52,355 nucleotides of DNA from a virus, in the IMG/VR virus record IMGVR_UViG_3300020183_000108, positions 1 through 52,355 of that record. One strand, written 5' to 3'. Positions within the stretch are counted from its first letter, which is position 1; each line of letters opens with the position of its first letter. The notes under the pieces were generated by a model. The model was not told the DNA's origin, did no database searches, and saw nothing but the letters and a program-made list of their open reading frames with translations. Of the stretch, positions 1 to 52,355 are shown one piece after another. Position numbers and translations under genes: made by a program.

Positions 1-131
1 AGCACGCAGGCATTCGCGTGGACATCGCTGGCGTGACCAGCTTCGTGCCGCTTGATCCAGCCAACACGGACTATTCCAACATAATGGCCCTGGTGGCGGC
101 GGGCGAACTCACGATAGCGCCTGCGGAGTAG
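1..131 (+). CDS. C-terminal fragment of a small tail-fibre-region protein
   Basis: The gene is open from the left edge (frame starting at base 3) and stops at TAG 129-131. The visible 42 residues include FVPLDPANTDY and end MALVAAGELTIAPAE. Short proteins with a DPANTDY segment near the C-terminus are common beside phage tail-fibre genes, and their role is unknown. The lysis cassette follows within 5 bases. If the genome is circular, this gene lies just downstream of the fibre gene cut by the right edge. The start and full length cannot be seen. The reading frame is certain; the family placement rests on recognition only. Confidence 0.7.
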   Translation, partial: HAGIRVDIAGVTSFVPLDPANTDYSNIMALVAAGELTIAPAE

Positions 132-135
132 GTTG

Positions 136-306
136 ATGATGGTTCAGATCAGCGAGACCGAGGCTCGGCTACAATCCCATGAGGCTGTATGCCAGCTACG
201 CTATGAGGCCATCAACGCCCGTCTAAAGCGACTCGAATCTATCCTGATGGTATCAGCCGGTACCATCATCACAGGCTTGGCGGCGATTGCTTTCAAGCTA
301 CATTAA
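136..306 (+). CDS. XhlA-like small lysis-associated membrane protein
   Basis: This 56-residue protein has a charged N-terminal helix (residues 1-36, rich in E, R, L and Q and likely coiled coil), then one hydrophobic segment (ILMVSAGTIITGLAAIAF, about 36-53). That is the layout of XhlA/haemolysin-type phage accessory lysis proteins. CGGAG at 124-128 is well placed as a ribosome binding site for ATG 136; an adjacent ATG at 139 is also possible. It precedes a holin and an endolysin, which supports a lysis role at the inner membrane. It has no enzymatic motif. A generic small membrane protein is the alternative. Confidence 0.65.
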   Translation: MMVQISETEARLQSHEAVCQLRYEAINARLKRLESILMVSAGTIITGLAAIAFKLH

Positions 307-318
307 AGGAGAACGACC

Positions 319-486
319 ATGTCTGCTGCTTTATGGATGGCGCTAGCTCGTCATATCCTGACTGCTGTTGGGGGTGTTCTTGTGGCTAAGGGCTACACGG
401 ATGCCGATACAGTAAACACCGCCGTTGGTGCAGCCGTTACCCTGGGCGGTATCGGCTGGTCCTTCGTCGAAAAGAAGCAGCGGTGA
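319..486 (+). CDS. Holin, Pam3-gp28 type
   Basis: This 55-residue protein has two hydrophobic stretches (residues about 4-22 and 34-48) separated by the polar loop KGYTDADTVN, and a basic tail (EKKQR). The pattern of a short N-terminal helix, a GGVLVAKGY segment, then AAVTLGGIGWS and a charged C-terminus matches the Pam3-gp28 family of putative holins, which permeabilise the inner membrane and release endolysin. AAGGAG at 306-311 is the ribosome binding site. The endolysin begins 10 bases after its stop, completing a lysis cassette with the upstream XhlA-like gene. Confidence 0.8.
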   Translation: MSAALWMALARHILTAVGGVLVAKGYTDADTVNTAVGAAVTLGGIGWSFVEKKQR

Positions 487-495
487 GCATCCGCT

Positions 496-1023
496 GTGGG
501 TGATAACTTCCCCAAAGCTCTGGCTACTGTGTTGCATCATGAAGGGGGGTGGGCTGACCACCCAAAAGACCCCGGCGGTGCGACCATGAAAGGTGTTACG
601 CTGGCGACCTACTCCAAGTTCTTGGGGCGTGATGCCACCAAGGAGGAGCTAAGGAATATCAGCGATGCCGAACTTCAGCAGATTTACCGTGGTCTGTACT
701 GGGACCGTATTTCTGGTGATGGGCTCCCTTCTGGCCTTGATCTGGTTGTGTTTGATATGGCCGTTAATGCAGGTCCCGGGCGTGCTGCTAAGATATTGCA
801 AGAAGTTTTGGGCGTCACGGTTGACAGGGCGATAGGCCCTAAAACGCTGACCATGGCTAAGACACGCCCCGCTTCTGAGCTTATCCGCGAGTTTTCGGAT
901 GCCCGAGAAGAATTTTACAAAAGGCTCCCGATCTATGCTACCTTCGGCAAGGGCTGGCTTCGCCGTGTCGATGAGGTTGAAACCGAAGCCTACAAACTCG
1001 TACACACAGGAGTCCGATCATGA
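496..1023 (+). CDS. Endolysin, glycoside hydrolase family 108 (N-acetylmuramidase)
   Basis: The 175-residue protein carries the GH108 signature near its N-terminus: HHEGGW at residues 14-19 with the predicted catalytic Glu16, then HPKDPGGAT and KGVT. The peptidoglycan-binding part follows (YWDRI, FDMAVNAGPGRA, VDRAIGPKTL). GH108 enzymes cut the glycan strand of murein. No signal peptide or membrane segment is visible, so release depends on the holin immediately upstream. The start is GTG 496; an in-frame stop 12 bases upstream (the holin stop) excludes an earlier start. Its end overlaps the next gene (ATGATGA). Confidence 0.93.
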   Translation: MGDNFPKALATVLHHEGGWADHPKDPGGATMKGVTLATYSKFLGRDATKEELRNISDAELQQIYRGLYWDRISGDGLPSGLDLVVFDMAVNAGPGRAAKILQEVLGVTVDRAIGPKTLTMAKTRPASELIREFSDAREEFYKRLPIYATFGKGWLRRVDEVETEAYKLVHTGVRS

Positions 1024-1178
1024 TGAAGGGTAAGATGAAGGCCACCAGTAAGGGTAAGATGGGCATGGCCAGCTACAAGAAGGGTGGCATGGTCGGCGGG
1101 TTTAAGCCCTGCCCCGGTTGCCCGACGCCGGGTAAGTGCCGCGCTGCTGGTAAGTGCTTGGCGAAAGCAAAGAAGTAA
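1020..1178 (+). CDS. Small Lys/Cys-rich basic protein
   Basis: This 52-residue, strongly basic protein has KGK and KKGGM segments in its first half and four cysteines in its second half (CPGCP, then GKC and GKC). It starts ATGATG inside the endolysin stop, so translation is probably coupled. The four cysteines could bind a metal ion, which is inference. Function is unknown. Several other small Lys/Gly-rich proteins occur in the late arm (10905, 45260, 45516, 45682), suggesting a shared role such as DNA binding or packaging into the virion. Confidence 0.6.
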   Translation: MMKGKMKATSKGKMGMASYKKGGMVGGFKPCPGCPTPGKCRAAGKCLAKAKK

Positions 1179-1184
1179 CCACTC

Positions 1185-3608
1185 GTGCCAGCAGTTAAGA
1201 TCACCAAGTTCCTCGGGACAACTCCGAAAAACGCTTCGGAGTTGTTACCCGATACTGCTGCGCAGATTGCAGAGAACTGCAAGCTGTACTCCGGTGATCT
1301 TATCCCCTACCCCACGCCGGTTATCGTGGGGGACGCACATCGTACGGGTACCATCCGCACGCTCTATGCTCTGCGGGACCCGGATACCAATGACCCCGTG
1401 TGGCTCACATGGAACGATGTTGTTGATATTGCCACCCCGGCCACAGACGAAGCGGGTGAGCAGCGGTTCTACTATACTGGCGACGGCGCACCGAAGGTCA
1501 GCACCTACGACTTGGCCACACAGGGGTCCGAACCTTACCCCAATGGGTATTACGATCTTGGCCTGCCGTTGCCTACAGTTAAGCCGACCTCGGTAGCCAC
1601 GACGTTTACACCGGTCACCACTTCATCTTTCGCCCGCGCCGCAGGCAACAACGTCACCCTGGTAACAAGCGCGGCCCACAATTTGAAGTCCGGTGCCATC
1701 ATTACGGTTTCGGGGTTTGCGTATCGCACCGGGACATACAGCCGCACAGGCACACTCATCACGGTGACGATCACCGGGCACGGACTTTCCAGCGGTTCTG
1801 ATGTCCTGCTCAAGTTCACATCTGGCACCGCCACGACCAACACCTATACCATCACGGTGACGGGCACAGACACCTTTACCTGCAACGACACTGCTTCGGG
1901 TTCGACCAGTGGTGATGTGAGCTGGGATATTGGCGATCTGAACACCACCGCAGAAGTGACGGTCATCAACTCAACGACCATTAGGTACTTCTCACCCGGT
2001 CCGACTGTTACCACCACGTCAAGTTCGGCAGGTACGGTTGATCTTGGCGGGCAGATTCAGTCGCGCAACTACCTCTACACTTGGTACACAGGTTGGCAGG
2101 AGGAGTCGATTGGTTCCGAACCCTCAGACGCCCTGTTTATCAAGGAGGGGCAAACTGTTACTGTTGGCACGCTACCCACGCTGCCGCCTTCGGGCAATAA
2201 TTTCATCCGTGGTATTCGGCTCTACCGCACCCTTGCAGGGACGACGGATGCAGAGTATTTTCGGTTAGCTACGCTCCGGTTCCCCAACACCATCACGACC
2301 GTGGAGCGTACTAGCAACGTCTCCATGGTAACTTTTGAGTATCCACACCAGTTATTCAAGGATGACCGCTTCAAGATCAGCGGGTGTAGTGTGGCGTCGT
2401 TCGACATCACGGGCGGTATCGTTACCGAAGTCGTTGACCAATACACGATTGAGTACGCTCAGACGGCTTCAAACGTCACTTCAACGACCGCCACTGGCAC
2501 GCTCTACTATGATGTGTCTGAGAACCCGCCAACGACCACGGCACGGTATTGGGGCGACGGCGGTATTTACGACTTCACGGATGACTTCAGTTTCCGGTCA
2601 CTTACCAGCATTCTACAATCCAACGATTACAATGCGCCACCCGAGGGGCTTCAGGGTCTGACGATTATTCAGAGTAGCATCCTTGCGGGGTTTGTTGGGA
2701 ACACACTCTACCTGTCTGAGCCGGGTGTGTTTCATGCGTGGCCACAAGCCTACGTCAAGACCTTTGATAGCAATATCGTGGGACTCGCTCAGATCGGTGG
2801 TAACCTGTTGGTTCTGACCGAGGGCTACCCGTATATCCTGTCAGGCTCAAACCCCGCGGTTATGTCGCAGGCCCGGTTGTCGGCGCGCTACCCATGCCTT
2901 AATCGGCGTAGCATCGTTGAGACCAGTTTCGGCGTTATCTACTCTACCCATGATGGTTTGGCGATCTATGCACCTTCATCGTCAGCGCAGCTTCTGACCC
3001 GTTTGATCCACAGCAGCGACACATGGAATGCGTCGCTTGACCCCGATACATTGGTGGGTGTGACGTTCAAGGATACATACATCGCGTCCTCTGATACCGG
3101 TTCGATTGTGTTGGAGCCCGGCACCGGGCAGAACGTCGGCACCTTTGTTGATAATGCTTTCACCTTCACCGCCGCGTGGTATGATAATATCACAAACAAC
3201 TTATACGTTGTATCTGGCACCAACGGTGATATTTATCAGTGGGATGACGCCACTCAGCCCAACTCAACCATGCGGTGGAAGTCAAAGACCTTCATCACCA
3301 AGGACTTCACGAACGTCGGTGCAGCTCGCATCGTTGCGGATTACACAGGCGTGGCTGGGTCATCCTTCTGGGAAGATGTTGATACCGCATGGAACGTGAC
3401 CGAAGAACTGTGGGATGCGGCTGACCCGATTACCTTCAAACTATACGTGGATAAGAACCTCATCTTCACCACAACACAGTCCAATAGTAGCCTATTCCGG
3501 CTACCATCGGGGTATAGAAGCGATACCTTCGAGGTAGAGATTGAAAGCCTTGTTCGGGTTCGTGCGATCCATTTGGCTGACACACCAACTGGTCTGAGGA
3601 CAGCGTAA
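1185..3608 (+). CDS. Large virion structural protein, possible tail nozzle or hub
   Basis: This 807-residue protein starts at GTG 1185 and contains many Thr/Ser/Val-rich beta-type stretches (about residues 130-270) and no enzymatic motif. The start (KFLGTTPKNASELLPDTAAQ...CKLYSGDLIPYPTPVIVG) resembles the opening of podovirus nozzle or tail-tubular-B-type proteins, which list a self-assembling set of units, but this is weak. The following gene overlaps by one base (TAATG). Its position between lysis genes and ejection proteins fits a tail or virion component. A neck or fibre role cannot be excluded. Confidence 0.65.
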   Translation: MPAVKITKFLGTTPKNASELLPDTAAQIAENCKLYSGDLIPYPTPVIVGDAHRTGTIRTLYALRDPDTNDPVWLTWNDVVDIATPATDEAGEQRFYYTGDGAPKVSTYDLATQGSEPYPNGYYDLGLPLPTVKPTSVATTFTPVTTSSFARAAGNNVTLVTSAAHNLKSGAIITVSGFAYRTGTYSRTGTLITVTITGHGLSSGSDVLLKFTSGTATTNTYTITVTGTDTFTCNDTASGSTSGDVSWDIGDLNTTAEVTVINSTTIRYFSPGPTVTTTSSSAGTVDLGGQIQSRNYLYTWYTGWQEESIGSEPSDALFIKEGQTVTVGTLPTLPPSGNNFIRGIRLYRTLAGTTDAEYFRLATLRFPNTITTVERTSNVSMVTFEYPHQLFKDDRFKISGCSVASFDITGGIVTEVVDQYTIEYAQTASNVTSTTATGTLYYDVSENPPTTTARYWGDGGIYDFTDDFSFRSLTSILQSNDYNAPPEGLQGLTIIQSSILAGFVGNTLYLSEPGVFHAWPQAYVKTFDSNIVGLAQIGGNLLVLTEGYPYILSGSNPAVMSQARLSARYPCLNRRSIVETSFGVIYSTHDGLAIYAPSSSAQLLTRLIHSSDTWNASLDPDTLVGVTFKDTYIASSDTGSIVLEPGTGQNVGTFVDNAFTFTAAWYDNITNNLYVVSGTNGDIYQWDDATQPNSTMRWKSKTFITKDFTNVGAARIVADYTGVAGSSFWEDVDTAWNVTEELWDAADPITFKLYVDKNLIFTTTQSNSSLFRLPSGYRSDTFEVEIESLVRVRAIHLADTPTGLRTA

Positions 3609-3958
3609 TGTCACGCTTTACAGGCATCCCCGAGATACCGCAGGGCGGTATTGACGAGTGGCAGTATCGCGTTCTTGATGCGATGAAGCAGAATGTTGAG
3701 CTGTTGACCAACACCCGGAACGAAGAAGATCAGGCCAGCGTGGCTATTACGCGGTCGAGTATCTCGACTCGTCCTCCCGGCGCCGCTCAGTTCCAGGGGC
3801 TGTCGGCTCGCGGCACGGGGTTCACCATCAGCGGTGTTCAGGTCCCGTCTCTTGACGATTACAACGCACTCTTGCAGGACTTTATCAGGTTGAGTCAGGA
3901 TGTGGCCAACCTCCGTTCTACCGTCTCAACGCTTATCACCCAGATAAGGGGGCTATGA
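3608..3958 (+). CDS. Small virion-associated protein with C-terminal coiled coil
   Basis: This 116-residue protein opens with a Gly/Pro-containing stretch (FTGIPEIPQGGIDEWQYR), has a Ser/Gly-rich middle, and ends with a heptad-like helix (FIRLSQDVANLRSTVSTLI) typical of trimerising phage structural proteins. It overlaps its neighbours at both ends (TAATG and ATGA), so it is translationally coupled within the structural operon. No known domain is recognised. A small tail or ejection-complex subunit is inferred from context only. Confidence 0.55.
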   Translation: MSRFTGIPEIPQGGIDEWQYRVLDAMKQNVELLTNTRNEEDQASVAITRSSISTRPPGAAQFQGLSARGTGFTISGVQVPSLDDYNALLQDFIRLSQDVANLRSTVSTLITQIRGL

Positions 3959-4722
3959 TGTCATACTCCACCACGTCGCTTGACCTGCCCCCGGCATTGG
4001 CAAGCCTGCTTGCTCCGACTGCTGCACCGGCTATGGGGCCGGGCGGTATCGCCACTTCTGCTATGGGCAACCGCGCCGCTATGATGGGTTCTGCTGCTAT
4101 GCCCACATATCAGATGGGCGGGATGGTCGGCCCCGGCGGTATGCCGATGCGGCCTGATATGGGTATGGGTAGCGCCATGGGTGGTATGCCCGGTCTGGCC
4201 CCTGCTGGCGCAATGCAGCAAACCCTTACTCCGGGTCAGGTTTCCGGCGAAGTTCAACGGTTTGTGCAGCAGAACCCCGACCAAGTGAACCAGATTCGTA
4301 TGCAGATTGAGCGGTTTGTTCAGTCCGGTCAGGTTACGCTCCAAGAACTAAATATGATGGTTCAGATGGCGCAAGCTGCGGCTAGTAACCCAGCACTTTA
4401 CAAACAGCTTCGTATGATCGCCATTCAGCGCGGGTTGGCTACAGCCGATGAGGTCAGTGAGGAGTTCGACCCCGGCCTCATTTTTGTTCTGCTTTTGATC
4501 GGTTCTGCTATGCAGTCTGGTGGTATGCAGCCGGATGCTATGCCTTCTTTGAAGAAAGGCGGGATGCTTCCTAGGAAGGCGGCTGATGACGGCGAAGCCG
4601 TGGTTGCTCAGCTTCATGAAGGTGAGTACGTCATCCCGGCCCACATTGTCCGGGCCAAGGGTACCGAATTTTTCGACAAGATGTTGCAGACGCACAAGCA
4701 ATCCAATGACTCGGACGATTGA
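3955..4722 (+). CDS. Met/Gly-rich virion protein with conserved C-terminal FFDKM motif
   Basis: The 255-residue protein has a first 90 residues dominated by Met, Gly, Ala and Pro (repeated MG and GGM units), an amphipathic helical middle (QVNQIRMQIERFVQSGQVTL), a hydrophobic segment (PGLIFVLLLIGSA, about 177-190), and the C-terminal block EGEYVIPAHIVRAKGTEFFDKM. That last block recurs in predicted virion proteins of many marine phages. A membrane-active ejection component would fit the hydrophobic segment and the place in the operon, but function is unknown. It overlaps the next gene by 17 bases. Confidence 0.55.
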   Translation: MMSYSTTSLDLPPALASLLAPTAAPAMGPGGIATSAMGNRAAMMGSAAMPTYQMGGMVGPGGMPMRPDMGMGSAMGGMPGLAPAGAMQQTLTPGQVSGEVQRFVQQNPDQVNQIRMQIERFVQSGQVTLQELNMMVQMAQAAASNPALYKQLRMIAIQRGLATADEVSEEFDPGLIFVLLLIGSAMQSGGMQPDAMPSLKKGGMLPRKAADDGEAVVAQLHEGEYVIPAHIVRAKGTEFFDKMLQTHKQSNDSDD

Positions 4723-5134
4723 GCATCTGACCCCTGCCCGGGTTGAGGAGTTATGGCCCTACATAGAGCCGCTCCTCTACCACGTGGATTACGAGGGTAT
4801 CGACGCCCCCAATCCTATAAACCCTGAGTACGTGCGAACTACGGCTCGGTATGGTGTGACCAACATCTTGGGGATATTTGACGGAGAGCATCTGGACCTG
4901 ATCGTGGTCTCCGAATTTGCTATTGTGCGCGGGGTCAAAACTGCTAGTATTTCAGCCATGGCTGGTAAAGGGTTGTTGAAGGCTCGTTCCGAGGTTTGGC
5001 AGGACATTCTGGCGTGGTTCAAAGCCGCAGGTGCTTGCGCTGTGGACGCATATGCGAAACCAAGACTTGCTAGGATATACCAGCAAAAGTTTGGCTTTGA
5101 TCAGGGTTGTTCCTATATACGTATGGAACTTTAG
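4706..5134 (+). CDS. GNAT-fold acetyltransferase-like protein of the ejection cluster
   Basis: This 142-residue protein begins MTRTIEHLTPARVEELW and shows the order of elements of a GCN5-related N-acetyltransferase: a helix near the start, central strands (ILGIFDG, LDLIVVSEFAIV), a helix (KGLLKARSEVWQDILAWFKAAG) and the C-terminal YQQKFGF turn. The usual acetyl-CoA loop Q/RxxGxG/A is only partly visible (AMAGKG), so activity is uncertain. GNAT-like folds also occur in podovirus internal virion proteins such as T7 gp13, and its neighbours are ejection-type proteins, so a structural role is as likely as catalysis. The start inside the upstream gene is the one that preserves the conserved N-terminus. 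Confidence 0.6.
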   Translation: MTRTIEHLTPARVEELWPYIEPLLYHVDYEGIDAPNPINPEYVRTTARYGVTNILGIFDGEHLDLIVVSEFAIVRGVKTASISAMAGKGLLKARSEVWQDILAWFKAAGACAVDAYAKPRLARIYQQKFGFDQGCSYIRMEL

Positions 5135-5143
5135 GAGGGTAGC

Positions 5144-6403
5144 ATGGGTGGTGTAGGTAGAGGTGTTAGCCGAGCACTCTCTTTGAATAGGGGCGGTACG
5201 CTCAGCAATGCTCTTGGGGGTCCTCAAGGTGTTGCTGCCGTTATCGGTATTGCCGCTGCAATCGCCATACCCTTTGCTCTACCTGCTGTTGCAAGTACGC
5301 TTGCCACCTCTCTCTCCATTTCGCCCCTTTTGGCTTCCACGCTTGCGGGCGCCGGTATGGGCGCGGCTGCGGGTGCCTTGTCCGGCTCGATGGTCGGTAA
5401 TGTTGGGACTGGCGCATTGATTGGCGGCGCGGGCGGCGCTGCCAGTGGGTTTATACAGGGAGGCGGGATTAGCCAAGTCGGTAATGCGCTGTTTGGTCCT
5501 ACCACCCCTGCTCCTACCACCCCTGCTGTTACCACCCCTGCTGCTGCCTTCGGCGGCGCGCAGGGATATGAAGCCTTAGCTGCCCCTGCCGGTGGGTTTG
5601 AGTCTGCTGCTGCGACTGGCGGCGGTTTTGCTGGTGGTAGCACGCCTCTTACAGCGGCAGAGGTAATGGCGACTCAAGCCATACCAGCATCCGGTATAGG
5701 CAGCGGAGCAACTTCTTCTGGCGGCACGGCAGGTAATCCCATGCAACAGACGACTACTAGTTTTGCTCCCCAAGGTTCTAGGGTCGAGCGTTTCCTCGGT
5801 GGCCTTACGGGTAGCGGCACAAAGATGGACCTCACCACGGCTGAGGGTGTGGGCCGTGCGCTATCTCCGATTGTCAGCCCCGCTGGCATCGCCGGTGTCG
5901 GGCAGCTCGCCATGACAATGTTCAACAAGCCGACTGAAAGCCTGACCGCACAAGAGCGGTCTTTCGTCAATGAGACGGCTGAGCTTGCTGGTACCAACCG
6001 GGCTTTGTTTGAGCAGCGTGTGAACTCCGCGCGCCGCCTGTTGCAGCAGGGCACACCCAATCCCGAAGAAGCCTACGCTCAAGCCAGCATGGGTGTGCAA
6101 CGCCGCTTCCGCGAAGCCGGTCTGCGTGAGACCGGTGACGTTCGGCGTGGTCTGATCGAAGGTGCCCGCCTCGGCGCTGCGGCTATCCCAGGTGAGTATA
6201 CTCGGGCTGCTTCGCTTACCCAGGCCGGTCTGTCGGCTATGCCATCAACCGCGCCGCAGGGTGCCGAAGGCATGGCGCTTCCGGTGTATCGCGATCTTGA
6301 ACGCCGTCAGCGTGAGTATCAAACTGATCTTAGCCGTGGGTTCGGTACGCTCGCGTCGGCGTTCGGTGGCCGTTCTAAGGGTGGGTTGTTCGGTTACTAT
6401 TGA
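5144..6403 (+). CDS. Ala/Gly-rich internal virion (ejection) protein
   Basis: The 419-residue protein has a long hydrophobic, glycine-zipper-like region (about residues 27-107, for example GIAAAIAIPFALPAVAS and GAGMGAAAGAL), then a Pro/Thr linker of PTTPA units, then an alpha-helical C-terminal half (ELAGTNRALFEQRVNSARRL, RDLERRQREYQTDLSRG) ending GLFGYY. A membrane-inserting part plus helical part is expected of proteins ejected to form a DNA channel. AGGAGGGT just before ATG 5144 is a strong ribosome binding site. The assignment is by composition and position between GNAT-like and large ejection genes, not by recognised homology. Confidence 0.6.
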   Translation: MGGVGRGVSRALSLNRGGTLSNALGGPQGVAAVIGIAAAIAIPFALPAVASTLATSLSISPLLASTLAGAGMGAAAGALSGSMVGNVGTGALIGGAGGAASGFIQGGGISQVGNALFGPTTPAPTTPAVTTPAAAFGGAQGYEALAAPAGGFESAAATGGGFAGGSTPLTAAEVMATQAIPASGIGSGATSSGGTAGNPMQQTTTSFAPQGSRVERFLGGLTGSGTKMDLTTAEGVGRALSPIVSPAGIAGVGQLAMTMFNKPTESLTAQERSFVNETAELAGTNRALFEQRVNSARRLLQQGTPNPEEAYAQASMGVQRRFREAGLRETGDVRRGLIEGARLGAAAIPGEYTRAASLTQAGLSAMPSTAPQGAEGMALPVYRDLERRQREYQTDLSRGFGTLASAFGGRSKGGLFGYY

Positions 6404-6418
6404 CCTTCGGAGGTCTGC

Positions 6419-8428
6419 ATGTCTGGTTATCTATATCCCTACGCTCCATACCCTACTGCTGGAAACTTGCAGTCTGCTGGGCAAGCGTTCCTTGGCGGTT
6501 TCGGCGCGGGTCAGGAGATCGAGTCCCGCGCTCAGGACATGGATGTAAAGAACCAGCTTCAGAAACTTCGGCAAGCTGAAGAAGAACGTCAGCGGCAGGC
6601 ATTTCCGTTGCGGATGCAACTGGCTGAGCAGCAGATGAAGTTTGCCGCACAGAACCAGCCTCTGACCCTTGAGCGGATGCGTCTGACCAACCAACAACTG
6701 CAAGCCAGCCTTGCGGCTCTTGCTCAGCAGCGTGCGGCTGCGGCGGAACTTGCAAGGCTGTATGGTCCGTCCGGAAGCGGTGCAGGTGTGATGCCCTCCG
6801 CTGCTGCTCCGCAGCCTGCGGCACCTCCTCCCCTTGCGCCGCCAGTTCAAGGGTATCCCGGCCTTCTGGAACCATACACACCACGTGCGGTTGCGCCCGC
6901 AGCGCCTCGGTTTGCACCTTATGGGGAAGAAGCACCCGGCCCGCGGTCTAACCTTGATTTTGGAGTTCAGCGGTTTGGTGACCGGGATTTCGGTCGCCGC
7001 TTTACCGGTGTTCAGGTCGCCAGTGGCGGCATCAATGTTGACACGGGCCTTCCCGCAGGTGTGACACCTGAAATGCTGGAGCCGGATTACCAGCGGTATC
7101 CGCAGACAGGCTACCCCGTAGGGCCGCAGGAAGGCCCAAGCCCAACTGCACCAGGGGCGTTACCCGCCGCACTGCTACCTCCTGAACAACGTGCTGGCGC
7201 TGTGGCGCCTGTTATAGCACCTCCGGCACTTCCTTCACCCACTGGTCGCCTACCATTGGTCAGACCCGATATAATACCTTCCCCCAGCAGCCCACGCCTT
7301 ATGGATGCTGCAGTTGCTGAACTGTCTGCCAGTCCGTCTTTGCAAACCCCGGATGTGGTTCAGCGGGTTGCGGGTCAGTATGGGGTTGACCCTAATGTCC
7401 TTGCTCAGCGCCTTGGTGTTACATTACCTGCACAAGCTGCCGCGCCCCAAACTACCGCAACTGAACAGGCACCTTACGGAGAAAACGCACCCGGTCTCGC
7501 CGGTGCTATCCCGGCAATAGACTACACACCCGCTCCGACTGAGGGTCCGGCGGGTTTGCGCCAGCAAGGCGCACCTACCCAGCAGCAGGTTGATGCTGAC
7601 GTCGCCAGGCGCCTAAACAACTTGACCACCGAAACGCCTGATCCGCTGTCACCTATGGACTCGTATCGGGTGGGTGTTGAGTCGCGTGCATTGGATATTG
7701 AAGCGCGTAATATCGAAGTTGCTACACGTAGGATTGATGCTATGCGGCGTGAAGCCGCAATCTTGGCCCGAGGCGGGAACACCCAAGGGGCCATTGCGAT
7801 AATGACCAGTGTTCGTAATGCCGAAGCCGAACTTGAAGCCAGGAGTTCTGCTCTGGCGCTTCAGCGTGCCAACCTGAATGGCCGTATCAATACATCTGAG
7901 TTTGCGGCTGGCAACTTTGGTCCTATGGCCAATGACATCTTCCAGGCATCGGGCGGGCGGTTGCGTTTACAACCAGTTGCGGGGACCGATAACTTCAATC
8001 TTATTGGTCCAGATGGTCAGGTGCGTGGCACCCGGACACGGCAACAACTGATCAACGATGGCCGTTATTTGTATGAGACAAACTACCAAAACCAGATAAA
8101 GGCCATTCGCGAACGTCTCGTTAAGCGTTCCGATGAGATATTCAAAGCTACCGCCGCTGCACTTGAGCAGAGCCTCAAGGATACCAGTGCTGCAACACGC
8201 GACATTGCGATTGAGCGTGCCAAACAACAAGCCGAAGCTGCATACCGTGCGTCTGAAATCAAAGTTACAGTCGACACGCAGAATGGTTTGATTATCTTTC
8301 AAGACTCTCGGGGTATCATCCCACGCCGTATTCTGCGGGTGGTTCCGGCGCGTGATGCGCGCGGTAGGCCAATACAGGGGCAGTTTGCCACCGAAGAAGT
8401 TGAAGCGCAGGCTCGGCCAGCTCAGTAA
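6419..8428 (+). CDS. Gln/Pro/Ala-rich coiled-coil internal virion protein
   Basis: This 669-residue protein has a long N-terminal helix (about 35-120, rich in Q, E, R and L), a disordered Pro/Ala-rich middle (about 120-390, with APYGEEAPG and APYGENAPG near-repeats), and a helical C-terminal half. There are no transmembrane segments and no enzyme motif. GGAGG ahead of ATG 6419 is a strong ribosome binding site. It sits between the Ala/Gly-rich protein and the 2513-residue protein, forming a three-gene ejection set comparable in layout to T7 gp14-gp15-gp16. That comparison is inferred from order and composition. Confidence 0.6.
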   Translation: MSGYLYPYAPYPTAGNLQSAGQAFLGGFGAGQEIESRAQDMDVKNQLQKLRQAEEERQRQAFPLRMQLAEQQMKFAAQNQPLTLERMRLTNQQLQASLAALAQQRAAAAELARLYGPSGSGAGVMPSAAAPQPAAPPPLAPPVQGYPGLLEPYTPRAVAPAAPRFAPYGEEAPGPRSNLDFGVQRFGDRDFGRRFTGVQVASGGINVDTGLPAGVTPEMLEPDYQRYPQTGYPVGPQEGPSPTAPGALPAALLPPEQRAGAVAPVIAPPALPSPTGRLPLVRPDIIPSPSSPRLMDAAVAELSASPSLQTPDVVQRVAGQYGVDPNVLAQRLGVTLPAQAAAPQTTATEQAPYGENAPGLAGAIPAIDYTPAPTEGPAGLRQQGAPTQQQVDADVARRLNNLTTETPDPLSPMDSYRVGVESRALDIEARNIEVATRRIDAMRREAAILARGGNTQGAIAIMTSVRNAEAELEARSSALALQRANLNGRINTSEFAAGNFGPMANDIFQASGGRLRLQPVAGTDNFNLIGPDGQVRGTRTRQQLINDGRYLYETNYQNQIKAIRERLVKRSDEIFKATAAALEQSLKDTSAATRDIAIERAKQQAEAAYRASEIKVTVDTQNGLIIFQDSRGIIPRRILRVVPARDARGRPIQGQFATEEVEAQARPAQ

Positions 8429-8440
8429 AGCGAGGTTACA

Positions 8441-11400
8441 ATGGCATCAGGTCTTTACTATGCACCGCTTGAGTTGGCAGAGAGCTTGGCTATGCCGGTT
8501 GCGCCGGAGAGCACTACACAAGCCTCTGGTTTGGGTAATCTCGGTGCTGCCGGTGATGTGTATGGCATCACCACTGTCGGCGGGAACGCCGGTGATATTT
8601 ATGGTCTCACACAGCAAGCTATGCAGAGGACCGCTGGGCTTGCACCTCCACTCCCGGCGCCGCCCACGGCAGCACCCGAAGGAACCGGCGCCGCTTTCTA
8701 TAGCCCGTCCACTGGTAAGATGTTCGCCGGTGGTATGGCGTTTGACCAGCGTGATGTTCAGTCGGCGCTTCGCGCAGCGCAGCAGTTTACCGCAGCCGCG
8801 GGTACTCGCCCTCCTCCAGATGTGCCTGACTGGCGACCCATATCGCGGGTGGCATATGAGAACTATCTTACTGGTTTGAGTGCCCCTCGCGGTTTCGGTG
8901 AGAACCTCGTACTTGGTGCACGCGGCGCTGTTGGTGGGTTTATCAGCGGTATTGGTCGCGGTGCTGAGATGCTTGGTGCCACTACGGTGGGTCCGGCTAT
9001 TGCAGGTGTTGGTGAAGCCATCACGGGTCAGGATGAATTTGACAAGCAACGGTCGGCGCTGATTCAACAGTCTAATTCGCTTGTCAGCAATATCCTTGAT
9101 GCTGCTGTGCAGGGCATCCCATCTGTCGCAATGTCAGCCGGTGCCGGTCTTGTGGGCGGTATCGTAGGCGGTGCCGTTGGCGGTCCTGCCGGTGCCGCTG
9201 CTGGTGCTACCACTGCCGCTACTGCGGCCCAAGCAGGTCGAGCCTTGGCTGCTGCGCGTGGTATCGGCGCTGTTGTTGGCCTTGGTGCGGTCAGCTTTCC
9301 TCAGCAACTCAATACGTTCTATGAAGCGGCGCAGAACGCCAGGGATGCGCAGGGTCGTCCGGCCTATGATGTAAACGACCCAAATGTTCAGCTTACCATC
9401 GCCGGTGCTGCTCTTGGTACATCGCTGCTTGACGTAATCGCCCCGGGTCGCGTCGCGTTTGGTCTATCTCGTGCCCTCACTGAAGGCGCTCAGCAGGCTG
9501 GGACTCAGGCCCTCACCGGGTTGGCCCGAGCCAGGGCAGTCGGCGGGAGCGCAGCTCGCAGCGGGTTTGAAGAAGCTGCCACTGAAGCCGCGCAGACCTT
9601 GGCTGAGCGGGCTGTATTTGACCCTGAGTTCCGTCGGCAGCTCAACGCCGAGGACATGAAGGCGCTTGCCCCATACATCGTCAACACGTATGGCCAGGAT
9701 GTTCTCATCGCAGCCGGTGCCGGTGCGCTTCTTGGTGCTGGATTCGGTGGTGCCGGTCGCTTCATCGAGACAAGGGGTGCAGGTTCTCAGCCGCGTGATA
9801 TCCTCGACCCGAAGCAGACCACTGCTGTTGGTGGCACGGATGCAGGCGAGACTGGTACCGAGCCCACAACCATAGGCGGCCCTCCTCCGGGTACTCCTCC
9901 GGGTACTCCTCCGGGTACTCCTCCGGGTACTCCTCCGGGTACGTCCGGCGTTTCTACTCGCGTTGTTTCTACCTCCCCCGGCGCACTCACTATTGCCCCT
10001 GGGGCTATGGATTTAACGCAGACCGGTTATCTCCAGGCATATGCGCGGCGTATGCCTGATCCCCTTGGTGTTGCCGGTTTTGGTGGTGCGGATGATACGT
10101 TTAATCGTATGGTTTCAGGTCCTGCGCCGGGTACCGAAGCCCCGCTGACATCTTATATCTATCCGGGGCCTATTCTTACTGAGCCCGAACTGACCACTCA
10201 ACCTCGCACTCCACTCAACGTAATCCCGGGTGCTCCTGCTGTTGCACCGTACACACCAACACCTACGGCACCTATTCCATCAGGGTCTCAACCGATTACT
10301 TTGGTGGCGCCGGGGGCCGACGCCCTTCGCGCACAGCGCGGGCTGACAGCTACGGCGCAGCAACGGCAGGTCGAGCAAGACATCCAATCTCGGGTGCAAG
10401 CCAACGCGAGTGCGCCACGTCCTGATGTTCTGTACGATCCGGCTGATCCTGGCACCACTCAACGTGCCATGCGGTCTCTCGGGGTTTCCATTGAGGAAGT
10501 GCTTAGGTTGCGCGACCCTATGCGCGCTATGGCTGGTGCGCCGGTTACGCTTAGGGATGTTAACGAAGCTGCGGCTTTGCTTGGCCGCACCCGCGCCTCC
10601 GGTGCTGTAGCGGTTCGCCCTACCCCGGAAGTGTCTTCCATTATGGCACAAGCCATGCGGGATGCCGGGCTGACTGTTGAAGATGTGGTAGCGGCACGCA
10701 ACCGCCTACGCAGTGGCCCGGTTACTTATGAAGATGTGCGCATTGCTGCCCGGCGCAAGGGTACGGAACTACCGGTTCGTATGGCTCGGACTGCGGCCCC
10801 TGAGCCTATGGTTGAGACGGCTCTCCCTCCTGCGCTTGAAGCACTTGCTGCGGCCCCTACGCCTACGCCTACGCCCGCAACCAAGCTCAAGAAAGGAAAA
10901 GCTCGTGCCGCTCAAGTCAGGGAAGACGAACAAGGTGGTGTCGGCCAACGTACAGGAACTGGTGGACCGGTACCAAGCAAAGGGGAAGATCGGCTCAAGT
11001 CGACCAAAAAACAAAGAGGCGGCGGTCAAACAGGCCGTAGCAATCTCACTCGCCAAGGCCGGGCGGCAGCGCAAGAAGTAACACCTGCACCGGCCACGGA
11101 GGTGGCCGCTCAGCGCCCTTTAGAGCAGCCCGCGCCAAGCGCGACAGAAAGAGCGGCTCCATCCGTAACTCCAAGGGCTGAGGCTGCGGCACCAAGTGCG
11201 GTAGATCGTCAGATCACCCGGGCGGCTACCAGTGCCGACCCGACGGCACAGCTTCGTACACTGAAGAATGAACTGATCACGCGGCGCGACGCGACCGCTG
11301 ATGCTGGTCGCAGTACGACTGAACTGACCGGCGCAATTGCGCGTATTGATGCGCTGCTTGCCGAAGGCCCGATCACCACACCGGCTGTCGAAGGTGTGTC

Positions 11401-14400
11401 CGGTCCGGGTTCACCGCAGTCCGTCTGGGCTTCGGCCATGAACGATGATGGTGTTGGTTACACCCAGATGTCTGAAGATGGTCGCCGCGCTTGGGATAAC
11501 GAAGTGGCTACCAGTCCTGTGCCGCCCACTGCGGAACGGGCTCAGTATTACCAAGACACGTTTCTGCCCCAAGATACCCAGCGCGGCATCAGTTACGTGC
11601 GCAGCCTTGCCAGCAAGCTGGCATCTGCCAGCGATGAGCGATACATTCAGATCACTGAGAAGCTGAGTGAGTTGGCCAGCTCTGATAACCAACGTGTTGC
11701 CGCTGAAGCGCAGCGTGCCCTGGATGGTGAACTATCTGGTACGCCCGGTAAGTTCTCTCTTGCCGGATGGAATACCCGTCAGGGGACGGTCAGCGCCGAT
11801 GGTTCACCCACCACACCGATGGCTGTCGGTCGGGTGCGGATGCTTGTCAATAACTTCGTAGCTAAACTGGCAACCAAACCGAAGGTCACGGTGGTGGCCA
11901 ACCAGCAGGAACTACAGCGCACCAACCCGGCGCTGTATCAGCAAGCCATGGCTGCTCGCCCGCAGGGTGACTTCGCCACGGCCAACGCTGCTGGGTACTC
12001 CTTCGGTGACGGCAACGTCATCATCTTCACTGACCGTATTGTCAATGAGCAGCACCTGCGGTTCGTGCTGGCCCATGAGACCTTCGGCCACTTCGGTATG
12101 CGCGGGATCATGCCCGCAGCGCGCTTCGATGCGCTTATGGAAAACATCTATGAGACAGATGGAAGCGCCAAGCTGGCAGTTGATGCCGCTATGGAAGTGC
12201 GCGGGCTGAGCAAGGCCGAGGCCGTTGAGGAGTATCTATCTGACTACGCTGGGCTGCTTGAGACCAGCACGGTTGCCCGGGTGTGGAACACTATCAAGGG
12301 CTTCCTTGAACGCCTCGGTGTGAAGTTCGGTGATACAGCCACTCGGTACTTCCTTGACCAGTCGCGCCGTTATGTGCGGCAGGGTGCCCAGGGTGTGACC
12401 TTTGATGCAGAGGCGGTGGCAAAGCGGCTGCACGCTGTTGAGTACGGCGATACCGGCACTGGCCGGTTCAGCCCGCAGGCAGCGATGAGCGCCAATGCGA
12501 AGGCCAACTTCTTCGCATCACAACTGGCCGAGTTTCCGACAAGCTTGGCTGATGCTTGGAACACAATCACCGACCAGAAAGAGAATATAGCTGATATATA
12601 CACGGACTTTAAGAACAAGTTCCTCAGCCTTGCAAATTACACCGGGTTGAAGAATCCGGGGGCATTCAAGTTTGTCGATTTATTGAGCCAGACCAATTCA
12701 AAATCTATGGCAGTTAAGTCAGCATTAAATGAATACCTGCGCCCTGTGCTCGATGCTCCCAAGGCTGTGCAAGATAAAATCTCACGCGCCATGTATAGTG
12801 CACGTAGTTACAAGATCAGTCAGTTCAAAGCCGGGGAACTCGGCAAAGAACCTCTGTTCAAGGTTGCTGCTGATGGTAGCCTCACCCCAAATACGGCTGA
12901 GCAAGATCGGATTTTCAAAGCCGGTCTGATGACACTCAAGCAGATTCAAGATGGCTACTCGTACAACCGTGAGATCGAAGGTACTGATGGTAAAGTCACC
13001 ACGGTAGAGGAAACCGTGGCCGGTCAAAAGGACTTCACCAAAGAAGATTACGCTTTGTACGAGCGTACTCGGCGCGCTGTATTCAATGTTGAGATGCAGC
13101 TACTCGAAGCCGAGTATGGCGAGCTCATGGCTAATAAGCGCCTGACCAACAAAGAAATCAGTGGGTTCATGGCAGATAACAAACTCACTGCTGAGGATCG
13201 TCGCTTCGTTGATTCTATGGCACGCCGCGCACTGGCTCTCTACACCGAGGGTGCCGGTACTGACCCCACAGGTAACGCTGTGATTGACCCGAAAGCCATG
13301 AAGAAGTCCGATGATTTCTTGGCCGCTGTTAATACTGCGGTGATCGGCACTGATACAGACCGCACTGAAGCGCCCGATGTCAAAACCGGCTTGAGGATAC
13401 GCGACTACTTTGTTTCGCCGCAGGCGGCTGATGCGTTCATCACTGAGCTGACCGCGTTTAAGAATCGTCGTCGGGAGATCACTGATGACAATAGGTTCTT
13501 CCTACAAGGGAAAGTGAAGCAACTCATTCTCAACGAACACAACCTGAACACCAGGGATAAGATCGCACGCCGCGCTGTGATGACCGGATACACCCCGGTG
13601 TTGCGTGAAGGTAGGTTTCAGACCCGCGTTCAGGCATATGTTGGTAATAAGCTCGTTGAGGTAAAAGACGCGCATAAGGCGCTGCTTTCCTACTCTCAGT
13701 TTAACACCGGGCCAGAAGCTAAAGCTATGGCTGTAATGCTCGATAAGGAGTTCGAGGGTAAGACGTTTGAGGTTTTGGTACGCAATGACGCCGGTGAGTT
13801 TGTGCCCACCAGGGTGACGCTTCGTGCTACGACCGGGCGCACAGTGAATGCCGTAGCCGCTGATCCACAGCTTAACCTACAAGATTTCCTGTATGGGCTG
13901 AACCTGTTCAACGTAAATCTCAACCCGGAGAGCATGGCACGTATTGTTACTACGCTGTCGCGTCAGGGTGATAGCGCACGCAGGCGGTTGGAGTACTCTC
14001 AGACCCCCGGTTTCGATCCAACCACCGGTGTCTATGCCATCTCACGGCATATTGAGGGTCGTGCTTCCACCATTGCTAAGGCCAGCACGCGGCAGGCGCT
14101 GCGCGAACTGATGAACCTCGAACTCCCTGAATCACGCACCCTGTGGACGGGTAACAAGCCCCTGGTAGATCAGTTGCAGGCTGAGTTGAACAGACTCAAT
14201 GCCGACCCAAATGCGTCCGAGGATGCCAAGCGGTACACGCTGCAACAACTCACACAGGCGCAGTATCAATACCGCATGACCAACCCAGAGGGGCGTCCTG
14301 AACGCTCTATGATGTTCTATAACCAGTCTGCCTCCACCATGGACTACCTTGAGGGCAGCAAGTATGTAGATGAGACCGACTTCGGCGCAGGTCCTGTTGC

Positions 14401-15982
14401 TTCTCGGGTCCGTGCTTACACCAGCATATGGCAGCTTGGCGGCAGCATGGCTCAGGGTGTCCTGAACCTGATCAGCCCGTACACTAACTGGATGCCATAC
14501 ATGGCTAGCTTCAATGCAAAGAGCGGCTTCGGTGGCGGGTTCAGTATCGGTAAGGTGCAGGCAGCTTACCACTCAGCTTTCCGTCAGGTGGGTGCGCCGG
14601 GTATTCTCCGCATGGAGATGAACCGGGCTGAGTTCTATGACAACGTGGCCAAAGACCCAGCCCTCCAAAAGAAACACGGTCTGACGGTTGATGAAGCTCA
14701 GGCAATCGCCACTGAAATCCGTGAAGGTAAGCTGATTCCGGCGCAGTCAAATGCACTCATTGCCACTGCGCGGGGGCAAACAACCAACAAGTTTCTGCGT
14801 AAGTTTATCGACGGGTACATGCTCCCGTTTAACTTGTCCGAACAGGCGGCCCGTCGTGCGGCTTTCTTGGCTGCGTACCGCTTGAAGCGGGATCAGGCCC
14901 TCGGCGCCGGTAAGTCTCAGAAGGAAGCACAGCAGGAAGCAAGTGACTTCGCGGTGAAGTCCATCGACCTGACTTTAGGGGATTACTCGGTTCTGAACCG
15001 GCCACCCGCGTTCCGGGCTGGCATCACATCCTTCCTCTATATGTACAAGACGTACCCGACCACCACGATCCAGTTACTGGCCAATCTGTCCCGGCCTGCG
15101 CAACTATCCATGCTGGCAGGGCTGTGGTTCCTTTCCGGCGCTGCGGGTCTGCCGTTTGCTGAGGACCTTGAAGACCTTATTGATACCATCTCGCAGAAAC
15201 TAGGGTTCCGGCAAGGTAGCATCCGGGGTGAGATCATCAAGCACATCGAGGCTACGTTCCCTGGCATGTCAGCGCCGTTCCTCAAGGGCTTGGTAAATGA
15301 GTTCCTGCCAATACCCATGGACATCGCTTCTCGTACTTCTGTTGGTAACATCGTCCCTGGTTCTGGGATTGCCTTGGCTGGGGCAGATGTGGGACGTGAA
15401 GTTCTTGATATTCTCGGCCCCGCACCCGGTTTCCTCCTCGGCGCCGCTTCGATGGCGCGTAACTTGGTGGCGTTCCCGTTCTCGTCACGGGTAAGCCTGG
15501 AAGATGTGGCCCGGGAATCGCCGATCACCCTGCTCCGGTTAATGGGTGACTCGTACGCTTACCTACAGTCGGGTGCCGTGGTTGACCGCCGTGGGTATGT
15601 GGTCAGTAAGGATATGGATGCGGGGACCATTCTTACTCGGTTGTTTGGTTTCTACCCCACGCAGGCGGCAAACCAGTACGATGTTATCCGCATCGCCAAC
15701 CGCACCACTGACTACCAGAAGGAAGCCGTGGCTTCGTTCCGTCACGCTTGGATCAAGGCTACCCTGCGCGGTGATACGCAGACAGCCAACGAGATCATGA
15801 ACGACGTGCGCGAATGGAACAACGCCACACGCGGCACCCCACTGGAAATCAGGAACTTCTCAACTGGTAACGCCAGGGCATTGCGTGAGGCTCGGCGGTC
15901 AGCGAGTGAGCGCGCACTGCGCGCGGCACCCCAGGCAGCACAGGGAGACATCCGGGGGTATATCGACGCCCTGATCGATTAG
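8441..15982 (+). CDS. Giant polyvalent ejection protein with zincin-like metallopeptidase motif
   Basis: This protein of 2513 residues has, in order: an N-terminal Ala/Gly region with glycine-zipper hydrophobic segments (about 150-300, 390-430); a (PGTP)n linker near residue 485; a disordered Pro/Ala linker (about 580-960); a domain with HETFGHFGMRG (His1212, Glu1213, His1217), which matches the HExxGHxGxR-type zincin motif of phage polyvalent proteins; a long helical region (1350-2150); and a C-terminal section with MYKTYPTTTIQLL and hydrophobic AGLWFLSGAAGLPF. Such giants are injected with DNA and act on the host or form the conduit. No RNA polymerase motifs of the N4 type were seen. A separate small gene lies out of frame in the linker at 10905-11081. 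Confidence 0.8.
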   Translation: MASGLYYAPLELAESLAMPVAPESTTQASGLGNLGAAGDVYGITTVGGNAGDIYGLTQQAMQRTAGLAPPLPAPPTAAPEGTGAAFYSPSTGKMFAGGMAFDQRDVQSALRAAQQFTAAAGTRPPPDVPDWRPISRVAYENYLTGLSAPRGFGENLVLGARGAVGGFISGIGRGAEMLGATTVGPAIAGVGEAITGQDEFDKQRSALIQQSNSLVSNILDAAVQGIPSVAMSAGAGLVGGIVGGAVGGPAGAAAGATTAATAAQAGRALAAARGIGAVVGLGAVSFPQQLNTFYEAAQNARDAQGRPAYDVNDPNVQLTIAGAALGTSLLDVIAPGRVAFGLSRALTEGAQQAGTQALTGLARARAVGGSAARSGFEEAATEAAQTLAERAVFDPEFRRQLNAEDMKALAPYIVNTYGQDVLIAAGAGALLGAGFGGAGRFIETRGAGSQPRDILDPKQTTAVGGTDAGETGTEPTTIGGPPPGTPPGTPPGTPPGTPPGTSGVSTRVVSTSPGALTIAPGAMDLTQTGYLQAYARRMPDPLGVAGFGGADDTFNRMVSGPAPGTEAPLTSYIYPGPILTEPELTTQPRTPLNVIPGAPAVAPYTPTPTAPIPSGSQPITLVAPGADALRAQRGLTATAQQRQVEQDIQSRVQANASAPRPDVLYDPADPGTTQRAMRSLGVSIEEVLRLRDPMRAMAGAPVTLRDVNEAAALLGRTRASGAVAVRPTPEVSSIMAQAMRDAGLTVEDVVAARNRLRSGPVTYEDVRIAARRKGTELPVRMARTAAPEPMVETALPPALEALAAAPTPTPTPATKLKKGKARAAQVREDEQGGVGQRTGTGGPVPSKGEDRLKSTKKQRGGGQTGRSNLTRQGRAAAQEVTPAPATEVAAQRPLEQPAPSATERAAPSVTPRAEAAAPSAVDRQITRAATSADPTAQLRTLKNELITRRDATADAGRSTTELTGAIARIDALLAEGPITTPAVEGVSGPGSPQSVWASAMNDDGVGYTQMSEDGRRAWDNEVATSPVPPTAERAQYYQDTFLPQDTQRGISYVRSLASKLASASDERYIQITEKLSELASSDNQRVAAEAQRALDGELSGTPGKFSLAGWNTRQGTVSADGSPTTPMAVGRVRMLVNNFVAKLATKPKVTVVANQQELQRTNPALYQQAMAARPQGDFATANAAGYSFGDGNVIIFTDRIVNEQHLRFVLAHETFGHFGMRGIMPAARFDALMENIYETDGSAKLAVDAAMEVRGLSKAEAVEEYLSDYAGLLETSTVARVWNTIKGFLERLGVKFGDTATRYFLDQSRRYVRQGAQGVTFDAEAVAKRLHAVEYGDTGTGRFSPQAAMSANAKANFFASQLAEFPTSLADAWNTITDQKENIADIYTDFKNKFLSLANYTGLKNPGAFKFVDLLSQTNSKSMAVKSALNEYLRPVLDAPKAVQDKISRAMYSARSYKISQFKAGELGKEPLFKVAADGSLTPNTAEQDRIFKAGLMTLKQIQDGYSYNREIEGTDGKVTTVEETVAGQKDFTKEDYALYERTRRAVFNVEMQLLEAEYGELMANKRLTNKEISGFMADNKLTAEDRRFVDSMARRALALYTEGAGTDPTGNAVIDPKAMKKSDDFLAAVNTAVIGTDTDRTEAPDVKTGLRIRDYFVSPQAADAFITELTAFKNRRREITDDNRFFLQGKVKQLILNEHNLNTRDKIARRAVMTGYTPVLREGRFQTRVQAYVGNKLVEVKDAHKALLSYSQFNTGPEAKAMAVMLDKEFEGKTFEVLVRNDAGEFVPTRVTLRATTGRTVNAVAADPQLNLQDFLYGLNLFNVNLNPESMARIVTTLSRQGDSARRRLEYSQTPGFDPTTGVYAISRHIEGRASTIAKASTRQALRELMNLELPESRTLWTGNKPLVDQLQAELNRLNADPNASEDAKRYTLQQLTQAQYQYRMTNPEGRPERSMMFYNQSASTMDYLEGSKYVDETDFGAGPVASRVRAYTSIWQLGGSMAQGVLNLISPYTNWMPYMASFNAKSGFGGGFSIGKVQAAYHSAFRQVGAPGILRMEMNRAEFYDNVAKDPALQKKHGLTVDEAQAIATEIREGKLIPAQSNALIATARGQTTNKFLRKFIDGYMLPFNLSEQAARRAAFLAAYRLKRDQALGAGKSQKEAQQEASDFAVKSIDLTLGDYSVLNRPPAFRAGITSFLYMYKTYPTTTIQLLANLSRPAQLSMLAGLWFLSGAAGLPFAEDLEDLIDTISQKLGFRQGSIRGEIIKHIEATFPGMSAPFLKGLVNEFLPIPMDIASRTSVGNIVPGSGIALAGADVGREVLDILGPAPGFLLGAASMARNLVAFPFSSRVSLEDVARESPITLLRLMGDSYAYLQSGAVVDRRGYVVSKDMDAGTILTRLFGFYPTQAANQYDVIRIANRTTDYQKEAVASFRHAWIKATLRGDTQTANEIMNDVREWNNATRGTPLEIRNFSTGNARALREARRSASERALRAAPQAAQGDIRGYIDALID
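9881..9945 (+). repeat. 12-bp tandem repeat coding for Pro-Gly-Thr-Pro linker
   Basis: The unit TACTCCTCCGGG is repeated four times without interruption and has degenerate edges. It codes for four to five PGTP tetrapeptides within the giant ejection protein. The copies are identical at the DNA level, which points to recent slippage expansion and predicts length variation among relatives. Confidence 0.9.
10905..11081 (+). CDS. Overprinted small basic protein (DUF6496-like) inside the giant gene
   Basis: This 58-residue frame lies wholly inside the 8441-15982 gene in a different reading frame. It starts GTG 10905 with AAGGA at 10893-10897 placed 7 bases upstream, and ends TAA 11079-11081. The protein begins PLKSGKTNKVVSANV and ends AVAISLAKAGRQRKK. 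This pattern (a KSG opening, a VSxNV segment, then K-AVAI-LSKAG with a basic tail) is that of small conserved phage proteins of the DUF6496 kind. The host frame here is a low-complexity linker, so constraint on it is weak. The function of the family is unknown; its basic charge suggests nucleic acid contact. Coding status is inferred from family resemblance and the ribosome site. Confidence 0.6.
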   Translation: MPLKSGKTNKVVSANVQELVDRYQAKGKIGSSRPKNKEAAVKQAVAISLAKAGRQRKK

Positions 15983-15989
15983 ATCAGGG
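15969..15989. terminator. Hairpin across two convergent stop codons, candidate bidirectional terminator
   Basis: A perfect 8-bp inverted repeat, CCCTGATC and GATCAGGG, encloses the loop GATTA. The plus-strand giant gene stops at 15980-15982 in the loop, and the minus-strand primase gene stops at 15984-15986 in the right arm. There is a short T run (TTT) on the plus side and none on the minus side, so termination may be partial. Confidence 0.6.
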
Positions 15990-18842
15990 TTTCCCACCTT
16001 GGATGACGTTAAGCTGTGCGCTCAGCGCCTTGTTTTCCTCGTTGGTTAGAATACCAATAAGTCGCGGGTGGTTGACGCTGAGGGTCAACACGTATTGCTG
16101 ACCCAGCTTAATATTGGTACCCCGGCCCAGGTAAGCTTTCTCAGATGGCGGGGTGATGTTGATATTCTGCTGGCTCATCTCAGCAATTAGGCTGCGATAG
16201 TCACCGCCCCGCGCCGCCAACCACTTCTTAAAATGCCTCCGGTCAATGGTGATTGCACCGTCATTGAGGGGTGCGCCTGAGTTGGGTCGGTACAGGTCAT
16301 AACGGATGTGCACTTCGCCACGGGGCATACGGTTGGTATCAATAACTTGCTGAGATGGATTGGCCACGTGGGTTACAGTCAGCGCGGTGTGCGACTGATC
16401 ATTGAGGTATTCGGTCAGTAGGTCAAAGGAGTCTGCATGGTTCTCTGCCACGGTCTTGCGTATTGAGGTAAGCTGAGCCAACACGTGGGCAATGCCGTCA
16501 CGGTAATCGAAGCGGATAAGACCAAGTTCTTTAGCCATTTTGCCCATAAGGTCAGCACACAGGATACATTGCTCCCAATACCGCTCCCTGCCGGAAAATT
16601 TCACGCCGTAGTCCTTGGTAAATACACCTCTGTGGTGGTCAAGTGCGGCCTTGATACCTTCTTCGCCAAGCTCAAGCAGGTGGTTGATGATGACCGGCCC
16701 GGCTGTGCCGTAGTGGTCGGTGAGAAAGCTGTATATCTTCTGCCCTGCGTCTGTGTTGCGTGTGAACAGCGGGTGCGGCTGCACCGTCACCTCAAGAAGC
16801 CGGGCCATCTGTGCATCAGTCTCAATACCCGCAGCCGCCAGCATGGAAGCCAGGGATCGATTTGATGAGGTGGTCACCATGGTTGCCCACGTTCTGGCAT
16901 CCCGCTCCTCAGCCGAGCGTGAGAGTCGCGCCTTATCACGACCTTGTGAAATCCAGTATAGGAAGTCACCCACCTCTTTGGGCGGCAGCATGGTGGCCTC
17001 GTCGATGGTGACCGGCAGGTTGTTGTAGAACCCAATCCGCGCGAACATGGCGTTCTGCGTGAACTTGGCTGTATAATGCAGCCTCGTCGGGTCACCCCAC
17101 ACGGACTGCTGCCAGAGCTGCGCCAGGGTCTTGCCCGCCCCTGTCTGACCGTACAGGCTGAGCGTCATGCCCCTGAGACCGGTAAAGGGGAACAGCGGCG
17201 CTGCCATGCTCACGCAAATTGCGAACTTGTGTATCGGCATGTTGGCTTTCTCCACCACGGAGGTGAAGGCGACCCAGTCCTCAAGGGTACCTGATGGCTC
17301 ATACAGCTTATCTGATATGCGCTGTGTACCGAGAGCGATGGTAACAGGCTCAGTCACCACGGAACCACTCGCGTTGCGTTTGTACAACGTATCACCAAGA
17401 AGGAACTCGGTGTTGTCTTGCTTCCATCCCATGCTGGAATACAGGTTGGTGACGGATTTAAGCTGCCGCAGTTCTTCCATGTAAGACCGCAACATCATTT
17501 GAAACAGCTCCGTTTGCTTCTTGGTGGGTAGCACAATACCTTGGTCTGCAATGGTGATAGCAAAGTCCTTGACCGAGAACTCAGCCAGAAGTGATTGTCT
17601 AAAACTCAGGGTTTGCCAACCAACATGTGGGCGGTTCCACCGATACCGCACGGTCTCGTACCCGAGGGACTCATCCCTGCCGTAGCTGACCGGGTAAATG
17701 TCAAACGTGCATACGTCCACATCGGACTTATCCAGGGTGATCCGAAGCCCGCCCCCTTCACGCCATTTGAACGGCCTTGGCGGTGGCAGGCTGAGCGGTT
17801 CCGGTGTGTCTTGGGGTGGCGATGCAGGTGCGTATTCAAGCGCCAGCTTCGTTGGTGTACCAGCTTTCCCAGCAAGTTTGCAGCCCTTGCACCCGCCCGG
17901 GCGTTCCTGCTCGAACCGAGCACAGGTGGTCGGGCCAGTGGTGCTGTTGCGCCACTGATTTATCTTGCGGAGAGTGGTGCTCTCGTCATAGCCTGGGTGG
18001 TTCTGGCTCCACGCCACGGCTGTCTGTTCAGGGTCTGAGCAGTACGCAGCCACACCCATCAGGGCGTACCACAGGGGTTCAGGCACACTGTCTTGGTTCT
18101 GCACAGCCCAGGCGATCTGAGCGCACTTCTCAACCAGTGTGTCGGGGTTGGCCGGTGGATAGTCCTGTTTAACTGCCAGGGCATCCAGCAGGGACGAACG
18201 TGCGGGCTGTGCAGCTACCGCGACAGGCGCAGCCGTGCCCACCAACAACGCCGCCATGGTCTCAACGTCCACAGGCTCGGCATCGATCAGCAGCTTGACC
18301 CCACCGCCACCCTTGGGGTTGACCGTGCCCACAGGGCGCAGCACCCGGGCGCTGTCGGCAGGCACCGCAGGATCGAACAGGGCGCGGCCATCCTCGATGG
18401 GGATAAGGGCTTTCAGCCCTGTGGCCAGCGGCATCCACTCGTCGTGAGTGAGTTCGCGGTCCAGTACCCAGTACACATGCAGCCCGTTGCCGGACGCCAC
18501 GATCATTGGCTTTGGCAGCTTGTTGGTGGCAACGAACTCACCAACCGCGCGTAGCCCTTGCTTCCAACTAGAGAAGGGTTTGTCCGGGCCACAGTCAATG
18601 TCTAGGTACAACGCTTTGAGGCGGTGAACATTTTCTTGCTTGCGCCCCGCCCGACGGTCAGCAAAGGACGCCACTGCGTAATACACATTGTTGCCCGCAC
18701 TGTTTAGCGCCTGAATATTCTGTGCCAGTGCCTCTACATCATCATGAAACCCCTGCCTTGGTCCTTGCCCTTTGTTAAGCGTTATTGAAACAACATAGCC
18801 CTCTGACGGGAGGACCCGCCGAAGAAACTCAAGCGTATCCAT
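15984..18842 (-). CDS. Primase-helicase: AEP primase fused to DUF927-type helicase
   Basis: This 952-residue enzyme has an N-terminal archaeo-eukaryotic-type primase with the metal-binding pair in LYLDIDCG (Asp81, Asp83), motif SGNGLH (residues 117-122) and RVLRPVGTVNPK near 166-177. Next come a PriCT-2-like region (MGVAAYCSDPEQTA, with a Cys-rich PGGCKGC) and a helicase part with Walker A GQTGAGKT (565-572) and Walker B VTIDEAT. It would prime and unwind DNA for the phage polymerase. It is the last gene of the minus arm and converges with the giant gene one base away. ATG 18842 is the first start, after a GTAGGGGTAGG stretch. Confidence 0.9.
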   Translation of the reverse strand: MDTLEFLRRVLPSEGYVVSITLNKGQGPRQGFHDDVEALAQNIQALNSAGNNVYYAVASFADRRAGRKQENVHRLKALYLDIDCGPDKPFSSWKQGLRAVGEFVATNKLPKPMIVASGNGLHVYWVLDRELTHDEWMPLATGLKALIPIEDGRALFDPAVPADSARVLRPVGTVNPKGGGGVKLLIDAEPVDVETMAALLVGTAAPVAVAAQPARSSLLDALAVKQDYPPANPDTLVEKCAQIAWAVQNQDSVPEPLWYALMGVAAYCSDPEQTAVAWSQNHPGYDESTTLRKINQWRNSTTGPTTCARFEQERPGGCKGCKLAGKAGTPTKLALEYAPASPPQDTPEPLSLPPPRPFKWREGGGLRITLDKSDVDVCTFDIYPVSYGRDESLGYETVRYRWNRPHVGWQTLSFRQSLLAEFSVKDFAITIADQGIVLPTKKQTELFQMMLRSYMEELRQLKSVTNLYSSMGWKQDNTEFLLGDTLYKRNASGSVVTEPVTIALGTQRISDKLYEPSGTLEDWVAFTSVVEKANMPIHKFAICVSMAAPLFPFTGLRGMTLSLYGQTGAGKTLAQLWQQSVWGDPTRLHYTAKFTQNAMFARIGFYNNLPVTIDEATMLPPKEVGDFLYWISQGRDKARLSRSAEERDARTWATMVTTSSNRSLASMLAAAGIETDAQMARLLEVTVQPHPLFTRNTDAGQKIYSFLTDHYGTAGPVIINHLLELGEEGIKAALDHHRGVFTKDYGVKFSGRERYWEQCILCADLMGKMAKELGLIRFDYRDGIAHVLAQLTSIRKTVAENHADSFDLLTEYLNDQSHTALTVTHVANPSQQVIDTNRMPRGEVHIRYDLYRPNSGAPLNDGAITIDRRHFKKWLAARGGDYRSLIAEMSQQNINITPPSEKAYLGRGTNIKLGQQYVLTLSVNHPRLIGILTNEENKALSAQLNVIQGGKP

Positions 18843-18872
18843 GACCTACCCCTACCGCTGTCCTACTGAAAT

Positions 18873-18894
18873 AGGAGGGGGAAAACCCCCTCCT
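18873..18894 (-). terminator. Hairpin between HTH gene and primase, possible attenuator
   Basis: A 9-bp perfect stem (AGGAGGGGG and CCCCCTCCT) has a four-base loop, TTTT as read on the minus strand. It is followed on that strand by ATTTCAG, which is a poor U tract. It lies in the 56-base gap before the primase start, so it may terminate partially or tune primase expression. Confidence 0.5.
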
Positions 18895-18898
18895 TACT

Positions 18899-19183
18899 CT
18901 ATTGATACTGGCTTACCAGAGCAAGCAACCTATGCTTGCGCATCGGTGCCGTCAGACCGAGGACTTCACGAGATGGCCATCCGTGATCTCGCATAATCGC
19001 CAGTAAAGTGCGCGTTGTTGACAACACCTTATCAGTATTCTTCGACCGGACAGTCTGCCCTCTGACCCAGCCGTAGTACGTCACCCGGGATACGCCGAAC
19101 AACTCAGCCATATCCCGAGTGCTGATAAGCATGTGCTTACGCAGTGCCTCGATCTTGGAAAAATCGAGAGGGTTAGGCATCAT
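18899..19183 (-). CDS. Helix-turn-helix DNA-binding protein
   Basis: This 94-residue protein carries a helix-turn-helix (ISTRDMAELFGVSRVTYYGWVRG, about residues 20-42) of the XRE/Cro type and a basic C-terminus. It starts at ATG 19183 (or the next ATG, 19180), overlapping the end of the upstream SSB-like gene by 11 or 8 bases. It could repress or activate phage promoters, or load replication proteins as its operon place before the primase might suggest. No ligand domain is present. A hairpin separates it from the primase gene. Confidence 0.7.
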   Translation of the reverse strand: MMPNPLDFSKIEALRKHMLISTRDMAELFGVSRVTYYGWVRGQTVRSKNTDKVLSTTRTLLAIMRDHGWPSREVLGLTAPMRKHRLLALVSQYQ

Positions 19184-20174
19184 CCGCTTCCATGCCGCCA
19201 AGCATATCAGCGATCTCATCTGCCAACCCTGCGCTGCTGGCTACCACGGGCGCTGCCTTGGCGACAGGCTTGGGTGCCGCAGGCTTTGCAGCAGGAGCAG
19301 CAGGTGTAGCTGCGGGTTTAGCCGCGCCGAACCCACGCTTGGGTGCCGCAGCAGCCGGGGCCGGGGCTTCCTCCCCAACTTCCTCGTCCTCTGGGGCTGG
19401 TGCAGGAGCGGCGACCTTGCGGAGAGGGGCAGGGCGAGCGGCAGCGGGCGGAGGCGCCACAGCTTTAGCAGGTTGAGCTTCACCGGTGATCTCCTTCACC
19501 TTGTCGGACCCGAACAGGTCATCCACTGCGGTCATGGTATCTTCATCCAAGTACCCGCCGAACCCGAACAGCAGCTTCGGGAAGGACGCATCCGTGTCGA
19601 ACCACACCCGGGTACGTACGATCTCAGGGTTGATGCCCCGCACCGAGAGTTCCTTCTGATAGGCATTCAGCCCCTTGAGCGCAGCCGGTGTGACTTCCAG
19701 CAGGTACACAGGGCCGGTGGCATCATCAGCGGCCACCACGGCAAGGCGCTTCTTATCGGCGCAAGCCTTCACTTGCTGGCCGTTAGGCGTCACCTTGGAA
19801 CCCCATGCGTTGTGCGGGCAGTTGGCGCATAGGTCGTTCTGCGGGCTGGTTGCCTCCGGATGGGGGCCAACACCATCAAGCGAGTAGCAGTCAGGCGCCT
19901 GCGGCTCACTGTCTTTGTTCCATTCCTTGGCATACCAAGTCTTGGACAGGCGGGGGTTAGCACCGACGATCACCACGTCGAGTTGGGTCTCTTTCAACAC
20001 CGTCTCAGTGCCGTCCTCGACGATACGGAAACGCGACCCCTTGATGGAGATGCGAGAGTAATCACCAGAGGTGGAGATACCACCGGCCAGGGCTTGCGCC
20101 AGGGCAGAGGGCTGACCCAGACGCGCCACAAGGTGCGCCGGGATTTTTACGTTAGCAGGAATAAGATTGCTCAT
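19173..20174 (-). CDS. Zinc-finger single-stranded DNA-binding-like protein
   Basis: The 333-residue protein has a folded N-terminal part (1-215) with a probable metal site: DCYSLDGVGPHP, CANCPHNAWGS and KACADKKR. A long Ala/Pro/Lys-rich disordered linker follows, with an acidic end (ADEIADMLGGMEADDA). A folded domain plus flexible linker plus acidic tip is the design of single-stranded DNA-binding proteins, and similar CxxCPxxxxGS proteins occur in replication regions of other phages. The surrounding primase, helicase and polymerase genes support this. There is no direct recognition of an OB fold, so the SSB role is inferred. Confidence 0.6.
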   Translation of the reverse strand: MSNLIPANVKIPAHLVARLGQPSALAQALAGGISTSGDYSRISIKGSRFRIVEDGTETVLKETQLDVVIVGANPRLSKTWYAKEWNKDSEPQAPDCYSLDGVGPHPEATSPQNDLCANCPHNAWGSKVTPNGQQVKACADKKRLAVVAADDATGPVYLLEVTPAALKGLNAYQKELSVRGINPEIVRTRVWFDTDASFPKLLFGFGGYLDEDTMTAVDDLFGSDKVKEITGEAQPAKAVAPPPAAARPAPLRKVAAPAPAPEDEEVGEEAPAPAAAAPKRGFGAAKPAATPAAPAAKPAAPKPVAKAAPVVASSAGLADEIADMLGGMEADDA

Positions 20175-20186
20175 GGGTTTCTCCTG

Positions 20187-20534
20187 TTATGAGCGTGGAT
20201 ATTGAAGTTGTTGAACGACTTTAGCCGTGCCGCCGCTGAGAGCACCACTGGCGCCAATAGTCACGCTAGGTGGAATACCCATCGCGGCTCGCGCTTGAAG
20301 CGTGACGATCTGATCACCGATCTCACCGACTTCTTTGCAGTACACCATTGTGTTCTGATGAGTATGGTAATCGCTGTGGGAAATGACGAACCCGTTTGAG
20401 ATGCGAAACACCGACACGACCGGCTGGCCATTGTGCAGTGAGTTGCTCAAGTAGTTTGGTCTATCCGGTGCCGGTGGTCCGTGCACCTCCTTTTCTGCGT
20501 TACGCATCATGCGTAACAGCCACTTACCTATCAT
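20187..20534 (-). CDS. Conserved-looking hypothetical protein
   Basis: This protein of 115 residues has a basic N-terminus (IGKWLLRMMRNAEKEVHG), a central beta-like section (PVVSVFRISNGFVISHSDYH) and a helical end. No domain or catalytic motif is recognised. Its start shares a base with the upstream stop (TGATG), so it belongs to the replication operon. Function is unknown. Confidence 0.5.
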   Translation of the reverse strand: MIGKWLLRMMRNAEKEVHGPPAPDRPNYLSNSLHNGQPVVSVFRISNGFVISHSDYHTHQNTMVYCKEVGEIGDQIVTLQARAAMGIPPSVTIGASGALSGGTAKVVQQLQYPRS

Positions 20535-20947
20535 CAGTCATCTCCCCTTGCTGTTGGTTTACGCACATTCACTTCCAACTTGGTGCCGTAGTTCACGCCC
20601 GATGGAACTCCGCCACGGGCTTCGATGTAACCACGCACCGCAGTCTTGCTGACACGGCGCTCAAGAAGATCGAACGCCCCGTTCTCCTTGATGTATGCAA
20701 GCACAGCATCCCAGTCAGCCACATTGGCAAAGTCCGTGGTGGTCACGAACGCGGTGCCGTGCTTGGTCTTGAAGGATGTGACCCCCTGCGCATTGGCTTG
20801 TTCGAGAAGCCACGCTTCGATCTTGGCCATCTTGACCTTGACCGCGCTAACCTTCTCATCAGCTTCACGCTCGATGGTCTGCTTCTGCTGTCGCAAGGCA
20901 ATGTAGCCAGCGACAACCTTATCAACTGTAAGCTCTGTCATGTTCAC
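20534..20947 (-). CDS. Hypothetical replication-operon protein with N-terminal coiled coil
   Basis: This 137-residue protein has an N-terminal helix that looks coiled coil (residues 12-53, RQQKQTIEREADEKVSAVK), then a compact domain containing FKTKHGTAFVTTTDFANV, ADWDAVLAYIKENGAFDLLERRVS and a VNYGTKLEVNVRK strand. Proteins with this layout are frequent in replication regions of aquatic phages. A Gam-like DNA-end-binding role would fit the coiled coil but is not shown by any motif. It overlaps the helicase gene upstream (ATGA). Confidence 0.6.
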   Translation of the reverse strand: MNMTELTVDKVVAGYIALRQQKQTIEREADEKVSAVKVKMAKIEAWLLEQANAQGVTSFKTKHGTAFVTTTDFANVADWDAVLAYIKENGAFDLLERRVSKTAVRGYIEARGGVPSGVNYGTKLEVNVRKPTARGDD

Positions 20948-22494
20948 CTCGTTTGTTGTATCAACTCAAGCAGCAAACCTTGTAGCCGCTGCTTCCCCTT
21001 GAGCCGTTCGTACATCTTATGTTCAAGCTCTGTGGCTTCTATGTGGATGACGTTCGACACATTCCTCTTACCAATACGCTCAATTCGTCCGTTGGCTTGA
21101 ACGTATTGCTCGTTGCTCGTCACTGGTCCGTACCAGATCACAGTACTGGCAGCGGTGAGTGTCAAGCCATGAGCCATTGTCGCAGGATGCGCGATCAACA
21201 CGTGCGGATCACGCGCATCTTGGAAGTTCTTAAAGATAGTTGAACGCTCAGACGAACTGACTGCGCCATTGACCACAGCAACCGACCAATTCTTACTAAG
21301 TTCACGCTCAAGCATGTGCAGTGTGCCGGTCAGTGGGACAAAGATGATAACCTTCTGTCCTGCTTCTTCAATGATCTCATTCACAGCGTTGACACGCGGT
21401 GAGCAGTCAAGCTCTACATTGTTGCCGTCCTCATCATAAGCCACACCGCAGGCGATCTGAACCAGCTTCTGAACCTTAACCGCTTCGTTGACCGCAGTGA
21501 TGGTGCTCCCCTCCGCTTCCACTTCCGTGATGAGGTGGCGCATCATGGTGGTGTAGTGCTTCACCTGATCGGGTGTCAGCTCCACCTGCCTTGTCTGCAC
21601 GATGGTGTCAGGAAGATCGAAACATTCGTCACGAGTGAAGCGCACCGCAGGGTGCAGGATTTGGTACACTGTACCCACGCTGCCGGGCCGTGGTAACCAA
21701 CGATGTTGGCCCTGTTTGTACATCACCTGATCACGGAACGCCGTGAAGGTCTGTGTGCAGAACGGACTGTCAGCCAGTTTGGCCAAGGCCCACGCATCGG
21801 TCGGCTCGTTGGGTGTTGGTGTGCCGGTCATCAGCCACAGGTGTGTGTCCGGGTTCTTCTCCATCCACTTGCGAAACACCTTAAACCGCGTCGTGCCGGG
21901 GGTACGTAGCACCGCAGCCTCATCCACGATGACCAGATCAAACATCCCCACGGACTCCTCAGATATGATTAAGAAGCCGTCGTGGTTGATGATAAAGAAA
22001 TCAGCGTCGGTTTTCAGCAACTTCTTCCTGCGTTCAGCCGTGCCGTGCAACACCACGCCCTTGCGGTCAGGGAAGCCCATGAAGATGGCGTCACCCCACA
22101 CCCGCTCAAGAGTGGATAACGGAGATATGATCAACACCTTACCGATGTTGCCTGTACGCATGAGGTAGTCAGCCGCCCACAGGGCGCTCTGGGTTTTGCC
22201 AGTGCCGATCTCGTTAAGCACCAGGGCCTTCTTGTGGTAGGTCAGGAAGGCAGCAGTCTTGCGCTGGTGCTCGTACGGCTGAAACCGCCCGGGCCACTCA
22301 TAGTAATGCTCAATGGGTGACGGCGCCTCAATACCCAGCTTCCGCAGGATGGCCACCTCTGATACCTTGTGCGGTACGACCACCACATCTTGACCCTGCA
22401 TGTGCACGGTCTGTGCGGTTGGTATGGTTTCCAGTACCCGGGCAGGATGGTTTAGCTTGAGGATGAGCGCCTTGGCTTTCTCAAGCACCAGCAT
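20944..22494 (-). CDS. SNF2-type superfamily 2 helicase
   Basis: This 516-residue protein has superfamily 2 helicase motifs in order: Q-like PYEHQRKTAAF (73-83), Walker A NEIGTGKT (94-101), motif Ia LIISPLSTLERVW, motif II VDEAA (190-194), motif III LMTGTPTPN, and C-terminal motifs (AHPATMAHGLTLTAASTVIWYGP, QANGRIERIGKRNV). These are typical of the SNF2/DEAD-like helicases found in phages, ATP-driven DNA translocases used in replication or recombination. It shares overlaps with the VRR-NUC gene upstream and the coiled-coil gene downstream, so nuclease and helicase are co-translated. Confidence 0.9.
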   Translation of the reverse strand: MLVLEKAKALILKLNHPARVLETIPTAQTVHMQGQDVVVVPHKVSEVAILRKLGIEAPSPIEHYYEWPGRFQPYEHQRKTAAFLTYHKKALVLNEIGTGKTQSALWAADYLMRTGNIGKVLIISPLSTLERVWGDAIFMGFPDRKGVVLHGTAERRKKLLKTDADFFIINHDGFLIISEESVGMFDLVIVDEAAVLRTPGTTRFKVFRKWMEKNPDTHLWLMTGTPTPNEPTDAWALAKLADSPFCTQTFTAFRDQVMYKQGQHRWLPRPGSVGTVYQILHPAVRFTRDECFDLPDTIVQTRQVELTPDQVKHYTTMMRHLITEVEAEGSTITAVNEAVKVQKLVQIACGVAYDEDGNNVELDCSPRVNAVNEIIEEAGQKVIIFVPLTGTLHMLERELSKNWSVAVVNGAVSSSERSTIFKNFQDARDPHVLIAHPATMAHGLTLTAASTVIWYGPVTSNEQYVQANGRIERIGKRNVSNVIHIEATELEHKMYERLKGKQRLQGLLLELIQQTR

Positions 22495-22790
22495 CAGTCA
22501 AGCCCTTGAATGTAATCCCTTGCAGCGGCCAGTGTGGCATCATCATAGACGACAAAGCACTTGCCGCCCGCCCGTTCGATCTTAGCCATACAGTCAACCT
22601 GTAGCTTGGTCGGTTTGTTCTTTGCATCTGCCTTTACCTCTATCCCGATGAAGTACCCATTCATGCATACGATCCGATCAGGGATGCCTGCCCTGCCGAA
22701 CGGCCCCGCTTGAGGGCTGAAGAACCAAACACCTAGTTGGCTCAACATCTTGTCAACTTTAGCCTTAACTTTACTCTCAGGTGTGGCCAT
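22494..22790 (-). CDS. VRR-NUC domain nuclease
   Basis: The 98-residue protein is a single VRR-NUC domain of the PD-(D/E)XK superfamily. The catalytic set is GIPDRI (Asp38), IGIEVKA (Glu51, Lys53) and KLQ (Gln64). These stand-alone phage nucleases usually sit beside SNF2 helicases and are thought to cut branched or flap DNA. Here the stop overlaps the helicase start (TGATG). AGGAG precedes the ATG. The length is normal for the stand-alone family. Confidence 0.9.
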   Translation of the reverse strand: MATPESKVKAKVDKMLSQLGVWFFSPQAGPFGRAGIPDRIVCMNGYFIGIEVKADAKNKPTKLQVDCMAKIERAGGKCFVVYDDATLAAARDYIQGLD

Positions 22791-22821
22791 TTTCTACTCC
22801 TACTTTACACCGGTGTCAAGT

Positions 22822-23478
22822 TCACTTCGCGTATTCGCAGAAATCTTTACACGGGCAATACCGGCACAGACCGCTCGGCTTGGCTGGCCAGTTCTCATTC
22901 TCCATGGAGATTTCAATGCGCCGGATACGGTCGAGTAGCCGTTCCCAATACGCCGAAACGTCCCGCTTGCGGTAAACTTCTTTGTCAGTGCTCATATCCT
23001 GAGTCCAGACAAAGGTGCTGGTTACTAGCTCAACCTCCGGGTGGTGTGCGAACACTTGCAACGCGAACAATTCAAGCTGTGTAAAGTCTGGCCTGCGTTT
23101 GCCAGTCTTCCAGTCCATCACCACAGCACTGTGTTTCTTTACAATCAGCACGTCAAGTTTCGATCTGATCCAGGCGTCAGGGTCCCACCAGCCTGTCGGC
23201 TTGAGGTCCGGATTAAGGGTCATCTCTTGCTCAACATGCAGGCTCCCGGTGCCGATCATGGCTTGGATCACACTGACCACCGGTTCAAGACTAACGATCT
23301 CGGCTGGCAGGTCTGCCACCCCCTTCAACCGTTCTTCCAAGAACTTGTGGATACGCTCACCATGCAGGCTCGCCTCGCCCCCCTGGTCTTTGACCGTCTT
23401 TGCGATACGTTGGTGGTAGTACCGAAGGGGGCAGTTCTCATACATTTTGATGGATGAGAACGAATGGCTGAGCTGCAT
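22822..23478 (-). CDS. Cas4/RecB-like PD-(D/E)XK exonuclease with cysteine cluster
   Basis: This 218-residue protein starts MQLSHSFSSIKMYENC. It has the nuclease core RSKLDVLIV (Asp109), VVMDWKTGK (Asp122, Lys124) and the QLELFALQVF motif (Gln134). Cys16 and the C-terminal CRYCPCKDFC supply four or more cysteines in the arrangement that holds an iron-sulphur cluster in Cas4 and AddB. A DNA exonuclease for recombination or host DNA degradation is expected. No cas1 or cas2 gene and no repeat array are present, so this is not a CRISPR component. The start is chosen at TAATG, overlapping the deaminase stop. Confidence 0.85.
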   Translation of the reverse strand: MQLSHSFSSIKMYENCPLRYYHQRIAKTVKDQGGEASLHGERIHKFLEERLKGVADLPAEIVSLEPVVSVIQAMIGTGSLHVEQEMTLNPDLKPTGWWDPDAWIRSKLDVLIVKKHSAVVMDWKTGKRRPDFTQLELFALQVFAHHPEVELVTSTFVWTQDMSTDKEVYRKRDVSAYWERLLDRIRRIEISMENENWPAKPSGLCRYCPCKDFCEYAK

Positions 23479-23927
23479 TATGTTTCCTCGGGTTCCGATA
23501 CCATGGGTATAACACACACCCCGGCTTCAAGAAACATCTGCTTGGCAACCTCGAACTCCTCGGCTGGCATGTTGGTCTGCCCTGCCCCTGTGTACACCAC
23601 CTGTATGCCAGCCTGGATGAGGGTGCGCGCACAGCGGGCACAGGGCTGGTGGGTGACGTAGGCATACCCACCACGTAGGGAAGCACCCACCCTGGCAGCT
23701 TGGGCCACAGCGTTCTCCTCAGCATGGGCAGTCCACAGGTACTTAGCCGGTCGCTCCATGCGTTCAGCCAGATCACGCACTCCGATAGGGATACCGTTGT
23801 ACCCACTGGCCACAACCACTTTGTCATAGGATGTGACGATGCAGCCCACCTTAGTGCTCAGGTCCTTTGACCGTGACGCCACCATGTCGGCCATGTCCAT
23901 AAAATACTTCTGCCATGACTTGCTCAT
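23478..23927 (-). CDS. Deoxycytidylate (dCMP) deaminase
   Basis: This 149-residue enzyme has the zinc deaminase signature: TAHAEENA (His68, Glu70) and PCARCA (Cys96, Cys99). GYNGIP and the substrate-loop residues are those of dCMP deaminases, which convert dCMP to dUMP for dTTP supply. ATG 23927 overlaps the polymerase stop (ATGA) and has GGAG 7 bases upstream, so it is preferred to ATG 23933. No thymidylate synthase was found nearby, so dUMP methylation probably relies on the host. Confidence 0.93.
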   Translation of the reverse strand: MSKSWQKYFMDMADMVASRSKDLSTKVGCIVTSYDKVVVASGYNGIPIGVRDLAERMERPAKYLWTAHAEENAVAQAARVGASLRGGYAYVTHQPCARCARTLIQAGIQVVYTGAGQTNMPAEEFEVAKQMFLEAGVCVIPMVSEPEET

Positions 23928-25813
23928 TTGCATTCTCCATAGTTGGGACCGTGGTCTGCTTCACATGCTACGGGTAGGTCCGGTGCCCATGACGGCGGTG
24001 TTGACATGACTTCGATCATGTATGCCTTGGCTTCCTCAACCTCAGCTTCATCGCACAGGATCACCACTTCATCGTGCACTTGCAACACGACTTTGTACCG
24101 CCTCCCGATGATAGCCATCTGCTCAGCCACGACAATGCGAGCCAGTGCCTGCACGATATTCTCAACAACCTTGCCCCCGTATATGCGAGTGAACTTATCG
24201 TACGGCATATCTGACCCGGTGACCCTGGCCTTGACCGCTTCCCGATACACACGTGCATCACCAGCATAGACGTAACCGTTCTGGTACTGGGTCAATAGCG
24301 GGTAGCGAATGAACAGTCCGTTGGGCAGCGCGATGCCCTCCTTGGATGTGACCAGTGTGGGCAGCGCATCGGATAGGGCAAACTCATCACCCTCAATGAT
24401 CTTACTCAGCGCCACGTTACAGCGGTTCCACAACGCACCGATTTTGTGGTTCTTATCCCGATACAACATCACGATACGCGTAGCTTCACCCATATCGAGT
24501 TCAACCTTGATACCACCCATACCAAGGGCAAGCGCGTCACGAAACTTCGTTGCGCCCATGCCATAACCGAGGCCGAGGATGCAGGTCTTACCTACGAAGC
24601 GGTCGAGTTTGTCTGCTTTGGTCACCTTGCGGCCATACACTTCACTGGCAAACTCAGAGTAGATGTCACGACCTTCTGCGAAGGCTTGTACCAGATTGGC
24701 CTGACCCGCCACCCATGCCAGTACACGAGCTTCGATCTGTGCTGAGTCACATGCCACCAGCATCTTACCAGCAGGTGCACATATGGAGCGCCGCAGCGCA
24801 CCGCCACGTGGCAGGTTCTGCAAATTCATCTTATCACCACCGCTGAACCGACCTGTGTGCGCGCCGTAGTAGTTAAGCAGGATGGGCAATGTGCCGCGCT
24901 CAGACACACCGAGCAGCGACCGGGTGCGGCTCTCCTCAATGGTTGACTTCACCCCAAGCCGTGCGGCCACGGCATCAGCGACGAAAGAGTTGTCGTGCTC
25001 AAGCAGGCTGGTGAACGGTTTGTCTGTCTTGCTGAAAGCCCATGCCCTCTTACCCGTTGTGACACTAGTCTTGGTAGGTGGGTCGACGCCAAGTAGTGTT
25101 ATGTATGCCGCGAACTTCTCATTGGACATGAGCGTATCACGCGCTGCCTGTGGGTCGATGAACGCAGCAGCGTTACCCAGTGTGTTGAGTAGGTCTTCCT
25201 TACGCAGCACTTCATTCTCAAGGTGTTCGGTCAACACGTCACGGTTAAGGGTGAGCATCGGCTCCGTGTACATACGCAATGTCTGGTCAATGATCATCAG
25301 CTCACTGACCGGGAACCCTCGTGCCATCTTTCGGAACAGCTTGTAGGTAAGCTCCACATCATTGCAGCAATACGATGCGTACCGTTCCGTCTCATAGGGA
25401 GTGAAGTCAGCGCGGCGCTTACCCAGTGCGTTCAGCACTTCGTCACCCTTCTCACCTAGGCGGTAGTGTGCTGCCAACATCTTGAGAGAACCGCCAACCA
25501 TGATGTTGTGCAGGGGGCGAGCCATCGACAGAGTATCCAACCATAGCTTCGGCTTGATGCCGAAGTGCCATGAGAGAATAGCCCCATCAAACACGGTGTT
25601 GTGCGCAAGGATGGCTTTATCGCGGTAATCAAGTGACTTGAGGAACCTACCCGGATCAGTGCCAGTGTACCAATCCGTAGGATGACCGTTGACCTTAACA
25701 GCCACGCCGATCACCTCGAACCGGGGGTCACGCACATAGGCTTCGGTCGTCATCTTGGATAGGCTGTAGTCCCGGTCGTAGTAAGTTTCAAAATCAATCG
25801 TTACTACATCCAT
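23924..25813 (-). CDS. DNA polymerase, family A, with 3'-5' exonuclease domain
   Basis: This 629-residue enzyme combines an N-terminal 3'-5' exonuclease (Asp7 and Glu9 in IDFETY; HNTVFDGAIL; a final YCCNDVELTYKL) with a family A polymerase. Motif A is CDSAQIEARV (Asp356), motif B is R405-x3-K409-x7-Y417G and motif C is VHDEVV (His580, Asp581, Glu582). Position +4 of motif B (Tyr417) fits dNTP rather than rNTP discrimination; its effect on terminator sensitivity is not judged here. It lacks a 5' nuclease domain, as usual for phage enzymes. It overlaps the deaminase gene. Confidence 0.95.
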   Translation of the reverse strand: MDVVTIDFETYYDRDYSLSKMTTEAYVRDPRFEVIGVAVKVNGHPTDWYTGTDPGRFLKSLDYRDKAILAHNTVFDGAILSWHFGIKPKLWLDTLSMARPLHNIMVGGSLKMLAAHYRLGEKGDEVLNALGKRRADFTPYETERYASYCCNDVELTYKLFRKMARGFPVSELMIIDQTLRMYTEPMLTLNRDVLTEHLENEVLRKEDLLNTLGNAAAFIDPQAARDTLMSNEKFAAYITLLGVDPPTKTSVTTGKRAWAFSKTDKPFTSLLEHDNSFVADAVAARLGVKSTIEESRTRSLLGVSERGTLPILLNYYGAHTGRFSGGDKMNLQNLPRGGALRRSICAPAGKMLVACDSAQIEARVLAWVAGQANLVQAFAEGRDIYSEFASEVYGRKVTKADKLDRFVGKTCILGLGYGMGATKFRDALALGMGGIKVELDMGEATRIVMLYRDKNHKIGALWNRCNVALSKIIEGDEFALSDALPTLVTSKEGIALPNGLFIRYPLLTQYQNGYVYAGDARVYREAVKARVTGSDMPYDKFTRIYGGKVVENIVQALARIVVAEQMAIIGRRYKVVLQVHDEVVILCDEAEVEEAKAYMIEVMSTPPSWAPDLPVACEADHGPNYGECK

Positions 25814-26027
25814 CTTTCCCTCCTTCCAGCGCGGCGCCTCCTATTACGCACGGTCCTACATACTCAACATTGTAGCCAGCCATTTCTTGAGGTGAAGTTC
25901 TAGGATAGTCACCCCACCCAATGTCCGGCGTCCACCGCAGAATGTACAAACCCTTGGCGCCTTTGAGCCAATGAAAAGCCGAAACATTAGGGTTAAGAGG
26001 ATAACCGTCTTTGTCAGGCCAGTTCAT
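25794..26027 (-). CDS. Small hypothetical protein before DNA polymerase
   Basis: This 77-residue, Gly/Trp/Tyr-containing protein (MNWPDKDGYPLNPNVSAFHW, then LYILRWTPDIGWGDYPRT) looks like a compact beta domain but matches no family I can name. Its end overlaps the polymerase gene by 20 bases and its start overlaps the previous gene (ATGA), so it is a true part of the operon. Function is unknown. Confidence 0.55.
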   Translation of the reverse strand: MNWPDKDGYPLNPNVSAFHWLKGAKGLYILRWTPDIGWGDYPRTSPQEMAGYNVEYVGPCVIGGAALEGGKDGCSND

Positions 26028-26299
26028 TGTTCATCTCCGTTTGTTGTGGCAAAAACACTTTCAGTTTTTATGTCTGTTCCATCGCTTATGCGCTGTTTTT
26101 TACTGCGTTTTGCAGTGATGAAGTATTCAATCCCTCCAATCGAAACCCAAAAATCTGCACCCATGCCAAGCGCGGCGCCAGTATCTATCCGATCATCGGC
26201 AATTGTTCTCAGCGCCTGGGCGATGGTCCGATAGGCTTCGGCGTCCACCTTATCAGTACCAGCCAAATCAAAAACCATTCTTGTATTTACGTCTTTCAT
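26024..26299 (-). CDS. Small hypothetical protein
   Basis: This 91-residue protein starts MKDVNTRMVFDLAG, with an N-terminal helix (AYRTIAQALRTIADD) and a central GADFWVSIGGIEYFITAKRSKKQR strand-basic segment. No family was recognised. ATG 26299 overlaps the stop of the upstream HTH gene and gives the shortest operon overlap, so it is preferred to a longer frame that would invade that gene by 60 bases. Function is unknown. Confidence 0.5.
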   Translation of the reverse strand: MKDVNTRMVFDLAGTDKVDAEAYRTIAQALRTIADDRIDTGAALGMGADFWVSIGGIEYFITAKRSKKQRISDGTDIKTESVFATTNGDEQ

Positions 26300-26592
26300 G
26301 ACTTCCCTCCTGCCAGCGCGGCATAGCCTTTTGCTTGAGCTTCTCTGTGCGACGAATTGCAAGTATCAACGTAGGGTAAAACATCACGCAACGCCGCTTC
26401 CAATTCCGCGATGCGGGCTTGCAGGGCCGCAGGCCCCATCGCTGGCTTCGCCAAAACAATCCGGCTGATTGTCGCCTGCGAGCATACATATTGCCGCGCC
26501 AGTGCGCCCTGGGAATAATCCCCGGTGGCGTACTGCTCCCTGATTTTGGCCTCCTGCTCAGACGTAAACTTGTGTTGCGCCGCGAATTTCAT
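26296..26592 (-). CDS. Helix-turn-helix protein of Hin/transposase-like type
   Basis: This 98-residue protein has an N-terminal helix-turn-helix (FTSEQEAKIREQY...YSQGALARQYVCSQATISRIV, about 9-46) resembling the DNA-binding part of resolvases and transposases, then a coiled-coil-like helix (LQARIAELEAALRDVL). No catalytic recombinase domain is attached. It could be a regulator or a nucleoid-type protein. It overlaps its neighbours by 4 bases at both ends. Confidence 0.65.
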   Translation of the reverse strand: MKFAAQHKFTSEQEAKIREQYATGDYSQGALARQYVCSQATISRIVLAKPAMGPAALQARIAELEAALRDVLPYVDTCNSSHREAQAKGYAALAGGKS

Positions 26593-26786
26593 GGCTTGTC
26601 CCCTATCTTTCGTATCTTCTGCACAGTGGACACGATCTCGCCGTGCCGTTGCTTGCCGTGGTTGCCAGCGATAATAACTCGTTGGCCTGTTTCAAACTGT
26701 GCGAAGTAATGATCCTTCTTCTTGACGATCTCATACGGCACTGAACTTTCATCCAGTGCCAGTATGATCTTTGGGTCTATCTTCAT
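26589..26786 (-). CDS. Small HicA-like (dsRBD-fold) protein
   Basis: This 65-residue protein has an N-terminal helix (PKIILALDESSVPYEIV), the strand pair KKDHYFAQF and QRVIIAGNHGKQ, and a final helix (IVSTVQKIRKI). The order and the central His recall HicA mRNA interferases, though the usual G-S/T-H is replaced by K-D-H and no HicB partner is next to it. It may be a phage descendant of the fold with another role. ATG 26786 overlaps the upstream stop (ATGA). Functional assignment is tentative. Confidence 0.45.
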   Translation of the reverse strand: MKIDPKIILALDESSVPYEIVKKKDHYFAQFETGQRVIIAGNHGKQRHGEIVSTVQKIRKIGDKP

Positions 26787-27004
26787 TGTCGTCGTGCCGC
26801 CGTTCGCTGTTGTGCCATCCACACTTCATTGGCCTTGTCGAATGTGCGCTCAAGTTCAGCCAACTCACGTTGACATGACCAGTACTCCTCAGTGTCTGGG
26901 TAAGTCTGCTCAATGAACTGCTTCTTGGCAGCAATCCTACCCATCAGTGTGTACAGTGACACAGGATTGTTAATATCAACCTTCTTCGGTTCACGGACGA
27001 TCAT
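26783..27004 (-). CDS. Small helical hypothetical protein
   Basis: This protein of 73 residues is almost wholly alpha-helical and charged (GRIAAKKQFIEQTY, ELAELERTFDKANEVW) and ends QQRTAARRQ. It overlaps the diphosphohydrolase gene by 14 bases and the following gene by 4. No motif indicates function. Confidence 0.5.
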   Translation of the reverse strand: MIVREPKKVDINNPVSLYTLMGRIAAKKQFIEQTYPDTEEYWSCQRELAELERTFDKANEVWMAQQRTAARRQ

Positions 27005-27302
27005 CGTCGCCTCCTCCTCTCACTTCATAGGCCAGCAGAAACAGGATGCAGCAGCCAGCGTGCGCCAAATGCGACAGGCCAGTCTCGGGATCACAACGCT
27101 CACCCCTCCACCATGCCCACATGTGGCGCATCAACGCAGAGAACGGGCGGCTCCATGCCATGCCTTTCTCCCAGTTACGCGGTGCGTACTTGGTTGCGCC
27201 GTAGTCAAGCACCTTCACGATCTGCTCTACAGCATCGGATGGCAACAGGTGGTAGGGCAGCTTGCCTGTGTCATCCTTGCGCCCCTCAGTCATCTCGGTC
27301 AT
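26991..27302 (-). CDS. dATP/dGTP diphosphohydrolase-like protein (DUF5664)
   Basis: This 103-residue protein has the family pattern: a GRKDDTGKLPYHLLP N-terminus, YGATKYAPRNWEKG, RHMWAWWRGE and DPETGLSHLAHAGCCILFLLAYE. These residues match the dATP/dGTP diphosphohydrolase N-terminal family (DUF5664), related to all-alpha MazG-like enzymes that hydrolyse dNTPs to dNMPs. With the dCMP deaminase it would reshape the dNTP pool. In some phages related enzymes deplete dATP to favour a modified base, but no purZ-like gene was seen here. Confidence 0.8.
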   Translation of the reverse strand: MTEMTEGRKDDTGKLPYHLLPSDAVEQIVKVLDYGATKYAPRNWEKGMAWSRPFSALMRHMWAWWRGERCDPETGLSHLAHAGCCILFLLAYEVRGGGDDDRP

Positions 27303-27567
27303 CTTGATTCCCCTTACGTGTAAGATACACAGTCTTCTCTGTGTTGGTTATGATGGTTGATAGCTGCACGTTGTAGAACTCTGCAAGCTTCATCAGTTTG
27401 GGAAGTGACGGCATCTGAATGCCGCGCTCCCAATTTGATATACTGGTTTCAGAAAGTCCTGTTGCACCATAAACGGTAATGGCTTTGCGACCGCGCACTT
27501 TGCGTAGTGTACGCAGCACAACACCAAGGGACTTGGCGAACTCATCGAGTTCTATCTTGTCAACCAT
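27286..27567 (-). CDS. XRE-family helix-turn-helix regulator
   Basis: This 93-residue protein starts MVDKIELDEFAKSLG and carries an XRE/Cro helix-turn-helix (GLSETSISNWERGIQMPSLP, about 38-57). A C-terminal strand (IITNTEKTVYLTR) is probably for dimerisation. The conserved SNWERG turn is typical of cI/Cro-like repressors. The start overlaps the small membrane gene upstream by 16 bases. It probably regulates phage transcription or counters host regulation; a lysogeny role is unlikely without an integrase. Confidence 0.8.
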   Translation of the reverse strand: MVDKIELDEFAKSLGVVLRTLRKVRGRKAITVYGATGLSETSISNWERGIQMPSLPKLMKLAEFYNVQLSTIITNTEKTVYLTRKGNQDDRDD

Positions 27568-27659
27568 ATCACCAACCCCACTGCACAGGCTGTTCCAAAG
27601 AATGATGCAAGCCATATCAAGCACAAGGCTATAATGGCATCGAGCTTTACGTTCTTCAT
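27552..27659 (-). CDS. 35-residue membrane peptide
   Basis: The frame starts ATGAAGAACGTAAAG at 27659 and ends TAG at 27552-27554. The product is MKNVKLDAIIALC followed by LIWLASFFGTAC and AVGLVIWLTR: a short polar N-terminus and one or two hydrophobic segments. GGAGGAG lies 6 bases before the start, and ATGA overlaps the XRE gene stop (27656-27658). Small size and strong translation signals argue it is real. It may modulate membrane functions in early infection; no homologue is recognised. Confidence 0.6.
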   Translation of the reverse strand: MKNVKLDAIIALCLIWLASFFGTACAVGLVIWLTR

Positions 27660-27883
27660 TGTCTCTCCTCCGTTGCGGATAAATAATACCCAAGGGCGCT
27701 GAGCACCGTATCCATATCAACGATACTCGGCACGGTGTCACCGCTGCGCCACCGCCGTAGGGTGCGTGTACTTATCCCTGATCTTGTGGCCAGGGCTTCG
27801 AGCGTTAGCTGCTGCCCTTCCATCAGTGTGTCTAAGGTGTGCACCAGACGATGCACGTCCTTGTTAATTGGTTTCAGTTTCAT
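27656..27883 (-). CDS. Small XRE-family helix-turn-helix protein
   Basis: The 75-residue protein is essentially one DNA-binding domain: LTLEALATRSGISTRTLRRWRSGDTVPS (about 26-53), a classical XRE helix-turn-helix, with a helical C-terminus (VDMDTVLSALGYYLSA). ATG 27883 is chosen because the longer alternative (27895) invades the upstream gene further. It overlaps the 267-residue gene by 20 bases. With the second XRE gene 316 bases downstream it forms a regulatory pair. Confidence 0.75.
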   Translation of the reverse strand: MKLKPINKDVHRLVHTLDTLMEGQQLTLEALATRSGISTRTLRRWRSGDTVPSIVDMDTVLSALGYYLSATEERQ

Positions 27884-28667
27884 CGAACACTCCATACATT
27901 TTGCGAAGGTTGAGACTTTGGTTGGTCAACACTCTTTTGAAAACATGTTTGGCAACGTCCACAGTTGGTGCGCCATACGCCACACCGAACACATCTCTAA
28001 CGATAAGCAGCAGCAACTCAGTGCTTGGCGCACCGCGCTTGATGTCGTTGAACAAAAGCGCAAGTGCAGATGGCGCACCCCAGTCAGTACGCATGGCCCA
28101 TCTGGGGATGGTATGTTCTTCCCCTACCTCACGAATTACACCGTCAACCACACCTAGCTTGACCCGTAGTTCAAACTGCTTCTTGAACACACGCAGATCA
28201 CGCAGCCATTCCTTACGCCTGTCTGTGTTGGTAGTGGGCGGCGGTGGTTCTGTGCTGACACACTCACCCGTGATCATGTTAAACCGAATACCGGGGTAGT
28301 GTTTATGTTTGAAATAGTACCGTGATGTCATTCCGTGTACTACTACGGTATTGATATGCTCGACAGATGGTTTGTAACGACCGCGCGGTGGTACAGCTCT
28401 AAAGGGGATAGTTGTTGGTAGTATTTTCTTGAACACGTACTCCGGTATTGGCTTCGGCGTGTATATCTCGGCTGTATTATCCGGGCGGATGACAGCCACC
28501 AGTTTGTGCGGTGTGCCCCAGTATAGATGGTAGATATCGCCGTACCCATTCTTCTCCCGCACCAAGCGGAACAAGTGGTTAAGCGGCTTACCCTGCTCAG
28601 GCTTAAGTGCTTTTGCAAACACCGCTGCTGCATCAGCGTAGTTGCTTATCAATGGTTTGTTGCTCAT
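27864..28667 (-). CDS. Hypothetical protein, 267 residues
   Basis: No known family is recognised. The sequence has a mixed alpha/beta N-terminal half (RLVREKNGYGDIYHLYWGTPHKLVAV), a repeated charged-aromatic middle (KHKHYPGIRFNMITGE), and a helical C-terminal half (FKKQFELRVKLGVVDGVI, ELLLLIVRDVFGVAY). It has no cysteine cluster, transmembrane segment or Walker motif. It is coupled upstream to a small membrane gene by ATGA. A nucleic-acid or virion-unrelated early role is all that context allows. Confidence 0.6.
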   Translation of the reverse strand: MSNKPLISNYADAAAVFAKALKPEQGKPLNHLFRLVREKNGYGDIYHLYWGTPHKLVAVIRPDNTAEIYTPKPIPEYVFKKILPTTIPFRAVPPRGRYKPSVEHINTVVVHGMTSRYYFKHKHYPGIRFNMITGECVSTEPPPPTTNTDRRKEWLRDLRVFKKQFELRVKLGVVDGVIREVGEEHTIPRWAMRTDWGAPSALALLFNDIKRGAPSTELLLLIVRDVFGVAYGAPTVDVAKHVFKRVLTNQSLNLRKMYGVFDETETN

Positions 28668-28852
28668 AGTCCCCTCACTTTCACTGTCACTTTATTTCGT
28701 TCGATCTCAACGGTGTGCGTACCCTTGGCTACGCCGACGAGAGTGCTGCACAGAACATCCTTCTCATCAGTCAGAGCGCGAATCCTGCGCTCCAACCAGA
28801 GGCACCACACGGCCAGCACAAGGCCGAGGGTGACCAGCACAGGTTCGCTCAT
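28664..28852 (-). CDS. Small membrane-anchored protein
   Basis: The 62-residue protein has one N-terminal transmembrane segment (VLVTLGLVLAVWCLWLE, residues 5-21), then a charged helix (RRIRALTDEKDVL) and a beta-type end (HTVEIERNKVTVKV). It overlaps both neighbours by ATGA (upstream VWA gene and downstream 267-residue gene). It could tether a partner to the inner membrane. Function is unknown. Confidence 0.6.
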   Translation of the reverse strand: MSEPVLVTLGLVLAVWCLWLERRIRALTDEKDVLCSTLVGVAKGTHTVEIERNKVTVKVRGL

Positions 28853-29952
28853 ATCTTCACCACCTCACCCCATGGTGCCTTGTCGTCGCCGTTGCTAACC
28901 CACAGCACAGGGTGCTCAGGTGCAGGGCCGAAGTCATCGCAGTACAGGTCTGTCAGAAACACAGTGGCAACAGGGTTGATGTTGACTTCCTCCATGAACC
29001 GGAACACAGGACTGAACGCTGTACCGCCACCACCATGAGGCTCGATGTGCAGCACATCATCACGACCAAAGCGGTCGTAGTGGCACACCTTACTGTCGAA
29101 GTAGATAACGTGCAGGGCAGACGGGTTGCTATCCCCCTTGATTGATCGGACCTCGGCAGCGAACTCGTTGAGTTCACGCTGACCAATCGAACCGGAGCAG
29201 TCAACGGCAATGGCGATCTCACCGAGGCCCTCACCCGTCACGCTAGGTAGGTACAGCCCTTGTGAAAGGAACCGCCTGTTGGGCCGTGAGAAGCTACGCG
29301 TGTCGGTCTTGCACTTCTCAACGAAGCGGCGCAGCACATCACGCCAGTCCACCTTGGGATGCAGTGTCTCGTCAATGAAACGCTGCATGTTGGCAGACAG
29401 TTTGCCCATCATCTTCGCAGCCTGCGCTGCCTGAGCTACCTTTACTCGCCACTCAGCCTGCTCCTGTGCCTGCTCAGCAGGGGAACCATCGGCATCCTGT
29501 ACGTCAGCACCGGTGCCGCCGGGTGCACCCTCATCTTCGCTCTGTTCTGGCAAGATGTTATAAATACCGTCACTGGTACCGTTGCCTGTCTGATAGATGT
29601 TACGGTCGAAGCAGCCGCCGTCGATGAACTTGCCGATCTTCTCGTCAATGAGAAGCTGGTTGATCACGTAGTCAGCGGCTTTGTTCCACCGCATAGCCTG
29701 CCGCCCATGCCGCCTGTAGTTGTGATCAAGCATGGGATGAAAGCACTCATGGGCCACAAGGAATGTGACCTGTTCATCAGTCAGGGTGCCAAGGAAGTCA
29801 GGGTTGAACCTGATTTCCTTGCCGTTGGTGCAGGCAGTCGGGATGGCGTCATCCAGATACATAGGCATGTTGAGTGCAACACTGCCGACGAACGGGTGCT
29901 GCAAGATCAGTGCTGTCTTGGCCTTGGCCAAGCGTTTCATATGGTCCATCAC
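28849..29952 (-). CDS. VWA-domain protein with N-terminal HExxH metallopeptidase motif (DUF2201-like)
   Basis: The 367-residue protein has an N-terminal metallopeptidase-like domain with VAHECFHPML (His68, Glu69, His72), an acidic low-complexity linker (about 135-165), and a C-terminal von Willebrand factor A-like domain with the metal-site motif DCSGSI (Asp251, Ser253, Ser255). This pairing is the DUF2201 architecture and typically works with a MoxR AAA ATPase, found at 31205-32197. Together they may remodel or extract a target protein. ATG 29952 overlaps the upstream stop. Confidence 0.85.
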   Translation of the reverse strand: MMDHMKRLAKAKTALILQHPFVGSVALNMPMYLDDAIPTACTNGKEIRFNPDFLGTLTDEQVTFLVAHECFHPMLDHNYRRHGRQAMRWNKAADYVINQLLIDEKIGKFIDGGCFDRNIYQTGNGTSDGIYNILPEQSEDEGAPGGTGADVQDADGSPAEQAQEQAEWRVKVAQAAQAAKMMGKLSANMQRFIDETLHPKVDWRDVLRRFVEKCKTDTRSFSRPNRRFLSQGLYLPSVTGEGLGEIAIAVDCSGSIGQRELNEFAAEVRSIKGDSNPSALHVIYFDSKVCHYDRFGRDDVLHIEPHGGGGTAFSPVFRFMEEVNINPVATVFLTDLYCDDFGPAPEHPVLWVSNGDDKAPWGEVVKI

Positions 29953-30326
29953 ACAACCCTCAGAAGGCTGATGCCGTTACGCAGCGGGTCACGACACGTG
30001 AGGTAGTTACCGTTGCCCCACATCTGGCCAGCACGTGACGACACGGACGACTGCACTGACCTCAGATCGAAGTCGCCTACAGGTATGAACACCTCATCGC
30101 CCGGACCCATGGTTGTAATATAGCCAAGGACGTAATCGCGCAGGGTATTGTGCGGGTACTTATGTGGTCCCCGCTTACGCACTTTCTCAGGCACTGGTGC
30201 AGCAACCACAAGGGTGCCGTACTCCGTGCCGTTGGGTGCAATGATCTTGTACTGCACACCAAGGCTATCAATGCGCTTGAGCGCATCGATAAGAACCCGT
30301 TGCTTCAGTTCGGTCCATTCAGTCAT
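29949..30326 (-). CDS. Hypothetical protein of the MoxR-VWA operon
   Basis: This 125-residue protein has a helical start (WTELKQRVLIDALKRIDSLG), a beta middle (YKIIAPNGTEYGTLVVA) and a basic HKYPHNTLRDYVL region. The C-terminal SSVSSRAGQMWGNGNYLTC resembles a winged-helix-like motif seen in phage proteins, though this is not firm. It lies between the DUF3150-like and VWA genes and overlaps the VWA start, so it may be a co-factor of that module. Function is unknown. Confidence 0.55.
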   Translation of the reverse strand: MTEWTELKQRVLIDALKRIDSLGVQYKIIAPNGTEYGTLVVAAPVPEKVRKRGPHKYPHNTLRDYVLGYITTMGPGDEVFIPVGDFDLRSVQSSVSSRAGQMWGNGNYLTCRDPLRNGISLLRVV

Positions 30327-30340
30327 CGTTCATTCTCCTC

Positions 30341-31192
30341 TTATATGCCGCTCATGAATGAGCGCATCTTGTCCATGATTTGTTGTGCCTGCTCGGCAGT
30401 GTCTTGCCGCAGGGTCTCGCTTGCCCTCAGTGCATCAGGATGATGCGCTGCCAGTTTGCTCTCCACTTCCTGCCTCATTGCCTCAAGGTTAGGATCATCA
30501 CTGATGTTGAGCCGAGGCAGAAGTTCACACAATTCTTTGGCATGATCAATAAGGCTGTCGTAGATGCGGCCCTTGGGATTACCAAGCTGCCGGGCGATGT
30601 GCTCAACACGCTCAAACAAGCGGTTCCATATGTCACGGGATGCTACCGCATGGGCCTGCTTGAGACGGGATGAAACATCCTCTTGTAACCGTGTCAGTTC
30701 ATCGCTTGACAAGGTCGTACGGAAATCAGTCGAGGGTACAGGAAACACAGCCATGTCGATCTTGAACTTAGCCGCGATCTGGCTGTCATCCGGGTAGTCG
30801 TTATCCAGATACATATTGCCAAGAGAACGCTTGGCTTGCAGCTTGAGTGCTGGGTAATGATGCACGAAGCTGTTGACCAGTGACAGCCACTCACCCTTGG
30901 CAGTACGGAACTTCGTCATGAAGTTAAGATAGTTAGCCGAAGGTAGAAGCTGCGTACCCTCCATGCCCCAGGGCAGCGTGTTGTTGTAGAACTCCGCACG
31001 AATGGCACTGCTCCGAGCATGGACCTGCTCAAGATAGTCGTTAGCAGGCAGAAGCACCTTGTTGAACCGACCAGCATCCTTGCTGGCGTAATTCATGCTG
31101 AGTGCCTGATCGGTTACTCGTTTGTCATGTTTGCGCGCCGTCCACTGTGAGATGGAAAGCTGCACAAGCAAAGCGCGATCACTTAGGTTCAT
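30341..31192 (-). CDS. DUF3150-like protein of the MoxR-VWA operon
   Basis: This 283-residue, mostly helical protein begins with residues MNLSDRALLVQLSISQWTAR, contains TKFRTAKGEWLSLVNSF and FPVPSTDFRTTLSSDELT, and ends in a long charged helix (EQAQQIMDKMRSFMSGI). The ISQWTARKHDK opening and central LPWGMEG region look like the DUF3150 family seen between MoxR and VWA genes in phages and plasmids. That assignment is from memory of the family and operon order, not an alignment. It could be the ATPase adaptor. Confidence 0.6.
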   Translation of the reverse strand: MNLSDRALLVQLSISQWTARKHDKRVTDQALSMNYASKDAGRFNKVLLPANDYLEQVHARSSAIRAEFYNNTLPWGMEGTQLLPSANYLNFMTKFRTAKGEWLSLVNSFVHHYPALKLQAKRSLGNMYLDNDYPDDSQIAAKFKIDMAVFPVPSTDFRTTLSSDELTRLQEDVSSRLKQAHAVASRDIWNRLFERVEHIARQLGNPKGRIYDSLIDHAKELCELLPRLNISDDPNLEAMRQEVESKLAAHHPDALRASETLRQDTAEQAQQIMDKMRSFMSGI

Positions 31193-31204
31193 CGTTCTGT
31201 CTCC

Positions 31205-32197
31205 TCAGAAAAGTACATCGTTGTGTTTGACTGCCCACTGCGTAAACGCTGCCGTGTTGGCTAGGGCAGGGCTACGCCGTGCCGCTTGGCTGACGGTCAG
31301 TACGCTGAACTCAGGCGGCATACGCTCACAGTACATGCACACTCTTGCAAAGTTACTGTCAGTAGCACGTGTCGCCAGTGCACCAGACAAGGCATAGAGT
31401 GTCGCCGGGTCAGACGGCACATCGGCAGTATCAGGGTGCAGCAGGATGCTGTCAGGGTTAGGCAGCTTGCGGAAGATACGCAGAAACCCCACAAACTCAG
31501 CCGCAGCGCCCTCACCAACAGCACCTTTGAAACATTCGTACTCTGCATCAGGCGGCACTACACCAAGCACAGCGGAGACACCCTCAACCCATGACCTAGG
31601 TGTGGGATTGCAGTCCCGCTGTGGGTCGAAGTCATGCAGCAAGTTAGGCCGGAAGCGTAGGAAGCTGACCACCTCAGCCTTCACACCATGGCTCAGCATC
31701 CATGCAGAGCTGTCATCGAGGTGTGTCTCAAGCTCAAGCACAGTCTCACGGTTACGCAAGTGAGACAGCACACGGTTAGCCCCAGCACGGTCACTCTGCC
31801 TGTTACCAGTGGACACGACAGACCAGCCATCGGCCATAGGTACACCATGCAGGTTCCTTGCCTGACAGATGTTTGCCAGAACCTTCTGCAAGTCGGCACT
31901 GGCTTGGTTACGGTCATCGAAGCAGAGCACACCGCCCCTATCAGTGTCGTGCTGACTGCCCTTGGCAGGGAACCAGTCGGGTATTTTATATGCAAGTGTG
32001 GCACCGTCGATGGTAGGTATGCCGAAGTCCTCAACCAGCATGGTTGGCATGTGCCGCTCGATGTATTGCAGACCTAGATCATGCGATACATCCTGTGTGA
32101 TGGTGGTTTTGCCACCGCCCGGCGGGCCTTCGATACAGACTGTTCGCTGCGCCTTGATAAGCGCCGCAAGTGTAGCCTTCATAAGCTGTGGTCTCAT
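31205..32197 (-). CDS. MoxR-type AAA+ ATPase
   Basis: This 330-residue ATPase has Walker A GPPGGGKT (residues 24-31), Walker B GGVLCFDDRNQA (near 88-99) with the acidic pair Asp94-Asp95, a sensor-like STGNRQSD, and a helical lid with DFDPQRDCNPTPRSW. These match MoxR AAA+ proteins, chaperone-type ATPases that act with VWA proteins to mature or remodel partners. The DUF3150-like and VWA/HExxH genes follow. Phage MoxR modules are known but their targets are not. ATG 32197 has a good GAG-rich ribosome site. Confidence 0.88.
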   Translation of the reverse strand: MRPQLMKATLAALIKAQRTVCIEGPPGGGKTTITQDVSHDLGLQYIERHMPTMLVEDFGIPTIDGATLAYKIPDWFPAKGSQHDTDRGGVLCFDDRNQASADLQKVLANICQARNLHGVPMADGWSVVSTGNRQSDRAGANRVLSHLRNRETVLELETHLDDSSAWMLSHGVKAEVVSFLRFRPNLLHDFDPQRDCNPTPRSWVEGVSAVLGVVPPDAEYECFKGAVGEGAAAEFVGFLRIFRKLPNPDSILLHPDTADVPSDPATLYALSGALATRATDSNFARVCMYCERMPPEFSVLTVSQAARRSPALANTAAFTQWAVKHNDVLF

Positions 32198-32208
32198 GTT
32201 CTCTCTCC

Positions 32209-33234
32209 TCAGTGTTTACGTGTTGATGGTGCGTAGTAATCGTCAAGGCACTTGTTGAAGTCGTCAACTGTGATGCCAAGCTCCTCAAGCATCAGTGTCG
32301 CAACCTCGGGGTTATCCCACACAAGATCACTCAGTGTGGGAGCAAAGCGATGGTAGCCTGAGCCACGTGCTGCCTTGGTGACGGTCGATGACCAGCCACC
32401 GTAGTCGTAAGCATACTCGTTGTCCTTGGCTGGATCACGCATGACTGGCAGTGCTGCAATATCAAGCTGACACAAACGCTCAAGCAAGTGAGCAGCAAAC
32501 GACACGTCAAGATACTCGTTGCTGGTATGAGCGTTGAAGTACCCAACGCTGAGGTTGGTGCACTCTGGCACAAGGTCAGTGTAGTTAGCCGTATCTGTGA
32601 ACGTACCGCCGGTGTCCAGAGTGAACGGCTTGCCAAGCTGCGCTGCCAGTGCAGAACCAAATGCGTCAGAGGCACAGCGTAACCCTTGGTGTGTGATGAC
32701 ACTGGTGGTGCCACGGCGGTCGAACGCAATGGCATACTGTATGCTGGTCAGTAGCTCTGGCGTGTGTTTGGCGATGTAGGTTGAACCGAGGCCACCCACT
32801 TCCTCGCTGTCATGGAAGATGTATAGACCCGGCACGTTACGCCGGATCATGTTGACCATTAGCCACACACCAACGGTGCAGTCAGCACCAAGGCACGATG
32901 ATTGGGATGTCTCGTGCAGTGACAGCAAGCCACCGCCATAGACCACCTTCTGTGTGCCAGCAGTGCGGTGCGCAGTGTCAGTATGTGATGACCACAGTAC
33001 GGGGTGGTCAGTGAGACTACCCACTTGCAAGATACGATTACCTGCCTTGTCGATGGTCATGCCGGGGATGTCATCTAGGTACTGCTTGCAGAACGCAGTG
33101 ACAGCCTTGGTACCTGCCGGGCGGCAGGTAGTGTGCATGGTAACCAGCTCACGAATGGCTGGTGTGGTGAATGTTGGTGGCTTGGTGAATGGCTTGGTCA
33201 TAGGCTTGGTTGGCTTGGCTGGTGTGAATGTCAT
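32209..33234 (-). CDS. M20/M28/M42-like zinc metallopeptidase
   Basis: The 341-residue protein has the residue set of co-catalytic zinc amino- or carboxypeptidases: SSHTDTAHR (His84, Asp86), CLGADCTVGVW (Asp118), FHDSEEVGGLGS (Glu144, Glu145), IAFDRRG (Asp172) and NAHTSNEYLDV (His236). In this fold the residues bind two zinc ions and a general base. A Lys/Pro/Thr-rich N-terminus precedes it. Peptidases of this type are uncommon in phages. It may act on host peptides or on proteins handled by the adjacent MoxR module. AAGGAACAACAACA precedes ATG 33234. Confidence 0.85.
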   Translation of the reverse strand: MTFTPAKPTKPMTKPFTKPPTFTTPAIRELVTMHTTCRPAGTKAVTAFCKQYLDDIPGMTIDKAGNRILQVGSLTDHPVLWSSHTDTAHRTAGTQKVVYGGGLLSLHETSQSSCLGADCTVGVWLMVNMIRRNVPGLYIFHDSEEVGGLGSTYIAKHTPELLTSIQYAIAFDRRGTTSVITHQGLRCASDAFGSALAAQLGKPFTLDTGGTFTDTANYTDLVPECTNLSVGYFNAHTSNEYLDVSFAAHLLERLCQLDIAALPVMRDPAKDNEYAYDYGGWSSTVTKAARGSGYHRFAPTLSDLVWDNPEVATLMLEELGITVDDFNKCLDDYYAPSTRKH

Positions 33235-33252
33235 TGTTGTTGTTCCTTGTTC

Positions 33253-34752
33253 TTATGCTGCCATGGCAGCATTGAAGTCGAGCACATGTTGGTTGTGGTC
33301 ATGAATGGTAGGGCTGGTCGGTGACAGCTTGAATGTGTCGCTGTCGTCATAGTGCTCGGCACAGTCAGTGCACACCATCTCACCATCGTCGTTGTGTGTG
33401 CTGCTCATGAAGTCGTTGGTGTACGCTTCACCACAGTCGGGGCAGACGAAGTAATCATCGCCTGTCTTCTCTGCACACCATGTCTCAGTGGTGGTGCCAC
33501 CACGAGCTGTCCGTACGGTCACCTCGACAGAGATGAAGTGGCGACTGTCATAGTAAGCCCCAGTATGCTCACAGTAGAAAGCATTGTTGTCACAAGCATC
33601 CTGCGACCATGTTTGTGTCGTCTCCCGAAGGCTGGTATCGTTGAAACGGTATCGACATCCCTTGGTGACGACTTGATTGCAACCATGGTCATCTGGGTAG
33701 TTTTCCTCATTGCGTTCACAGAAGAACGTACAGCTCTCGTAACAGTGGTAACAATAGGTATCGCCCTGCACAACTTGGGCCTCGTCTTCATCCACACCAT
33801 CGCCGCAGTGGTCACATGTGTACTGCGACCTGCTTTGGATATACCCGTTGGTATTGGTGGCACTGTACTGACCATCAAAGTCAATCTCAAAGTGGTCACC
33901 GTAATCGACCACACTCTGCACATCACCGTCGATGTAGGGCATGACAAACCTAGAACCGCCGTTCATCTCAATACGGCGCAGCCTTGCACCAGAGAAGTCG
34001 TGGGTACGAGTAAAACCAGCAACCTGTAATTTCTCACGAAGGGTGATCCGCATAGTCTCACTGATGCCATACAGCTTGACGTATGTTTCCTGGGAAGGCC
34101 ACACCAAAGTACGCGCCAGCACCTTGTCGGGGTTGTTGGGGTCACGGATATAGGCAATGGCCAGCGAGTCGCTTCGTGAACCCGTGTAATACACAGCAGC
34201 AGGGTGTACTGGTGTGCCATAATGATCCGTTGGTTTAGCCATGCAGCTTACGTGTGTGCTGCTCTCGCTGCATACTTGTTGGTTCTCATAAGCGAAGATG
34301 AAGGCTTCCTTGGTCTGCTCAATAGTCAGGGTGTAGGTATCTACTGCAAACTTACCAGCGATATCCCTGATCTGGTCACTCGACAGGGTACCAGAGTGAT
34401 AACGAGCAAGATAACGAGTGACGGGCAGCTTGAGCTGTACGTCTTGCTGACCCTTGGTTGGGTTCTCAGTGAACGCCAGCATACCATCAGTGATGGTGGT
34501 ACCTTGGGCCAGATGAACGAAGTGGTCAGGGTTGCAGTAAAGTTCGAACCAGCCTGGCACTGGTGTGTAGGTTCCGTCCTCCAGACGGATGCGTTCTCGT
34601 GCCATCCATGAGTTATCATCAGGATCAGTGATAGCTTGGATACGAGTACGGAAACTATACATACCACGAGCCATCACAGCTTCCTGCGCTGTATCGTAGA
34701 TGATATCCGATACGGGTTCGTCGGTCTCGACATTGATAACTTGATAGGGCAT
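33253..34752 (-). CDS. Large early protein with two zinc-ribbon pairs
   Basis: The 499-residue protein starts MPYQVINVETDEPVSD at 34752, with GAGG upstream. The N-terminal 300 residues hold an unrecognised alpha/beta region including CSESSTHVSCMAKPTDHYGT and HPAAVYYTGSRSDSLAIAYI, reminiscent of a shared but unnamed phage domain. Cysteines pair as C313-x2-C316 with C334-x2-C337, and C437-x2-C440 with C461-x2-C464, two likely zinc ribbons, with further Cys between. It is the first gene after the AT-rich control region, so it may be the earliest product of the arm. A nucleic acid or RNA-polymerase-modifying role is only a guess. Confidence 0.65.
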   Translation of the reverse strand: MPYQVINVETDEPVSDIIYDTAQEAVMARGMYSFRTRIQAITDPDDNSWMARERIRLEDGTYTPVPGWFELYCNPDHFVHLAQGTTITDGMLAFTENPTKGQQDVQLKLPVTRYLARYHSGTLSSDQIRDIAGKFAVDTYTLTIEQTKEAFIFAYENQQVCSESSTHVSCMAKPTDHYGTPVHPAAVYYTGSRSDSLAIAYIRDPNNPDKVLARTLVWPSQETYVKLYGISETMRITLREKLQVAGFTRTHDFSGARLRRIEMNGGSRFVMPYIDGDVQSVVDYGDHFEIDFDGQYSATNTNGYIQSRSQYTCDHCGDGVDEDEAQVVQGDTYCYHCYESCTFFCERNEENYPDDHGCNQVVTKGCRYRFNDTSLRETTQTWSQDACDNNAFYCEHTGAYYDSRHFISVEVTVRTARGGTTTETWCAEKTGDDYFVCPDCGEAYTNDFMSSTHNDDGEMVCTDCAEHYDDSDTFKLSPTSPTIHDHNQHVLDFNAAMAA

Positions 34753-34843
34753 TGTAAGGTTACCTCGTATATGCCATCGGCTAGGCCGGGATTGGCCGCC
34801 GGATTTGAACATAGCACGCCCCGCCGATTCGGTCAAGCCTGAC

Positions 34844-34872
34844 CTTATACAGGTGTACACAATCTATTTTTA
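34844..34872 (-). promoter_or_regulatory. Candidate promoter overlapping ACAATCTA repeats
   Basis: On the minus strand the -10-like TATAAG (34844-34849) lies 17 bases from TAAAAA (34867-34872), a poor -35 element inside the first 20-bp repeat. The predicted start near 34838 is about 86 bases ahead of ATG 34752. The weak -35 with a repeat placed on it suggests activator or repressor control rather than constitutive use. Confidence 0.35.
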
Positions 34873-34919
34873 GGGGGGACAATCTATTTTTAGGGATGGT
34901 GTAGATTGAAAAATAGATT
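34859..34919. repeat. Direct and inverted repeats of ACAATCTATTTTTAGGG
   Basis: The 17-base unit occurs at 34859-34875 and 34879-34895, exactly 20 bases apart (about two helical turns). The 11-base AATCTATTTTT of the second copy (34881-34891) is perfectly inverted at 34909-34919. A related copy sits on the minus strand at 35194-35212. A DNA-binding protein would contact the same face of the helix at both direct copies. Confidence 0.85.
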
Positions 34920-35013
34920 ATTTTTATGCTACGATTTCAGTGGGTTACGCCAACAATCTAAATAATCTGTTGGGAATGTGATAGGTTACGGTTTTTATTG
35001 GGGGGTATATAAG

Positions 35014-35025
35014 TTTACATGTAAA
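35014..35025. promoter_or_regulatory. 12-bp perfect palindrome TTTACATGTAAA
   Basis: This 12-base perfect palindrome lies in the AT-rich region, 58 bases downstream (minus-strand sense) of the -10 of a second candidate promoter. It has the size and symmetry of a dimeric repressor operator. The related hexamer TGTAAA recurs at 35107 and 35163. Confidence 0.45.
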
Positions 35026-35082
35026 GGTATAGTATTATGCGTTCATCTTTTGTTCTGGGTCGCGCGCGAGGTGTTACTTTTT

Positions 35083-35112
35083 ATATTAGATTAGATTATT
35101 AGATTGTGTAAA
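35083..35112 (-). promoter_or_regulatory. Candidate sigma-70-like promoter
   Basis: On the minus strand TTTACA (35107-35112) and TAATAT (35083-35088) are separated by 18 bases. They match five and four of six consensus bases. Transcription would start near 35076 and give a long leader with the palindrome and repeats before ATG 34752. AT-richness raises the chance of a random match. Confidence 0.35.
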
Positions 35113-35383
35113 GACAATATATAATAGAATCAGTGGTTTACTTCGACAAAACTTATCACAAGTGTAAACTAACCAAGCAAACTTTACCAAAACATCCCCT
35201 GAAATAGATTTTTTAGCGTTAAGTTACAGTCACCTGGATACACTAAGCTCTTGATTTTACTACAATCCAAACAATCTAACTGTATATGAGGCAGCTAGAG
35301 AACGCTATATGTAAGGTTTCACGATGTGCTTGTGAGGCGAGCTATAGGCCCCCGACGTATGGCGAGCGGAGCGAGCACGCTGC

Positions 35384-35421
35384 TGTGGATAACTCGCAAA
35401 GCCGGTGTGCCCTGTGGATAA
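35384..35421 (-). other. Two perfect DnaA boxes
   Basis: TGTGGATAA occurs at 35384-35392 and 35413-35421, spaced 29 bases apart. Its complement TTATCCACA is the consensus DnaA box. Paired perfect boxes next to an AT-rich repeat block support an origin that uses host DnaA. Confidence 0.65.
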
Positions 35422-35441
35422 CCCAGTGTAAAGCAGGCAAT

Positions 35442-35465
35442 AAAAAACCCCGCCTTTCGGCGGGG
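35442..35465 (-). terminator. Rho-independent terminator
   Basis: On the minus strand CCCCGCC and GGCGGGG (7-bp GC stem, GAAA loop) are followed by GTTTTTTATTG-type U run (six T). It lies 7 bases past the stop of the gene at 35472-35651, separating the right operon from the replication genes, which therefore need their own promoter. Confidence 0.9.
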
Positions 35466-35471
35466 TCAGTG

Positions 35472-35651
35472 TCAATCCAGTAGCTCCTCAGCTTTGCTGC
35501 CGTCTCGCCAGCCCTTGATGTACTCTTCAAAGTAGGCTGGCCCTTGGTCCTCGGCGGTCTGCATCCGCTCTCGAGCGTAGCGGTTGAAGTCGAAGCGTCC
35601 CAGCGGCGCTAGCCGCCGATCCGCCCATCCGTCTAGGTAAGCCTCACTCAT
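35472..35651 (-). CDS. Small acidic-basic hypothetical protein
   Basis: The 59-residue protein begins MSEAYLDGWADRRLAPLG and contains GPAYFEEYIKGWRDGSKAEELLD, with two similar YxxGWxDG/R segments suggesting an internal duplication. Its ATG overlaps the stop of a small membrane gene (ATGA), and it is followed by a strong terminator. Unrecognised function; the tandem pattern is seen in small phage proteins of unknown role. Confidence 0.6.
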   Translation of the reverse strand: MSEAYLDGWADRRLAPLGRFDFNRYARERMQTAEDQGPAYFEEYIKGWRDGSKAEELLD

Positions 35652-35746
35652 GGCGTCATCACCAAAGATACCCAAAACAGTCCACATATGCAGATAACCA
35701 TAAGCACCTTGCCGATGATTTCCGCGCATTTAACGATAGTGTCCAT
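35648..35746 (-). CDS. 32-residue membrane peptide
   Basis: The product is MDTIVKCAEIIGKVLMVICI followed by CGLFWVSLVMTP: a short charged start and one long hydrophobic segment. ATG 35746 lies 9 bases after GGAG, and TGA overlaps the next ATG. A short, coupled gene in an early operon is typical of phage membrane effectors. No homologue is recognised. Confidence 0.55.
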   Translation of the reverse strand: MDTIVKCAEIIGKVLMVICICGLFWVSLVMTP

Positions 35747-35772
35747 TGTCCATTCTCCGGTTTGAGGTAGGT

Positions 35773-35792
35773 GGCGGGGCTTGCGCCCCGCC
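35773..35792. other. Stable GC hairpin after the 118-residue gene
   Basis: GGCGGGGC and GCCCCGCC form an 8-bp stem with a TTGC loop. It lacks a following U run on either strand, so it may stabilise mRNA 3' ends or reduce read-through rather than terminate. Confidence 0.5.
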
Positions 35793-35798
35793 TTGGTG

Positions 35799-36155
35799 TT
35801 AGAGGATTACTCGGGAGGATGTGGCGCGCTTGCCGCCCTTGCCTTCGCCCTTGGTAAGCTTAAGCTTCGGTTGCGGGAAGGGGCGCTTGACCAAAACCAA
35901 TTCGATCTTATCCACCGTTTTGGTATAGGCCAGGAACTGCACCACCTTGATCGGCTTCTTATCCAGATCAGGCATATCCGCCACATCAAGCCAAAAAGAC
36001 CAGTTTGAAATGCGCAGGTCTTTCGGCAGTTTTGCCATCTCCCGCAACAATTCGGTGACGTTGCCGGAATTCCAGCGCCCATCGACCCGGGGCTTGATTT
36101 CGAGCACGCCTTCCTTGTTGGCGACAAGAGACACGTTGCCTTCATATTCAGACAT
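35799..36155 (-). CDS. Hypothetical protein, first gene of the right minus operon
   Basis: This 118-residue protein starts MSEYEGNVSLVANKEGVLE and has a beta-rich N-terminal half, FKLDLRISNWSFWL-like segments (LRISNWSFWLDVADM) and a Lys-rich C-terminus (KLKLTKGEGKGGKRATS). AAAGG precedes ATG 36155, and a good sigma-70-like promoter lies 54-84 bases upstream. Early strong expression is likely. No family is recognised; an early host-takeover protein is a guess from position. Confidence 0.6.
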   Translation of the reverse strand: MSEYEGNVSLVANKEGVLEIKPRVDGRWNSGNVTELLREMAKLPKDLRISNWSFWLDVADMPDLDKKPIKVVQFLAYTKTVDKIELVLVKRPFPQPKLKLTKGEGKGGKRATSSRVIL

Positions 36156-36176
36156 ATCGGATTTCCTTTTGAAAGA

Positions 36177-36398
36177 TCAGTGCCGAAGCGTCATTGCCTC
36201 GACCCCATTATTAAGACATATTTGGCCGGATTTGTCAAATCCTATTTGGTCCGGGGCTTTTCGGGGCGCCTTGCGCGGCGCCCAAGGCCACTCGCTGGCC
36301 GGGGGGGGGGCACCTGGACAGCGTTTTTCTAGGCCCCCCTCTGTGTTGTAAATCGCATAAACCACAACCCAAAAAACCAAAGTGTAAAGTTTCATCAC
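36177..36398 (-). CDS. Doubtful small protein with N-terminal hydrophobic segment
   Basis: This frame would give 73 residues starting MKLYTLVFWVVVYAIYNTEG, which looks like a signal anchor, then a Pro/Arg-rich tail without structure. It covers the promoter TTGACA at 36233 and a ten-G run, where a sequencing error would change the frame. Its ribosome site is poor (GGAAG 10 bases away). Kept only as a low-confidence option. Confidence 0.2.
   Translation of the reverse strand: MMKLYTLVFWVVVYAIYNTEGGLEKRCPGAPPPASEWPWAPRKAPRKAPDQIGFDKSGQICLNNGVEAMTLRH
36209..36238 (-). promoter_or_regulatory. Sigma-70-like promoter for the right minus operon
   Basis: On the minus strand TTGACA (36233-36238, perfect -35) is 18 bases from TTAATA (36209-36214). 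The -35 is embedded in the palindrome GGATTTG-TCAAATCC, a possible operator. Transcription would begin near 36202 and reach ATG 36155 after a short leader. Confidence 0.6.
36263..36336. other. GC-rich hairpin cluster with ten-G run
   Basis: The stretch holds GGGCGCC-loop-GGCGCCC (36264-36283), GGCCA-CTCGC-TGGCC (36286-36300), a run of ten G (36301-36310) and a later GGCCCCCC that could pair with it. It lies immediately upstream of the terminase small-subunit-like gene, where packaging-initiation sites are often found. A pac or cos site is a possibility, not shown. Confidence 0.35.
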
Positions 36399-36412
36399 CT
36401 ACCAACTTCCGC

Positions 36413-36442
36413 TTGACACTCACTCAACCGCCCAAATATCTT
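36413..36442 (+). promoter_or_regulatory. Sigma-70-like promoter for the late arm
   Basis: TTGACA (36413-36418) and TATCTT (36437-36442) are 18 bases apart. The predicted start, near 36449, coincides with the ATG (36448) of the terminase small-subunit gene, implying a leaderless transcript. Confidence 0.55.
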
Positions 36443-36447
36443 ATCCT

Positions 36448-36909
36448 ATGCACATCGCACCTCACGAACCCACCCGATGGACCGAGAGACTGGCGTTTGA
36501 CATCGCCCTTCGGCTTGAGGGAAGCGGTGAAGATGTCAATGAGATACTAAATCGGCACCAGCTAGATGTTTCTGCCCTGCTGGTGTTCAACAAAGACCCG
36601 GTTTTTCTGCGCCAAGTAAGTAAGTTTCGTGATGAGATCAGGGATAAAGGCGTCACATTCCGTCTGAAAGCCCGCACACAGGCCGAAGAATTGCTGAAAA
36701 CATCCTGGGTGTTGATCCACAGCCCCGATGTGAGCCCTGCGGTGAAGGCTGATCTCATCAAATCGACCGTAAAGTGGGCTGGGTTAGAGCCAAAAGGCGA
36801 TGTTTCCGCAGAATCCGGTGCTGGTGGGGTGCGAATCACCATCAATCTCGGTGGGCAGGAGCTTGGTCCGACCAATCTGGTGGAGTCTGAGGCCGTTGAA
36901 GCCGAGTAA
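36448..36909 (+). CDS. Terminase small subunit-like protein
   Basis: The 153-residue protein has a helical N-terminal half with a possible helix-turn-helix (DVNEILNRHQLDVSALLVF) and contains the segment TAQAEELLKTSWVLIHS-like (RTQAEELLKTSWVLIH) and ADLIKSTVKWAGLEPK that recurs in small terminase proteins of podoviruses. It sits upstream of the large subunit with two small genes between, and would recognise phage DNA. No ribosome site precedes ATG 36448, and no later ATG is usable, which agrees with a leaderless start. Confidence 0.65.
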   Translation: MHIAPHEPTRWTERLAFDIALRLEGSGEDVNEILNRHQLDVSALLVFNKDPVFLRQVSKFRDEIRDKGVTFRLKARTQAEELLKTSWVLIHSPDVSPAVKADLIKSTVKWAGLEPKGDVSAESGAGGVRITINLGGQELGPTNLVESEAVEAE

Positions 36910-37075
36910 ACCCCATATAGAAGACCTTCAGACCACCGATCCGCAGCAGGCCAAGCGATTTGAGCAGGAACTGGCGTCCCGAGGGGTATCGTACATGACG
37001 CAAATTGTGAAGACCAAGCGTGATGGGTTGAGATACGTGATAAAACTACTGGATTCGGCTGATGCAGGACACTGA
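36896..37075 (+). CDS. Small hypothetical protein between terminase genes
   Basis: This 59-residue protein overlaps the end of the previous gene and probably starts TTG 36896, with GAGG 3 bases and TGGAG 10 bases upstream. It reads KPSKPHIEDLQTT..., has a helical QQAKRFEQELASRG and a basic middle, and ends LLDSADAGH. It overlaps the next gene by 14 bases. Function is unknown. Confidence 0.5.
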   Translation: MKPSKPHIEDLQTTDPQQAKRFEQELASRGVSYMTQIVKTKRDGLRYVIKLLDSADAGH

Positions 37076-37250
37076 GGATGAGGGTTATCTGCTTCATTGC
37101 ATCCCGGTCAACGATCTGAGAGAGCATGTCGTTGATGATGATGGTACGTGCTGGTGTGATCCGGATTTTGACGCTGAGTATGAGATGTTCATCCACAATA
37201 GTGCGGATGGGCGGGAGGATTATGAGGAGGGGCGGCGCCTGCCGCACTGA
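37062..37250 (+). CDS. Small acidic conserved protein
   Basis: This 62-residue, acidic protein includes HCIPVNDLREHVVDDD and CWCDPDFDAEYEMFIHNS. The pattern of DLREH, CWC and HNSxDGRE appears in small proteins next to terminase genes in related-looking phages. The CxC and acidic residues might bind metal. It ends 8 bases before the large terminase gene. Confidence 0.6.
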   Translation: MQDTEDEGYLLHCIPVNDLREHVVDDDGTCWCDPDFDAEYEMFIHNSADGREDYEEGRRLPH

Positions 37251-37258
37251 CCAAACCC

Positions 37259-38647
37259 ATGGCACTGGAAATCGACTATACCCCGCCGCCGACTGGGCGA
37301 CGGTTCATGGCTTCGGACGCTCGTATGCGCGTCCTTATGGGGCCGGTTGGTTCTGGCAAGTCCGTGACATCCTCATTCGAGATCGTGCGCCGGGCGACTA
37401 TGCAGCAGCCGGACCAGAACGGGCGCAGGCGGAGCCGAGCAGCCATTGTCCGTGAGACGGCAAGGCAGCTTCAGGACACCACGATCAAGACCTTCCTTGA
37501 CTGGTTCCCGCCGGGTCAGTGTGGTGACTATATGCGTACCACCAAGACCTACTTCTTCAAGGTTGGGGATGTTGAGTGTGAGATCATGTTTCGGGCATTG
37601 GATGATGCCGATGACGTGGCCAACCTCAACTCGCTTGAGCTGACCTTCGCATGGTTCAACGAGTGTCGGGACATCCATCCGGATATTGTTGACGCTATGT
37701 CAAAACGTATTGGCCGGTTCCCAAGCGCCAAGGACGGCGGGCCGACTTGGTTTGGGATGTGGGGCGATACCAACCCGCCGGTGATGGATTCGTGGTGGTA
37801 CTACCAGATGGAAGGGCTTAGCTCGGCAGATGGGGTCTCGCCTAACGACAATGGGTGGGCGGTGTTTAAGCAGCCCAGTGGCCGCAGCCCGCAGGCTGAG
37901 AACGTGGAGAACTTGCCGGATGGGTACTATGACACCCAGGGGCGGTCTGATGAGTATGTGCGGGTCTATATTGATGGGGAGTACGGGCTGTCCTCGGCGG
38001 GGATGCCCATTTATAAATACTTCCGGACGGACTATCACATGGCCAGGGCGCCTCTGCGGCACGTCACCAACGGTGTGCGTCCTATCGTGGTGGGGATGGA
38101 CCTGGGGCTTACACCGGCGGCTGTCATCGGACAGCAGGACCCACGCGGCAGGGCGCTCATACTGGATGAGGCGGTCAGCTTTGATATGGGGATACAGCGG
38201 TTCGTAAGGACGGTGCTCAAGCCCTTGCTGTATGAGCGGTTTCCGGGGGTGCCGGTGCTCGTGGTGACCGACCCGGCGGGCACACAGCGGGCGCAGACCG
38301 ATGAACGGAGCGCGGTGGACATCATCAAGGCTGAGGGGATGCGGGTCATATCTGCCCGGACGAATAGCGTTGCGGCACGCATCAACGCAGTGGATGAGTT
38401 TCTTATGCGGCAGGTGGACGGGGACCCGGCGTTCTTGGTTGACCCCAGGTGTACCCGGCTCAAGGCGGCTATGATGGGGGGCTATAGGTACAAACCCAAA
38501 GGGGACGGGGACATCGACAAGAACAAACACAGCCACGTGGCTGAGGCCCTTCAGTATCTGATGCTCCACATCGCCAACGCCAATGAGGGGTCGGCGGCCC
38601 ACTTCAAGAGACCGATCAAACCTATTGCGTCTGCTGGCTGGACCTGA
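37259..38647 (+). CDS. Terminase large subunit (ATPase-nuclease)
   Basis: This 462-residue motor protein has Walker A GPVGSGKS (28-35), Walker B LTFAWFNECRD (128-138, with Glu135), a WGDTNPP coupling segment, and a C-terminal RNase H-like nuclease beginning VVGMDLGLTPA (Asp281) and continuing VTDPAG and ADALQYL-type helix (HVAEALQYLML). It cuts and packages DNA into the prohead through the portal. It directly follows the small terminase region and ends before a strong terminator. Confidence 0.95.
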   Translation: MALEIDYTPPPTGRRFMASDARMRVLMGPVGSGKSVTSSFEIVRRATMQQPDQNGRRRSRAAIVRETARQLQDTTIKTFLDWFPPGQCGDYMRTTKTYFFKVGDVECEIMFRALDDADDVANLNSLELTFAWFNECRDIHPDIVDAMSKRIGRFPSAKDGGPTWFGMWGDTNPPVMDSWWYYQMEGLSSADGVSPNDNGWAVFKQPSGRSPQAENVENLPDGYYDTQGRSDEYVRVYIDGEYGLSSAGMPIYKYFRTDYHMARAPLRHVTNGVRPIVVGMDLGLTPAAVIGQQDPRGRALILDEAVSFDMGIQRFVRTVLKPLLYERFPGVPVLVVTDPAGTQRAQTDERSAVDIIKAEGMRVISARTNSVAARINAVDEFLMRQVDGDPAFLVDPRCTRLKAAMMGGYRYKPKGDGDIDKNKHSHVAEALQYLMLHIANANEGSAAHFKRPIKPIASAGWT

Positions 38648-38709
38648 TACTATATCTTGTGTCCTTAGTCCGAGGACACCTGGCTTTGTTCATTCCTCCC
38701 CGAAACTAG

Positions 38710-38741
38710 CCCCCTGTAGCTGCCTCTACAGGGGGTTTTTT
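38710..38741 (+). terminator. Rho-independent terminator after terminase
   Basis: CCCCCTGTAG and CTACAGGGGG form a perfect 10-bp stem around CTGCCT, followed by six T. A second stem, GTGTCCT and AGGACAC, lies at 38659-38679. The terminase unit thus ends here. The downstream structural genes need a separate promoter or partial read-through; only a weak TTGCAT-N17-TACCTT (38750-38778) was seen. Confidence 0.9.
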
Positions 38742-38808
38742 CTTATCCCTTGCATCGATGGCGTTTAGCGGCTACCTTACCCAAATCGCGCCGTAAAAGG
38801 GATTGATT

Positions 38809-39165
38809 ATGGCCACTGTTTCCCCAGTTCTTAGCCGCACTGCCGAGGGTGTACCCTATCTCCTGTGGGAGAATGTCGCCACGGGTGACACGTTGCAGCC
38901 TTACGCTGTTCACGCACGCCTGGGGCTTGATGCCTCAGTGCAGTTTGCTGGTACGTTTGGTAGCGCCACAGTCAAGTTGCAGCAGTCGAATGACAACGCG
39001 GCGTACTTTGACATGAAGGATACCGCTGGCACCACGGTAAGTGCTACGGCTGCGGCGCTGTTCAACTTCAGCTCGGCTGCTGTGTACCTTCGCCCGGCGA
39101 TCACCGGTGGGACCGGAGATGCAGTTGATATCTACCTTGTTCTTCGCGGCAACGCGCAGGCTTGA
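38809..39165 (+). CDS. Beta-rich virion protein, possible head decoration
   Basis: The 118-residue protein (ATVSPVLSRTAEGVPYLLWENV, then a Thr/Ser/Ala-rich beta part and VDIYLVLRGNAQA) looks like a small beta-sandwich. AAAAGGGA precedes ATG 38809. It lies between terminase and portal, a common place for head or neck decoration genes. No catalytic motif. The role is inferred from position and composition. Confidence 0.55.
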   Translation: MATVSPVLSRTAEGVPYLLWENVATGDTLQPYAVHARLGLDASVQFAGTFGSATVKLQQSNDNAAYFDMKDTAGTTVSATAAALFNFSSAAVYLRPAITGGTGDAVDIYLVLRGNAQA

Positions 39166-39172
39166 TCGGTAG

Positions 39173-41242
39173 ATGCCAGGACTTACCATACTCCGCGTCG
39201 TCAGCAACAGTGAGATCGAACGCGCTGAGCGTGAACGTATGGATGCCGAGCTTCAGGCTCGGCAAAACAGCGATCTCATCACGGGTTTTTCAGCGTACCT
39301 CAAGACGTGTTGGGATGCTGCGCGTATTGCCAAGGACCCGATCAACGATGTGATGCTCAGAGCTCTCCGTCAGCGCAACGGGGAGTATGAGGCGGATAAA
39401 CTTCAGGCGATTCGCGTTCAGGGCGGGTCTGAGGTTTACATGATGCTGACGGAAGTCAAGTGCCGTGCAGCAGAGAGTTGGCTTCGTGACATTCTTCTGG
39501 ATACCGGCTCGCCCCCCTGGGACATGCAACCTACGCCGATTCCTGACTTGTCCCCCGAACAGTCAGAGGAGGTTCAGCTCGCCTTTGCTGAGCAGGTGGT
39601 AAATATCATCCAATCCACCGGTCAGGCGCCGGACAAGACCCAGATGCTGGAACTCAGGGAGATGGTTTCCCAGGACTACCGGTTTAAGGTCTTGCAGGCC
39701 GCTCAAGCGCGCGTTGATCGGATGAAGATCAAGATTGATGACCAGTTTGCTCAGGGTGGTTGGGCCGATGCGTTCAACGAGTTCCTGACCGATCTGGTAA
39801 CCTTCCCCTGCGCCTTCCTCAAAGGGCCTATCGTGCGCCGTCAGCGCCACTTGGGTTGGGCCAAGGGTCCCGGAGGTGCGACCACCGTAGAAGCCGCTGA
39901 GCGGCTTGCGCCGGAGTTTGAGCGGGTCAGCCCATTCAATATCTACCCCGAGCCGGGTATCACCCGAATCAACGACGGGTATATTTTCGAGCATCATAAG
40001 CTGAGTCGGTCAGCACTGGCTGATCTTATCGGCGTGCCCGGGTATGATGATCAGGCGATTCGCAAGGTACTTAATGAGGGGCCAAGCCAGACCTGGGTGT
40101 CTGAGCCGACCGAGATGCAGCGTGAGGAGGAGGAGCGCAAATACTATACCGAGTTGCGCCCGACCGATATGTTCGATGCCCTTGAGTTCTGGGGTAAGGT
40201 CAGCGGCAAGATGCTTCGTGAGTGGGGCATGGATGCTTCTGAGGTACCTGATGAGGCCAAGGAGTACGATGCAAACGCTTGGCTTGTGGGCAATTATGTC
40301 ATCAAAGCCATCCTCAACTACGATCCATTGGGTGAGAAGCCCTATGTAAAGACCTCGTTCATCAAGATGCCGGGTGCCTTCTGGGGTCGCGCTATCCCAG
40401 AGATTATTGAGGATTTGCAGAATGTCTGCAACGCCGCCGCCCGGGCCTTGGTGAACAACATGAGCATCGCTTCCGGCCCACAGGTCGAGGTGAATCTTGA
40501 GCGCATCCCGCCCAACGAAGACATCACGCAAGTTCACCCTTGGAAAATTTGGCAGACGCTGAACGATCCCCTGGGTTCTTCTGCCCCGGCGGTCCGGTTC
40601 AACCAGCCGAACGACAATGCCGCCACCCTGATGGGTGTGTACGAGCGGTTCAGCCGACTGGCTGATGACCATTCAGGCATTCCGGCCTACATCTACGGTG
40701 ACACCAACGTGCAGGGGGCTGGGCGCACGGCTTCTGGCTTGTCGATGCTTATGGGGTCGGCGGGTAAGAGCATTCGGCAAGTGGTGATGCACATTGATTC
40801 GGATGTCACCAAGCCCATTGTTCAGCGTCAGTTTGTTTACAATATGCGTTACGATCCTGATGAGTCCATCAAGGGTGACGCGCAAATTATACCCCGCGGT
40901 GCTATCAACCTCGCGGTTCGTGAGACAGTCAACCTCCGGCGTGTTGAGTTCCTCAATGCTACTGCCAATGAGTTTGATATGCAGATTATTGGGGCTGACG
41001 GGCGTGCAGCCATCCTACGCGAAGTGGCTAAGGGGCTTCAGATGCCTGCCGAGGACATCGTACCCTCCCGTGAGCGGTTGGATTATCAGGCCCGAGTGCA
41101 GGCCCTTGGTCAACAGGCGCAGCAAGCCGCTTCAGCTCAACAGGGTGGTGCGGCCCCAAGGACGCTCGATCAGGCCGGTAATCCGGCGGGTGGCGCAGCG
41201 GCTACGGTAGTACGAAACCAGAACACGGGTACCGCAGGTTGA
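39173..41242 (+). CDS. Portal protein
   Basis: This 689-residue protein shows the features of large podovirus portals: a helical N-terminus with KCRAAESWLRDILL, a wing region with PFNIYPEPG, and near residues 500-530 the crown-clip segment YIYGDTNVQGAGRTASGLSM, followed by a basic helical C-terminus and a Gln/Ala-rich tail. Portals form the dodecameric DNA-entry channel. It sits between terminase and scaffold and its stop overlaps a small gene. ATG 39173 has no strong ribosome site; expression may follow from the upstream gene. Confidence 0.9.
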   Translation: MPGLTILRVVSNSEIERAERERMDAELQARQNSDLITGFSAYLKTCWDAARIAKDPINDVMLRALRQRNGEYEADKLQAIRVQGGSEVYMMLTEVKCRAAESWLRDILLDTGSPPWDMQPTPIPDLSPEQSEEVQLAFAEQVVNIIQSTGQAPDKTQMLELREMVSQDYRFKVLQAAQARVDRMKIKIDDQFAQGGWADAFNEFLTDLVTFPCAFLKGPIVRRQRHLGWAKGPGGATTVEAAERLAPEFERVSPFNIYPEPGITRINDGYIFEHHKLSRSALADLIGVPGYDDQAIRKVLNEGPSQTWVSEPTEMQREEEERKYYTELRPTDMFDALEFWGKVSGKMLREWGMDASEVPDEAKEYDANAWLVGNYVIKAILNYDPLGEKPYVKTSFIKMPGAFWGRAIPEIIEDLQNVCNAAARALVNNMSIASGPQVEVNLERIPPNEDITQVHPWKIWQTLNDPLGSSAPAVRFNQPNDNAATLMGVYERFSRLADDHSGIPAYIYGDTNVQGAGRTASGLSMLMGSAGKSIRQVVMHIDSDVTKPIVQRQFVYNMRYDPDESIKGDAQIIPRGAINLAVRETVNLRRVEFLNATANEFDMQIIGADGRAAILREVAKGLQMPAEDIVPSRERLDYQARVQALGQQAQQAASAQQGGAAPRTLDQAGNPAGGAAATVVRNQNTGTAG

Positions 41243-41460
41243 TCAGACCCAACCCAGAGACCGTCAAGATTATAGCTGCCGTGTCCCGTCAACACCCTTT
41301 GTTTAGGGATTGGTTGCAGGATTGGCGGCAGCGCGAGCTTGAACAATTGCCGAATGTGTCTCAAACCGCCGTGGGTGTTGCCCAAGGACGGTGTCAGGTA
41401 TTGACAGAGCTATTCAAATTGTTGCAAGATTCCCCTGATTTGGCAGCAAAATCCCGCTAG
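41239..41460 (+). CDS. Small hypothetical protein between portal and scaffold
   Basis: This 73-residue protein starts at TTG 41239 overlapping the portal stop, with first residues IRPNPETVKIIAAVSRQHPLF. It is helical (WLQDWRQRELEQLPNV) and may be a portal or scaffold partner. TTG is supported because the IRPNPETV opening is conserved-looking and the ATG alternatives are too internal. Confidence 0.6.
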   Translation: MIRPNPETVKIIAAVSRQHPLFRDWLQDWRQRELEQLPNVSQTAVGVAQGRCQVLTELFKLLQDSPDLAAKSR

Positions 41461-41505
41461 GGGGTAGCTGTTCATTCAACCACGCACACCGAGAGGAGCG
41501 TTCTT

Positions 41506-42525
41506 GTGACCATTCCTGAGCAGGTTCGTCGTCAGTCTGAGGCTATCGCCAAGATGTATGAAGAAGGCAACACCGATGCTGCTGCGCCCGCCACTGGGGA
41601 AGCTGCGGGTGTGTCTGAAGTACAGGATACGCAAGCCGACAGCGCCGAGAACAATGCGCCTGAATCCGCGTCGAACGAGCAACGACGTTCGGATACCACG
41701 GGAGGCGCTGCTGAGCTAACCTTTGAACAGCGGTATCGCACCCTTCAGGGTATGTATAACGCCGACACGGGCCGTCTTCGGGCGGATAATCAGCAGTTAA
41801 ATACTAGGCTTTCGCAACTTGAGCAGTTGTTGTCTACCCTTTCTAGTCAGCCCATGCCCATGGCTGCTACCTCAGCGGCAGAACGGTTGGTAACTGACAA
41901 GGATGTTGAGGAGTACGGTGATTCCATTGAGGTCATGCGTCGCGTGACCAAAGAGGAAGTTTCGACGGCTAACCGTCGGATTGCCGAGTTGGAGCATATG
42001 ATTCGTCAGATGCAGACCAGCGTTCTACCTCGCGTTGAGCAAGTGGCTCAAAGGCAAGCTGCAACGGCTGAGCAGACTTTCTGGTCGGACCTCACGACTG
42101 CGGTTCCTCAGTGGAGGGACATAAACGCAGATCAGAAGTTCCACAGTTGGTTACTTGAGGTTGATCCTTTGACGGGGCTGACCCGTCAGACCTACCTCGA
42201 GGACGCTCAGCGTAGCCTCGATGTTCAGCGTATCGCCAGTATCTTCTTCGCTTGGCAGGGACTCAGCGGTCACTCTGTTGCTCAGCCACCTCGGGCTGCG
42301 CAGGCAACCGAACTTGGTAGGCAAGTATCTCCGGGTCGTGGTCGTTCCAGTGGCGGCGCTCCCGCTGCCTCTGATAACGGCAAGACCTATTCTTCAAAGG
42401 ATATTGCAAAGTTCTTTGATGATGTGCGGAAGGGTGCCTATAAAGGACGGGAAACCGAACGCGACCGAATCGAGCGCGATATTTTCGCTGCACAGCGGGA
42501 AAATCGCATTGTCGCAAATGGTTGA
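41506..42525 (+). CDS. Capsid scaffolding protein
   Basis: This 339-residue, acidic and highly helical protein has a disordered start, a coiled-coil middle (LRADNQQLNTRLSQLEQLLS, IAELEHMIRQMQ) and a small helical C-terminal domain (KDIAKFFDDVRKGAYKGRE) typical of coat-binding scaffold ends. It lies directly upstream of the coat gene. GTG 41506 follows GAGGAG. It would guide coat assembly then leave or be cleaved. Confidence 0.8.
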   Translation: MTIPEQVRRQSEAIAKMYEEGNTDAAAPATGEAAGVSEVQDTQADSAENNAPESASNEQRRSDTTGGAAELTFEQRYRTLQGMYNADTGRLRADNQQLNTRLSQLEQLLSTLSSQPMPMAATSAAERLVTDKDVEEYGDSIEVMRRVTKEEVSTANRRIAELEHMIRQMQTSVLPRVEQVAQRQAATAEQTFWSDLTTAVPQWRDINADQKFHSWLLEVDPLTGLTRQTYLEDAQRSLDVQRIASIFFAWQGLSGHSVAQPPRAAQATELGRQVSPGRGRSSGGAPAASDNGKTYSSKDIAKFFDDVRKGAYKGRETERDRIERDIFAAQRENRIVANG

Positions 42526-42541
42526 ATGGAGATAATCCACC

Positions 42542-43471
42542 ATGTCTTTCCCCGTCTCACCGGGTCGCCCCAACTACTCCGGGAATTTCATTCCTGAGAT
42601 TTGGAGTGGCAAGCTGATCGAGAACTTCTACGACGCCACGGTTCTCGCGGCTATTTCCAATACCGATTACGAAGGTGAAATTCGTAATCAGGGTGATACC
42701 GTCAACATCCGCACGATCCCGAACATCACGATCCGTGATTACGTGAAGGGTCAGAACCTTGTCGTGGAAAACCCCGACAAGCCGAAGTTGCAGCTCTTGA
42801 TCGACAAGGGTGAATACTTTGCTTGTGTTGAAGATGATATTGATCGCGTGCAGTCTGACGTGAAGCTCATGGATATGTGGTCCAAGGATGCTTCTGAGCA
42901 GATGAAGATCAAGATCGATCAGCGCGTGCTGACCGATATGCTGCCCGATATCGCCTCTGGCAATAAGGGCGGCGCCGCTGGTGCTCAGTCTGCTGCGTTC
43001 AACCTCGGCACGACCGCTTCTCCGCTGTCCGTGACCAAAGACGGCGCTGGCGGCACTGCTTCGGTGGTTGACCTAATCGTTGACCTCGGCACTGTGCTTG
43101 ACGAAGCGAATGCCCCGGAAGCGGGTCGCTTCTTGGTGATTCCGGCCCGTATGGCTGGCTTGATCAAGAAATCCGAGCTGAAGGATGCGTCGCTTGTTGG
43201 TGACACCACCTCGGTGATCCGCAATGGTCGCCTTGGCATGGTTGATCGCTTCACGCTGTATGTCAGCCACAATCTGAAGGTTGATACCGGCGGGAAGTAC
43301 AACCTCATCGCTGGGCACAAGATGGGTTTCACCTTCGCGTCTCAGATGACCGAAATGGAAACGATCCGTTCGGAGTCAACTTTCGGTGACATTATCCGTG
43401 GCCTTCAGGTTTACGGGTATAAGGTCGTGAAGCCGGAAGCCCTGGCTCAGGCCGTCGTGACCTTCGCATAA
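42542..43471 (+). CDS. Major capsid protein
   Basis: The 309-residue protein reads SFPVSPGRPNYSGNFIPEIW, contains the beta-hinge DTVNIRTIPNITIRDY, and has acidic EDDIDRVQS, VIPARMAGLIKKSE and YVSHNLKV segments found in HK97-fold podovirus coat proteins. It follows the scaffold gene and has a strong ribosome site. It forms the icosahedral shell. The sequence is regular in composition, in keeping with a highly expressed gene. Confidence 0.9.
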   Translation: MSFPVSPGRPNYSGNFIPEIWSGKLIENFYDATVLAAISNTDYEGEIRNQGDTVNIRTIPNITIRDYVKGQNLVVENPDKPKLQLLIDKGEYFACVEDDIDRVQSDVKLMDMWSKDASEQMKIKIDQRVLTDMLPDIASGNKGGAAGAQSAAFNLGTTASPLSVTKDGAGGTASVVDLIVDLGTVLDEANAPEAGRFLVIPARMAGLIKKSELKDASLVGDTTSVIRNGRLGMVDRFTLYVSHNLKVDTGGKYNLIAGHKMGFTFASQMTEMETIRSESTFGDIIRGLQVYGYKVVKPEALAQAVVTFA

Positions 43472-43483
43472 GGAGCGTTTGAA

Positions 43484-43960
43484 ATGACCGCCTATACCGA
43501 CTCGCTCGGCTTCAATAAGGGCTCCGCAGCCTTCCCATCCACCTATACCAACCGTTTCACGGTGGTCGAAATCGATCTTGACTTTGCCAAGATCGCGGCT
43601 GCTCGTTCTGCGGCTGGTGTGGCTGCTCTGGCTTCCACCGATACTCTCGTCCTCTGCACGCTTCCGAAGGGCGCGTTCGTTTTGAACGGCTCTGCGGTGC
43701 TTGTGAAGGCTGAGGGCGCTGCTGCCAATATCGATGTTGGCGTCAGCGGTGGTACTACCGACTTCTGGATCGACGGGTTCGACCTGAATGGTACGGTTGG
43801 TGCCGTCGGTGGTTATGCCGACACTGCGGCGTATCTTGCTACGGCTGCTACCAATGTTCTGCTGACTGTGAACAGCAACAACATTGATACGGCCCGCGTG
43901 AAGATTCAGCTTGCTGTGATCGACATGGGCGCCGATCAGGGTAGCATCCCAAGCGCATAA
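43484..43960 (+). CDS. Virion protein next to coat, probable decoration protein
   Basis: The 158-residue protein is beta-rich and Ala/Gly/Thr/Val-rich, with an internal TTDFWIDGFDLNGTVG and an end DMGADQGSIPSA. TAAGGAG precedes ATG 43484. It is immediately downstream of the coat gene and followed by a strong hairpin. Head decoration or fibre-like role is inferred from position and fold type. Confidence 0.6.
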   Translation: MTAYTDSLGFNKGSAAFPSTYTNRFTVVEIDLDFAKIAAARSAAGVAALASTDTLVLCTLPKGAFVLNGSAVLVKAEGAAANIDVGVSGGTTDFWIDGFDLNGTVGAVGGYADTAAYLATAATNVLLTVNSNNIDTARVKIQLAVIDMGADQGSIPSA

Positions 43961-43964
43961 CCCG

Positions 43965-43984
43965 GTGGGGGCTCCGGCCCCCAC
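43965..43984 (+). other. UUCG-class hairpin after decoration gene
   Basis: GTGGGGGC and GCCCCCAC enclose TCCG, giving a UNCG tetraloop (C-UCCG-G), which is unusually stable in RNA. It lacks a U run, so it is not a usual terminator. It probably protects the mRNA 3' end of the coat and decoration genes. Confidence 0.65.
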
Positions 43985-44003
43985 TCCTTCATAGGAGATT
44001 ATC

Positions 44004-44366
44004 ATGGGTGTTTATAAGGGTGTTGCTCAGGATAACGTCACGATCAGCAGTGGCCGGGCTAAACTCGATTATCTGGCTCGCGGTATTCCTGCAATTAAGA
44101 CTGCTAGCTTTACTGTTGCAGACAGCGAAACGCATATCATTTGCAACGGCGCGGCTTCTATCACGGTAACACTTCCCAGTGCTTCAGTGTGGGTGGGCCG
44201 TGAAATCTTTATTAAGACGATTGCTGCACAGACGGTTGTGTCTGCATCGTCTAATGTGAAGCCTATTGGAACCAACACCGCCGGTACGGCTATCTTGGCC
44301 GGTACTGCCGGTACTTGGTCTTTGTTGGTGTCTGATGGCACTAACTGGGTAGTCATGGCTTCCTAA
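44004..44366 (+). CDS. Small beta-rich virion protein
   Basis: This 120-residue protein has a pattern of alternating hydrophobic strands (SITVTLPSASVWVGREIFIKTI) and a short end GTNWVVMAS, resembling the beta domains that end phage fibres and capsid-attached spikes. AGGAG precedes ATG 44004. It is flanked on both sides by strong hairpins and may be separately tuned. A capsid fibre or tail component. Confidence 0.5.
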   Translation: MGVYKGVAQDNVTISSGRAKLDYLARGIPAIKTASFTVADSETHIICNGAASITVTLPSASVWVGREIFIKTIAAQTVVSASSNVKPIGTNTAGTAILAGTAGTWSLLVSDGTNWVVMAS

Positions 44367-44392
44367 TGAGTAGGGGCCTCGGCCCCTACTCA
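44367..44392 (+). other. Strong hairpin after the 120-residue gene
   Basis: TGAGTAGGGGC and GCCCCTACTCA form an 11-bp perfect stem around CTCG. No U run follows. As with the hairpin at 43965 it may stabilise or separate mRNA segments. Confidence 0.65.
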
Positions 44393-44414
44393 CCTACCTC
44401 AGCGGGAGTTTGAT

Positions 44415-45260
44415 ATGCCCACCAACCTTACCGGCAATAAGATCAAAGATACATACAGCCAACTGCTGCATGTTGATGGTGGACCTGCTGCGTCTGAAAA
44501 GGTGGTTTATAGCGGCACCGGGGTTGCGACTGCATTGAAGATCGGCACCGGTTCGGTGTCAGTTGAGAATATCAAGATCGACGGTAACACGATTTCATCT
44601 ACCGACACGAATGGCAACATCAACCTGACTCCCAACGGGACAGGGAAGGTAATTATCCCAGAGGCACAATTTACAACCTTAGATGCTACCACATTCAGCA
44701 CGGTCAATGCTGCGGCGCACTTCGACCTTACCGGGACTACATTTACCGCAGACGGTACTGACACTGACATCAGCATCACCCTGGTCCCTAAAGGTGCCGG
44801 TAAAATTGTTGCCGATGGCGTTGGTATCAACGGCGGTATTTTATCCACCATAACCACGAACCAAAACCTGACCTTATCACCCAACGGCACTGGTGAGGTC
44901 GTTATCACGAAGCCATTTGGGTATGGTGGCTCGGGTACGGGTGGTACGGTTACGCAGGCTACAAGCCGCACAACAGGCGTGACACTCAATAAGCTGAGTG
45001 GTCAGATTACGCTGTTTGCCAGCACATCGCTTGCCGGGCATGCGTCGAACGAGTTTACCCTTACCAACAGCTTCATCGACGCCACTGACGTTGTTCATGT
45101 TTGCTTTGGGTCGGGTCTGACTTCGGCACAGTACGGTGTTACCGTAACAGCGATGAGCTCTGGCTCCTGCAAGATCACGGTGTCTAACTTCAGTAACTCA
45201 GCTACCCCGACTGACACGCCGGTCCTCAATTTCGTTGTTATCAAAGGAGTGAATGCGTGA
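44415..45260 (+). CDS. Tail or capsid fibre protein with internal repeats
   Basis: The 281-residue protein has beta-helix-like repeats: INLTPNGTGKVII and LTLSPNGTGEVVI at about 75 and 155, with LVPKGAGKIVADG between. Its end is beta-rich. These repeats are typical of trimeric phage fibres. It may be a capsid-attached fibre because it lies between coat and adaptor genes. GGGAG precedes ATG 44415. Confidence 0.6.
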   Translation: MPTNLTGNKIKDTYSQLLHVDGGPAASEKVVYSGTGVATALKIGTGSVSVENIKIDGNTISSTDTNGNINLTPNGTGKVIIPEAQFTTLDATTFSTVNAAAHFDLTGTTFTADGTDTDISITLVPKGAGKIVADGVGINGGILSTITTNQNLTLSPNGTGEVVITKPFGYGGSGTGGTVTQATSRTTGVTLNKLSGQITLFASTSLAGHASNEFTLTNSFIDATDVVHVCFGSGLTSAQYGVTVTAMSSGSCKITVSNFSNSATPTDTPVLNFVVIKGVNA

Positions 45261-45514
45261 TGGCCAAGACTCCCGCATGGCAGCGCAAGGAAGGTAAGGA
45301 CCCGAAGGGTGGCCTGAACGCCAAGGGTCGTGCTTCTTACAACCGCGCCAACCCCGGCAAGCCGGGCCTCAAAGCCCCGCAGCCGGGTGGTGGACCACGT
45401 CGAGATAGTTTCTGTGCCAGAATGAAAGGGATGAAAGCTAAGCTGACTTCAGAGAAGACAGCCAACGACCCGAACTCCCGCATCAATAAATCTCTGAGAG
45501 CGTGGAACTGCTAA
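45260..45514 (+). CDS. Small basic conserved protein (DUF6321-like)
   Basis: The 84-residue protein, starting AKTPAWQRKEGKDPKGGLNA at TGATG 45260, matches small phage proteins with the pattern W-QRKEGK-PKGGLN-KGR-S and a C-terminal R-SFCARMKG block. It is strongly basic. Function is unknown; related entries occur beside structural genes, so it might be carried in the virion or act in packaging. Confidence 0.7.
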   Translation: MAKTPAWQRKEGKDPKGGLNAKGRASYNRANPGKPGLKAPQPGGGPRRDSFCARMKGMKAKLTSEKTANDPNSRINKSLRAWNC

Positions 45515-45515
45515 T

Positions 45516-45689
45516 ATGGCCGCATCCATCCCTAAGAACCCCGCCCTTTGGTCTCGCGTGAAGGCTGAGGCCAAGGCCAAGTTCGATGTATACCCAAGTG
45601 CCTACGCTAATGCGTGGGCCGCAAAGGAATACAAGAAGCGCGGCGGTACGTGGGGAGGCTCGGATAATCGGGTCAAGAAACGTGGCTAA
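45516..45689 (+). CDS. Small basic conserved protein
   Basis: This 57-residue protein begins AASIPKNPALWSRVKAEAKA and continues KFDVYPSAYANAWAAKEYKK, ending GSDNRVKKRG. The segment ALWSRVKAEAKxKFDVYPSAYANAWAAKEYKKRG is widespread in phages. It is a short basic helical protein of unknown role. Its end overlaps the next gene by 8 bases, and it starts one base after the previous stop. Confidence 0.75.
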   Translation: MAASIPKNPALWSRVKAEAKAKFDVYPSAYANAWAAKEYKKRGGTWGGSDNRVKKRG

Positions 45690-45912
45690 GGGCGGTCTCG
45701 GTAAGTGGTTTGGCGAGAAGTGGGTCGATGTGAAGACCGGGAAGCCCTGTGGTCGTAGCGGGGCTGAAAAAGGTTCTCGCGCATACCCTGCTTGCCGCCC
45801 CAAGGCCGCTGCCGATAAGATGTCCTCAGCAGAGAAAGCTACGATGTCTGGGCGTAAGACCGGGCCTGCGCGGCAATCTTGGCCAGTATCACCATCAGGA
45901 AAAAGACGATGA
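45682..45912 (+). CDS. Small basic conserved protein (DUF5872-like)
   Basis: The 76-residue protein starts GTG 45682 (AKGGLGKWFGEKWVDVKTGK) and ends PVSPSGKRR. Conserved elements GKWFGEKWVDVKTGKPCGR, a second Cys in AYPACRP and the basic tail mark a family found across many phages (DUF5872-type), unknown in function. Two Cys may form a metal site with the preceding GKPC. It overlaps neighbours at both ends. Confidence 0.75.
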   Translation: MAKGGLGKWFGEKWVDVKTGKPCGRSGAEKGSRAYPACRPKAAADKMSSAEKATMSGRKTGPARQSWPVSPSGKRR

Positions 45913-46178
45913 CTATCCGCTACCTCAAGAGCCGCAAGGATGGATGGATTTTTGAGTGGGACCCGATCCTCGCCAACAACCCCAATGTGTACGAGGTAAC
46001 TGAGGAGGAGGCTTACCCGGAGCGGTTCATACCGACCGAATCCATTGCAGCCGTGGCTGCTAAGCGCACCCGCAAAAAGCGTGAGCCGCTCAACCTCTTT
46101 ACGGATGACATTCCTGAAGAACCGGGCTACACTAACGACGTTCTCAATGCTGAAGCTTCAAGGGGTCTGCCGACGTGA
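45909..46178 (+). CDS. Hypothetical protein before adaptor genes
   Basis: This 89-residue protein starts TIRYLKSRKDGWIFEWD at ATG 45909, overlapping the prior stop. It has an N-terminal beta segment, an acidic EVTEEEAYPE and a Lys/Arg patch AKRTRKKREPL. It resembles small proteins near head-neck genes of phages. Role is unknown. Confidence 0.55.
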   Translation: MTIRYLKSRKDGWIFEWDPILANNPNVYEVTEEEAYPERFIPTESIAAVAAKRTRKKREPLNLFTDDIPEEPGYTNDVLNAEASRGLPT

Positions 46179-46828
46179 CACCTGCGGAAGTTATCGTGGA
46201 GGCGCGCAAGCTCCTCCAGGATACCCAATCCCCGTACCGTTATTCTGACACGGACCTGCTCGGGTATGTGAATCAGGTGTTGAAGCGTATCGTGGTATTT
46301 CGACCAGACCTATTTACCAACATCACTAGTATCCCGCTTGCGGCCAACACGGTCATTCAGGACCTCCCAAGCGATGCACACAGGCTGGTTGAGATTTACT
46401 ACATCGACAACTTCAATGCTGTAAGCGAGGTTGAGCGGGAAATCCTTGAGCGGGCTTACCCCCTATGGGTTTCGGACCCATCCGGTATTCCGTTCAATTT
46501 CATCCGCCATCCGCGCAACGCGACCAAGTTCTTTCTGTATCCGCGCCCTATAGCTAACTTGACGGCGACCGCTGAGTACGTGGTTGAGCCAAACAGCTAC
46601 ACCATCAACCAGACCATTCCGTACCTCAAGGAAACCTATCTCGGTGCTGTGATCGACGGTGTTGTGTGGCTGGCCTCCTCCATCGATGATGAGCATGTTC
46701 TGTCCAACCGGGCCAAGCTGTTCTATGATTCGTTTGTGCAGGCGCTTGGGGTTGACCTACAACAGCGGGCCTTGATCGATAATGAGAACGCCCCGGCACC
46801 ACCCATGGCAGCAGGTAGGCCGCAATGA
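46175..46828 (+). CDS. Head-tail adaptor protein
   Basis: The 217-residue protein has the podovirus adaptor fold pattern: an N-terminal helix pair (TPAEVIVEARKLLQD, DLLGYVNQVLKRIV), a PDLFTN loop, then beta segments and an aromatic YLKETYLGAVIDGVVW helix. It probably binds the portal and seals the head. It overlaps neighbours at both ends and uses GTG 46175. T7 gp11-type adaptors hold the same place after the coat region. Confidence 0.7.
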   Translation: MTPAEVIVEARKLLQDTQSPYRYSDTDLLGYVNQVLKRIVVFRPDLFTNITSIPLAANTVIQDLPSDAHRLVEIYYIDNFNAVSEVEREILERAYPLWVSDPSGIPFNFIRHPRNATKFFLYPRPIANLTATAEYVVEPNSYTINQTIPYLKETYLGAVIDGVVWLASSIDDEHVLSNRAKLFYDSFVQALGVDLQQRALIDNENAPAPPMAAGRPQ

Positions 46829-47496
46829 CAAGCAGAGCTTTCTCTACCCTGTCAGCCAAGATCAGCGCGAGTGTCCCCGGGTGTCCGTATCCTCTGCTGA
46901 TACAATACATCCGAGATGCAGCTATTCGGGTCTGCGAGCGCGCCCTGGTGTGGCGCTACGAGCAGCCTGCGTTCAACCTGACGCCAGGGGTTTACGAGTA
47001 CAGCTTCAACAAGCCGGATGACACGCTTGTGCAGTCCGTGCTTTCGGCTACGCTCAACGACAGCCCTCTGGAAGTGTTGACGCTCGATGCAGCTACGAAG
47101 CTGTACCCCAAGTGGCCAATTCTTTCCACAACCTCCACAGCCATTGCTGAGAATGGTAGCGAGCCTCGCTCTTTGGCTCAGGTGGATGTTCACCGATACG
47201 TGGTGCTTCCGGCCCCGGATGCGAGCAAGACCTATTCAGTACGTATGATCTATGCACTGAAGCCCAGCCGGTCAGCACTTGAGATGGATGAGGCTGTGTT
47301 TGATGAGTATGAGCTACCCATCATACACTACGCTTTGCAGACCCTGTTGGCTCTGCCCCAGGTACAGTGGGCCGATAGAGCCCTGGCTACCTACCATGCC
47401 AAGCAGTTCTTGTTCACACTCACCGAAGCCCGCGCCCAGTCTAATCTAGGCGTGTTCCGGGGATCGCTTGCAATGCGCTTCCCGCCCTTCGCATAG
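46825..47496 (+). CDS. Second adaptor or tail-connector protein
   Basis: This 223-residue protein begins TSRAFSTLSAKISASVPGCP and, like its neighbour, has an N-terminal helical part (LLIQYIRDAAIRVCERALVW), a beta middle, then a helical end (HYALQTLLALPQVQWADRAL). The order suggests a paralogue or partner of the preceding adaptor forming the neck ring. It overlaps the adaptor by ATGA. Function is inferred from position. Confidence 0.6.
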   Translation: MTSRAFSTLSAKISASVPGCPYPLLIQYIRDAAIRVCERALVWRYEQPAFNLTPGVYEYSFNKPDDTLVQSVLSATLNDSPLEVLTLDAATKLYPKWPILSTTSTAIAENGSEPRSLAQVDVHRYVVLPAPDASKTYSVRMIYALKPSRSALEMDEAVFDEYELPIIHYALQTLLALPQVQWADRALATYHAKQFLFTLTEARAQSNLGVFRGSLAMRFPPFA

Positions 47497-47505
47497 GAGG
47501 CGCCT

Positions 47506-47856
47506 ATGGACCCGCGCGTAACGGATACTCGGATCAGGCTGGTGCGTAACGACACTGGCCCGCAGATTCAGTTGACCCTAACCAATGAGGCCACGGGCGC
47601 TGCCATCGATCTGAGTAGCGCCACTGCTACCATGCACTTCAAGTCAGTGACCACTGGCACTGTGGTGTTTAGCCGAGCCCTGTCTATCCCGGCCCTGACG
47701 GCCACGCAGGGTATTGCAGTTGTGGTTTGGGGTGCGACTGACCTCAATCAGACTGCGGGTGATTATGATGGGGAGGTCGAGATTACGTTCTCCACGGGTA
47801 TGCGGCAGACGGTCTATGATGTCCTGAAGTTTCGGTTGCGCGAACAGTTTGCATGA
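47506..47856 (+). CDS. BppU-like Ig-type tail protein
   Basis: This 116-residue protein has the pattern seen in N-terminal BppU-type domains: IQLTLTNEATGAAIDLSSATATMHF, then GTVVFSRALSIPAL and DLNQTAGDYDGEVEITFS. It forms a beta sandwich. In such phages these small proteins contribute to fibre or baseplate connection. GGAGG precedes ATG 47506. Confidence 0.65.
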   Translation: MDPRVTDTRIRLVRNDTGPQIQLTLTNEATGAAIDLSSATATMHFKSVTTGTVVFSRALSIPALTATQGIAVVVWGATDLNQTAGDYDGEVEITFSTGMRQTVYDVLKFRLREQFA

Positions 47857-48713
47857 GGATTGATCCGACCCGGATACGGATACGGGCAGTTGTACAGGCT
47901 GCTACTGCCAAGGCCACGGTTTCCGCTGTGGCCTTTCGTGCATCTGTACTCGTGCCATACATTCGGATTCGGACACTTTTGGGTCAGTTTTTCAAGTTCT
48001 TTCAACTCACTGATACAGTTGGGGTGTCTGAGGGTCAGAGTTACTTTGCTGAGGACTACGTTGAGCCCGGGTATGTAGGCGCCGGGTTCTTCATCAACTT
48101 TACCAAAGTCATTACTGACACAGTTGGTGTAACTGAACTGTTTGGCTTTTTTCGAGACAGAGCTGTCCCAGATTCAGCTACGACGACTGATTCTGCGGCA
48201 CTGACTTTTGGCGCGTCGAAGGCCGATTCAGCCACGGTAGCAGATACAGCGCCTACTCTCGCTTTTACCAAGGCCCCGGCTGACTCGACCAGTGCAGCCG
48301 ATGCGATTACGGCGTTTTCTGCATCCAAAGTTTTGGCGGATACGGCTACGGGTGCCGACAGCCCGGCACTCCTCGTAGCCAAGCCAGTTACAAATACAGC
48401 TTCAGCCGCTGATGCCTTTGTTGCCAGCGTCCTCAAACCACTGGCTGATACAGCTTCGGGAGCGGATACCCGCGTATTCGACTTTACCAAGATTGTCAGT
48501 GACTTAGCCGCACTGACAGACGCTGCCGCTTTATCTGCGTCAAAAGCCTTGTCTGATACCTCTACCCTAGCGGATGTTGTTGCAAATTTAGCGGGTAAGG
48601 GTATTATAGACACTGCGACCGCTGCTGATAGCGGTTTTGTGCTGATACAGGATTATTGTGACTTCACCTACTTTGCGGAGGACTACGTAGGCGAGTCCCG
48701 CACGTTCACCTAG
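47853..48713 (+). CDS. Repeat-containing tail protein with 18-residue D[ST]xxxxD units
   Basis: The 286-residue protein has eleven units starting at residues 54, 89, 107, 125, 144, 163, 181, 199, 217, 235 and 253, nearly all 18-19 residues apart, following D-[ST]-[AS]-[ST]-x-x-D-[AS]. A YFAEDYV motif stands near each end of the array (64-70 and 273-279). Such regular repeats suggest an extended beta-solenoid or fibre stalk. It overlaps the BppU-like gene by four bases. Function in fibre attachment is inferred. Confidence 0.6.
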   Translation: MRIDPTRIRIRAVVQAATAKATVSAVAFRASVLVPYIRIRTLLGQFFKFFQLTDTVGVSEGQSYFAEDYVEPGYVGAGFFINFTKVITDTVGVTELFGFFRDRAVPDSATTTDSAALTFGASKADSATVADTAPTLAFTKAPADSTSAADAITAFSASKVLADTATGADSPALLVAKPVTNTASAADAFVASVLKPLADTASGADTRVFDFTKIVSDLAALTDAAALSASKALSDTSTLADVVANLAGKGIIDTATAADSGFVLIQDYCDFTYFAEDYVGESRTFT

Positions 48714-48723
48714 GGAGTGTATC

Positions 48724-49182
48724 ATGGGTACCATTGAGCAACTCAAGGCGGCGGGTAAACTCTCCATCGTCCTTAAAGATGAAAAGGGTGCGGTGAAAGA
48801 AACGCGCGAGATCAAGAATCTCGTCGTGAACACCGGCCTTGGTCATATCACCTCCCGTTTGCTAGGCACATCATCTAACGTGATGTCTCACATGGCTCTT
48901 GGCTCGGGTACAACCGCCGCTGCTGCCGGTGACACAGCACTCGAGTCGCAGCTTGGTTCGCGTAAGGCGTTGACTTCATCCACACAGAGCGGGTCGAATA
49001 ACGAGAGTGTCGTGTACGTGGCTACGTTCTCTGCCGGTGAGAGCACTGGGGCGGTCACTGAGGCCGGTATCTTCAATGCTTCGACTTCCGGTACCATGCT
49101 TTGCCGCACAGTGTTCTCTGTGGTCAACAAGGCCGCAGGTGACACCCTTCAGGTTACATGGACGCTGACCTTCTCGGCGTAA
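48724..49182 (+). CDS. Conserved tail protein
   Basis: The 152-residue protein contains ALGSGTTAAAAGDTALESQLG and FSAGESTGAVTEAGIFNASTS, a conserved pattern in small tail proteins with a beta-rich C-terminus (TMLCRTVFSVVNK). GGGAG precedes ATG 48724. It sits within the fibre cluster and may join fibres to the tail. Function is unknown. Confidence 0.65.
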   Translation: MGTIEQLKAAGKLSIVLKDEKGAVKETREIKNLVVNTGLGHITSRLLGTSSNVMSHMALGSGTTAAAAGDTALESQLGSRKALTSSTQSGSNNESVVYVATFSAGESTGAVTEAGIFNASTSGTMLCRTVFSVVNKAAGDTLQVTWTLTFSA

Positions 49183-49192
49183 AGAGGCACTG

Positions 49193-49999
49193 ATGACAAC
49201 CATCGTAACTCGCGCGGGTAAGGGTTCGCCACTAACGAACAGTGAAGTTGATACCAACTTCACGAACCTCAATACCGACAAGTTAGAGACCAGCGGTGGT
49301 AGTCTCACCGGTGCAGTGAGCGTTGCTGCCAGCACCACGGGTGCACTTGTTAGGATCACACAGACAGGCACGGGTGATGCCCTGCTTGTTGAAGATTCAG
49401 CCAACCCAGACAGCTCACCCTTCGTGGTTGACGCCACCGGTAACGTGGGCATCGGCACTACAACCCCTGCTAATAAGTTGTCGGTAGCTGCGGCATCTGG
49501 CGCGGTAAACGTCACAGTTACTAATGGTACCGGCACTCAAGCCGTTGGTGTAACATCAGGTAATGCCGGGTTGCTTGGTATGACCAGCAACCATGAGCTT
49601 GGTATCTACACCAACAACACTGTTCGTATGACCATTCAGGCTGCGGGCAATGTAGGTGTCGGTACCGCGTCTCCCGCAGTCAAGTTTGCTATCTCATCCA
49701 CTGATGCGTTGTTGATTCCTGTCGGCACGACCGGTGAACGCCCCGCCGGTGCCACAGGCTATCTGCGCTTCAATAGCACCACAACGAGCTTTGAGGGTCA
49801 TAACGGCACAGCTTGGGGTTCTATCGGTGGCGGCGCTACTGGCGGCGGTACTGACCAGATATTTTTCTTGAACGGCCAGACGGTGAACAGCAGCTATTCA
49901 ATTCCCAGCGGTCAGAATGCTGGTACGTTTGGAACTATTACTGTGGCAAGCGGCGCGACGGTAACGGTTCCGTCAGGTAGCACATGGACGGTGGTTTAA
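49193..49999 (+). CDS. Tail fibre protein with Peptidase-S74-type repeat motifs
   Basis: The 268-residue protein starts TTIVTRAGKGSPLTNSEVD, includes VDTNFTNLNTDKLE, the GNVGIGTTTPANKL and GNVGVGTASPAVKF fibre repeats, and a C-terminus of beta strands (TITVASGATVTVPSGSTW). These are common in phage tail fibres, trimeric beta-helices. It lacks the catalytic chaperone of full S74 fibres, so maturation is not autoproteolytic here. AAGAGG precedes ATG 49193. Confidence 0.75.
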   Translation: MTTIVTRAGKGSPLTNSEVDTNFTNLNTDKLETSGGSLTGAVSVAASTTGALVRITQTGTGDALLVEDSANPDSSPFVVDATGNVGIGTTTPANKLSVAAASGAVNVTVTNGTGTQAVGVTSGNAGLLGMTSNHELGIYTNNTVRMTIQAAGNVGVGTASPAVKFAISSTDALLIPVGTTGERPAGATGYLRFNSTTTSFEGHNGTAWGSIGGGATGGGTDQIFFLNGQTVNSSYSIPSGQNAGTFGTITVASGATVTVPSGSTWTVV

Positions 50000-50000
50000 G

Positions 50001-50954
50001 ATGCCCGTAAAGCTGAACTCCGCAGGTGGCGGTTCCGTCACCCTCACCACGCCCAGCACGGCGAGTGATTTTACGCAAACCCTACCCGCCGGGAATGGCA
50101 CTATATTGACCACGGCTGGTGTTACTACGCCTGTTGAGTTTGCTGCTGGCACAGCGGGGTTGCCGTCAATCACCACGACTGGCGACACCAACACGGGTGC
50201 GTTCTTCCCGGCTGCGGATACGGTGGCTATTGGGACAGGCGGTTCAGAGCGCCTCCGCATCGCCTCCGCAGGCCAGATCGGCATTGGCGGCGCAAACTAC
50301 GGCACCTCTGGTCAGGTTCTGACTTCCAATGGTTCTGGCGCTGCGCCGTCTTGGCAGGCCGCTGGTGGCGGCACAGGCGCGTTGAAGAACGTGCAGGTCT
50401 TTACATCGTCCGGCACCTACACGCGCACGTCTGGTGTTACCACGGCGGTTGTGATTGCTGTTGGTGGCGGCGGGGCGGCTGGTGGTGGTGCAAACGGCGG
50501 GACTGGTGGCACCACTTCTTTTGGTTCTCATGTCAACGCTGTCGGGGGGAGTGGTGGCGGGTCTGGAATTAATGGAGGGTTACCTGGAGCGGGCGGGACT
50601 GGGGGGACCGGAGCGACTATTGCAATCAAAGGAGCGCCGGGAAATCCTGGTACTGATGGAGATGGTAGTGCAAATTCTATGCCGGGTAATGGCGGCGGTC
50701 AGGGTGGCGGCACTGGTAAAAGAGCATCCTTTGGAAGCGGCAATCCTGGCGTAAGGGGCGGCGGCGGTGGTGGTATGCAAGATGGTAATTTAAATCCAAG
50801 TGGTGGTGGGGGGCAGGGTGAAACCTGCATAAAATATACCACCACTGTTGGGGCCACGGAAACTGTCACAATCGGAGCTGGCGGCGCAGGTGCAGGAAAT
50901 CCATTGGGTGGTGCAGGCGGCGCGGGCTACATCATCGTGTATGAGTATAGCTGA
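50001..50954 (+). CDS. Glycine-rich tail fibre (adhesin-type)
   Basis: The 317-residue protein has a fibre N-terminus with TLTTPSTASDFTQTLPAGNGT and LRIASAGQIGIGG, then a C-terminal glycine-rich region (about 150-317) with VFTSSGTYTRTSGVTTAVVIAVGG-type start and GG-rich loops ending GGAGYIIVYEYS. Polyglycine segments of this style build PGII-helix receptor-binding tips (as in S16-type adhesins). It may determine host range. ATG 50001 directly follows the preceding stop. Confidence 0.75.
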   Translation: MPVKLNSAGGGSVTLTTPSTASDFTQTLPAGNGTILTTAGVTTPVEFAAGTAGLPSITTTGDTNTGAFFPAADTVAIGTGGSERLRIASAGQIGIGGANYGTSGQVLTSNGSGAAPSWQAAGGGTGALKNVQVFTSSGTYTRTSGVTTAVVIAVGGGGAAGGGANGGTGGTTSFGSHVNAVGGSGGGSGINGGLPGAGGTGGTGATIAIKGAPGNPGTDGDGSANSMPGNGGGQGGGTGKRASFGSGNPGVRGGGGGGMQDGNLNPSGGGGQGETCIKYTTTVGATETVTIGAGGAGAGNPLGGAGGAGYIIVYEYS

Positions 50955-51031
50955 TGCTGCTTTCCATGATGGCTCCCCCAGGTGCGCCTGACCCAGAAGC
51001 CTTAATGAATTTCTATGCGGAGAAACCTGTC

Positions 51032-51247
51032 ATGAATTACGCAATGGTGCAGGATAGCGTGATCGTGAACGTCATTGATTGGGATGGCGTCACGCCATAC
51101 ACCCCGCCCGAAGGCTGCGAGTTGCATCAGTGGGATGGCCCGATGAATATCGGATGGGCTTGGGTGGATGGTGCGCCGGTTGATCCAAATCCGCCTCCCC
51201 CTCCTGTTGAGCCTGCGGCCCCGTCAGAAGGGCCTACGGTAATCTGA
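51032..51247 (+). CDS. Small fibre-region protein
   Basis: The 71-residue protein starts NYAMVQDSVIVNVIDWDGV, has a Trp-rich middle and ends in a Pro-rich tail. GGAGA at 51019-51023 makes ATG 51032 preferable to the TGATG start at 50954, which has no ribosome site and would add 26 residues. Short proteins with this opening are common beside fibre genes and may act as assembly factors. Function is unknown. Confidence 0.55.
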   Translation: MNYAMVQDSVIVNVIDWDGVTPYTPPEGCELHQWDGPMNIGWAWVDGAPVDPNPPPPPVEPAAPSEGPTVI

Positions 51248-51516
51248 TGTTGCAGACCAAGCCCATCACTTTCGGCAAGTTAAGCGGGGTAGTCTATGAC
51301 TTCCCTGCTGCCGTTGATGATTTTCCCATGCACTCTCATGGTGAGGCTGATGTCCATATCACAGTGGTAGCGCGTGGTTCGTTCAAGGCCCATGGCAACG
51401 GGTGGGAGCGGGTTTTTAAGGCCGGTGATGTTGTTGATTGGAGGCCGAATGATCCGCATGAGTTTGTTGCGCTTGAACCTAATTCGCGCATAGTGAACAT
51501 TGTGAAAGGCTCTTGA
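51247..51516 (+). CDS. Cupin-domain protein in the fibre cluster
   Basis: This 89-residue single-domain cupin has the two metal motifs: HSHGEADVHITVVARG (His29, His31, Glu33, Gly44) and GDVVDWRPNDPHEF (His71). Cupins are small beta barrels that bind metal and small ligands or sugars. It overlaps both neighbours by TGATG. Its place between fibre genes suggests a role in receptor binding or sugar handling, not known. A metabolic cupin captured by the phage is another option. Confidence 0.75.
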   Translation: MLQTKPITFGKLSGVVYDFPAAVDDFPMHSHGEADVHITVVARGSFKAHGNGWERVFKAGDVVDWRPNDPHEFVALEPNSRIVNIVKGS

Positions 51517-51517
51517 T

Positions 51518-52355
51518 ATGTCAACATTAGCAGCCACCAACCTCAAACACGCATCATCTGCCAGCAACAACATCGTGCTGGATAGCAGCGGCAACGCGAC
51601 CTTCGCTGGCACTGCGGTGCCTGCGAGCAGCTTCCTGCGGAACCGCATCATTAACGGCGACATGCGGATCGACCAAAGGAATGCTGGGGCGAGTGCAGGC
51701 ACGTCATCAGGCACTTTTACTTATTTTCTTGACCGATGGGTGGGGAGTTACACTCAGACTTCAAAATTCACTGTTCAGCAAAACTCAGGCGCTGTAACGC
51801 CGCCTGCTGGTTTTTCAAACTACCTTGGCATTACGTCTTCATCTGCATATTCTGTCGTATCGAGTGATACTTTCAATATGCAGCAACCCATTGAGGGTTT
51901 TAATATTGCTGATTTAGGTTTTGGCGCTGCTAGCGCTCAACCCGTTACTGTTTCATTTTGGGTGCGTTCAAGTTTGACTGGAACCTTTGGTGGCGCTGCT
52001 TGCAATTCAAACCTGACCCGTTCTTATCCGTTCACATTCACGATCAGCGCCGCCAACACTTGGGAATATAAGACCGTAACTATTGCTGGCGACACTTCAG
52101 GAACATGGGTAACAAACAACGGAGTTGGTCTGCGTTTGTATTTCAACCTTGGGGCAGGGACTACATATAGCGGCACTGCTGGCTCTTGGTACGGGACAAA
52201 CTACCAATCAGCCACAGGCGCAACCAGCGTAGTTGGCACCAATGGCGCGACCTTCTACCTGACCGGCGTCCAACTCGAAGTCGGCACTGCGGCCACGCCG
52301 TTTGAGCGGAGGCAGTTCGGGCAGGAACTGTACCTTTGTCAGCGGTATTATGCTG
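51518..52355 (+). CDS. Tail fibre or receptor-binding protein, truncated by the window edge
   Basis: The gene starts ATG 51518 and stays open to the edge (279 codons). The N-terminus has NIVLDSSGNATFAG and FLRNRIINGDMRIDQRNAG, a widely shared fibre segment, then a carbohydrate-binding-type beta sandwich (SFWVRSSLTGTFGG, LYFNLGAGTTYSG, FYLTGVQLEVG). The visible end FERRQFGQELYLCQRYY is the typical close of these domains, so only a short tail is probably missing. It may complete the fibre cluster just before the gene at the left edge. Confidence 0.8.
   Translation, partial: MSTLAATNLKHASSASNNIVLDSSGNATFAGTAVPASSFLRNRIINGDMRIDQRNAGASAGTSSGTFTYFLDRWVGSYTQTSKFTVQQNSGAVTPPAGFSNYLGITSSSAYSVVSSDTFNMQQPIEGFNIADLGFGAASAQPVTVSFWVRSSLTGTFGGAACNSNLTRSYPFTFTISAANTWEYKTVTIAGDTSGTWVTNNGVGLRLYFNLGAGTTYSGTAGSWYGTNYQSATGATSVVGTNGATFYLTGVQLEVGTAATPFERRQFGQELYLCQRYYA

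What the first reader, a model, noticed from the sequence alone, without database searches (positions are those of the whole stretch)
10905..11081. Small conserved-type gene overprinted in the giant ejection protein
A 58-residue frame with its own ribosome site (AAGGA, 7 bases before GTG) and the signature of a small phage family (VSANV, AVAISLAKAG, basic tail) lies out of frame inside the disordered linker of the 2513-residue gene. The host frame here reads as low-complexity Gly/Arg/Lys-rich sequence. This looks like overprinting in which the linker frame was free to vary.
Basis: partly seen in the sequence, partly recalled or inferred. Interest (0 to 1): 0.8.

Follow-up and report, generated by a model that had tools for sequence, protein, structure and literature searches.

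The report
Small phage gene nested in giant gene
A 58-residue phage protein, normally made from its own separate gene, is encoded here out of frame inside the disordered linker of a giant phage protein, and the same gene has been housed this way in several different giant genes, so one DNA stretch serves two proteins and standard annotation is likely to miss one of them.

Summary
A 58-aa ORF (GTG 10905 to TAA 11081, ribosome site AAGGA seven bases upstream) lies in the +1 frame of the 2513-aa gene 8441-15982. It is a real, conserved gene: it matches PHROG_2423 (E 2.7e-7), and 33 further IMG/VR contigs carry it intact inside a giant ORF, always in the same phase. Substitutions in the overlap fall mainly on the small frame's third positions; a blind scan of the giant gene ranks this stretch lowest of about 800 windows. 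The giant frame is also kept open: T occurs at 0 of 231 stop-making sites, against 33% of comparable codons elsewhere.

Stand-alone relatives are widespread, often just after the portal gene in Pam1-like phages. Four giant-gene groups hold the gene; A, B and C share nothing detectable outside the overlap, and related group-B giants lack it. So an older gene was captured and the linker frame laid over it. DUF6496 is not supported. The giant resembles a phage polyvalent protein (HETFGH motif). Expression and function are untested; a late virion-assembly role is inferred from position only. Closest precedent: the out-of-frame ShiLan HNH insertion.

The parts
10905..11081 (+). Nested small gene, 58 aa, GTG start, TAA stop, +1 frame of the giant gene; PHROG_2423 family
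10893..10897 (+). Shine-Dalgarno AAGGA, 7 bases before GTG; an SD-like site precedes all 24 nested copies examined
8441..15982 (+). Giant host gene, 2513 aa, C-terminus in PHROG_11358/21376; polyvalent-protein-like
10793..11191 (+). Disordered linker of the giant protein (about host aa 785-917) that contains the nested gene
   Evidence: pLDDT below 50 over the whole stretch
12074..12091 (+). HETFGH: HEXXXH-type zincin motif of the giant protein, about 390 residues after the nested gene starts
39173..41242 (+). Portal/head-tail connector gene (PHROG_332/1216); in other phages the stand-alone small gene follows the portal gene, but this record has no copy there

Best explanation
An older, stand-alone late phage gene for a small basic two-helix protein (PHROG_2423 family) was captured in the disordered linker of a giant polyvalent-type protein gene, with a Shine-Dalgarno in front of it and in a phase where the host frame can run through it. 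Shown by sequence: the small frame is conserved as protein; the giant frame is kept open across it by near-total avoidance of T at small-frame third positions; the same small gene sits in several giant genes, three of which share no other detectable similarity; and relatives of one host gene lack it. Inferred: ribosomes make two products from one late mRNA, the full-length giant protein by reading through and the 58-aa protein by internal initiation at the nested start. Inferred with low certainty (about 35%): the small protein acts in late head or portal assembly or DNA packaging, because its stand-alone form often follows the portal gene.
For: 34 contigs (26 distinct DNA sequences) carry an intact small ORF with the giant frame open across it, always in the same phase. 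Substitutions move from giant position 3 in the flanks to giant position 1 (= small position 3) in the overlap; giant synonymous changes are 0-5% of codons in the overlap against roughly 20-35% in most flanks; the overlap is the top-ranked window of the gene. T at third positions: nested 0-2 of about 40 codons, stand-alone 4-24 of about 38, the two ranges do not overlap; 0 of 231 at stop-making sites. An SD-like site precedes every nested copy although upstream DNA differs; 13 of 15 are at -7.4 kcal/mol or better against 2.4% of background starts. Stand-alone relatives in phages and bacterial genomes, after the portal gene in Pam1-like phages. Giant groups A, B and C match each other only in the overlap; group D matches A only there. 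Group-B giants at 62-72% and 47-50% identity lack it, with no copy found elsewhere in 12 records. Same DNA: small frame a confident two-helix model, pLDDT 88; giant frame disordered.
Against: No transcript, ribosome or peptide data exist; translation of either product is inferred. The window's own SD is the weakest of the set (-5.6; 16% of background starts are as good) and its start is GTG. All nested copies found are from uncultivated metagenome contigs. The tree of a 58-column protein is poorly resolved, so the number of captures and their order among groups A-D are uncertain; for group A no relative without the gene was found. Group-B absence coincides with a different metallopeptidase-type motif in three giants, so module exchange or loss, not simple insertion, may explain the pattern there.
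Confidence: 0.87

Rival explanations
1. Classical overprinting: the small gene arose de novo in an alternative frame of the giant linker.
For: The linker is disordered and tolerant; all group-A giants that cover the site have the gene.
Against: Stand-alone homologues are widespread and diverse; the same protein sits in giant genes with no other detectable similarity; group-B giants exist without it. A de novo gene would not arise repeatedly with the same sequence.
Confidence: 0.04
2. Selfish mobile element like the ShiLan out-of-frame HNH insertion: the nested ORF persists because it homes into giant genes.
For: Disjunct presence among related giants, several host genes, host frame kept open, out-of-frame GTG/ATG ORF, as in ShiLan.
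Against: 58 aa, no Pfam match to a nuclease; most relatives are ordinary stand-alone genes, many at a fixed place after the portal gene.
Confidence: 0.04
3. Programmed frameshift product: the small frame is reached by ribosomes slipping from the giant frame, giving a truncated giant protein with a 58-aa tail.
For: In the window the small frame is open 71 codons upstream of the GTG.
Against: The upstream opening is not conserved (5 codons in L007/L008), conservation starts at the start codon, an SD-like site precedes every copy, and no shared slippery sequence is seen upstream.
Confidence: 0.03
4. The giant frame is not really translated across the overlap; two flanking genes happen to be joined by an open frame.
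For: Such an apparently accidental join was seen once, in L101 between a terminase-like gene and the next gene.
Against: 34 of 34 nested contigs keep the frame open although the chance is 0-4% each in the 17 tested, and T is avoided at 231 of 231 stop-making sites.
Confidence: 0.02

Closest known systems
[quoted passage not shown]
   Same: An ORF inserted out of frame in a phage gene, GTG start and TAA stop inside the insert, host frame left open and predicted to form a loop, patchy presence among relatives
   Different: There a 195-aa HNH homing endonuclease; here a 58-aa basic two-helix protein with no nuclease match, usually stand-alone elsewhere, in giant polyvalent-type genes, with codon-level evidence for both frames
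PHROG_2423 (unknown function)
   Same: Sequence match over residues 2-58 (E 2.7e-7)
   Different: Most relatives examined lie in ordinary separate genes; here nested in another gene, and of the long form with an extra loop of about 15 residues
Phage polyvalent proteins with zincin-like metallopeptidase domain (PMC5512222)
   Same: Giant phage protein with an HEXXXH motif (HETFGH)
   Different: A nested out-of-frame gene is not mentioned in the passages searched there; no Pfam domain match for the giant
Viral overlapping genes with disorder in one product (review PMC8227390)
   Same: Two products from one DNA, disorder in one eases the conflict
   Different: The review centres on de novo overprinted genes; here the older gene is the small nested one and the new frame is the large host gene

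Membership tests
PHROG_2423 | Profile match of the small protein | tested here: met
   E 2.7e-7, residues 2-58 against profile 2-43 of 52
DUF6496 (PF20106) | Pfam match above gathering score | tested here: not met
   No match for the window protein or A1 members; relatives L191 and L199 only 14.9 and 16.6 bits against 24
Same-strand nested overlapping gene | Both frames intact in relatives | tested here: met
   34 contigs, both frames open
Same-strand nested overlapping gene | Substitution pattern showing selection on the inner frame | tested here: met
   Phase shift of substitutions and synonymous suppression over the ORF
Same-strand nested overlapping gene | Translation of both products | not testable with these tools
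   Only indirect: SD and start, stop avoidance in the host frame
ShiLan-type out-of-frame insertion element | Out-of-frame ORF with host frame open and patchy distribution | tested here: met
ShiLan-type out-of-frame insertion element | HNH or other homing endonuclease domain | tested here: not met
   58 aa, no Pfam match, two-helix model
Phage polyvalent protein (host gene) | Zincin metallopeptidase HEXXH/HEXXXH motif | tested here: met
   HETFGH at aa 1212; HE(T/V)(F/L)GH in all group-A giants that reach it, HE(M/L)VH in group B, HELTH in D; none in C
Phage polyvalent protein (host gene) | Profile match to polyvalent domains | tested here: inconclusive
   No Pfam match; C-terminus matches PHROG_11358/21376 and, by tblastn, proteins annotated DarB-like or PLxRFG

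The most novel reading that the evidence does not exclude
Giant injected phage proteins act as repeated parking places for one particular small late gene: the gene has been nested independently in the disordered linkers of several different polyvalent-type proteins because co-expression from the giant's mRNA, or direct partnership with the giant protein during packaging, is advantageous.
Probability: 0.3. Interest if true: 0.78.

Novelty: new variant of a known kind. Interest (0 to 1): 0.63.

Why it matters
Overlapping genes are usually explained as a new gene printed over an old one. Here the old gene is the small inner one and the large gene runs its frame over it, in the same phase, in linkers of several giant phage proteins. 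It offers a natural series (stand-alone, nested in several hosts, absent) to test how nested genes originate, shows how a disordered linker can absorb a foreign gene, and predicts a hidden protein that standard gene callers would tend to miss.

Tried and rejected
DUF6496: searched by Pfam for the window protein and about 30 relatives, and by genome search for PF20106, which was empty and had no positive control; not met. Solved-structure sequence search and Foldseek of the two-helix model gave no informative PDB match; the viral library gave weak matches (best E 0.025), several of which by identity look like members of the same small family. L101 and L229 were considered as further nested cases and set aside: L101 looks like an accidental open frame between a terminase-like gene and the next gene, and L229's short covering ORF was not followed up. 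L047 (48 aa, shorter in the loop, both frames kept) could be an in-frame deletion or a replacement by a short-form gene: the tree puts it with short forms (95/92) but its DNA identity to L041 equals that of the flanks; left undecided. A test for extra amino-acid constraint on the giant frame was mostly not significant, so beyond avoiding stops and T-initial codons none is claimed. Literature searches found no report of this nested gene.

Full report
Observation. The window is a 52,355-base virus record with podovirus-type genes: terminase, a portal/connector gene, internal virion protein, endolysin, and a replication module on the minus strand. The 58-aa ORF 10905-11081 lies in the +1 frame of the 2513-aa gene 8441-15982. 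AAGGA ends seven bases before the GTG. The record has only this one copy.

The small protein is a known kind of phage protein. It matches PHROG_2423, unknown function, at E 2.7e-7 over residues 2-58. It has no Pfam match, so the DUF6496 suggestion is not supported; two far relatives reach only sub-threshold DUF6496 scores. IMG/VR scans returned many relatives. In most of them the gene stands alone, with the other frames broken by stops. In Pam1-like podoviruses, including the sequenced phage DSL-LC04 (OR003939), it directly follows or slightly overlaps the end of the portal gene. Relatives also occur in bacterial genome contigs, largely Betaproteobacteria, where no giant covering frame was seen.

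Nested copies. In 34 contigs (26 distinct DNA sequences) the small ORF is intact inside a long ORF that stays open across it, always in the same phase. These long ORFs form four groups. Group A (15 contigs) is the window's giant and its homologues; every homologue that covers the site has the small gene. Group B (17 contigs) is a different giant with a PHROG_18222 C-terminus. Group C is L018 and group D is L211. Profile comparison of A, B and C finds only one significant match between them, the overlap itself. D also matches A only there, but shares weak similarity with B elsewhere (22-28% identity). One block shared by B and D lies after the small gene in B and before it in D.

Selection on the small frame. 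In pairs of relatives, changes in the overlap fall mainly on the small frame's third positions, and giant-frame synonymous changes drop to 0-5% of codons against roughly 20-35% in most flanks. A blind 57-codon scan along the whole giant gene ranks the overlap first in window/L034, window/L036 and L128/L127, at nearly exact coordinates.

Selection on the giant frame. Given each small protein and its contig's codon usage, the chance that the giant frame is open is 0-0.04, often near 0.002, and all 17 tested are open. T, the base that would create stops in the giant frame, is absent at 231 of 231 dangerous third positions; it is also nearly absent at harmless ones (6 of 410, against 33% elsewhere in these giants). 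Stand-alone genes use T freely (4-24 of about 38 codons against 0-2 of about 40 in nested ones). T-initial codons in the giant frame are 0.6% in the overlap, 5.7% in the flanking linker and 14.7% elsewhere, so the overlap has almost no aromatic residues. Beyond this, most comparisons show no extra amino-acid constraint.

Translation signals. A Shine-Dalgarno-like site precedes all 24 nested copies examined, although the upstream DNA differs among groups. Thirteen of 15 reach -7.4 kcal/mol or better, against 2.4% of 1991 background ATG/GTG codons in the same phase; the window's own site is weaker, -5.6, matched by 16% of background.

Two folds from one DNA. The small frame is modelled as two helices, residues 9-26 and 37-51, pLDDT 88. 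The giant frame is modelled as disordered over about residues 785-917, pLDDT mostly 32-38, between more ordered helical stretches.

Origin. In group B the gene is present in giants 83-100% alike and absent from homologous giants at 62-72% and 47-50% identity; in L137 and L148 the upstream linker aligns up to about the site. Twelve records lacking it have no copy elsewhere; all 14 positive records searched returned the gene, each as one place (L047 as two fragments of one). These negatives rest on a profile search and, for fragments, on incomplete genomes. Three group-B giants without the gene also carry a different metallopeptidase-type motif, so module exchange is possible. The small-protein tree puts A and B close together and C apart, with weak support; a second tree is less resolved still. 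The simplest reading is capture of an older stand-alone gene, with more than one capture or with transfer between giant genes. The number of events is not settled.

Host protein. The giant has HETFGH, the HEXXXH form of the zincin motif described for phage polyvalent proteins, which are thought to be injected with the DNA (PMC5512222). Its C-terminus resembles proteins annotated DarB-like or PLxRFG. Injection is inferred from that resemblance, not shown.

Function. Inferred only. Position after the portal gene suggests a late head, portal or packaging role; strong positive charge (+12) would fit nucleic-acid or virion contact. I give this about 35%.

Known precedents. [quoted passage not shown] The arrangement here is therefore a new variant of a known kind: not an endonuclease, a gene with a stand-alone life elsewhere, several giant hosts, and codon evidence for both frames. 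Searches of open-access papers found no earlier report; most subscription journals were not covered.

Noticed in passing
window 12074-12091: HETFGH, an HEXXXH-type metallopeptidase motif, in the giant protein; HE(M/L)VH in group-B giants that carry the small gene but HEVTGH/HEIAGH in three group-B giants that lack it.
   Followed up: partly
window 9882-9942: Perfect 12-base tandem repeat, 5.1 copies, giving PPGT repeats in the giant protein.
   Followed up: no
L047:6702-6848: Nested copy shorter in the loop with both frames kept: an in-frame deletion or replacement by a short-form gene.
   Followed up: partly
L129:1976-10311: The giant gene is split into two overlapping frames (1769 and 1055 codons), a real frameshift or a sequencing error; the small ORF upstream is intact.
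   Followed up: no
L101:2-1675: Stand-alone small gene after a terminase-like gene with an apparently accidental open frame joining both neighbours, a possible picture of how nesting could begin.
   Followed up: partly
L098, L099, L256: The small domain forms the N-terminus of longer proteins.
   Followed up: no
window 3955-4722 and 4586-5134: Two ORFs of 255 and 182 aa without PHROG matches overlap by 137 bases on the same strand.
   Followed up: no

Follow-up and report, generated by a model that had tools for sequence, protein, structure and literature searches.

Related systems

A MoxR AAA+ ATPase encoded beside a protein with an N-terminal metallopeptidase and a C-terminal VWA domain has already been published for group 2.2 jumbo phages (Iyer et al. 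2021, PMC7824862). The passages of that paper devoted to the pair describe no third partner and propose virion assembly. In N4-like phages, gp24 and gp25 belong to the core and to the middle genes, gp25 carrying a vWFA domain, as the section of PMC4193335 on these genes states. On plasmid pCAR1, genes for a MoxR-like AAA+ ATPase, a DUF3150 protein and a VWA protein with an N-terminal HExxH follow each other in a row as ORF100-103. The passage of PMC2642839 on these ORFs reports their conservation in R478, Rts1, SXT and R391 and mentions no metallopeptidase motif. Among cellular systems, NorQ-NorD combines a MoxR AAA+ ring with a MIDAS-bearing VWA partner; it has two components and a known target, being a metal-insertion chaperone for nitric oxide reductase (PMC9976466, PMC13036017). 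The VMAP ternary conflict systems are built on a three-gene logic around MoxR and vWA (PMC7159879).

The window analysed here, a stretch of 52,355 nucleotides of viral DNA, shares the ATPase and the metallopeptidase-VWA protein with the jumbo phages, but adds a DUF3150-like gene, and relatives of its three genes occur on elements devoid of virions. N4-like Vibrio phages resemble it in having an ATPase near a DUF2201-VWA protein and differ in that no DUF3150 was detected in the loci examined. The pCAR1 genes differ in their longer CobT/NorD-type VWA protein and 399-aa DUF3150, and the VMAP systems in their other third partner and domains and in having been described in cellular genomes, frequently those of multicellular bacteria. 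The word DUF3150 was not found in the literature searched, and searches of it on DUF2201, MoxR, PRTRC, Schitoviridae and anti-defence revealed, apart from the cited pCAR1 passage, no account of the three genes as one unit. The third partner and the unity of phage and plasmid systems appear to be unreported in this literature.

Gene layout and protein families

An earlier note, made from the letters alone, had described an operon of four genes at 28849-33234 encoding an AAA+ ATPase, a helical partner, a protein with HExxH and MIDAS motifs and a zinc peptidase. Open frames, Pfam and PHROG matches and invariant residues confirm these genes and the integrity of their motifs, whose invariance in relatives speaks against chance occurrence. 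All lie on the minus strand head to tail, with spacers of 11-18 nt or overlaps of a few nt. As for their forming one module, the common strand and the adjacency stand; the note had omitted a further gene (29949-30326), and the block is longer than described, reaching upstream to 33253-34860 and also extending downstream. Polymerase, helicase, exonuclease and primase genes of the window share this strand, and structural genes occupy the opposite one. Downstream of the trio, in the same strand block, are genes for DNA polymerase A (23924-25813, minus strand; PHROG 17 DNA polymerase, E=1.1e-90) and a PD-(D/E)XK exonuclease (22822-23517, minus strand; PHROG 69 exonuclease; PF12705, E=1.8e-18). Window positions 1-25000 gave no megablast match among phages.

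The first component of the trio is a MoxR/dynein-type AAA+ ATPase of 330 aa (31205-32197, minus strand), assigned to PHROG 1297 ATPase (E=1.2e-61). It displays the whole set of MoxR-type features: a match to AAA_5 (24.3 bits, cut-off 22), Walker A (32108-32128, minus strand), Walker B, sensor 1 and the conserved arginine. The Walker A glycines, K30, D94, N132 and R201 are invariant in 25 aligned ATPases. Midasin, NorQ, CbbQ and CobS are among the proteins that it matches by profile in the PDB, and the subfamily name MoxR is given by resemblance.

The second component (283 aa; 30341-31192, minus strand) scores 18.0 bits with PF11348, under the gathering cut-off of 24.9. It is thus called DUF3150-like only, a label that the earlier note had chosen correctly. 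A Chitinophaga homologue matched by the same DUF3150-like profile reaches 25.2 bits with PF11348. The AlphaFold2 model (pLDDT 85.5) is mostly helical. Foldseek found nothing for it in the PDB at E<=0.001, and its VIA-align rows (Z up to 9.0) are uninformative, since most of what they align is the helical bundle 160-283 and some of the matched proteins are designed ones. Between this gene and the VWA gene lies an optional gene for a small protein of 125 aa (29949-30326, minus strand), which matches no family in Pfam, PHROG or NCBIfam and has closed-frame homologues in seven dereplicated clusters, the homologue in one of these being a fragment of 57 aa.

The third component (366-367 aa; 28849-29952, minus strand) has the metallopeptidase-vWA (DUF2201) layout, with an N-terminal zincin-like DUF2201_N domain carrying HExxH and a short C-terminal DUF2201 VWA domain carrying MIDAS. 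Both Pfam matches are well above cut-off (PF13203, E=1.1e-50; PF09967, E=9.7e-26), and the protein belongs to PHROG 1314 (E=1e-98). HExxH (H67-H71; 29737-29751, minus strand) and the MIDAS DxSxS (D250-S254; 29188-29202, minus strand) are followed further downstream by T310 and D334; residues H67, E68, H71, D250, S252, S254, T310 and D334 are invariant in all 26 aligned VWA proteins. The protein is possibly a metallopeptidase, a putative activity based on the HExxH motif. PHROG labels this family "HNH endonuclease", which has no Pfam support and is taken as a misannotation.

The three genes form a conserved unit

Next, we examined the distribution of the three genes. They occur together, always on one strand and in three gene orders, in 116 loci, most of which were found with queries derived from the window; the grouping of ATPase, helical partner and HExxH-MIDAS protein proposed in the earlier note is thus that of a co-inherited unit. 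The order ATPase-DUF3150-VWA prevails among the 81 dereplicated loci (70), followed by DUF3150-ATPase-VWA (6) and ATPase-VWA-DUF3150 (5). When loci were found via DUF3150 in IMG/VR, VWA was present in 34 of 37 and the ATPase in 33 of 37, the others ending at contig edges; in GTDB the corresponding numbers were 17/17 and 16/17 (the one exception, L164, being cut). Distances for the trio are correlated (r=0.94-0.95, n=81; 0.70-0.83 in 29 divergent loci). One locus, L110, has a DUF3150-like match and no DUF2201_N. N4-like Vibrio phages, Thermus phiFa and Bacillus phage G contain ATPase and VWA, and DUF3150 was not detected in these loci, which indicates that it is not needed everywhere.

Carriers of the trio are lytic phages, prophages, a conjugative transposon of Bacteroidota and conjugative plasmids. 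Neighbours of the trio include portal and terminase (L168), terminase (L172), TraM and ParB (L165) and ParB-like genes (L174 and L177). Three Burkholderiales plasmids with the trio (L157-L159) were typed as conjugative; ThiF or PRTRC genes lie at two of these loci, and no annotated recombinase is in view at any of the three. Cellular genomes seldom carry the trio: among 398 Pseudomonadota genomes, the DUF3150-like profile matched a single one, which was the seed. HExxH is retained in 94 of 95 mobile-element copies checked versus 4 of 11 chromosomal copies, the latter probably representing few lineages.

More distant triads of AAA, DUF3150 and VWA genes are found on pCAR1, IncA, pAQU1, Citrobacter and Methylophaga plasmids. 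DUF3150 is identified by PF11348 in the four that were scanned (E 4e-60 to 8e-92) and by annotation in pAQU1, and in all five an N-terminal HExxH accompanies VWA. The triad clusters of IncA and pAQU1 enclose bet and exo, recT and exo lie just upstream in Citrobacter, and a PD-(D/E)XK gene lies upstream of the Methylophaga triad. The window DUF3150-like profile matches the pCAR1 DUF3150 weakly (E=0.0016), and VWA proteins of phage type and pCAR1 type gave no significant match with each other. Judged from these sequence comparisons, the resemblance between phage triads and those of pCAR1 type may reflect a very distant relationship or convergence.

The second peptidase belongs to a different module

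The gene at 32209-33234 (minus strand) encodes an M20/M28-like two-metal hydrolase of 341 aa, a member of PHROG 4191 "peptidase" (E=7e-75) with a PDB profile match to Peptidase T (3gb0, E=4.1e-7). H84, D86, D118, E144, E145, D172 and H236 are invariant in 26 peptidases and in all 29 of a second set. The clan MH (M20/M28) pattern of H-x-D, bridging D, EE, D and H is complete, and we take the roles of the seven positions as ligands and catalytic residues to be those of this clan. The protein stays below cut-off with both the M28 family PF04389 (17.0 bits, cut-off 21.3) and the PepT-like TIGR01883 (E=8.8e-6; 24.9 bits, cut-off 274.25). By these models it is not a member of M20 or M28 proper.

This peptidase had been proposed to act jointly with the trio as a four-gene protein-processing system with two proteases, and the four genes are indeed adjacent on one strand in the window, in three related clusters and in L117. 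Against this, 24 of the 25 records with the peptidase have no DUF2201_N, three complete phages among them; the trio is present in just 4 of 29 peptidase clusters, and of the 47 trio clusters for which 5 kb or more of sequence upstream is available, 43 lack the peptidase and four have it. Its constant companion is instead the gene at 33253-34860, which directly adjoins it upstream in 26 of 29 clusters. The same peptidase family occurs in Drulisvirus and other podoviruses; KpV41, Pasto and BDU-MI-1 also have the same upstream partner, and these three differ from the window by having no DUF2201_N at all. When four-gene co-occurrence was looked for in relatives, the peptidase thus turned out to be independently present, the outcome that the earlier note itself had named as contradicting its proposal. 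We reject the four-gene system as highly improbable; peptidase and zinc-ribbon partner are a different module. That the three-gene unit is real and the peptidase separate from it can be stated with high confidence.

Possible role of the trio

The best explanation, at a probability of about 0.6, is that mobile genetic elements use the trio as an ATP-driven machine of three components that remodels a target protein. By analogy with NorQ-NorD, the VWA domain would sit on the AAA+ ring, its MIDAS metal would grip an acidic patch on the target and the target would be pulled via ATP hydrolysis. Conservation suggests that the DUF3150-like protein might recognise or scaffold the target and that the HExxH site might cleave the target or the complex itself. 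Judging by its genomic context, the machine would act early, together with the genes for replication and recombination, and its target would be a host factor met at entry or a protein attached to the DNA of the element rather than a virion part; for a role both early and non-virion we would put the chances slightly below even.

For the group 2.2 jumbo phages, Iyer and colleagues have proposed virion assembly or maturation, in which MoxR and the metallopeptidase-VWA protein would remodel and cut structural proteins; Acidianus two-tailed virus provides a precedent (in the passages of PMC7824862 on this pair). The section of PMC4193335 on roseophage RPP1, where virion protein genes lie near homologues of N4 gp24/gp25, fits such a structural role; the same paper, however, places N4 gp24/25 among middle transcripts. 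Moreover, the trio also resides on conjugative plasmids and a conjugative transposon, which make no virions, and in the window it shares the strand of the replication genes, opposite the structural ones. Capsid maturation, one of the targets suggested in the earlier note, is thereby weakened, and as a general role it is quite unlikely, because the trio is found on virion-less elements and near replication and recombination genes.

Host defence or a DNA-bound complex is a possible target. The trio could be a chaperone that loads, strips or matures the element's own SSB, recombinase or polymerase. Such a function would agree with the recombination genes in or near the IncA, pAQU1, Citrobacter and Methylophaga triads, with the polymerase and exonuclease downstream in the window phage, and with the passage of PMC4344509 that describes the SXT operon beginning with s089 as a RecA-independent recombination system. 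The three Burkholderiales plasmid loci without a recombinase in view do not follow this pattern, and in phage genomes, which are compact, little can be concluded from gene neighbourhood. This reading is tentative. Slightly more doubtful is counter-defence, with the trio dismantling or cutting a host complex (restriction, nuclease or other defence) that attacks incoming DNA. It would explain why lytic phages and prophages share the trio with plasmids and a conjugative transposon, and it agrees with the rarity in cellular genomes and the retention of HExxH in mobile copies. On the other hand, according to the relevant passage of PMC2791158, deletions of SXT bet, exo, s067, s068 and s070 lower transfer at most 10-fold; the host used may lack the relevant defence. 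We infer from position only that s067/s068 correspond to DUF3150/VWA.

Returning to the remodelling machine, we consider that it more likely serves the early life of a DNA invader than particle building. An ATP-driven targeted protease common to lytic phages, prophages, ICE-like transposons and big families of conjugative plasmids, clearing a host or DNA-bound barrier at entry, is a bolder and rather unlikely version. The trio would join the N4-like phage core pair, obscure plasmid genes and an orphan phage operon into one testable system. Since virion-less elements carry it, experiments should turn away from capsid processing and towards early infection and the maintenance of DNA, and its constancy indicates which proteins to co-express.

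The upstream partner of the peptidase

The gene at 33253-34860 (minus strand) probably starts at an ATG around 34722, as close relatives begin with MPYQ. The C-terminal half of its product is a Cys-rich zinc ribbon, and the model has pLDDT 82.8. Nearly all its VIA-align rows are GNAT-type transferases, judged by title or by family; they span roughly residues 160-345, and their Z values of 6.5 to 4.3 do not reach the tool's trust level. Pfam gave weak zinc-ribbon matches and no GNAT match. A GNAT-like middle region is consequently a lead, not a finding. The best Foldseek match in the PDB is a LIM protein (E=6e-3). An IMG/VR scan with this partner found no relative; tblastn over the loci already collected did find relatives, and in BFVD it matches mostly phage proteins that are uncharacterised, those of KpV48 and Buco among them.

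Gene content of the region

The four genes placed at 28849-33234 by the earlier note are present, near-contiguous and all on the minus strand; an open frame of 125 aa lying among them on the same strand had been missed. The HExxH-VWA protein (28849-29952, 366 aa) has a certain Pfam assignment (PF13203, i.e. DUF2201_N, 1.1e-50; PF09967, 9.7e-26), the AAA+ ATPase (31205-32197, 330 aa) barely exceeds the Pfam cut-off and the DUF3150-like protein (30341-31192, 283 aa) stays below that of DUF3150. The peptidase (32209-33234, 341 aa), an open frame almost touching its neighbours, has a sub-cut-off M28 score in Pfam and belongs to a PHROGs family named 'peptidase' (E=7e-75). In alignments, active-site motifs of the VWA protein, peptidase and ATPase are invariant across diverse relatives. 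In the window, a virus contig of 52,355 bases, structural genes occupy the plus strand; the minus strand carries both the replication genes (primase-like, SNF2-type helicase, exonuclease, dCMP deaminase, DNA polymerase) and the ATPase, DUF3150-like and VWA genes (the trio). A plus-strand open frame of 2513 aa (8441-15982) has no Pfam match at E<=0.001.

The window's VWA protein has matches in 547 phage records, many labelled 'HNH endonuclease', as the metallopeptidase-VWA family is in PHROG 1314 and many RefSeq phage records. We believe this label to be wrong, given PF13203 and PF09967. Enterobacter phage SonariX (248,734 bases) yields VWA-query scores identical to those of the 76-kb phage SABI and is perhaps a composite record.

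Two modules instead of one

IMG/VR loci were gathered via the VWA protein (80, the best 80 of 155 relatives), the peptidase (32) and the DUF3150-like protein (37), and their genes mapped by tblastn and profiles. The ATPase, DUF3150-like and VWA genes are a unit that stays together: DUF3150-anchored loci carry the VWA gene in 34/37 and the ATPase in 33/37 cases, the absences being due to contig ends. The peptidase does not travel with them and forms a separate module with a zinc-ribbon gene (33253-34860, minus strand), found immediately upstream of it in 26 of 29 peptidase clusters. The trio occurs in four of these 29, and the peptidase in 4 of 47 trio clusters having at least 5 kb of upstream sequence. 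Whole-record search detected DUF2201_N in one of 25 peptidase-carrying records, which, apart from three complete phages, may be fragments. In these complete genomes (Rhizobium phage Pasto, Bradyrhizobium phage BDU-MI-1, Klebsiella phage KpV41) DUF2201_N was not found, and a zinc-ribbon homologue is followed by the peptidase. Of the four-gene protein-processing system proposed earlier, three genes are supported as a co-inherited unit; the peptidase in relatives is mostly apart.

One fetched locus, L110, encodes a DUF3150-like protein (13593-14339) close to the peptidase pair; DUF2201_N was not found in this 41.8-kb record.

The trio in mobile elements

The trio is a mobile-element system. A GTDB genome scan for the DUF3150-like family yielded 17 loci. 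They come from Pseudomonadota, Bacteroidota, one Acidobacteriaceae bin, desulfobacterial bins and one bin with the label actinobacterium. Each of the 17 includes a DUF2201 VWA gene; the ATPase is present in 16, and the remaining locus is cut. Gene order differs (DUF3150-ATPase-VWA in Ensifer, Pseudovibrio, Hoeflea and Bartonella; ATPase-VWA-DUF3150 in Chitinophaga, Niastella, Paraflavitalea and Tannerella; ATPase-DUF3150-VWA as a third arrangement), and still the genes adhere on one strand. Among all fetched loci the full trio was found in 116, co-directional in every one; dereplication left 81, with orders ATPase-DUF3150-VWA (70), DUF3150-ATPase-VWA (6) and ATPase-VWA-DUF3150 (5). For the three proteins, pairwise distances are correlated at r 0.94-0.95, in part because of common phage ancestry, and at r 0.70-0.83 in 29 divergent loci.

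Classification covered five of the GTDB loci. Their neighbours include a lambda-type portal gene with a terminase gene in L168, a terminase together with DNA polymerase III beta in L172, TraM of a conjugative transposon plus ParB in L165, and ParB-like genes in L174 and L177. The same trio is present in cyanophage MinM2 and in Burkholderiales plasmids typed conjugative, one with PRTRC genes alongside. Among 398 Pseudomonadota genomes the DUF3150-like profile matched the seed genome only; DUF2201_N exceeded the cut-off in 14, with the ATPase adjoining in the stronger loci.

HExxH is retained in 94/95 mobile-element copies (IMG/VR clusters 69/69, named phages including the window 6/6, plasmids 3/3, GTDB trio loci 16/17) versus 4/11 chromosomal ones (Fisher p=1e-7, a value that ignores shared descent). 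This retention suggests genuine cutting by the trio in mobile elements. Six chromosomal DUF2201 proteins beside an ATPase (L180-L183, L185, L186) read HHxxH, having lost the catalytic glutamate, unlike mobile-element copies.

Relatives on conjugative elements

AAA, DUF3150 and NorD-like VWA genes are consecutive on pCAR1, whose ORF100-103 are described as conserved in R478, Rts1, SXT and R391, with a transfer role proposed by the transcript-mapping authors (PMC2642839). Gene order is AAA, one gene, bet, exo, DUF3150, VWA on an IncA plasmid and, with a small extra gene, on pAQU1; recT, exo, one gene, MoxR, DUF3150, VWA on a Citrobacter plasmid; and AAA, two genes, DUF3150, VWA on a Methylophaga plasmid. 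In the four plasmids scanned, PF11348 matches the DUF3150 genes at 8e-92 (pCAR1) and 4e-60 to 4e-89 (IncA, Citrobacter, Methylophaga). HExxH occupies residues 57-61 in each of the five VWA proteins, pAQU1 included. The kinship of the phage trio with these triads appears distant: against pCAR1, its DUF3150 profile gives E=0.0016 and its AAA E=2e-9, and profile comparison of the VWA proteins gave no significant match.

With the pCAR1 VWA protein, tblastn matched 1145 plasmid records, 965 typed conjugative. Among 5426 complete E. coli genomes, 91 contain a match to the IncA DUF3150-VWA DNA, and 91 of the 92 places matched are on plasmids. For SXT, transfer is reported to drop by no more than 10-fold in deletion mutants of bet, exo, s067, s068 and s070 (PMC2791158); the positions of s067 and s068 lead us to infer that these are the DUF3150 and VWA genes. 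A 75,126-base Acinetobacter baumannii 'plasmid' matches much as phage Ab2712 does and may be a misfiled phage genome.

Possible mode of action and novelty

In NorQ-NorD, the VWA domain is described as plugging the AAA+ ring, with acidic residues on the target as the proposed binding site of its MIDAS (PMC9976466; PMC13036017). By analogy, the VWA domain of the trio would plug the ATPase ring and its MIDAS would grip acidic target residues. The DUF3150-like model is mainly helical (pLDDT 85.5), with no clear solved structural relative by Foldseek against PDB or VIA-align. The candidate targets are DNA-bound proteins or host factors, judging from the early strand block and the recombination genes nearby.

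The core status of N4 gp24/gp25 (PMC4193335) and the jumbo-phage MoxR/metallopeptidase-vWA pair (PMC7824862) are already published; the latter is two-part in the available text of that paper, whereas the window unit adds a DUF3150-like third member. The literature searched contained no description of this third member, of variable gene order with constant company, of the HExxH-VWA architecture common to phage and conjugative triads, or of the peptidase pair as a module apart.

The peptidase pair

In alignments the two-metal site of the peptidase is complete, and the protein resembles PDB Peptidase T sequences (3gb0, E=4.1e-7). One half of the partner protein is a Cys-rich zinc ribbon, and its middle region looks GNAT-like at sub-threshold structure-comparison scores. 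An acyl- or peptidyl-transferase teamed with a hydrolase is an attractive idea, though only a lead. The window's pair (32209-34860) and the fetched loci L002, L003, L006 and L098-L120 represent a conserved podovirus two-gene module, in which the gene for an M20/M28-like hydrolase comes directly after that for a zinc-ribbon protein whose middle may be GNAT-like.
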